Source: a virus. From it: DNA of 23,732 bases. The stretch lies in the IMG/VR virus record IMGVR_UViG_3300022818_000042, positions 1 to 23,732 of that record; one strand, given 5' to 3'. Each line of letters begins with the position of its first letter. Position 1 is the stretch's first letter. The notes beneath the pieces were generated by a model. The model saw nothing but the letters and a program-made list of their open reading frames with translations. It did no database searches and was not told the DNA's origin. The position numbers and the translations under genes are program-made. Shown here in pieces: positions 1 to 23,732 of the stretch.

Positions 1-338
1 TCTCAGCGCCCGAACCCGTCCAGGTGGTCAAACCAGAAAGGACGGACTCTGGCCTGCCAGACAGCGCCCCGCTCGTCAGCGATAAGGATACGCTGGCCGT
101 ACAGAGAGCCCGCGATCTGCTCACCAATGCCGGTCTGGAGGGCGCGATGAATGAGTATTCCAAGTTGATCAAGAAGGGTAAAGTGTTGGAAGAGGTCATT
201 TACGACCTTCAGGAAGCCGTTTACAGCCACCCGGTGGATGTGATCGTCTGGCAAACCCTGGGTGATGCTTACTTCCGCTCGAACCGCCTGCAGGAGGCGC
301 TGGACGCTTACGGCAAGGCCGAAGGTCTGCTGCGCTAA
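1..338 (+). CDS. TPR-containing protein, C-terminal fragment
   Basis: The frame beginning at base 3 is open from the window edge to TAA at 336-338, so this is the C-terminal ~111 residues of a longer protein whose start is outside the window. An in-frame GTG at 24 is not needed as a start. The visible part has a variable, Pro-rich first stretch and then helical repeats; the last unit (VWQTLGDAYFRSNRLQEALDAY) fits the tetratricopeptide consensus W-x2-LG-x2-Y-x8-A-x3-Y. TPR units are protein-binding scaffolds, so no reaction can be assigned. A strong intrinsic terminator follows 14 bases after the stop, making this the last gene of its transcript. Base composition is GC-rich like the other host genes. 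Confidence 0.75.
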   Translation, partial: SAPEPVQVVKPERTDSGLPDSAPLVSDKDTLAVQRARDLLTNAGLEGAMNEYSKLIKKGKVLEEVIYDLQEAVYSHPVDVIVWQTLGDAYFRSNRLQEALDAYGKAEGLLR

Positions 339-351
339 ACAAACAAACCCT

Positions 352-386
352 AAAAGGGCGCGTCGCAAGCGACGCGCTCTTTTGTT
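352..386 (+). terminator. Intrinsic terminator after the TPR gene
   Basis: A GC-rich stem of about 11 pairs (arm GGGCGCGTCGC, small AA-containing loop, arm GCGACGCGCTC) is flanked by A-rich bases on the left and TCTTTTGTT on the right. It lies between the TPR gene and ndk and should end the upstream transcript. Confidence 0.85.
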
Positions 387-434
387 ATGGTAAAATCCTG
401 CCCGGTAAATTTCGATTTTTCGATGGAGGCTAAA

Positions 435-887
435 GTGGAACATTCTCTCGTATTGGTTAAACCCGATGGGGTGCAGCGCGGACTGGTCGGGGAGGTCATC
501 GCCCGCCTCGAACGGCGTGGTCTGCGGCTGGTGGGAGCTAAATTTTTGCAAGTCAGCAAGGCGCTAGCCGAGGAACATTATGCAATTCATAAGGGCAAGC
601 CCTTTTATGATGGTCTGATCGCTTATATCATTTCCGCGCCGGTGATGGCGATGGTCTGGGAAGGCCCCAATGCGATTGCCGCCATCCGCCAGACCATGGG
701 CGCTACCCGCCCGTGGGAAGCCGCACCGGGCACCATCCGGCATGATTTCGCCCTGGAAGTGGGCCGCAACATTACCCACGCTTCTGACAGCCCGGAAAAC
801 GGCGAGAAGGAAGCCGCGCTGTGGTTCAAACAGGATGAGATCATCTCCTGGAGTCGCGACATCGATAAGTGGATCTTTGAGAAGTAG
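435..887 (+). CDS. ndk: Nucleoside diphosphate kinase
   Basis: Transfers the gamma-phosphate from NTPs to NDPs through a phosphohistidine, balancing cytosolic nucleotide pools. The protein begins HSLVLVKPDGVQRGLVGEV, the classic N-terminal strand and KPD motif. The active-site segment reads NITHASDS, with the catalytic His followed by Ala instead of the commoner Gly, a known variation. The GTG at 435 is chosen because GGAGG lies five bases upstream and gives 150 residues, the usual family length. The upstream in-frame ATGs at 387 and 423 would place the first within the previous terminator's T-tract and the second on top of the SD. It is transcribed alone, between the terminator on its left and a convergent gene on its right. 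Confidence 0.95.
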   Translation: MEHSLVLVKPDGVQRGLVGEVIARLERRGLRLVGAKFLQVSKALAEEHYAIHKGKPFYDGLIAYIISAPVMAMVWEGPNAIAAIRQTMGATRPWEAAPGTIRHDFALEVGRNITHASDSPENGEKEAALWFKQDEIISWSRDIDKWIFEK

Positions 888-902
888 GATCTGAAGCGCA
901 CG

Positions 903-940
903 AAAAGAGCCATCCCGTGGAAAAATCCACACGACGGCTC
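903..940 (-). terminator. Intrinsic terminator for the rsfS transcript
   Basis: Outer arms GAGCC (907-911) and GGCTC (936-940) enclose an inner GTGGA/TCCAC hairpin (917-921 / 926-930). Read on the minus strand the stem is followed by TTTT. It lies between the convergent ndk and rsfS genes and fits the end of the rsfS-thpR transcript. Confidence 0.7.
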
Positions 941-957
941 CTGGTTCATAGGCAAGT

Positions 958-1302
958 TTACTGCAGACGCAGCAAGATCTTACCCTCCCGCCAGAGCTCT
1001 TCCAGTTTATAAAAATCCCTGGTTTCAGGCGCGAAACAGTGCACAATGACGGATCCGAAATCGACCAGCACCCAGCCGCTGGCGGCCTGTCCCTGAGGGA
1101 TGCCTTTGATGTCATAGACCTCGCGGACTTTTTCGATGACGCCCTCGGCCAATGCATCCAGCATACGGTCGGAGGTGCCGCTGCAAATGACAAAGTAACT
1201 GGTAAACATGGCGACCTTTTCGAGGTCCATCAGAATAATGTTTTCGCCCTTTTTGTCTTCAAGGGCTTCAACGATCGTGTGAGCAAGTTCAAGCAAGTTC
1301 AA
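958..1302 (-). CDS. rsfS: Ribosome silencing factor RsfS (YbeB/Iojap family)
   Basis: RsfS binds ribosomal protein L14 and blocks joining of 30S and 50S subunits, lowering translation in starvation or stationary phase. The 114-residue product matches the family in length and in conserved segments: an N-terminal helix with the ALEDKKGENI turn, DLEKVAMFTSYFVICSGTSD, then GWVLVDFGSVIVHCF and a C-terminal YKLEELW helix. The start is a TTG at 1302, supported by a purine-rich SD (AGGAAAAGGA) just upstream. The start codon overlaps the stop of thpR (shared bases 1300-1301), so the two are probably translationally coupled in one minus-strand operon. Confidence 0.95.
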   Translation of the reverse strand: MNLLELAHTIVEALEDKKGENIILMDLEKVAMFTSYFVICSGTSDRMLDALAEGVIEKVREVYDIKGIPQGQAASGWVLVDFGSVIVHCFAPETRDFYKLEELWREGKILLRLQ

Positions 1303-1919
1303 ATTATTTCCTTTTCCTGTCCACTGACGGGCCGGGGATTTAAATTGCCCATTCGGGCGCTGAAGAGCGGTGTGTAAAGCGCTCCGGCTGGCTGCAGTTC
1401 GCTTTTGAATAAAGTAACAGTCCCGGCTGTGAACGTGCCCAACTCGCCGATATTCAGTCCAGTCAGCGCAGCCTGCAGCTGTTTCGTTTCCTCGGGAGAG
1501 GCCTGCTCGCGGACGCGGCCGATGGTCAGGTGCGCGGAGAAGGGTTTGTCCTCAGGTGCGTAGCCCAGGCGCGCGGCCGCGGCTTCGACCCTGTGCTGCA
1601 ACTGATTGAGATCCGGGGGGGTGTTCAACCCGACCCAGATGAGGCGCGGGCGGCGCAGGTTGGGGAAGCTCCCCAGCCCGCCGACAGTAATCTCAAACGA
1701 AGACTGCTGGCTACATTCAACCTGGAGGGCCTGCGAAAGCAGCCCCACGTTGGCAGGCGAAAGCTCTCCCAGGAACTTGAGGGTCAGGTGGGTGTTTTCA
1801 GATGTCACCCAGCGTACCGCCCGGCCAGCGGCCTGATGCAGTCCGGCAGTTTGAACGGCAATCGCTTTTTTGATCTCAGCAGGAATTTCGATGGCAATGA
1901 AAGCGCGCAGTAAGGTCAT
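1299..1919 (-). CDS. thpR: RNA 2',3'-cyclic phosphodiesterase (2H/LigT family)
   Basis: A 206-residue 2H phosphoesterase of the ThpR/LigT type, which opens 2',3'-cyclic phosphate ends of RNA (and ligates tRNA halves in vitro). Both signature motifs are visible: H44-L-T-L within HLTLKFLG and H130-L-T-I within HLTIGRVR, giving the two catalytic His/Thr pairs. Residues 3-12 (LLRAFIAIEI) and the segment around 90-97 (RPRLIWVG) are also typical. The ATG at 1919 overlaps an upstream reading-frame stop as ATGA, and no clear SD precedes it, which suggests coupling to a gene now broken. Downstream it overlaps rsfS. About 20 C-terminal residues beyond the usual end look variable. Confidence 0.95.
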   Translation of the reverse strand: MTLLRAFIAIEIPAEIKKAIAVQTAGLHQAAGRAVRWVTSENTHLTLKFLGELSPANVGLLSQALQVECSQQSSFEITVGGLGSFPNLRRPRLIWVGLNTPPDLNQLQHRVEAAAARLGYAPEDKPFSAHLTIGRVREQASPEETKQLQAALTGLNIGELGTFTAGTVTLFKSELQPAGALYTPLFSARMGNLNPRPVSGQEKEII

Positions 1920-2076
1920 ATTATGGGGCCCGGCTGGCTATTCGGCGCGATCAGATCGATGACCGGGGCACTGACATGAGAAGTTACCGCCTGAAAACCA
2001 TTGACTGTCTTCATTTCGGCAAACATCTTCACGACATCCGGCTTATCTCAATGACAACGACAGTGCCTTGTGACAT
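1916..2076 (-). pseudogene. Possible frameshifted remnant of a small gene upstream of thpR
   Basis: On the minus strand a frame that looks coding runs from 2047 to a TGA at 1916-1918. It gives 43 residues (DKPDVVKMFAEMKTVNGFQ, then a Val/Pro/Ile-rich end), and its stop overlaps the thpR start as ATGA. It has no good start; an in-frame stop lies at 2048-2050. Just upstream, a different frame opens with an ATG at 2076 reading MSQGTVVVIEI. One indel near 2047 would join the two into a ~53-residue protein. This could be a decayed operon partner of thpR or a chance reading. I do not recognise the family. Confidence 0.3.
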
Positions 2077-2175
2077 GCCTCTATGAAAATACTCTATTAA
2101 ATCCATGGCTAAAAATAGCATACTTGTTCAGAAAAGGCAAGAGGAAAGAAATGGTGGCATGGGGGCAGGTGTGTG

Positions 2176-2217
2176 AAATAAAAAAAGACCGGGGCGCGGC
2201 GTGCGCCACCGATCTTT
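2176..2217 (-). terminator. Intrinsic terminator of the interrupted tRNA gene
   Basis: On the minus strand, just after the tRNA CCA end, a long stem forms: arm AAAGATCGG, one bulged base, then GGCGC, pairing with GCGCC and CCGGTCTTT. A run of T follows. This is the natural terminator of the tRNA transcript and marks host DNA. Confidence 0.8.
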
Positions 2218-2225
2218 CAAGGGTG

Positions 2226-2270
2226 TGGTGGGCTTGGAGGGACTCGAACCCCCGACCTCATGTGTGTGAT
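2226..2270 (-). other. attL candidate: 3' half of a tRNA gene, probably tRNA-Val(CAC)
   Basis: Read on the minus strand: anticodon loop ATCACAC (2270-2264, anticodon CAC), 3' anticodon-stem strand ACATG, variable loop AGGTC, T-arm GGGGG / TTCGAGT / CCCTC, acceptor strand CAAGCCC, discriminator A, and encoded CCA (2228-2226). The 5' half is missing: the bases that should form the anticodon-stem 5' strand (GATTT) do not pair well with ACATG, and no GGGCTTG acceptor strand occurs upstream. A tRNA cut at its anticodon loop next to an integrase gene is the standard footprint of tyrosine-recombinase integration. The host keeps the 3' fragment here and the phage copy rebuilds the tRNA at the far end. 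The anticodon reading is an inference from loop geometry. Confidence 0.7.
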
Positions 2271-2290
2271 AAATCCGGCATCCCTTAAAC

Positions 2291-2392
2291 TGTGTCAAAT
2301 GTGTCCAAAGTATCGGATTATTGAGGTTTTTTACTCCATTTAGTCCAGTGTTTCCAGTTAGTGTTAGCTTGTAAGCTAAGCGATAAGCTAAG
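2291..2392. repeat. Short direct and inverted repeats beside attL
   Basis: TGTGTC followed by A-rich bases occurs at 2291 and 2300. TAAGCTAAG is repeated at 2372-2380 and 2384-2392, and TTAGCTT/AAGCTAA (2364-2370 / 2373-2379) form an inverted repeat. They lie between the attachment core and the integrase gene, overlapping its stop codon. They could be integrase arm-type or excisionase sites, or a weak terminator for the integrase transcript. This is inference from position only. Confidence 0.35.
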
Positions 2393-3473
2393 TAAAAATT
2401 CTGTTGATGTTTCGTGTGGCTTCTTCAGATACTCCAGGTAAAAGGTGGCTGTAAGTATTTAAAGTTACTGTAATGCTCGAATGGCCTAAAAGTGCCTGCA
2501 CGATCTTTGGATTTGTACCCACGGCCAAGTGGTAGGAAGCGCAACTGTGACGAAGATTATGGAACGGTATCCGTGGTAGTCCCATTTTACCAAGAGTTTG
2601 TTGAAAATGGCGGAGAATGTTACGGGGAGAATAATAAGTCCCATTTTCAGTAACAAATACCACCGAGCCCGTGGCCTGCTGTTTGAGTTCCTTCAAAGCG
2701 TTTAAAGCAACATCAGGGATAGGTATTGGGCGAATTGAAGACTTAGTCTTTGGAGTTTTGACAGACAAACCGTTACCCGGAATGTATTGGAGTTGTTTGT
2801 TTACACTCAGTATCTTGGTTTCAAAATTTATGTCCGACCATTCCAAACCTAACAACTCCCCCTCACGCATACCCATAGAGACAGCGCAGGCATACAGAGC
2901 GTAGAGACGTTCATGTCGAACAAAAGTCAGAAGATCGTTAACCTGGCTAACCGTCAGAATAATTGGGGTCTTTTTATCGCTTGCCGGTGCATCCGCAAGA
3001 TCGACAACATTCCGCAGTACCAGTCCCCATTTATACGCCACCTGTAAAACTGTGTGTAGAAACTGGTGGATGTATTGAACAGTGCGTCTTGACAAACCAT
3101 CGTTTAATTTCTTGGTGTAGAGGGCTTGCAGTTGTTCAGGGCGCAGCTTACTGATTTTAATATTCCCTAGGTCTGGTGAGATATGATTTTTGATAAGCGA
3201 CTTGTACGACAATAGTGTTCTAGGAGCGAGGGTGTTCGTGGCCACGTCCTCGATGTATCTGGTAAGGAAACTATCCAGAGTTATATTTTCATCCGACAGG
3301 TAATTATTATCCTGTACGGCTTTCCTTTGTTCCAACATCCATTTTTTAACTTCCCCTTGGGTCTTTCCGTACTTGGTTCGTTTTTTACCATTAGGCAGAG
3401 TGATTTGACCTACCCAGCGGGTAAGTGTTTCGGAATAAAAGAGACTTCCTTCACCTTTCGCACGACGCTTCAT
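2388..3473 (-). CDS. int: Phage tyrosine integrase
   Basis: A 361-residue site-specific recombinase that inserts and excises the prophage at the adjacent tRNA site. Residues 1-50 form an AP2-like arm-binding domain (KGEGSLFYSETLTRWVGQIT), ~64-150 a SAM-like core-binding domain, and ~170-361 the catalytic domain. The catalytic set is complete: R203 (GMREGE), a Lys around 242-244, H305-x-x-R308 (HNLRH), H331 (LGHSS) and nucleophile Y341 (NTYSHL). The ATG at 3473 has a good SD (AAAGGAG) about six bases upstream. It is divergent from the first early gene, with ~69 bp between them, and its 3' end faces the tRNA fragment, typical of prophages integrated in tRNA genes. Nothing suggests it is inactive. 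Confidence 0.97.
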   Translation of the reverse strand: MKRRAKGEGSLFYSETLTRWVGQITLPNGKKRTKYGKTQGEVKKWMLEQRKAVQDNNYLSDENITLDSFLTRYIEDVATNTLAPRTLLSYKSLIKNHISPDLGNIKISKLRPEQLQALYTKKLNDGLSRRTVQYIHQFLHTVLQVAYKWGLVLRNVVDLADAPASDKKTPIILTVSQVNDLLTFVRHERLYALYACAVSMGMREGELLGLEWSDINFETKILSVNKQLQYIPGNGLSVKTPKTKSSIRPIPIPDVALNALKELKQQATGSVVFVTENGTYYSPRNILRHFQQTLGKMGLPRIPFHNLRHSCASYHLAVGTNPKIVQALLGHSSITVTLNTYSHLLPGVSEEATRNINRIFT

Positions 3474-3507
3474 TCAAGCTCCTTTTAGCACAAATATTCT
3501 ACCACAC

Positions 3508-3536
3508 TTGACAACACTCTTTATAAGTTTTAATAT
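3508..3536 (+). promoter_or_regulatory. Strong sigma70-type promoter, leaderless
   Basis: TTGACA (3508-3513), a 17-base spacer, then TAATAT (3531-3536). The expected start (+1, seven bases after the -10) is 3543, exactly the A of the ATG of the next gene, so the mRNA should have no leader. It lies in the divergent interval with int and is the likely early promoter. Confidence 0.75.
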
Positions 3537-3542
3537 ACGATC

Positions 3543-3734
3543 ATGGGGTTACCAAGTCCAACAGAAACAAAACGCAACAAACTTCTTATAAGAGACTACA
3601 AATCTGGCAAGTTTTCCATTGTTGACTTGGTGTCTAAATATCGCATTTCTTCAGCCCGTATTTACCAGATCATAAACCGAGAGAAGAAACGTGCTGAGGC
3701 TAAATTGCCTATTGACAATAGTCTTGAGATTTAA
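3543..3734 (+). CDS. Small helix-turn-helix protein, putative early regulator
   Basis: 63 residues. The segment from about residue 14 to 50 predicts three helices with a Mor/homeodomain-like turn: SIVDLVSKYRISSARIYQII carries the A/S-x3-Y-x-I/V-S turn and a recognition helix, followed by the basic tail NREKKRAEAK. Known small proteins of this fold bind DNA as transcriptional regulators or as excisionase-like factors. Its place, divergent from int and first in the early operon, fits a lysis-lysogeny or excision control role; that is inference. The ATG at 3543 coincides with the predicted transcription start and no SD is present. No larger repressor is seen elsewhere in the window, so this gene is the best candidate for a main switch protein. 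Confidence 0.7.
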   Translation: MGLPSPTETKRNKLLIRDYKSGKFSIVDLVSKYRISSARIYQIINREKKRAEAKLPIDNSLEI

Positions 3735-3740
3735 TATCAT
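3712..3740 (+). promoter_or_regulatory. Second early promoter, near-leaderless
   Basis: TTGACA (3712-3717), 17-base spacer, TATCAT (3735-3740), then five bases to the ATG at 3746. The predicted start falls at 3746-3747. The -35 lies inside the end of the preceding gene. It is similar in layout to the promoter at 3508. Confidence 0.55.
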
Positions 3741-3745
3741 AACTT

Positions 3746-3970
3746 ATGCTAAATAAATTGATGAAAGCAAGAAACGCAAGACTTAGAAAATTCGCCAGAG
3801 AACACGTCACCGGCAAAGAGGGTGGAGAGATGTTTGGCAACTTTATGTCATTAGAGGGAACTTTTGATAACGCAGCCAGCGATTTAGAAATCATCAAAGA
3901 ATTAGAGGGTCGAAAACCATCAGAGTTTCAAAGATTTTGCGATGCAGTCCCAGCAATTGACTATAACTAA
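3746..3970 (+). CDS. Hypothetical early protein, 74 aa
   Basis: I do not recognise the family. The N-terminal 25 residues are strongly basic (KLMKARNARLRKFAREH) and probably helical, and the rest is mixed and acidic, ending AVPAIDYN. The basic helix could contact nucleic acid, but nothing more specific can be said. The ATG at 3746 lacks an SD and sits 5 bases after a TATCAT -10 box; an in-frame ATG at 3761 is a possible alternative. Its stop is immediately followed by the next start with no spacer. Confidence 0.65.
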   Translation: MLNKLMKARNARLRKFAREHVTGKEGGEMFGNFMSLEGTFDNAASDLEIIKELEGRKPSEFQRFCDAVPAIDYN

Positions 3971-4417
3971 ATGCCAGAACGTATGAACCAGATAAACCAA
4001 TCACCAGAAAAAATAGGATACGGAGATGCACCAGCCAGTGTGACTTACAGCATTACCAGTAAAAACGGATACAACATCCTTTTTACAGTCAGGGCTGAAA
4101 GTGGGCTGGACTTATTAGAGACTATGGATTCGGTTGAGAAAAAGTTGATCGCCAAAGAATACAAACCCCAGATCAAACCAACATTCGGACAAAAGAAAGA
4201 AATAGAGTATGTTCCGGAGAAACTCTGTCCAGTTGATAGCGGGAAATTAAAAGTAATTCATTCCAAAGATAACAAAACCTACTGGACTTGCGAAAATGGT
4301 AAATACGACTACGCCACCAAGACCACAACAGGTTGCAAGTTCATCTGTAGCCCTGAAACTTACGAGCAAAGAAAAACACAGTTGAAAGAAACAATAACCG
4401 TACCTGAAGATTTTTAA
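3971..4417 (+). CDS. Hypothetical protein with C-terminal zinc-ribbon-like cysteines
   Basis: 148 residues in two parts. Residues ~22-65 look like a small alpha/beta domain (SVTYSITSKNGYNILFTVRA, then a helix). Residues 84-130 contain four cysteines, C86, C107, C122 and C126, arranged as C-P-x19-C-x14-C-x3-C around YWTCENGKYDYA, which resembles a topoisomerase-type or transcription-factor zinc ribbon. It directly abuts the preceding gene and is followed after one base by a coiled-coil recombination-module protein. A role in phage DNA recombination or replication is likely from position only. No SD is present; a second ATG at 3983 (residue 5) could also start it. Confidence 0.65.
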   Translation: MPERMNQINQSPEKIGYGDAPASVTYSITSKNGYNILFTVRAESGLDLLETMDSVEKKLIAKEYKPQIKPTFGQKKEIEYVPEKLCPVDSGKLKVIHSKDNKTYWTCENGKYDYATKTTTGCKFICSPETYEQRKTQLKETITVPEDF

Positions 4418-4418
4418 A

Positions 4419-5222
4419 ATGAACGACCAATTACAACTAATAGTCAAAGAGAGTGGGTTAGAAACAACTAAATCAAAATATATTCTTGATAAGTTTACAA
4501 GTTACTTTGAGATGGCATCTGATTGGGAGAAAAAAGCCAAGACAATCATAGTAAAAGACGAGAACGACAAAACGGAAATGCAAATGGCTAGAGTTGGCAG
4601 ACTCTTTTTAAGAGAGAAAAGAATTGTCATTGAAAAAGCTCGTGTTGAATTAAAAGAACAAGCCCTCAGAGAGGGAAAAGCGATTGATGGAATAGCCAAC
4701 ATCTTAAAGGCTTTGATTATTCCAATAGAAGAATATTTAGAGAAACAAGAGAAGTTTGTTGAGATAAGAGAAGCGGAACTTACCGAGAAAAAAAGAATCG
4801 AGGAAGAAGAAAGAATTGAAAAAGAAAGACTAGCTCAGGAAGAAGCAGATAGAAAAGAACAAGAAAGAATCCGATTAGAAAATATTAAATTGCAAAAGGA
4901 AGCGGTAGCACGAGAAAAGAAATTGGCTGAAGAACAAGAGAAAGCACGGAAAGAAAAAGAATTATCCGATGCCAAATTAAAAGCTGAGCAAGAAGCTAAC
5001 GAAAAAATACAAGCGGAGATTAGAGCCAAAGCCGAAGCGGAAAGAATTAAGGCAGAAGAATTGGCTCGACTTGAAAAGGAAAAGGCAGACAAAATAATTG
5101 CCGATGAAAGAGCCAAAGCCGAAAATGAGAGATTGGAAAAAGAAAAAGCACAAAAGTTACTAGACGAACAGATTGAATGTCCGTTCTGTCATCAGAAATT
5201 TAACATAAAACTAGAACAATGA
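4419..5222 (+). CDS. Coiled-coil phage protein (DUF1351-like) with C-terminal zinc knuckle
   Basis: 267 residues. Residues 1-105 form the conserved part seen in phage proteins of the DUF1351-like group (MASDWEKKAKTIIV, FLREKRIVIEKARVELKEQA, and IIPIEEYLEKQEKFVE). Residues ~115-250 are an almost uninterrupted Glu/Lys/Arg/Ala coiled coil with heptad-like EEERIEKERLAQEEADRKEQ repeats. The last 15 residues hold CPFCHQKF, a half zinc-knuckle. Such proteins usually neighbour ssDNA-annealing or exonuclease genes in phage recombination modules; no recombinase is recognised here, so that link is indirect. The ATG lacks an SD. Its stop overlaps the next gene as ATGA. Confidence 0.7.
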   Translation: MNDQLQLIVKESGLETTKSKYILDKFTSYFEMASDWEKKAKTIIVKDENDKTEMQMARVGRLFLREKRIVIEKARVELKEQALREGKAIDGIANILKALIIPIEEYLEKQEKFVEIREAELTEKKRIEEEERIEKERLAQEEADRKEQERIRLENIKLQKEAVAREKKLAEEQEKARKEKELSDAKLKAEQEANEKIQAEIRAKAEAERIKAEELARLEKEKADKIIADERAKAENERLEKEKAQKLLDEQIECPFCHQKFNIKLEQ

Positions 5223-5362
5223 GCACCTTGACTTGGATCGAAAGTAAAAAGATGTGGTTCAACGAGCAGACCAAAGAGTGGTGGAAGATTTGCGAGGTCT
5301 GCAAGGAACACAAACACGAAGCCAAATATCCGAGGTGTATGAGTTGCACAATTAAAAAATAA
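5219..5362 (+). CDS. Small zinc-finger protein, 47 aa
   Basis: The ATG at 5219 overlaps the previous TGA as ATGA, and the frame runs to TAA at 5360-5362. The product (MSTLTWIESKKMWF, then a Trp-rich stretch) carries two CxxC pairs, CEVC and CMSC, separated by 13 residues containing HKHEAKYPR. This is a compact Cys4 zinc finger. Small Cys4 proteins are common in phage early regions and often bind nucleic acid or host proteins, but no function is assigned. Tight coupling to the coiled-coil protein, which itself ends in a zinc knuckle, supports it being real despite its size. Confidence 0.65.
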   Translation: MSTLTWIESKKMWFNEQTKEWWKICEVCKEHKHEAKYPRCMSCTIKK

Positions 5363-5367
5363 TGTTT

Positions 5368-5425
5368 CTTAGTTTGTAGGCCGGATCGTTGGGGTAACTC
5401 GCCATGATCGAGCCTACTGACTAGG
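5368..5425 (+). promoter_or_regulatory. Long hairpin covering the SD of the 5430 gene
   Basis: Three helices stack into one rod: CTTAGT (5368-5373) with ACTAGG (5420-5425), GTAGGC (5376-5381) with GCCTAC (5412-5417), and GATCGT (5384-5389) with ATGATC (5404-5409). They are separated by symmetric two-base internal loops, with a GC-rich apex around GGGGTAACTC. The right arm overlaps the only SD-like bases (AGGA, 5423-5426) before the ATG at 5430, so folding should hide the ribosome site. It may be a translational switch, a protein-binding operator or a replication-origin palindrome. There is no T-tract, so it is not a terminator. Confidence 0.6.
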
Positions 5426-5429
5426 AAAA

Positions 5430-5738
5430 ATGAAAATTTACGATTTAGTTAAAAATTTACTAACTGATAATCCAGACTTGAGGGACAGTGATAAAAAACT
5501 AATATGGAGAGTTTGGTATGAAATGGGTTTGGTTGACAATTACAGATTTATAACCAAAGACAATTTTATGAAAGCTCCATCTACTGAAACAATTCGCAGA
5601 TGCAGACAGAAGATCCAAGAAACTCACCCGGAGTTACAATCTAGTAAATGGATAAAAGCACAGAGGGAAAAGATCGCAGAACAAAAGGGAACTTATATTT
5701 ATAGGGAGGAAGTAACCGAACAAAAAAACTTAATATGA
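5430..5738 (+). CDS. Conserved-type phage early protein, probable HTH
   Basis: 102 residues beginning MKIYDLVKNLLTDNP. The layout (DSDKKLIWRVWYEMG, a linker, then APSTETIRRCRQKIQETHPEL) resembles small phage proteins found in replication regions; the APSTETIRRCRQKIQ part looks like a recognition helix of a helix-turn-helix. The exact function is not known to me. The start has a weak SD (AGGAAAA) lying inside the right arm of a long upstream hairpin, so its translation may be controlled. The stop overlaps the next gene as ATGA. Confidence 0.7.
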   Translation: MKIYDLVKNLLTDNPDLRDSDKKLIWRVWYEMGLVDNYRFITKDNFMKAPSTETIRRCRQKIQETHPELQSSKWIKAQREKIAEQKGTYIYREEVTEQKNLI

Positions 5739-5932
5739 AAATAGAACTAACAAGTGACAAACGAGAAGAGGTATTGAGACTTTTTTTACTGAATATGAAT
5801 TTACTTACGCCAGGGCAGAGAGAAATAATTATAAAAATATTTGACAGTCTTTATGGATACCCACCTATAGAGGAGGAATTTATTAAAAAAGCAGGTAAAG
5901 ACTTTACTGAAAATGCAACAAATGGAACATAG
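5735..5932 (+). CDS. Hypothetical protein, 65 aa
   Basis: Starts at 5735 by ATGA overlap with the preceding stop. It is mostly helical and amphipathic (EVLRLFLLNMNLLTPGQREI, then IIKIFDSLYGYPPIEEEF). There is no signal peptide, cysteine motif or recognisable domain. Its last 20 bases overlap the start of the following zinc-finger gene in another frame. The family is unknown to me; coding is supported by the compact overlap arrangement. Confidence 0.55.
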   Translation: MKIELTSDKREEVLRLFLLNMNLLTPGQREIIIKIFDSLYGYPPIEEEFIKKAGKDFTENATNGT

Positions 5933-6146
5933 ATACTGTTATCAATGCAAAAAAGAAATAGAAAATAAAGTTGGTAAGTATTACTGTAGCCGGAAGTGTT
6001 GGGAGGACTGGAAAGCTGAGAATTACAAAAATAGTGCTGAAAATAAGAAACTTTTATCAATCAAAGAAATAAAAGACAGATTACGAGAAATGGGTAAGGG
6101 GAAAAAGGAAGACCAGTTTGAGCAGGCAAAAGTAATATTTAAATAA
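5913..6146 (+). CDS. Small treble-clef zinc-finger protein
   Basis: 77 residues if started at ATG 5913, 74 from ATG 5922. The N-terminal 33 residues hold C9-x2-C12-x12-C25-x3-C29 (CYQC and YYCSRKCWEDW), a pattern like FCS/MYM or treble-clef fingers, which often bind DNA, RNA or proteins. The C-terminal half is a charged helix (SIKEIKDRLREMGKGKKE). It lies between small early genes with no SD and overlaps its upstream neighbour by 20 bases. No specific partner can be inferred. Confidence 0.6.
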   Translation: MQQMEHRYCYQCKKEIENKVGKYYCSRKCWEDWKAENYKNSAENKKLLSIKEIKDRLREMGKGKKEDQFEQAKVIFK

Positions 6147-6148
6147 AA

Positions 6149-6703
6149 ATGAATAAAAACTTAATTACAGACTTATTTATTACCGGAATGCTCGTTGTAG
6201 CTTTTACAGGCTGGGACGTGGCACACTCCAAGAATATGTCTATTAAAGCGGCAAATGTACCTTCTGTGAGCCCTACCGCAACGTTAGCACCTACTCCGGC
6301 ACCAATACCACCATGCGTTACTTTTACACCATACGACACGTTAATTGAAAAGTATTTTAAAGATTCTTGTAATGTAAAAAGAATATTGAGATGGGTATCT
6401 ACTGACGGAAAATTATATGGTGAAAATGCTCAATTTATAACCGCAGACGCTGACAGACAAAACCATGATTTAAGTTGGGATCGAGGTTTGATGCGCATAA
6501 ACTCTAATACCTTTGCCGGTTATCTTAAAAGAATGCCTAAACTTATGCATGAAAACGGTTTATATGAATGGAACGATATGCTAGACGTAGAAAAGAATAT
6601 ACGAATGGCAAGTATTATTTACACTTATCAAGGATATTGCGCATGGTACGCTGCACCAAACGACTTGTGTAGTAATAATTATCCGGGGATCAAATCACAA
6701 TGA
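6149..6703 (+). CDS. Membrane-anchored lysozyme/transglycosylase-like protein
   Basis: 184 residues: a short basic N-terminus and one membrane helix (~residues 6-24, ITDLFITGMLVVAFTGW), a Pro/Thr-rich linker (~37-55, SVSPTATLAPTPAPIPP), then a C-terminal domain resembling soluble lytic transglycosylases. Family features are GLMRINSNTF (113-122, the GLMQIN motif), MLDVEKNIRMAS (144-155, the L-x-D-P-x-x-N-I segment) and CAWYAA (164-169). The catalytic Glu, expected in an ESG-like motif after the first helix, is not evident: that place reads WVSTDGK (82-88). The protein may therefore be inactive, bind peptidoglycan only, or use another residue. It sits in the early region, away from any lysis cassette, and its stop overlaps ninG as ATGA. 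Confidence 0.65.
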   Translation: MNKNLITDLFITGMLVVAFTGWDVAHSKNMSIKAANVPSVSPTATLAPTPAPIPPCVTFTPYDTLIEKYFKDSCNVKRILRWVSTDGKLYGENAQFITADADRQNHDLSWDRGLMRINSNTFAGYLKRMPKLMHENGLYEWNDMLDVEKNIRMASIIYTYQGYCAWYAAPNDLCSNNYPGIKSQ

Positions 6704-7131
6704 TTATATCTAAACCAAAAAAAATAACTTTAAGTAAGACTAAAGCAAAAGCTTGGTCGGCTTTTAGTATTTTTATTCGTACAAGAGACGCTTTCAAGAC
6801 AACCGGAACACTTGACAAAGCCTTGTGTGTTACTTGTGAAAGACGATATCCAATTAAAAAAATTGGAGGATTACAAGCTGGTCATTTCATTCAAGGTCGC
6901 CATCCGTCAGTGTTATTTGACGAGAGAAATTGCCACGCACAATGTTACGGTTGCAACGTGATGAAAAAAGGCAATATGGTTAAGTATTACAAATTTATGC
7001 TTAAAAATTATGGACAAGAGGTAATAGATGAGCTTGAATTACTCGACACCAAACTTACATTTTTATCTGCCGGTGATTATTTAGACATATACGAAACATA
7101 TAAGTTCAAACTTGGTGAATTAACATTATGA
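6700..7131 (+). CDS. NinG/Rap-like recombination protein
   Basis: 143 residues resembling lambda NinG (Rap), which helps phage recombination by cutting branched DNA such as Holliday junctions and D-loops. Visible features are an N-terminal KAKAWSAFSIFIRTRD helix, the zinc pair C43-x2-C46 (CVTCERR), H62 in LQAGHFIQGRHPS, and the cluster NCHAQCYGCNV with C78, C82 and C85. This Cys/His layout is characteristic of NinG and of related HNH-type metal sites. The length is shorter than lambda NinG (about 200 residues), mainly at the N-terminus. It overlaps both neighbours by ATGA, showing a continuous early operon. Confidence 0.8.
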   Translation: MIISKPKKITLSKTKAKAWSAFSIFIRTRDAFKTTGTLDKALCVTCERRYPIKKIGGLQAGHFIQGRHPSVLFDERNCHAQCYGCNVMKKGNMVKYYKFMLKNYGQEVIDELELLDTKLTFLSAGDYLDIYETYKFKLGELTL

Positions 7132-7238
7132 AAAGATTTACAGATTGGTGGATTGGGAACGAAGAAACAATTAGTATGTATATTGGAGTTTTTATGACTG
7201 GTATTGCGATTGGTTTTTTGATAGAGAAACTTAGATGA
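7128..7238 (+). CDS. Tiny single-pass membrane protein, 36 aa
   Basis: The ATG at 7128 overlaps the ninG-like stop (ATGA), and the frame ends with TGA at 7236-7238, itself overlapping the next ATG. The product has a charged N-terminus (MKRFTDWWIGNEE), one hydrophobic helix (YIGVFMTGIAIGFLI) and a basic end (EKLR). That the ATGA overlap is kept on both sides argues that it is translated. It could be a holin-like or membrane-effector peptide, but no family is recognised. Confidence 0.5.
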   Translation: MKRFTDWWIGNEETISMYIGVFMTGIAIGFLIEKLR

Positions 7239-7372
7239 TTAAAAGATTTCTACATATATTTGGAATACATAAATGGAGTGATTGGTATCCTGGTCAAGAT
7301 TACGACATTCGTTATAAGTGGCGTACCTGTTGGCTTTGTGACAAGACAGAAGAAGAATACTTAAATGATTAA
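7235..7372 (+). CDS. Small hypothetical protein, 45 aa
   Basis: Starts at 7235 by ATGA overlap and ends with TAA at 7370-7372. It is rich in Trp and Tyr (HKWSDWYPGQDYDIRYKW) with one CxxC pair near the end (CWLC). It is probably a small single-knuckle protein of unknown role. The frame fits exactly between two other overlapping genes, which is the main evidence that it is real. Confidence 0.45.
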   Translation: MIKRFLHIFGIHKWSDWYPGQDYDIRYKWRTCWLCDKTEEEYLND

Positions 7373-7748
7373 AATGAAACATAAATTTATAGGAGTATTT
7401 ACAACAGATGGTAGTAAATGGTGTGAAATCCACGATAAGTTTGAATTAGTTAAGACTGTAAAGACACATAAATCTAAAATGACAAACAAACAAATACAAA
7501 AAATGAAAATTGAAAATATCTATGTAGCTCACGGAAACATAACTCACCCAATGGGAGCTAAGTGTAAATTCTGTGACAAACTTAAAAAAGAAAGTGAACC
7601 TGTTATTGAAATGTTGAATCAAGCCTTAAAAATGCAAAGATTAAGTTATGTAAAGAAAGTGGAGAGTTTAAAAGAACATGAAGGCTTTATTGTAATAACG
7701 AAAAAACAACTTTTACAATTACTAGAGTTAGAACATAAAATAGAATGA
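7365..7748 (+). CDS. Hypothetical protein with one CxxC, 127 aa
   Basis: The start is ATG 7365 (overlapping the previous gene by 8 bases) or ATG 7374 three codons later; no SD favours either. Residues ~1-60 are beta-rich (HKFIGVFTTDGSKWCEIHDK), then a HGNITHPMGAKCKFCDKLKK segment with a CxxC and His, then a helical, charged C-terminal half ending LLQLLELEHKIE. This may be a metal-binding plus coiled-coil design. I do not recognise the family. Confidence 0.6.
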   Translation: MIKMKHKFIGVFTTDGSKWCEIHDKFELVKTVKTHKSKMTNKQIQKMKIENIYVAHGNITHPMGAKCKFCDKLKKESEPVIEMLNQALKMQRLSYVKKVESLKEHEGFIVITKKQLLQLLELEHKIE

Positions 7749-7751
7749 AGC

Positions 7752-7940
7752 ATGGAGAGAATAAATAGATCACAAGATGAAAATCTATACCAGCCAAAGA
7801 TTGTCTCAGACCAAATAAGGAAACTGTACCAGGTGAAACTGGATACCGGAGTACCTCTTACAGTCATGGTTTATAAAGCAATAGGGGAGTATTTAGAAAA
7901 GTACGAAACAGAAAATGATAGAAAGATTAATCGGGGTTGA
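7752..7940 (+). CDS. Ribbon-helix-helix-like small protein
   Basis: 62 residues. The segment from ~16 to 52 (KIVSDQIRKLYQVKLDTGVP, then LTVMVYKAIGEYLEKYE) fits the CopG/Arc-type RHH pattern: a short strand, an amphipathic helix, G-x-P turn, and a second helix ending in EYLEKYE. RHH proteins act as dimeric DNA-binding regulators or antitoxins. Its 3' end overlaps the metalloprotease gene by 26 bases, a spacing seen in regulator/effector pairs, but the partner here is not a known toxin. TAGAAT lies five bases before the ATG; without a good -35 I do not call a promoter. Confidence 0.6.
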   Translation: MERINRSQDENLYQPKIVSDQIRKLYQVKLDTGVPLTVMVYKAIGEYLEKYETENDRKINRG

Positions 7941-8748
7941 CGTAAAGCCGGCTCTACAAAAACACCAGGAAAATGCGAATTGGGAGTACCGTGAGGAAGC
8001 TGCGTTCTGGTACGACATCAGTAAAGAGATGGACAATCGTTTCTTTAATGGGCTAGTCTATCCGGATGGCAAAAAAGTCCCAGCTCCTGTAATAGCTTTT
8101 GACGACCTCCGCAATAAAAACACTTTAGCTTGCTACGACTTATACCCGGATGGTTACGGGATAATCGGAAAGATAACTTTAAACACTGAACACTACATCG
8201 AAAAGGATGGGAAAAAGGAATGGAGGTTGGGGAAGTATTCCCAGGGTGAGACACTTTTGCACGAGTACGTTCATCTTTGGCAACAGATCGGCAGGGGGAA
8301 AGACCCGTATACATCTAAAAAAGGGAGAGACAGTCATAACAAAGAATTTGTAGCGTTTGCCGAACAGTTAGGTATCCACCCCATGCCGGTGATCGGGTGT
8401 CATACAAGGATTGCTACAGCCGGCAGCCCGATTGATATTCTTTTAAAAGAGAGAGGAATCTTTCCGCCTGAGAAAGCCTACACACGAACAGATAACGAAA
8501 AAATCAGTTGGGCTGATTGGCTAATTATTATCGGTGGCGGAGAAAAACCAAAAGGCAGATCAAGTTTAAACAACTGGGTTTGCCCGGAGTGTAAAATTCA
8601 CGCCCGAATGGGGATCAAAGGTAATCCTGAAATAATTCACGATCCGTGCAGCCAAAAAAAAGGAGAAAAGGTATTCTTTGTCAGAGCACAAGAGGGCACA
8701 CATCAGACAATTTATAAAGCTGAGAGGAATACGATACCTAAAACATAA
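7915..8748 (+). CDS. SprT-like zinc metalloprotease domain protein
   Basis: 277 residues. The active-site helix LLHEYVHLWQ gives H116-E117-x2-H120, and a downstream H141 in DSHNKEF is the likely third zinc ligand, as in the SprT/Spartan (WSS1-like) family. A preceding segment with FFNGLVYP and PAPVIAF matches the family's N-terminal strands. The C-terminal region has a zinc-ribbon-like CPEC (C223, C226) with a third Cys at 245 in HDPC. SprT-like enzymes in eukaryotes cut DNA-protein crosslinks; the role of bacterial and phage members is not settled. It overlaps the RHH gene by 26 bases. Moderate Lys/Glu content and full motifs suggest an active enzyme. Confidence 0.8.
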   Translation: MIERLIGVDVKPALQKHQENANWEYREEAAFWYDISKEMDNRFFNGLVYPDGKKVPAPVIAFDDLRNKNTLACYDLYPDGYGIIGKITLNTEHYIEKDGKKEWRLGKYSQGETLLHEYVHLWQQIGRGKDPYTSKKGRDSHNKEFVAFAEQLGIHPMPVIGCHTRIATAGSPIDILLKERGIFPPEKAYTRTDNEKISWADWLIIIGGGEKPKGRSSLNNWVCPECKIHARMGIKGNPEIIHDPCSQKKGEKVFFVRAQEGTHQTIYKAERNTIPKT

Positions 8749-8750
8749 AC

Positions 8751-8972
8751 ATGACTTGTGAATTTTGTCCAAATAAGATTTGCTACAACTTTGGAAATGG
8801 TTTAGTCAGTGTTGATAAAAACGAGGAAGTATCTTTCAACTTTAAACAAACCATCGATGAATGTAAAGATGCAATGGAAATGGAAGCAGAAGACGAAGCC
8901 CTAAGGATCATCGAAAATACGCCAGAAGATCAAGAACCAGACAATCCGTTTTACTACGAGGATAACTTCTAA
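8751..8972 (+). CDS. Acidic hypothetical protein with N-terminal cysteines
   Basis: 73 residues. The N-terminus MTCEFCPNKIC has a CxxC plus a third Cys, and the remainder is strongly acidic (ECKDAMEMEAEDEALRIIEN, ending in YYEDNF). Small acidic proteins of phages may mimic DNA or bind basic host proteins, but there is no specific match. It is two bases downstream of the metalloprotease stop and its TAA overlaps the stop of the convergent methyltransferase gene by two bases, so no terminator separates the opposing transcripts. Confidence 0.55.
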   Translation: MTCEFCPNKICYNFGNGLVSVDKNEEVSFNFKQTIDECKDAMEMEAEDEALRIIENTPEDQEPDNPFYYEDNF

Positions 8973-9544
8973 GGATTGTAAATGCTTTTCCTTGGTACAT
9001 AAGTCTCGGTTTGATCGCCCCAACTGCACCAACCCTCACGGGGTATACGGGCAAACAGTTCAAGGTAAGGCCCAGGTGAACACTGTTCAATAATTGGATA
9101 GAGTTCATCAGGCTTTCGGGAATGTTCACGCTTACGAGTAGAGATAATATTCGGCATTGATCTACCTGGTTGAAGAGTACGCATACTTCCTCTCACACCA
9201 AAGAGAACTATCTCGGTAACATTACGGAAATAGAAACCTACACCACGTCTATCGGGTCCACCATCTTTGCGAATCTTATACCAGATGATATTAGTTTTAT
9301 AGGTGAATCCCCAGGTCTTCATTACCTCAAGACCGAGACTGACTAAAGCATTCGGCACCCAAAGATATAAATGGGATTTGGAATCAGCAATACTTGCAAC
9401 AGGAAAATTGATGATGTCTTCATTGGTCATGGTTTGATACCGATAAAGACGTTTGTGTTCTGGAGCAATCTTTCCAGTACGGTTATCGAATTTCCATGGT
9501 GGATCAACCAATATTGTTGAAAATTTGCCTTCGGGTAAGTCCAC
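8969..9544 (-). CDS. MT-A70 family DNA adenine methyltransferase
   Basis: 191 residues, an N6-adenine methyltransferase of the MT-A70 (beta-type) class that transfers methyl from SAM to adenine in DNA. The catalytic motif D14-P-P-W17 lies in ILVDPPWKFD. Other family segments are HLYLWVPNALVSLGLEVMKT, WGFTYKTNIIWYK, NVTEIVLFGVRG, and the C-terminal KPDELYPIIE and YLELFAR (SAM-binding). The start is GTG 9544 with AGAGG seven bases upstream. The GTG overlaps the TAG of the endonuclease gene by one base, so the pair is co-translated. As partner of a restriction endonuclease it would protect the recognition site; the target sequence cannot be read from the protein. Confidence 0.9.
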   Translation of the reverse strand: MDLPEGKFSTILVDPPWKFDNRTGKIAPEHKRLYRYQTMTNEDIINFPVASIADSKSHLYLWVPNALVSLGLEVMKTWGFTYKTNIIWYKIRKDGGPDRRGVGFYFRNVTEIVLFGVRGSMRTLQPGRSMPNIISTRKREHSRKPDELYPIIEQCSPGPYLELFARIPREGWCSWGDQTETYVPRKSIYNP

Positions 9545-10140
9545 TATTCATCCTCTACAAACAAACTTGATTTGATACCGAATACCATTACAGGACAACC
9601 ACCACCCCCACCACCTTCCAACCGATTCTTAATGTGGCGCATGTGTGTGGTGTTTTGGCCATATTTAGCACCAATTTCTCTACCGAAAGAATTAAATAGA
9701 GATTGAAGCTCATCTGTTCTAGTTATTATAACCCCAACTGAGATAACCCGTAAGTCAAAAAGTAAACGAAAATTGTTTAAATCTCGATCAAAGAATGGGT
9801 CTTTGTTATTCCATTCAACTTCGACACCGATGTGATTTTTATATTCATCGACTTTATGTGTTGGGGAGTGGATTGTGTTTCCATCGACATCGATGCTGGT
9901 TTGAAATTGTCTTTCTTCCCAACCACGGCTTGTGAAAGCGGTGTCAATGAATTGGGCTAAGTCAGTCTTTCTACCACCTTTGTTTATTATGTAACTTTTT
10001 CTCAAACGGAAGACATTTAAAATATCCATGATGTCAGTCCATTCGTCAGGGAAGTCTTTATATAGGATAGCCGAAGCGTGTCTCCATTCGTGAACTTCAT
10101 AATTCTCTCGGATAAACTGAGGAACATCAATGAGTGCCAC
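9544..10140 (-). CDS. BglII-family type II restriction endonuclease
   Basis: Likely a DNA endonuclease of the BglII fold. The key segment is GVEVEWNNKDPFFDRDLNNF followed by FDLRVISVGVIITR, the conserved core of that family. Counting from the longest frame, D103, E112 and E114 reproduce the BglII active-site spacing (D84, E93, Q95), with Glu instead of the Gln. A six-Gly run precedes the C-terminal strand. The GTG at 10140 is chosen because GGAGGG lies four bases upstream; an in-frame GTG at 10155 would overlap that SD. The product is ~198 residues. It is transcribed ahead of the methyltransferase on the minus strand, against the flanking early and late genes, as a self-contained restriction-modification cassette. 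Confidence 0.8.
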   Translation of the reverse strand: MALIDVPQFIRENYEVHEWRHASAILYKDFPDEWTDIMDILNVFRLRKSYIINKGGRKTDLAQFIDTAFTSRGWEERQFQTSIDVDGNTIHSPTHKVDEYKNHIGVEVEWNNKDPFFDRDLNNFRLLFDLRVISVGVIITRTDELQSLFNSFGREIGAKYGQNTTHMRHIKNRLEGGGGGGCPVMVFGIKSSLFVEDE

Positions 10141-10205
10141 ATTACCCTCCGCCACTTAAGATTTTAAAATCATATTGTAAGCGGAATTTGATTACTTGAC
10201 TGTAT

Positions 10206-10234
10206 TTGCTATCGCCAACTGGTTACTCTATAAT
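10206..10234 (+). promoter_or_regulatory. Promoter of the HNH-terminase operon, leaderless
   Basis: TTGCTA (10206-10211), 17-base spacer, perfect TATAAT (10229-10234). The expected start is 10241, exactly the A of the HNH gene ATG. It starts plus-strand transcription just beyond the divergent restriction-modification cassette. Confidence 0.7.
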
Positions 10235-10240
10235 CATGAT

Positions 10241-10567
10241 ATGGGGGAAAAACAATATAAATCTTCACTTGAACAACGAAACTATATGAAGTTGTGGCAG
10301 GAGAGAAATCGGGAATATCGAACAGAATATCATAGGAATTATCGCAAAACTAAAAATGGGAAATTAGCAACATATCGGGCAAGAGATAAATATGAATTGT
10401 TACATCCAGAAAGAAGAAGAGCATGGAGAGAAGCCGCAAAAATAGAGAATAAACCCTGCGAAGTTTGTGGGGTATTTCCATCACATAGACATCATCCCGA
10501 TGTTAGCCAACCATTAAACATTGTCTTTCTTTGTCCTTTACATCATAGACAAATTCACCTATCTTGA
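10241..10567 (+). CDS. HNH endonuclease-like protein
   Basis: 108 residues: a basic, Tyr/Arg-rich helical N-terminal half (YRTEYHRNYRKTKNGK) and a C-terminal zinc HNH module with C73-x2-C76 (CEVCG), H84/H85 (SHRHHPD), N93 and C98-x2-H101-H102 (LCPLHHRQIH). HNH proteins commonly sit beside terminase genes and assist DNA cleavage during packaging, or act as homing nucleases. The adjacent small and large terminase genes favour the packaging role. The ATG at 10241 is chosen over the upstream ATG at 10196, which lies in front of the promoter, because it coincides with the predicted transcription start. Confidence 0.8.
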   Translation: MGEKQYKSSLEQRNYMKLWQERNREYRTEYHRNYRKTKNGKLATYRARDKYELLHPERRRAWREAAKIENKPCEVCGVFPSHRHHPDVSQPLNIVFLCPLHHRQIHLS

Positions 10568-10589
10568 CAGTTATGCTAAACTGCAATCA

Positions 10590-11015
10590 ATGTCGACACT
10601 GAAACAAAAGAAAGCTTCAAAATTGGTAGAAATTGGTAGAACACTAGGCGAGGTGATGGTTGAGGCCGGTTATTCACCAAACACAGCAAAAGCTCCTACT
10701 AAACTAACTAATTCAAAAGGGTGGATAGAACTAATGGATAAGTATTTACCGGATGATGAGGTATTAGCTGAACATCAAAAAGGATTACACGCTACCAAAC
10801 CTATTGGCGCATTAGTTATCATTAAAAAGGATGGAGAGAGAGAAGTTATATATAAAGATAACGAGGGGGTAATTGAAGTTGACGATACGCCCACTAGACT
10901 TAAAGCAGTGGAGTTAGCTTACAAAGTGAAAGGTAAGATGAAAGAGGTAAGTGTTAATCAACAATTTAACTTTGGGAAGGTTTTACAAGATGAACGAAAA
11001 GAATTTGCAATATAA
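10590..11015 (+). CDS. Terminase small subunit-like protein
   Basis: 141 residues from ATG 10590. The N-terminal half contains a helix-turn-helix typical of small terminases (KLVEIGRTLGEVMVEAGYSP followed by NTAKAPTKLTNSKGWIELMD), which would bind phage DNA at the packaging site. The middle is a beta-rich segment (ALVIIKKDGEREVIYKD), and the C-terminus has a short helical part (LKAVELAYKVKGKM). It lies directly before the large terminase, overlapping it by 26 bases, and 22 bases after the HNH gene. An upstream ATG at 10521 would run through the HNH gene and is rejected. Confidence 0.75.
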   Translation: MSTLKQKKASKLVEIGRTLGEVMVEAGYSPNTAKAPTKLTNSKGWIELMDKYLPDDEVLAEHQKGLHATKPIGALVIIKKDGEREVIYKDNEGVIEVDDTPTRLKAVELAYKVKGKMKEVSVNQQFNFGKVLQDERKEFAI

Positions 11016-11796
11016 AAGATTTATCGAAACTAGATTTAATATCGTCAACAAACAGGCCGAGATAGTTCCCTTCACCTTAAATAAAACACAAGAAAAGTAT
11101 CTTTTAGAAGATTACACCGGCAGGGATGTAATCCTTAAAGCCCGACAACAAGGATTTTCCTCACTTATACTAGCCATGTTTACAGCAGATTTTATACTTA
11201 AGGACAATCAACGAAACGTAATTGTGGCTGATATATCAGACAACGCTTCAGAATTATTAGATAGAGTCAAATCTTACATAAAGAGTTATGAAGAGATCAA
11301 GGGAATCAAAGTACCCTTGAAATACAATTCCAAATATGAATTGTTTAATGAGGCGACTAATTCACGATACACAATAGGAACTGCTGACAATGTTGACTTT
11401 GGAAGAAGTAAGACTATAACCAATCTTCATTTGTCGGAGGCGGCTTTCTATGGAAATTTAAACAAGATGTTTTCAGGATCAATGCAGGCAGTAGTTGAAA
11501 CGGGAAGGATAATTTTAGAAACTACAGCCAATGGTTATGGATACTTTAAAAGTTTCTGGGATGAATGTAAGTTGGGTGACAGGCCGTTCAAACCACTGTT
11601 TTATAAAGCGAGTGATTTTTATTCCCCGGAGTTTCTGGCTAATAAAAGACTTGAGTTAAAAGAGTTGTATCCTCAAGAATATCCCGAAACAGACATGGAA
11701 GCATTCTTAAGTTCAGGAGAGATGTTCTTTAATAGTGAAAGTCTTAAATGGTATCTGGATAGTAGTAAAAAACCCAATTATGTTCAGACAATTTAG
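10990..11796 (+). CDS. Terminase large subunit, ATPase part (frame ends early)
   Basis: 268 residues, the packaging motor ATPase that pumps DNA into the prohead. Walker A variant K50-ARQQGFSS58, Walker B region ITNLHLSEAAF with E150, and coupling motif LETTANG (~177-183) are all visible. The frame stops at TAG 11794-11796 before the nuclease domain, which continues in the +1 frame. The overlap contains a six-A run (11767-11772) followed by CCC: removing one A would restore a single ~480-residue terminase. It may be a true mutation, a sequencing or assembly homopolymer error, or a programmed +1 frameshift. The ATG at 10990 is preferred over an upstream ATG at 10951; it overlaps the small terminase and has no SD. 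Confidence 0.85.
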   Translation: MNEKNLQYKRFIETRFNIVNKQAEIVPFTLNKTQEKYLLEDYTGRDVILKARQQGFSSLILAMFTADFILKDNQRNVIVADISDNASELLDRVKSYIKSYEEIKGIKVPLKYNSKYELFNEATNSRYTIGTADNVDFGRSKTITNLHLSEAAFYGNLNKMFSGSMQAVVETGRIILETTANGYGYFKSFWDECKLGDRPFKPLFYKASDFYSPEFLANKRLELKELYPQEYPETDMEAFLSSGEMFFNSESLKWYLDSSKKPNYVQTI

Positions 11797-12421
11797 AGAG
11801 TTTGAAAGAGATGAATTTATAGTTGTAGCCGCAGATACTTCAAGCGGTCTGGGAGATTATTGTGCGGCACAGTTTATCAGTAAGACCAAGATAGACGTTC
11901 CTTTGGTTTATCATTCAAAGACAATCGCAACCGAGATGACTAACATGCTCTATCCGGCACTTGAAAAGATATTTGATATCACAGGAATTAAACCTGTTGT
12001 TGCTTATGAGAGGAACGCCGGGGGAACATTTGAAATAGAAAGACTTGGAAGCATGAATAGATTGGGGAAGTTTACTATGTTCCAAATGCCGACAATGGGA
12101 CAGATAAACCCGTCCGATCCTGTTAAATATGGTTGGGATACGAACACAGCCACAAGACCAGCAATGTTATCTCAATTAAAAGAAGCGATTGATAAAAGAC
12201 TTCTTAAACTCTATGACAAAGTAACCATTGAGGAAATGTATTCATTTATTGTAACCCGAACCAGTGTGAATGTTAAAGCCCAAGCAGAACAAGGATGTCA
12301 TGACGACTTGGTAATGAGTTTGGCGATAGCATGGCAAATGTATCAGATATGTAATACACCGGATAGTACAGAAATACCCTCTCTTTCTAAAAACTTATTT
12401 GAACCAGGAGGATTTTATTGA
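11780..12421 (+). CDS. Terminase large subunit, nuclease part
   Basis: 213 residues if begun at ATG 11780; open upstream to the frameshift region near 11767. It is the RNase H-like endonuclease domain that cuts concatemeric phage DNA. Acidic catalytic residues are placed as in TerL nucleases: D19 in VVAADTSSG, E77 in VAYERNAGG, and D175/D176 in CHDDLVMSLAIAW. ATG 11780 has no SD, so independent start is possible but weak; normal TerL is a single chain. Its TGA shares one base with the next gene's ATG. Key residues look intact, so if the split is an error the enzyme is functional. Confidence 0.85.
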   Translation: MFRQFREFERDEFIVVAADTSSGLGDYCAAQFISKTKIDVPLVYHSKTIATEMTNMLYPALEKIFDITGIKPVVAYERNAGGTFEIERLGSMNRLGKFTMFQMPTMGQINPSDPVKYGWDTNTATRPAMLSQLKEAIDKRLLKLYDKVTIEEMYSFIVTRTSVNVKAQAEQGCHDDLVMSLAIAWQMYQICNTPDSTEIPSLSKNLFEPGGFY

Positions 12422-12762
12422 TGGATATATCAGAACACAACTTACCACCTTTTAGTGAACTGGAGAAAATAATAGAAACCCAGAAGTATGGTTCTGTATC
12501 TGCTTCATTTGAAATTTATCAAGGTAAGATTGTTGCTATTCAGGGAAATCAAGTCACGCATTTGAGATTCAAAGACGACAGAAATACAGATGCCACCTCT
12601 GTTATATTAACTGAGATTAAAGATATGCACACTGGAAAGAAATCTGGTAATTTTACATTTACTATTAAGTTTGGAGAGGGTGAAATAAAAGACTTATTTA
12701 TTTATAGAAACTTAAACAGATCCTATCCAATTGACAAAGGTCTGACAAGTGATATAAGATAA
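12421..12762 (+). CDS. Hypothetical protein, weak DUF2292-like N-terminus
   Basis: 113 residues. The region YGSVSASFEIYQGKIVAIQ resembles small DUF2292-type proteins (YGSV, strand, DGKIV, strand), and the rest is beta-rich (SGNFTFTIKFGEGEIKDLFI). Function is unknown. This is one of the few plus-strand phage genes with a clear SD: AGGAGG nine bases before ATG 12421, six before an alternative TTG at 12418. It lies between large terminase and portal. Its last ~30 bases also contain the -35 and -10 boxes of the promoter driving the conserved RNA element that follows. Confidence 0.6.
   Translation: MDISEHNLPPFSELEKIIETQKYGSVSASFEIYQGKIVAIQGNQVTHLRFKDDRNTDATSVILTEIKDMHTGKKSGNFTFTIKFGEGEIKDLFIYRNLNRSYPIDKGLTSDIR
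12731..12759 (+). promoter_or_regulatory. Promoter of conserved RNA element copy 1
   Basis: TTGACA at 12731-12736 is followed by overlapping -10 choices: TATAAG (12753-12758, 16-base spacer) or ATAAGA (12754-12759, 17-base spacer). The predicted start is at about 12766, the A of AGTCCGAGAGC, matching the start point predicted for copy 2 at 23085. Confidence 0.6.
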
Positions 12763-12765
12763 TAC

Positions 12766-12821
12766 AGTCCGAGAGCTTTAAAGCACACGACACCTATTAA
12801 TTCGTAGGTGTCTTTTTTTTT
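12766..12821 (+). ncRNA. Conserved short RNA/leader element, copy 1 (before portal)
   Basis: The ~56-base transcript starts AGTCCGAGAGCT, has a small GCTTTAAAGC palindrome, then GCACAC, and ends in an intrinsic terminator. Copy 2 at 23085-23141 shares AGTCYGAGAGCT, AAGCACA and GAC-x-CCTA at the same spacing (one base longer). The terminator stem shows a compensatory A-T to G-C change. Each copy has its own promoter and ends ~10-14 bases before a gene ATG. It may be a late leader whose terminator is overcome by an antiterminator (as lambda pR'-tR'), a put-like antitermination RNA, or a free small RNA. The function is inferred; the structure is seen. Confidence 0.55.
12789..12821 (+). terminator. 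Intrinsic terminator of RNA element copy 1
   Basis: Perfect 8-pair stem GACACCTA (12789-12796) / TAGGTGTC (12805-12812), eight-base loop, followed by nine T. It lies 14 bases before the portal ATG, so portal expression needs readthrough or another promoter. Confidence 0.9.
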
Positions 12822-12835
12822 GAATAAATATAGTC

Positions 12836-14764
12836 ATGCCCAAACTACCCAAAAAGAAACAAGACAAACTACCAGTAAAGACTGTAGCCAGTCCAACTGC
12901 TTCTGTTGCTAAATTCGAAGAAGACTTCAAGAAAGCAGATAATGCTATTAGTAATTTAAGAGATACATGGAATGATGCGGAAAAGATGTTCTTCAATGAC
13001 CTTAAAGGTAAAGCAGCTGAAACAGCTAAATCAAATGTTAATGATGGACATTTATCTACTGCAATAATTCAAAGAACTCAAAGAGTGATGGCACAACTCG
13101 CCATTGGTAAGACAACTTCACTTGATTCAACAAACAAAGGCAAAGAACTTTTAATGGGAATGATAGTTGAGAAATATATTAAACCCAATGCTAATAATCA
13201 ATTTAAACACTTAGCCAAACATAAGTTGGTTTCAATGTACTCCCAGATATACGGATCAATGCCGGTACTCCTGGATTACTTTGTAACAGATAACTATGTA
13301 GGACCAGACTTCGTACTAATTCCCATGAGACAGTATTACCCTCAACCCGGAGTCTACCAGGAGAATGAAATGGATTATTGCTATGTTGATTCATTTGTAA
13401 GCAAAGACTATCTAAATAATCTAACAGGGGATTGGAAGAAAGAAAACATCGATAAAGTGATGGAAGCAATGAAAGAGGGACAAGGTAAGAGCCATGCACA
13501 GTACTCATATCAATCATATCCTGAAACCAAATGGGGCGGTGGAGAACAGGGATCAACGGGTAAGTTTGCCAGATTGCTATTAAGAACCCGCTATGAAAGA
13601 GAGAGGTGGGTCACCTATTCACCAGATTATCCGCAAGCAGGGTTATTAAGAGATATACCTAATCCACACAAGAATCACAAGTTACCCGTATTAGTTAAGA
13701 ACACCATCCCATTATTAGATCGTGCTACCGGACTGGGGGATGTCGAGAGAGGAACGCCGTTGCAAAAGACCATGAACTCAGTTCTAAACTTATCTTTAGA
13801 CACATGGAAGTATGGACTTTTCTCCCCAATTATATTAAATCGCTCTGGTGTGGTAACAAGTTCTATTAAATGGGAACCTTTAGCTATCTGGGAAGAGACG
13901 CAACCCAATTCAATCCGACAATTACAAATGAGCACAACCGGAACTAATAATTTTCAGGCTTATATGGGGTATTTAACATCAACAATCAACAATTTGTTAG
14001 GTACTAATGATGCTTCAGTATCAACAGTCGTAGACCCGTCTATGGGTAGGACTCCTCAAGCACTTAAAATGCAGGCTTCCAAGGAATCAGCGGCTGATGC
14101 TTGGGAAAGACAGTCGATGGAAGAGTTTATAGAAGAACTTTACGACAGATTTATCGACATGATAGCTACCATCCAACCCAAACCAATTGAATTAAAGCTA
14201 TTTGAGGGTGAGATAGCCAACATTCAAGCTACATATCCCGATATTAAAGAAATGTACGATGAAAAGAGCGGCAAAATGACTATCAAACCCGATGCTATTA
14301 AAGGAAAGTATAAGTTCTATATCAATTCAGGCTCAACTACGATCAAAGATCAGGTTGCAGAGAACCAAGCCATAGTTCAACTCCTTGGTTTGTTTATGCA
14401 GTCCCCGCAATTCATTCAGGTATTAAGGGAAAAGGGCAAAGATATAGACTTTGGTGAGTTAATTCAAAGATTAGTAGCTACTTCGGGAATAAGCGACTCT
14501 GACAAGATCATTACTCAATACGTACCCCCTGTAGCCGCACCAGTTCAACCAGGACAACCACAAATGGATCAAAATGGTCAACCAATGGCACAAGATCCCA
14601 ATGCACAACCAATGCCAGGACAGCAAGGTCAAAATCCAATGGCTTCGCCACAACCAGGTCAGCAACAGGGAATAACACAAATGCCGGATCTTTCACAATT
14701 CCAAGATCCGCAGATTAGAGCGGTAGCAAAAAGTTTATTTGCACAAAATGCTCAAAATAAATAA
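12836..14764 (+). CDS. Portal protein
   Basis: 642 residues. It forms the dodecameric ring at one capsid vertex through which DNA passes and to which the tail attaches. Assignment rests on length, position directly after terminase and before scaffold/capsid, and the typical mixed fold: an N-terminal helical part (FEEDFKKADNAISNLRDTW), a central wing/stem with WEPLAIWEETQPNSIRQLQM and GRTPQALKMQASKESAADAW, the latter resembling portal C-terminal crown helices. The last ~120 residues are Pro/Gln/Gly-rich (QPGQPQMDQNGQPMAQDP) and probably flexible. No SD precedes ATG 12836; the upstream 15 bases follow directly on the terminator T-tract. Confidence 0.85.
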   Translation: MPKLPKKKQDKLPVKTVASPTASVAKFEEDFKKADNAISNLRDTWNDAEKMFFNDLKGKAAETAKSNVNDGHLSTAIIQRTQRVMAQLAIGKTTSLDSTNKGKELLMGMIVEKYIKPNANNQFKHLAKHKLVSMYSQIYGSMPVLLDYFVTDNYVGPDFVLIPMRQYYPQPGVYQENEMDYCYVDSFVSKDYLNNLTGDWKKENIDKVMEAMKEGQGKSHAQYSYQSYPETKWGGGEQGSTGKFARLLLRTRYERERWVTYSPDYPQAGLLRDIPNPHKNHKLPVLVKNTIPLLDRATGLGDVERGTPLQKTMNSVLNLSLDTWKYGLFSPIILNRSGVVTSSIKWEPLAIWEETQPNSIRQLQMSTTGTNNFQAYMGYLTSTINNLLGTNDASVSTVVDPSMGRTPQALKMQASKESAADAWERQSMEEFIEELYDRFIDMIATIQPKPIELKLFEGEIANIQATYPDIKEMYDEKSGKMTIKPDAIKGKYKFYINSGSTTIKDQVAENQAIVQLLGLFMQSPQFIQVLREKGKDIDFGELIQRLVATSGISDSDKIITQYVPPVAAPVQPGQPQMDQNGQPMAQDPNAQPMPGQQGQNPMASPQPGQQQGITQMPDLSQFQDPQIRAVAKSLFAQNAQNK

Positions 14765-15074
14765 CGCATACAAAATAATTGAAGACGCAGGTAAAAGAGA
14801 TTCCAAAAAGGATGACTTAAATCTTGACAGTTTTGCCAGGACTGTAGGGTGGATTACTTTAAGGGATGCAGTAATTAAACCCAAGATAGCCGGACTTTTA
14901 ATAATGCAGGATGATTTAGATAAAGTCTTGACAGGTGAAGAAACTAAGGAGGTGTACGCTGAAAGGGCGATCATCGCAAGGATGGTAGCTAAACACTTAC
15001 AAGATGTCATCGACAAAGTGGAAACAACAAGAGGATATTTCGACGACGAACTCGAAAGAGCAAAGTCCGAGTGA
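14748..15074 (+). CDS. Hypothetical structural-region protein, 108 aa
   Basis: Starts at ATG 14748, overlapping the portal 3' end by 17 bases. It is mainly helical, with segments NNAYKIIEDAGKRDSKKDD and VYAERAIIARMVAKHLQDVI. It is not recognised; the place between portal and scaffold suggests a small virion or assembly factor. It lacks an SD. Confidence 0.6.
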   Translation: MLKINNAYKIIEDAGKRDSKKDDLNLDSFARTVGWITLRDAVIKPKIAGLLIMQDDLDKVLTGEETKEVYAERAIIARMVAKHLQDVIDKVETTRGYFDDELERAKSE

Positions 15075-15285
15075 AGATGATCCTTTGCACATTGAAAGTG
15101 AACGGGGTGAACCTTTAGTCAATCCTGGCATAGCAGGACATAACTGGAAACAGAATGGTCCCTACTTAGTTTGTGACGGTTGTAAAGTCAAACACGCACA
15201 ATATATAGGAGTAGATAGATTCTTAACAGGATTTGATAATGGAATACCAATTTTAAAAACATTAAAGGACGTGCTAGGTAGATAA
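15004..15285 (+). CDS. Hypothetical protein with zinc-knuckle motif
   Basis: 93 residues from ATG 15004, a start that overlaps the preceding gene by 71 bases; a TTG at 15085 would avoid this and give 66 residues. The first ~35 residues are Ser/Glu/Lys-rich and look like an out-of-frame reading, which makes the shorter form attractive. The C-terminal half has LVCDGCKVKHAQYIG, a CxxC...H knuckle, followed by a short hydrophobic end. Function is unknown. It precedes a ~100-base non-coding leader with hairpins. Confidence 0.5.
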   Translation: MSSTKWKQQEDISTTNSKEQSPSEDDPLHIESERGEPLVNPGIAGHNWKQNGPYLVCDGCKVKHAQYIGVDRFLTGFDNGIPILKTLKDVLGR

Positions 15286-15287
15286 TT

Positions 15288-15390
15288 CGGCAGAGTTATT
15301 TATCTAACAGGTTTTTTAACCTAGATGCGGCCGACCCAATCTTTAAATGTGGTCTTGAGAATTTATCTCTATTAGAGACGAGGTGAAAAA
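15288..15390 (+). promoter_or_regulatory. Structured non-coding leader before the scaffold gene
   Basis: Hairpin AGGTT (15309-15313) / AACCT (15318-15322) is extended by ATCT/AGAT and closed by CGGC (15288-15291) / GCCG (15330-15333). A second GACC/GGTC pairing and TCTC/GAGA lie between it and the SD (GAGGTG, 15380-15385). No T-tract follows the first hairpin, so it is not an obvious terminator. It may be a processing or stability element of late mRNA. Confidence 0.4.
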
Positions 15391-15391
15391 T

Positions 15392-16195
15392 ATGAACGAT
15401 GATAAAACGGCAGTAAATGACGAAAGTCAAAATGTTGGAGAAGAAACCAACATAGCCCCGCCAGCTGAATCTACGCAAGTAGAACAAACAACGGAAGTGG
15501 AAACACCAGTTAAAACTGATGTGGAGACAACCGAACGACCTACTCGGTCTGAAAAACGTATTCATCAGCTACTTGATAAATTGCAGGATAGAGGGCCTGA
15601 AGTACCTGCGGATGCGCAACAAGCGCAACCCAACACTGTTAGTGATGTACTGGGGACACCGAACTTACCCTGGTGGAATGGCGCAAGCCAACTTACACCT
15701 GGTTCTGAGGTTACACCTGAACAATATGAAGCTGATGTAAGCAAGAGAGCGGCACAAGTGACTGGCTGGATGCTAGCCCAACATGACACTCAGAATGCTT
15801 ACAAAGGAAAAATCAAGGAGTATGCGGAGGATCTTGAAAAGATCACGGAAGCTCCGGAATTTAATGATAAGTACGATAAAAGATTTGATGAGGAGTTTTC
15901 CAAACTCTATGCAGATCTGAATTTCAACGAGAAGGGAATGTTTGTGGGGAAAGTAAAAGCGTCTGAAATCTATAAACGATTGAACACGCTTAAAGATTCT
16001 GCACGAACAGAAGGTCAAGCTGAAACATCTTTAAGTATGGCTCGACTAGCATCCAATGGGGCAGTAATGCCTACAGCGGGTACTAGTAATAGAACCAACG
16101 CTGATGCCGAGGAAGTCTTCGAGAAGGCTACCAGAAGTGGTAAACCTGAAGACTGGGCAGAGGTACTTAAGGGTCGTGTCAAGCTCCCACAATAA
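15392..16195 (+). CDS. Probable capsid scaffold protein
   Basis: 267 residues from ATG 15392, which has a clear SD (GAGGTGA) five bases upstream; the GTG at 15383 is part of that SD. The composition is highly charged: an acidic, Thr/Glu-rich N-terminal ~50 residues, a basic RPTRSEKRIHQLLDKLQ helix, and helical middle (EYAEDLEKITEAPEFNDKYD, FDEEFSKLYADLN). The C-terminus ends WAEVLKGRVKLPQ. Low-complexity charged proteins encoded between portal and major capsid are usually scaffolds that shape the prohead and then leave it. No protease signature is seen. The assignment rests on position and composition rather than a sequence match. Confidence 0.65.
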   Translation: MNDDKTAVNDESQNVGEETNIAPPAESTQVEQTTEVETPVKTDVETTERPTRSEKRIHQLLDKLQDRGPEVPADAQQAQPNTVSDVLGTPNLPWWNGASQLTPGSEVTPEQYEADVSKRAAQVTGWMLAQHDTQNAYKGKIKEYAEDLEKITEAPEFNDKYDKRFDEEFSKLYADLNFNEKGMFVGKVKASEIYKRLNTLKDSARTEGQAETSLSMARLASNGAVMPTAGTSNRTNADAEEVFEKATRSGKPEDWAEVLKGRVKLPQ

Positions 16196-16202
16196 TAGAA
16201 GG

Positions 16203-16274
16203 GAGGTGAATATAAACGCAATTATTGGATGACAATTTTTTACCCTATGGGGGATTGTTGTCGTTGGTAATTGC
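16203..16274 (+). promoter_or_regulatory. Structured leader of the major capsid gene
   Basis: Stem GCAATTA (16218-16224) / TAATTGC (16268-16274) encloses GACAA (16231-16235) / TTGTC (16258-16262) and a CCC-TAT-GGG tip. A strong SD-like GGGAGG sits before the stem (16201-16206) but 76 bases from the capsid ATG at 16283, which has no SD of its own. Folding brings the two nearer, to about 26 bases, still long for normal initiation. It may protect or regulate the abundant capsid mRNA. Confidence 0.45.
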
Positions 16275-16282
16275 AAACAAAT

Positions 16283-17176
16283 ATGACTAATTCAACAGCA
16301 ATGCAAACATATCAAGCAGTTGGTAACATAGAAGACCTTTCTGACGTTATTTATAACATCAGTCCAGAGGAAACTCCTATGTTGTCTAACTTTGCTAAAG
16401 TTAAGGCTACAAACACGACTCATTCGTGGTTGACAGATACTTTGGCAACAGCGGGAGCGAACGCTAAAATTGAAGGTGCGGATTATTCTTTTGCTAGGAA
16501 AGCTCCTAGAACAAAAGTTTCTAACTACGTTCAATTAATGCAATCTTCAGTTGAAGTTTCTGATCTTCAAAGATTAGTAAATTCAGCAGGACTTGCAGAT
16601 GAGTTCTCTTACCAGATGGCTAAGGCGATGAAAGAACACGCAAGAGATTTTGAATACGCATTAGTAAACGGAACCGGTAATGCAGGTGCTTCAGGGACAG
16701 CAGCCGAAATGAAAGGAGTTTTATCCTTCATTACGACTAACGTCGAAGTTGGCACAGGTACGGGAAATGAAGCTCTTATTGAAGGAATGTTCAATAACGC
16801 TTTACAAACCATTTGGGACTCAGGTGGGAGACCAGATGCAATTTACGTTAATGGATTTCAAAAGAGGGCAATTTCGTCATTTACATCTAGCTCAACCAAG
16901 TTTACGACAGCTTCTTCAAAGGAGCTTACAAACGTGGTCGATGTCTATGATAGTGATTTCGGAAGACTCAAGATTTATCTTGATGCCTTTATGCCAGCTG
17001 GAACAGCAGCAATCTTACAATCCGATCTTTGGGCAGTAGCAACATTAGAACCTACTCACAAAGTCGACGTTGCAAAGATTGGCTCAGCAACCAGAGCGGT
17101 TATCGAAACAGCAGCAACTCTTGAGGCCCGCAATGAAAAGGGATCAGGACAAATAACAGGACTTACCACAGCGTAA
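16283..17176 (+). CDS. Major capsid protein, SU10/DUF5309-like
   Basis: 297 residues from ATG 16283 (a TTG at 16271 lies in the hairpin arm). It forms the icosahedral shell. The sequence carries the family's early pattern: ISPEETPMLSNFAKVKATNT, then HSWLTDTLATAGANAKIEGA, RTKVSNYVQLMQSSVEVSD, and FEYALVNGTGNAGASGTAAE. These match the DUF5309 (SU10-type) HK97-fold capsid proteins in layout: ETP near the N-terminus, W-x-T/D, EG-x-D, N-Y-x-Q. Later strands (PDAIYVNGFQKRAISSFTS, LYLDAFMP-like segment) fit the same fold. It follows the scaffold and a structured leader, and is followed by a separate 8-bp hairpin. Confidence 0.85.
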   Translation: MTNSTAMQTYQAVGNIEDLSDVIYNISPEETPMLSNFAKVKATNTTHSWLTDTLATAGANAKIEGADYSFARKAPRTKVSNYVQLMQSSVEVSDLQRLVNSAGLADEFSYQMAKAMKEHARDFEYALVNGTGNAGASGTAAEMKGVLSFITTNVEVGTGTGNEALIEGMFNNALQTIWDSGGRPDAIYVNGFQKRAISSFTSSSTKFTTASSKELTNVVDVYDSDFGRLKIYLDAFMPAGTAAILQSDLWAVATLEPTHKVDVAKIGSATRAVIETAATLEARNEKGSGQITGLTTA

Positions 17177-17190
17177 GCCGTGTTTTTGTA

Positions 17191-17212
17191 GAGAGGAGTT
17201 TTCCCTCCTCTC
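17191..17212 (+). repeat. Perfect 8-bp hairpin after the capsid gene
   Basis: GAGAGGAG (17191-17198) and CTCCTCTC (17205-17212) flank a TTTTCC loop. The bases after it are AAACAAG, so no U-tract exists for intrinsic termination. A 3' stability or RNase-processing site for the capsid mRNA is plausible. The left arm also contains an SD-like AGGAG, kept paired. Confidence 0.6.
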
Positions 17213-17222
17213 AAACAAGAAT

Positions 17223-17558
17223 ATGGATACATTTATAGGAGGGGTATCGGTTAAAACGGTAAGTACAAATCCAATAAGAGATTCTAAAAAAGAATCAATC
17301 ATTGGAAATGGAGAAGACGTGGCACAAGAAATTAGGATTAGACCATTTAAAGATTTCTTAAAGGCATCAGATCAAGACACAGACAAATTAGAACTTATTA
17401 TTGAGTTTTTTGGTAAAGATGGAGATAAAAAAGCACTTGAAAGAATTAAAGAAGCCGAATCCAAGTTGTCTAAAGACCCATTTGATAGCAGAGTGAATAG
17501 ACTTTACAGATATGCCAGGCTTATAAGTACAATGAAGAAAGAATTACAAGACTTATGA
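17223..17558 (+). CDS. Hypothetical late protein, 111 aa
   Basis: The N-terminus is Ser/Thr/Lys-rich (GGVSVKTVSTNPIRDSKKES), the rest helical and charged (DKLELIIEFFGKDGDKKALE, VNRLYRYARLISTMKKEL). It is not recognised. It lies 46 bases after the capsid gene, beyond a hairpin, and its stop overlaps the next gene as ATGA. It could be a head-completion or adaptor protein by position. There is no SD before the ATG. Confidence 0.6.
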   Translation: MDTFIGGVSVKTVSTNPIRDSKKESIIGNGEDVAQEIRIRPFKDFLKASDQDTDKLELIIEFFGKDGDKKALERIKEAESKLSKDPFDSRVNRLYRYARLISTMKKELQDL

Positions 17559-17890
17559 CAAAAACGGGCAATGTAGTACCAGCAGTAACAGAGGATGAAC
17601 ACGCTCAAGTCGGAACTATTGGAATCGGTGCTAAAAAAGTAATACTTCTTGATAATGATGGAAATCAGGTTGTTCCGGCAACATCAGCTTCTTTTACAGA
17701 TGGTTCACAAGTAACTAAAATCAAAGAAGTCGTACCCACCGACTCCACTAAACTTAATGCTTCCCTTGTCCTTGCCTACAATGCTTCTAACCAACTTACT
17801 AATATTGCCAAAACCATAGGCGGAGTTACCTACAACAAAATTCTCACCTGGACAGGTGACGTTTGTACAGCAGTTTCCAGTTGGACATAA
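17555..17890 (+). CDS. Hypothetical virion-type protein, 111 aa
   Basis: Beta-rich and repetitive in Thr, Val and Gly: GTIGIGAKKVILLDNDGNQV, ASLVLAYNASNQLTNIAKTI, GGVTYNKILTWTG. This composition is typical of head-decoration or spike-like phage proteins, but no family is identified. It starts by ATGA overlap with the previous gene and is followed three bases later by the long virion protein, suggesting coordinated translation. Confidence 0.6.
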   Translation: MTKTGNVVPAVTEDEHAQVGTIGIGAKKVILLDNDGNQVVPATSASFTDGSQVTKIKEVVPTDSTKLNASLVLAYNASNQLTNIAKTIGGVTYNKILTWTGDVCTAVSSWT

Positions 17891-17893
17891 AAT

Positions 17894-19876
17894 ATGGCAA
17901 TAAGTTTATCAGACCTAACAACCAATTTTGGGATAACAACTACTACCCCAAACATTTGGTATTTTGATGGTACAACTTATACTTTAAGGGGAAATGCTAC
18001 TACTTTTGATTATTTAAGGGACAATGCTGCAGTTGGGGATTGTTTGTACTTTTTAGTAGATTCAGGGGCTACATCTATTCCTTCACATCAAATTTCCCTC
18101 AATGTAGGAACAGCCTTAGTAGCTGATGCAATTACTGGAGTTTGGGAATATTCTTGTTTGCTTGGGGTAGAAGCGATACCTAATACAGTCAATAGTTTTA
18201 AGGCATTAACTGTAACTGATTCCTCAAATCTTTTTAGGAATACAGGTGCTCAAACTATTACTTGGCAAGTTCCGAATGATTGGTCAATTTTTTTGCAGGC
18301 AACGATGTTTGGCACTGTGGCAGCAGCTAGAATTGTAAGATTCCGAATTACTGGAGTTACCAATATTACAGAGGGTGGTGCTAATGCTACCACTATTGCC
18401 TCAAGACAGAGTAGTATAATTACCTTAACTGGGGGTTATTCATCTGGGACAGTCACTCTTTCAGTAGGTACATATTACTTAAGTGATACTAGCAAGTCTT
18501 GGACTGTAAACTCACTTGCAGGCAGACACGTTTGGATGACTTCTGGGGCTAATATCGGTAAGTGTTTTCCGATAAGAAGTAACACTGCCACACAGATATT
18601 GTTTGGACCTCCTATAACTTACAACTTAAATAATGCCATCCAATATACTGCTCCTGCTGCTGGAATTGCTGTTGGAGATAAATACATTGTTTCTTACAAC
18701 GTGGAAGATGTCCGACTTGCTGATGTCGCTGGAAGTTGGAATCTGGTTACTGATGATAGTGAAACCAGACAGATAAATAAAGGGTTTTCTTGGGTTTATA
18801 AAATAAGGGCACAGATTTATTTAAGTGGAAGTTCTGGAAGCGAGTGTTTATTTGGTGGTATGAATCAATGTTTTTATTTTTACCCAGGTATGAAAATTAG
18901 TGTGAGTTCAAATATTTATGCAAAACAGGCCTATGGAATGAGAGCTCAAAGATACGATGTTGCAGGTAATCCCATCGCTCTGTCAAGTAACACAACTGCT
19001 TATGGAGTGAAGATGTATTTTGATAATTCTTCGTATGAAGGTTCAAATCCACATATAAATGGTTGGATTTACGATACAACGTTTATTAATGGAAGGTCTT
19101 ATAGTTATGTAACAGCTTTACAGATCAACGAGGCTGATGTGAGAAATGTTGTTACCACAGGTTGTCAGATTGCTGGTACTACCAATGTCACTGGATATAA
19201 TCTTACCCAATGGGGGGCTGAACCATTAAGAAATGTAGCTTCAACTTTTAGTTTGTCGGGATTTAAGGCAGGAGAGGGTGCTGCTCTTTATACGACTACT
19301 TCAGGTAATTATGTTCTTGATGGCCCTTCCTCAACAGCTAAAAATAGTTATCTAACTTGGTTGGCAGCTACATCTGGAACGGTGACGATTATTGACCAAG
19401 ACCCAGATACTAATAAACTTGTTCAATGGACTACGGGAGCAACTTACACATTAAAATATTATTTCAAATTTAGACTTTACCTAAAAATTCAAGATATAGA
19501 TGGAAACCCTATTAGTGGAGTTGCGGTAACAGTAACTGATGTAAACGGGACAGTGGCATTTACTGACGTTACTACCGCCACAGGTTCTTGCACTAATGAT
19601 GGAACTAATATGGCTATAGTAGAAATGCACGCCGCAAATAACACCACTTTTGCTGATGTTATTACTGCCTATAATCCTTTTACCGTCACCATCTCCAAAG
19701 TAGGTTATGTGACAAAAGTAATTAAATACACCATGGACAGAAAACGGGAAGAAGTAGAAACCCTTGAGAAACAAATCCCTACCTACAACATCATAGATAA
19801 AGATGGGGTTAAACAAGTTATCAATGCCTACCCAACCAGTCCGCAGAATAGTATTTTATTGGATGTGATTGAATAA
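17894..19876 (+). CDS. Large virion protein with C-terminal Ig/CarboxypepD-reg-like domain
   Basis: 660 residues, low in charge and rich in Thr, Ser, Asn, Gly, as in phage surface or tail-fibre proteins. The N-terminal ~130 residues look like a distinct beta domain, the middle (about 170-480) is long beta-structured sequence resembling beta-helix fibres. Residues ~530-630 resemble a carboxypeptidase-regulatory or Ig-like fold: FRLYLKIQDIDGNPISGVAV, VTDVNGTVAFTDVTTATG, VTISKVGYVTKVI. The end is helical (DRKREEVETLEKQI). Fibre, capsid decoration or host-binding roles are all possible. No chaperone or cleavage motif is seen. It is the last plus-strand gene before two minus-strand genes. Confidence 0.65.
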   Translation: MAISLSDLTTNFGITTTTPNIWYFDGTTYTLRGNATTFDYLRDNAAVGDCLYFLVDSGATSIPSHQISLNVGTALVADAITGVWEYSCLLGVEAIPNTVNSFKALTVTDSSNLFRNTGAQTITWQVPNDWSIFLQATMFGTVAAARIVRFRITGVTNITEGGANATTIASRQSSIITLTGGYSSGTVTLSVGTYYLSDTSKSWTVNSLAGRHVWMTSGANIGKCFPIRSNTATQILFGPPITYNLNNAIQYTAPAAGIAVGDKYIVSYNVEDVRLADVAGSWNLVTDDSETRQINKGFSWVYKIRAQIYLSGSSGSECLFGGMNQCFYFYPGMKISVSSNIYAKQAYGMRAQRYDVAGNPIALSSNTTAYGVKMYFDNSSYEGSNPHINGWIYDTTFINGRSYSYVTALQINEADVRNVVTTGCQIAGTTNVTGYNLTQWGAEPLRNVASTFSLSGFKAGEGAALYTTTSGNYVLDGPSSTAKNSYLTWLAATSGTVTIIDQDPDTNKLVQWTTGATYTLKYYFKFRLYLKIQDIDGNPISGVAVTVTDVNGTVAFTDVTTATGSCTNDGTNMAIVEMHAANNTTFADVITAYNPFTVTISKVGYVTKVIKYTMDRKREEVETLEKQIPTYNIIDKDGVKQVINAYPTSPQNSILLDVIE

Positions 19877-19929
19877 GGAAGAAAAGAAATAAAAACCAAC
19901 CCCGAGAATTCCTGGCTTTAAAGTAATCC

Positions 19930-20478
19930 TTACCCTTTAGCCTGAGTCTCCAATGCCTTTTGTTCCATACTTTTTATAACTTCCTGTAAGTCAGCAATCT
20001 GTTTACTGATTTTCTCTTCGTAAGTAAGGAAATATGCGATCTTATCCATAAGTGTTACCATTTTGAACGCCGATAATGCAACCATTAATAAATTATATTG
20101 GACCAATAAGACAAGAATTTCTTGAAGTATGATCCATTTATTTGAAATAGGATTTACCCCATAGTCAATAAAGTAAGCGAAACCTACAAATAACGCATTA
20201 GCAAAATATAACGCCATCCATGCATAATTCCTAAACGTGTAAGCACTTAGAATTACTGGATATTGGATATACAATGACAATATTTTTAAATCCTGTTCAA
20301 GAGTTTCAATTCTTTTCTTGGCATTTTTAACTGACTTCATAGCCTTTGCCTGTGCCCGGTCATCCCGCCATTTTCTATATTTTTTTGCAATAGGAGTTGA
20401 AGTCCAGATTACAATGTAGCCACCAACGAGAGTAATAATTACAGTAACTAAAACGCCTATCCACACATCTTTTGACAT
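19930..20478 (-). CDS. Membrane protein with coiled coil, prophage cargo candidate
   Basis: 182 residues with three hydrophobic segments: ~6-26 (WIGVLVTVIITLVGGYIVIW), ~84-105 (NYAWMALYFANALFVGFAYF) and ~115-139 (WIILQEILVLLVQYNLLMVA). Between the first and second lies a basic coiled coil (KYRKWRDDRAQAKAMKSVKN), and the C-terminal ~35 residues form another helix (EEKISKQIADLQEVIKSMEQ). The family is not recognised. The ATG has an AAGGATG SD six bases away and the gene runs against the late genes, as expected of a gene expressed in the lysogen. Superinfection exclusion or an abortive-infection effector are possibilities without direct evidence. No clear terminator is visible in the 53 bases after its stop. 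Confidence 0.65.
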   Translation of the reverse strand: MSKDVWIGVLVTVIITLVGGYIVIWTSTPIAKKYRKWRDDRAQAKAMKSVKNAKKRIETLEQDLKILSLYIQYPVILSAYTFRNYAWMALYFANALFVGFAYFIDYGVNPISNKWIILQEILVLLVQYNLLMVALSAFKMVTLMDKIAYFLTYEEKISKQIADLQEVIKSMEQKALETQAKG

Positions 20479-20631
20479 ATACCCATCCTTGAAGAACGAG
20501 AGAGGATACCTACAATTCTACATCAATTAGTAAAAAGCAATCCCTCAATTATCTTGGATGGGGAAATAATCATTTAAAATTGATGAGTGTGAAGTTTCTT
20601 CTTGAAAGTCTTTCCATCCGGGTATTCACCT
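20479..20631. other. Non-coding interval between the two minus-strand cargo genes
   Basis: A 153-base gap without a convincing reading frame. It holds the SD and possible extended -10 (TGTAGAAT on the minus strand) for the membrane protein gene. A distant inverted repeat, GGATGG (~20557) and CCATCC (~20614), has no T-tract. Nothing else is evident. Confidence 0.4.
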
Positions 20632-21006
20632 TTACACTTGTTGTCGGGGAAGAAAAACGGGTACGGAAAATTTAATCCTACTTACACTGCTGGTTTCTGA
20701 GCCTTTTTCAGCCTTGTATCCAGCATTTAGTAAACCGCTGACGACCCCAATTCCGCCTTTTAAATCTCCCCTGTCAACCGCAGTTACAGCTACATCAAAT
20801 TCTACGGCCTGTCCAAATTCTCCACTGCTATAACCCCCTTTTGCGTATTTGTGAACTCCCTTATCAACAACTGAGTCTACTGGGTTAATTTTGGCTCCAC
20901 TGTCCTCTACTCTTGTTTGTGCTTGCTTTACGCCCTCGACAATTTGAACTAGAGCTTCTGTAACAAATTCTTGTAAGTTTATGGATACTTGTTTATTTGT
21001 AGGCAT
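20632..21006 (-). CDS. Conserved-type uncharacterised protein, prophage cargo candidate
   Basis: 124 residues. An N-terminal helix (SINLQEFVTEALVQIVEGVK, QAQTRVEDSGAKINPV), a Gly-rich middle, and a C-terminal strand pair (VEFDVAVTAVDRGD, GGIGVV, SVSRIKFSVPVFLP). This layout matches a family of short uncharacterised bacterial proteins I have met in chromosomes, reminiscent of trypsin-co-occurring domains; function is unknown. It has the strongest SD of the right half (GGAGG four bases before ATG 21006) and a composition closer to the host than to the late genes, suggesting a recently acquired cargo gene. It is ~150 bases upstream of the membrane protein on the same strand; they may be co-transcribed. 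Confidence 0.65.
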   Translation of the reverse strand: MPTNKQVSINLQEFVTEALVQIVEGVKQAQTRVEDSGAKINPVDSVVDKGVHKYAKGGYSSGEFGQAVEFDVAVTAVDRGDLKGGIGVVSGLLNAGYKAEKGSETSSVSRIKFSVPVFLPRQQV

Positions 21007-21125
21007 ATCTCCTCCGAGGCATGACCCAATTTTACCTCTAAAACGATTCCTTGTAAATCCCCCCAGCTTGCCTAATAAGTAGTGGTCAGTTGCAATGAAA
21101 GGAGGGAATTGATAAGATATAAGTC

Positions 21126-21407
21126 ATGTCAGATCTCAAGTCCACCGTTATTAAAAATGTAGCCAACCTCATAAACGAAAAACGTAGACAGGAACTCTTT
21201 AAACTTTATTATACTAAAAACGAATTTAAAGATTATATAGAGAACTTCAAGAAGAATAAGTTAGACCCCAGATCTAAAAGTAAAGTATGGAAAAAAATAG
21301 CGACAATGCCTAAAATTGTAGACGAATATTTTCAAAAAACATACGGAGTCAATTATTTTCGTGATAAAGACTTTTTTGATAGGTGGGGAAAGGAGTGGAA
21401 ACTATAA
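21126..21407 (+). CDS. Small hypothetical protein, 93 aa
   Basis: Basic, helical, Lys/Tyr/Phe-rich protein (KSTVIKNVANLINEKRRQEL, FKLYYTKNEFKDYIENFKKN, VDEYFQKTYGVNYFRDKDFF). It is not recognised. The ATG has no SD at normal spacing (GGAGGG is ~20 bases upstream) but TTGCAA, 17 bases and TAAGAT precede it by seven bases, so it may have its own nearly leaderless promoter. It shares one base (TAATG) with the glycosyltransferase that follows, so the three genes 21126-23037 form an operon with surface-glycan enzymes. Confidence 0.6.
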   Translation: MSDLKSTVIKNVANLINEKRRQELFKLYYTKNEFKDYIENFKKNKLDPRSKSKVWKKIATMPKIVDEYFQKTYGVNYFRDKDFFDRWGKEWKL

Positions 21408-22510
21408 TGAACATACTTGTACTTCAGCCACATAAAGCTGACGGATCATCGTGGTATCGGGTTGAACAGTTTGCCAAGAAAGCCGGGGTCTTAAAATTAG
21501 CTGCAGTAGAATTCTTAAACTTTGGAATGAGCGAAGAATTAATGGCCAGACAAGTAGACGCTGCTGACATCTTCTTTATTAGGCCGTCTGAAGCATCAAT
21601 TACCTCACTTCGACAGATAAGCCAACTAAAGATCAAAAAACCAGTAGTAGCTGATATAGATGACGGTTTTGATAATATTAATCCCTACTCAAATTCTTAT
21701 CGTTCCCTGGGTACGCAGAACGTTCAATTAGAAGATGGTAAGTTTCTTTGGGAGGATGGAGAAAGCGGATTTAGGATAGTAGCCAACATGAATAGAATCG
21801 ATGCCTGTAAGACTTCGATGGAAGAAGTTGACGCTGTTATGACTACTACTTTTGAATTAAAAGAATACGCAGAGAAGTTTAACAAGAATGTAGTAGTTAT
21901 CCCGAACGCTATAGACGAAGCACTATTCCCTCAGATTAAACTACAAAGAGATAAAAATATAAGGATATTGTGGTCGGGGGGTTCGAGTCATTATGAGGAT
22001 TTGGTCGAAATCAAGCCTTCTATTAAAAAGCTAATGGAGAGATACCCTAATTTAGAGTTCCATATGGCCGGACAGGTTTTTAATGGAATATTTAAAGACT
22101 TACCAGAAAATAGATGTAAAGGTTATCCCTGGGTTAGTGCAGACGGCCAAGGATTCAGAATGGCTACAATCGGGGCGGATATAGGGATTTGCCCGATAAC
22201 CGACAACACATTTAATAGATTAAAAAGTTCTGTTAAGTATTACGAATATTCAACTCTTGGATTACCCACAGTAGCCAAAGGAATCCCCCCTTATTCAGAT
22301 GATATATCTGATGGAGTAAACGGACTTTTGTATAACACCCCTGAAGAATTTGAAAAGAAGTTAGAAGAATTGATAAACGATCCGATTAAAAGAATTACTT
22401 TAGCCGATAATGCCAGAAGATATGTTTTGGAGAATAGAAACCTAGAGGAGATAGTTAAGGATTGGGTAAGTTTCCTAGAAGGATGTGTAAATGCTTTTAA
22501 ACAAAAATGA
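21407..22510 (+). CDS. GT-B (GT4-like) glycosyltransferase
   Basis: 367 residues in a two-domain GT-B layout. The N-terminal domain starts MNILVLQPHKADGSSWYRVE and includes KKPVVADIDDGFDNINP. The C-terminal nucleotide-sugar domain begins at NKNVVVIPNAIDEALFP and holds RILWSGGSSHYEDLV, LEFHMAGQV and the donor-binding SVKYYEYSTLGLPTVA, equivalent to the E-x7-G-x-P motif of GT4 enzymes. Donor and acceptor are unknown. Carried in phage late regions such enzymes may glycosylate virion proteins or alter the host surface. ATG 21407 is preferred over an upstream ATG at 21383 because of the one-base overlap. Codons 331-352 are duplicated, inverted, at the right window edge. It overlaps the methyltransferase as ATGA. 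Confidence 0.85.
   Translation: MNILVLQPHKADGSSWYRVEQFAKKAGVLKLAAVEFLNFGMSEELMARQVDAADIFFIRPSEASITSLRQISQLKIKKPVVADIDDGFDNINPYSNSYRSLGTQNVQLEDGKFLWEDGESGFRIVANMNRIDACKTSMEEVDAVMTTTFELKEYAEKFNKNVVVIPNAIDEALFPQIKLQRDKNIRILWSGGSSHYEDLVEIKPSIKKLMERYPNLEFHMAGQVFNGIFKDLPENRCKGYPWVSADGQGFRMATIGADIGICPITDNTFNRLKSSVKYYEYSTLGLPTVAKGIPPYSDDISDGVNGLLYNTPEEFEKKLEELINDPIKRITLADNARRYVLENRNLEEIVKDWVSFLEGCVNAFKQK
22397..22463 (+). repeat. 67-base inverted repeat, left copy (inside glycosyltransferase)
   Basis: Bases 22397-22463, codons 331-352 of the glycosyltransferase and the first base of codon 353, recur as an exact reverse complement at 23666-23732. This copy is in a natural coding context. The arms are 1202 bases apart. 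Confidence 0.95.
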
Positions 22511-23037
22511 GGACTGATAAAGACATCTCTGGTTTGTTTGGGGCGTATAAAGAACTCTTCGCCTCCATTAAAGAAAAACCTATTAAATATCTTGAAGTTG
22601 GTACTGCCTACGGAGACTCACTTGTTTGGGCTAGAAAGTTTTTCCCTAATGCCAAAATCGTTGGGGCTGACCGGATTAAACCAACTATAATTCCCGAAGG
22701 TGTTCCTTTTTATCAGGTCAATCAAAATGACCCTGATGGTTTGATTCTTCTAGGTAAAAAGGAAGGACCCTTTGATATAATCATTGATGATGCTTCTCAC
22801 CAAGCAATAGAAACCCAAAACACTTTTGCCAACCTTTATCCTTATTTGAAAACTGGTGGAATGTACATTATTGAAGACTGGGGAGCTGGATATTTGCCAA
22901 ACTTTCCTAACTGCATCGGTCTTGAAAGATTGGTTTTGGATTTGGTTTGGGAACACGGAGGAGCAGTTTATAAACTAAAACAGGGTGGAAATGAAAAGGT
23001 GATGCGAGGTTGTCTTGCAGTAATACTAAAAACATGA
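22507..23037 (+). CDS. Class I SAM methyltransferase, MycE-like
   Basis: 176 residues. Motif I KYLEVGTAYGDSL (residues 27-39), acidic ribose-binding turn in KIVGADRIKP, and FDIIIDDASHQ with D94/D95, followed by LKTGGMYIIEDW with E123/D124. This pairing of DDASH and GGxYxIEDW is typical of MycE-like, metal-dependent sugar O-methyltransferases. It starts by ATGA overlap with the glycosyltransferase, so a glycan methylation step after sugar transfer is a reasonable inference. The substrate is unknown. Transcription probably continues to the stop at 23035-23037, just upstream of the next promoter. Confidence 0.8.
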   Translation: MRTDKDISGLFGAYKELFASIKEKPIKYLEVGTAYGDSLVWARKFFPNAKIVGADRIKPTIIPEGVPFYQVNQNDPDGLILLGKKEGPFDIIIDDASHQAIETQNTFANLYPYLKTGGMYIIEDWGAGYLPNFPNCIGLERLVLDLVWEHGGAVYKLKQGGNEKVMRGCLAVILKT

Positions 23038-23049
23038 AACCCATGACCC

Positions 23050-23078
23050 TTGACAAGATAATAAATGAAGTCTAGTAT
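23050..23078 (+). promoter_or_regulatory. Promoter of conserved RNA element copy 2
   Basis: TTGACA (23050-23055), 17-base spacer, TAGTAT (23073-23078). The predicted start is 23085, the A of AGTCTGAGAGC, the same point as in copy 1. Confidence 0.75.
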
Positions 23079-23084
23079 ATATTT

Positions 23085-23141
23085 AGTCTGAGAGCTGTTT
23101 AAGCACAGGACGCCTACAAATTAATGGGCGCCCTTTTTTTT
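23085..23141 (+). ncRNA. Conserved short RNA/leader element, copy 2
   Basis: It begins AGTCTGAGAGCT, then GTTTAAGCACAGGACGCCTA, and ends in a terminator: stem GGACGCCTA / TGGGCGCCC (23108-23116 / 23125-23133, one A-C mismatch) plus eight T (23134-23141). Compared with copy 1 the stem keeps pairing although the fourth pair changes from A-T to G-C, which supports selection on the fold. It lies 9 bases before the ATG at 23151. Confidence 0.55.
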
Positions 23142-23150
23142 GGTAAAAAC

Positions 23151-23348
23151 ATGAATAAAGGATTTAAAGCATATCTAGCAAAGAAAAAAGGAGTTAAATC
23201 TTCCGGTGGAAAGAAAATTATTCCTAAGATAACTAAACAGAAGAATCAGGGTGGAATGAAAAAGGTAGTTCTTAAAGGAACTAAAAACAATAAGCCGGCA
23301 ATAAATAAAAAGATTGAAAGAGCAGCTAATGAAATGAGGAACAGATGA
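23151..23348 (+). CDS. Lys-rich small protein, probable DNA-associated virion factor
   Basis: 65 residues, strongly basic (KGFKAYLAKKKGVKSSGGKK, then IIPKITKQKNQGG), ending ERAANEMRNR. There are no cysteines and no membrane segment. Such proteins may bind packaged DNA or RNA; this is composition only. ATG 23151 follows the terminator of RNA element copy 2; an upstream ATG at 23124 falls inside that terminator stem and is rejected. Its stop overlaps the next gene as ATGA. Confidence 0.6.
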   Translation: MNKGFKAYLAKKKGVKSSGGKKIIPKITKQKNQGGMKKVVLKGTKNNKPAINKKIERAANEMRNR

Positions 23349-23674
23349 ACGGTGATCCAACAACCAGTGGAGTATTGACAAACTATAATACAGGGCAACC
23401 TTATACTGGTGTTTATGGTCCTCAGGTTGCGGGTGCTTCTACTAGTAATCCAGATGTAGGATGGAATACGGCGTGGAATCAGGGTTATAACAACTCGACA
23501 GGAACAATGCCTTATAGCGGTTATACACTTCAAGGATTTCAGGCTGGACAAGCGCAATATAAAACAGACTATACCAATTCTCATCCGTCTGGGGGGTCAG
23601 TACCTCAACCAGGTCCAGCTCCAACTACACCTCAGGCACCCTCAGGTGATGGTTCTTCCGCTCCAAATCCTTAA
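23345..23674 (+). CDS. Gly/Pro/Gln-rich protein, 3' end doubtful
   Basis: The 109-residue frame starts by ATGA overlap and is rich in Gly, Thr, Tyr, Pro and Gln (NTGQPYTGVYGPQVAGAS, YSGYTLQGFQAGQAQYKTDY), a composition seen in virion tail-associated or low-complexity phage proteins. The end is Pro-rich (SVPQPGPAPTTPQAPSGDG). The final codons and TAA at 23672-23674 lie in the inverted copy of the glycosyltransferase sequence, so the natural C-terminus may be missing and the true gene longer. Confidence 0.5.
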   Translation: MNGDPTTSGVLTNYNTGQPYTGVYGPQVAGASTSNPDVGWNTAWNQGYNNSTGTMPYSGYTLQGFQAGQAQYKTDYTNSHPSGGSVPQPGPAPTTPQAPSGDGSSAPNP

Positions 23675-23732
23675 CTATCTCCTCTAGGTTTCTATTCTCC
23701 AAAACATATCTTCTGGCATTATCGGCTAAAGT
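23666..23732 (-). repeat. 67-base inverted repeat, right copy at the window edge
   Basis: Exact reverse complement of 22397-22463, running to the last base of the window. The full length of the repeat is unknown because the sequence ends inside it. Either a true inverted duplication or a fold-back join made during assembly. Confidence 0.95.

Follow-up and report, generated by a model that had tools for sequence, protein, structure and literature searches.

Hairpins at phage gene starts

The RNase III sites of the phage T7 early region are irregular and intergenic. The T7 substrate R1.1 is cut into pieces of 47 and 13 nt, according to the part of PMC4858673 that deals with it, and resembles the hairpin described here in being a hairpin substrate of about 60 nt from a polycistronic phage transcript, a likeness of size; in contrast with R1.1-type sites, the right arm of our hairpin covers the next start region and its cleavage is only proposed. 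In phage T4, passages of PMC3014915 describe helices over the Shine-Dalgarno (SD) sequence and/or the AUG of e, soc, 49, and I-TevI that lower 30S binding, with the same start-closing arrangement as here, and attribute the relief of gene e to late transcripts initiated within the left strand. Unlike in gene e, a sigma-70-type scan of our sequence lists no promoter inside the hairpin. The long helix of Staphylococcus aureus cspA, as presented in a section of PMC3386247, hampers ribosome binding, and its trimming by RNase III leads to better binding; that case is experimental and concerns the 5' UTR of one gene, whereas ours is computed and lies between two phage genes. Finally, the portion of PMC12548453 on f1 VII-IX and rpmI-rplT describes inhibitory structures at a downstream start, as here, the stop and the start being +62 nt apart in the altered f1 and +52 nt apart in rpmI-rplT. 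The upstream gene of f1 extends into the hairpin, whereas the one in our sequence stops just before the whole hairpin.

The window analysed here, a virus record, is 23,732 bases long. Its left end carries NDK, RsfS, and LigT genes followed by an integrase gene (2388-3473, - strand), and farther to the right there are genes for NinG, for an endonuclease of the BglII type together with an MT-A70 methylase, and for a capsid protein of the SU10 type. This gene content looks like that of a temperate phage plus a piece of host DNA. The restriction endonuclease (PF09195, E 6e-43) and the adjoining methylase occupy 8969-10155, and the window has 4 AGATCT sites against 6.3 expected. The terminase large subunit seems to be split between overlapping frames (10951-11796 and 11735-12421), and a 70-nt inverted repeat (22397-22466/23663-23732, 99% complementary) has one arm at the contig end and is possibly an assembly artefact. 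The capsid protein was searched for in 15 related phage records and had no match there, so that phages with the early genes in common may differ in their capsids. In 3543-7131, with the + strand ORFs as read here, a single gap exceeds 11 nt; it lies between a small gene, whose product had no PHROGs or Pfam match among those listed, and the gene that starts at 5430 (hereafter gene 5430; Table 1).

The stem-loop in the gap before gene 5430

The hairpin in this gap is real and beyond chance. Its minimum free energy (MFE) of -34.1 kcal/mol compares with an average of -15.2 (sd 2.75) for shuffles and was equalled by none of 200 of them, and the rod is retained when 221 nt of sequence are folded together. 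A scan of 68-nt segments at 4-nt steps, listing the 12 best places per strand, had it as the strongest fold of the phage part, equal folds being found only to the left of position 2000, in DNA that is GC-rich and host-like. From base to tip, the computed fold has a foot of 10 bp, two helices of 6 bp each, and a weak tip ending in the terminal loop UAACU (5395-5399). A U-U mismatch separates the foot from the first of the two helices, a 2x2 internal loop (C-A, G-G) lies between them, and a U is bulged above the second; three of the 25 pairs are G-U, and two of the 10 in the foot are U-G. The original prediction had proposed three 6-bp helices, and all of them occur in the predicted fold (5368-5373/5420-5425, 5376-5381/5412-5417, and 5384-5389/5404-5409), but the foot is four pairs longer, so that the hairpin takes up the 67-base gap, starting 2 nt past the previous stop and ending 1 nt short of ATG 5430. 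The extent claimed for the fold, nearly the whole gap, therefore holds, as does the local GC excess (48%, compared with 39% before it, at 5100-5362, and 33% after it, at 5430-5738). The AGG at 5423-5425, supposed to be the last paired bases, is indeed paired, but pairing continues through three A (5426-5428).

Table 1. Coordinates of the hairpin, its parts, and the neighbouring genes.
Feature	Position	Strand	Basis or remark
RNA stem-loop	5365-5428	+	MFE fold, z -6.87
Foot, left arm	5365-5374	+	Pairs with 5419-5428 in predicted fold
Foot, right arm	5419-5428	+	Holds AGGA 5423-5426 ahead of the ATG
Middle helix, left arm	5376-5381	+	Pairs with 5412-5417
Upper 6-bp helix	5384-5389/5404-5409	+	Predicted fold
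Upstream small gene, 47 aa, two CxxC pairs	5219-5362	+	ORF list; stop TAA 5360-5362
Intergenic gap, 67 bases	5363-5429	+	Between 47-aa and 102-aa genes
Downstream gene, 102 aa, winged-helix-like model	5430-5738	+	ORF list, structure model
TAATG stop/start overlap with 5-codon mini-ORF through left arm (speculative)	5362-5379	+	Read from sequence

No Rfam covariance model matched in the window at gathering score, or up to E 10 in 5250-5550. RNase III sites of the T7 type are irregular intergenic rods of about 20 or more pairs, and the hairpin, with 25 pairs in a 67-base gap, is a rod of this kind. It also contains GTAGGCCGGAT, which may resemble enterobacterial REP repeats; further copies were not found in the window and 111 loci. 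Intrinsic terminators have a U-tract right after the stem, and on the + strand the hairpin lacks one: the stem is followed by AATGAAAA, and a terminator scan gave no site there. This absence speaks against the hairpin being a leaky terminator, or marking a boundary of mRNA decay or stability for the gene upstream, in which occlusion of the next start would be a side effect of tight packing. The position of the right arm, which ends closer to the ATG than a 3'-end stabiliser should need, also argues against this explanation, which we consider improbable even though stems are common soon after the capsid stop in the window and 14 relatives (13 of 15 by eye; z -3.0 or lower in 5 of 15) and, among the background gaps of 40-130 nt, 16 out of 128 contain a fold of z < -3. 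The capsid-stop set leaves aside L116 and L117 as repeats of L115, and L119 and L122 are the members without a stem.

The window has a second strong hairpin, at 17178-17226, after the capsid gene, with its right arm over ATG 17223 (-27.2; antisense -17.4; z about -7). Its value as proof of a design shared with the hairpin before gene 5430 is weakened by the frequency of stems after the capsid stop in relatives. Elsewhere, two intergenic hairpins that seem to be shared between loci (L099 4962 with L101 4265, and L055 1987 with L069 2400) are followed by T-runs and are probably terminators.

The + strand folds better than the - strand, even when each is compared with shuffles of the same composition: the - strand RNA of the region reaches -23.9 (z -4.54). 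Composition explains part of this computed strand difference, the shuffle means being -15.0 (+) and -10.7 (-) in this comparison. A similar bias appears in the start regions of the window and related phage loci. MFE was below -20 on either strand in 277 of 1005 of them, 53 of these 277 had z < -3 on one strand or the other, with the sense strand the lower in 41 of the 53 (p 8e-5), in a test that selected both strands alike from loci thinned by shared 30-mers but mutually non-independent. These asymmetries favour an mRNA element over a DNA palindrome and tell against the earlier suggestion of a DNA origin. More generally, we find it very unlikely that the hairpin acts as DNA, whether as an origin, a recombination site, or a small palindromic mobile-element remnant. 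It does fold as single-stranded DNA (-14.9, z -5.03) and is so far lineage-specific, as expected of an insertion, but it has three G-U pairs on the + strand and no second copy in the window, 111 loci, plasmids, or viral contigs, and the number of GATC sites in the window, 73, is what chance would give (73.25).

Closure of the start region and its possible relief

The start region of gene 5430 is paired in a stable helix beyond chance, as in start-occluding hairpins of phage mRNAs, in keeping with the occlusion that the original prediction had supposed. Opening positions -18 to +15 has a computed cost of 17.3 kcal/mol, which ranks second among 28 hand-picked + strand starts (the costliest, 16271, is a TTG and probably miscalled), and the AGGA at 5423-5426 has a P(unpaired) of 0.00 in the free state, although the start codon itself is mostly unpaired (P 0.66). 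The label of SD sequence given to the AGG fared less well: SD cores are at chance, in 3 of 24 hand-picked ATG starts (3543-23345) against 4.15 expected from shuffles, and this role of the AGG is doubtful. The 24 starts are the 28 minus 7235, 10196, 10521, and 15383, with 16271 moved to 16283.

Loss of the left half relieves this closure in the computed folds. With the 5' end of the RNA at 5384 the opening cost falls to 4.0 kcal/mol, and across ends at 5384, 5396, 5405, 5411, and 5413 it lies between 3.7 and 6.5 kcal/mol; deletion of 5363-5395 gives 5.8 kcal/mol. By contrast, an end at 5376, which removes the left arm of the foot, still leaves 14.9 kcal/mol, so a relieving cut must lie higher in the rod, in or above the middle helix. 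With opening at about 17 kcal/mol, at 4-7 without the left half, and at 14.9 without the foot arm, the hairpin probably limits gene 5430 until opened. These opening costs suggest that, if transcribed from upstream, it probably holds down translation of the gene.

Our preferred, if still tentative, reading is that of a cis-acting RNA stem-loop that limits gene 5430 and is opened by an RNase III-type cut or, partly, by the ribosome of the upstream gene. The element would belong to a polycistronic + strand mRNA from a phage of temperate type in which, we infer, the two genes are co-transcribed. When closed, the hairpin would block ribosome entry at 5430 and translation would be weak, with correspondingly little protein; an RNase III-type cut in the rod would take off the left half and open the start; and a ribosome finishing the upstream gene, with its footprint over the left arm of the foot, would open it in part. 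The closed start, the absence of terminator features, and the length of the rod, which at 64 nt is near the size of the T7 R1.1 substrate, are all consistent with this mechanism.

The contribution of the upstream ribosome can be gauged from the fold. When the footprint of a terminating ribosome, which covers the left arm of the foot, is masked, P(unpaired) of the AGGA rises from 0.00 to 0.44 and the opening cost goes from 17.0 to 13.9 kcal/mol, a small and partial relief. Together with the start of the left arm 2 nt past the stop codon, the freed AGGA would suit a coupling device alone, in which the terminating ribosome opens the foot and both genes are made together with no cleavage. The cases of coupling by unfolding at +52 (rpmI-rplT) and +62 (altered f1) given in the part of PMC12548453 cited above offer precedents, and the TAATG overlap would permit reinitiation through the left arm. 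However, most of the opening cost remains, hairpins in compact phage genomes probably tend to abut both genes anyway, and, in the same portion of PMC12548453, structure just after the stop codon correlated negatively with coupling, the f1 stop at +62 is still inside the hairpin, and coupling was lost at +89, with the stop well upstream. Coupling alone is therefore unlikely in our estimate, and opening by cleavage, or in part by the ribosome, remains the reading that we prefer.

Homologues of gene 5430 and relatives of the hairpin

The original prediction also offered a translational operator or a binding site for a phage protein. Such an operator could be bound by the product of gene 5430 itself, for which a 53-member family alignment gave a confident helical model (mean pLDDT 88.6). 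Foldseek returned no match to this model at E 0.001 or better, and VIA-align over 54 chains had as its best a cullin winged-helix chain (3tdu_D, Z 5.8, rmsd 2.5, 61 aligned), a likeness that may mean only a common arrangement and is too weak to file. Three PHROGs families match 4, 1, and 1 of the 53 members, and none has a description. The winged-helix-like model would suit an operator-binding protein, as would a mismatched rod sited at a start, like known phage operators; yet proteins with winged-helix folds are for the most part DNA binders. In its terminal loop, UAACU, the hairpin is similar to the T4 gp43 operator, which has a -UAAC- loop (given in a passage of PMC3014915), but identity with that operator was rejected, the next gene encoding a product of 102 aa, too small for a gp43-like polymerase.

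The homologues of gene 5430 bear on the operator more directly. They came from IMG/VR contigs (the best 80 of 177 in one search), 10 genome contigs, and 4 Butyrivibrio phage records; upstream folds were viewed at 81 starts, including among the ten genome loci L023 alone, with L072 omitted (its match begins at base 9) and L011 outside the set. The 81 were thinned to 55, and all family counts include the window's own 5430 start. Folds of z < -4 precede 3 of the 55 family starts and 18 of 950 background starts (p 0.10), and in gaps of 40-130 nt folds of z < -3 occur in 3 of 14 family and 16 of 128 other cases (p 0.28). With z < -6 the proportions are 2/14 and 2/128 (p 0.048, one of four thresholds and uncorrected). 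Of the three folds of z < -4 among the 55 family starts, the one in L099 is followed by a T-run and may belong to a terminator. Thus, the homologues are mostly without a hairpin, which is therefore not a conserved operator of gene 5430; with folds not significantly enriched and no copy of the hairpin found, an operator tied to this gene lacks support, and binding by its product or another phage protein appears improbable.

Two other family members have folds of their own. L007/L036 has another rod (-24.0, z -6.47), which begins at the stop codon of the called upstream ORF (gap 59), and L004/L033 a branched fold (-37.7, z -5.40); the z values vary with the frame taken (-6.47, -3.1, and -6.9 for L036; -5.40, -4.4, and -0.7 for L033, representing L004). 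Local searches found no sequence likeness of either fold to the window hairpin, and the alignment of the window and L007 rods has no evident common sequence. Unrelated rods of like shape before a winged-helix-like gene (window, L007, and perhaps the branched L004) might point to a fast-evolving switch whose shape, and not its sequence, is under selection and which RNase III or the product of the gene itself would read. We find this highly improbable, 11 of 14 family gaps being without a fold of z < -3.

Searches for the hairpin itself were equally negative. Exact or degenerate patterns gave 0 hits in viral contigs, matches in the phages collection stayed at E 0.6 or worse and spanned at most 17 of the 64 bases, and plasmids had none at E 1. 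In the window outside the hairpin and the 111 loci, a set that stops short of L113, nhmmer found nothing and blastn-short just two 16-nt matches (E 2.3). As far as can be seen from these comparisons, the hairpin is lineage-specific: its type is familiar from other phages, and a copy of this one was not found in the relatives searched.

The hairpin is thus a real RNA element of an ordinary, known kind, which on paper works like the known start-closing hairpins. The sense-strand bias of strong folds before genes in the phage loci compared (41/53) suggests that many of them act as RNA and are overlooked by gene-only annotation. With the hairpin before gene 5430, one more phage, an uncultured one, would join those in which an RNA hairpin tunes individual genes of an operon.
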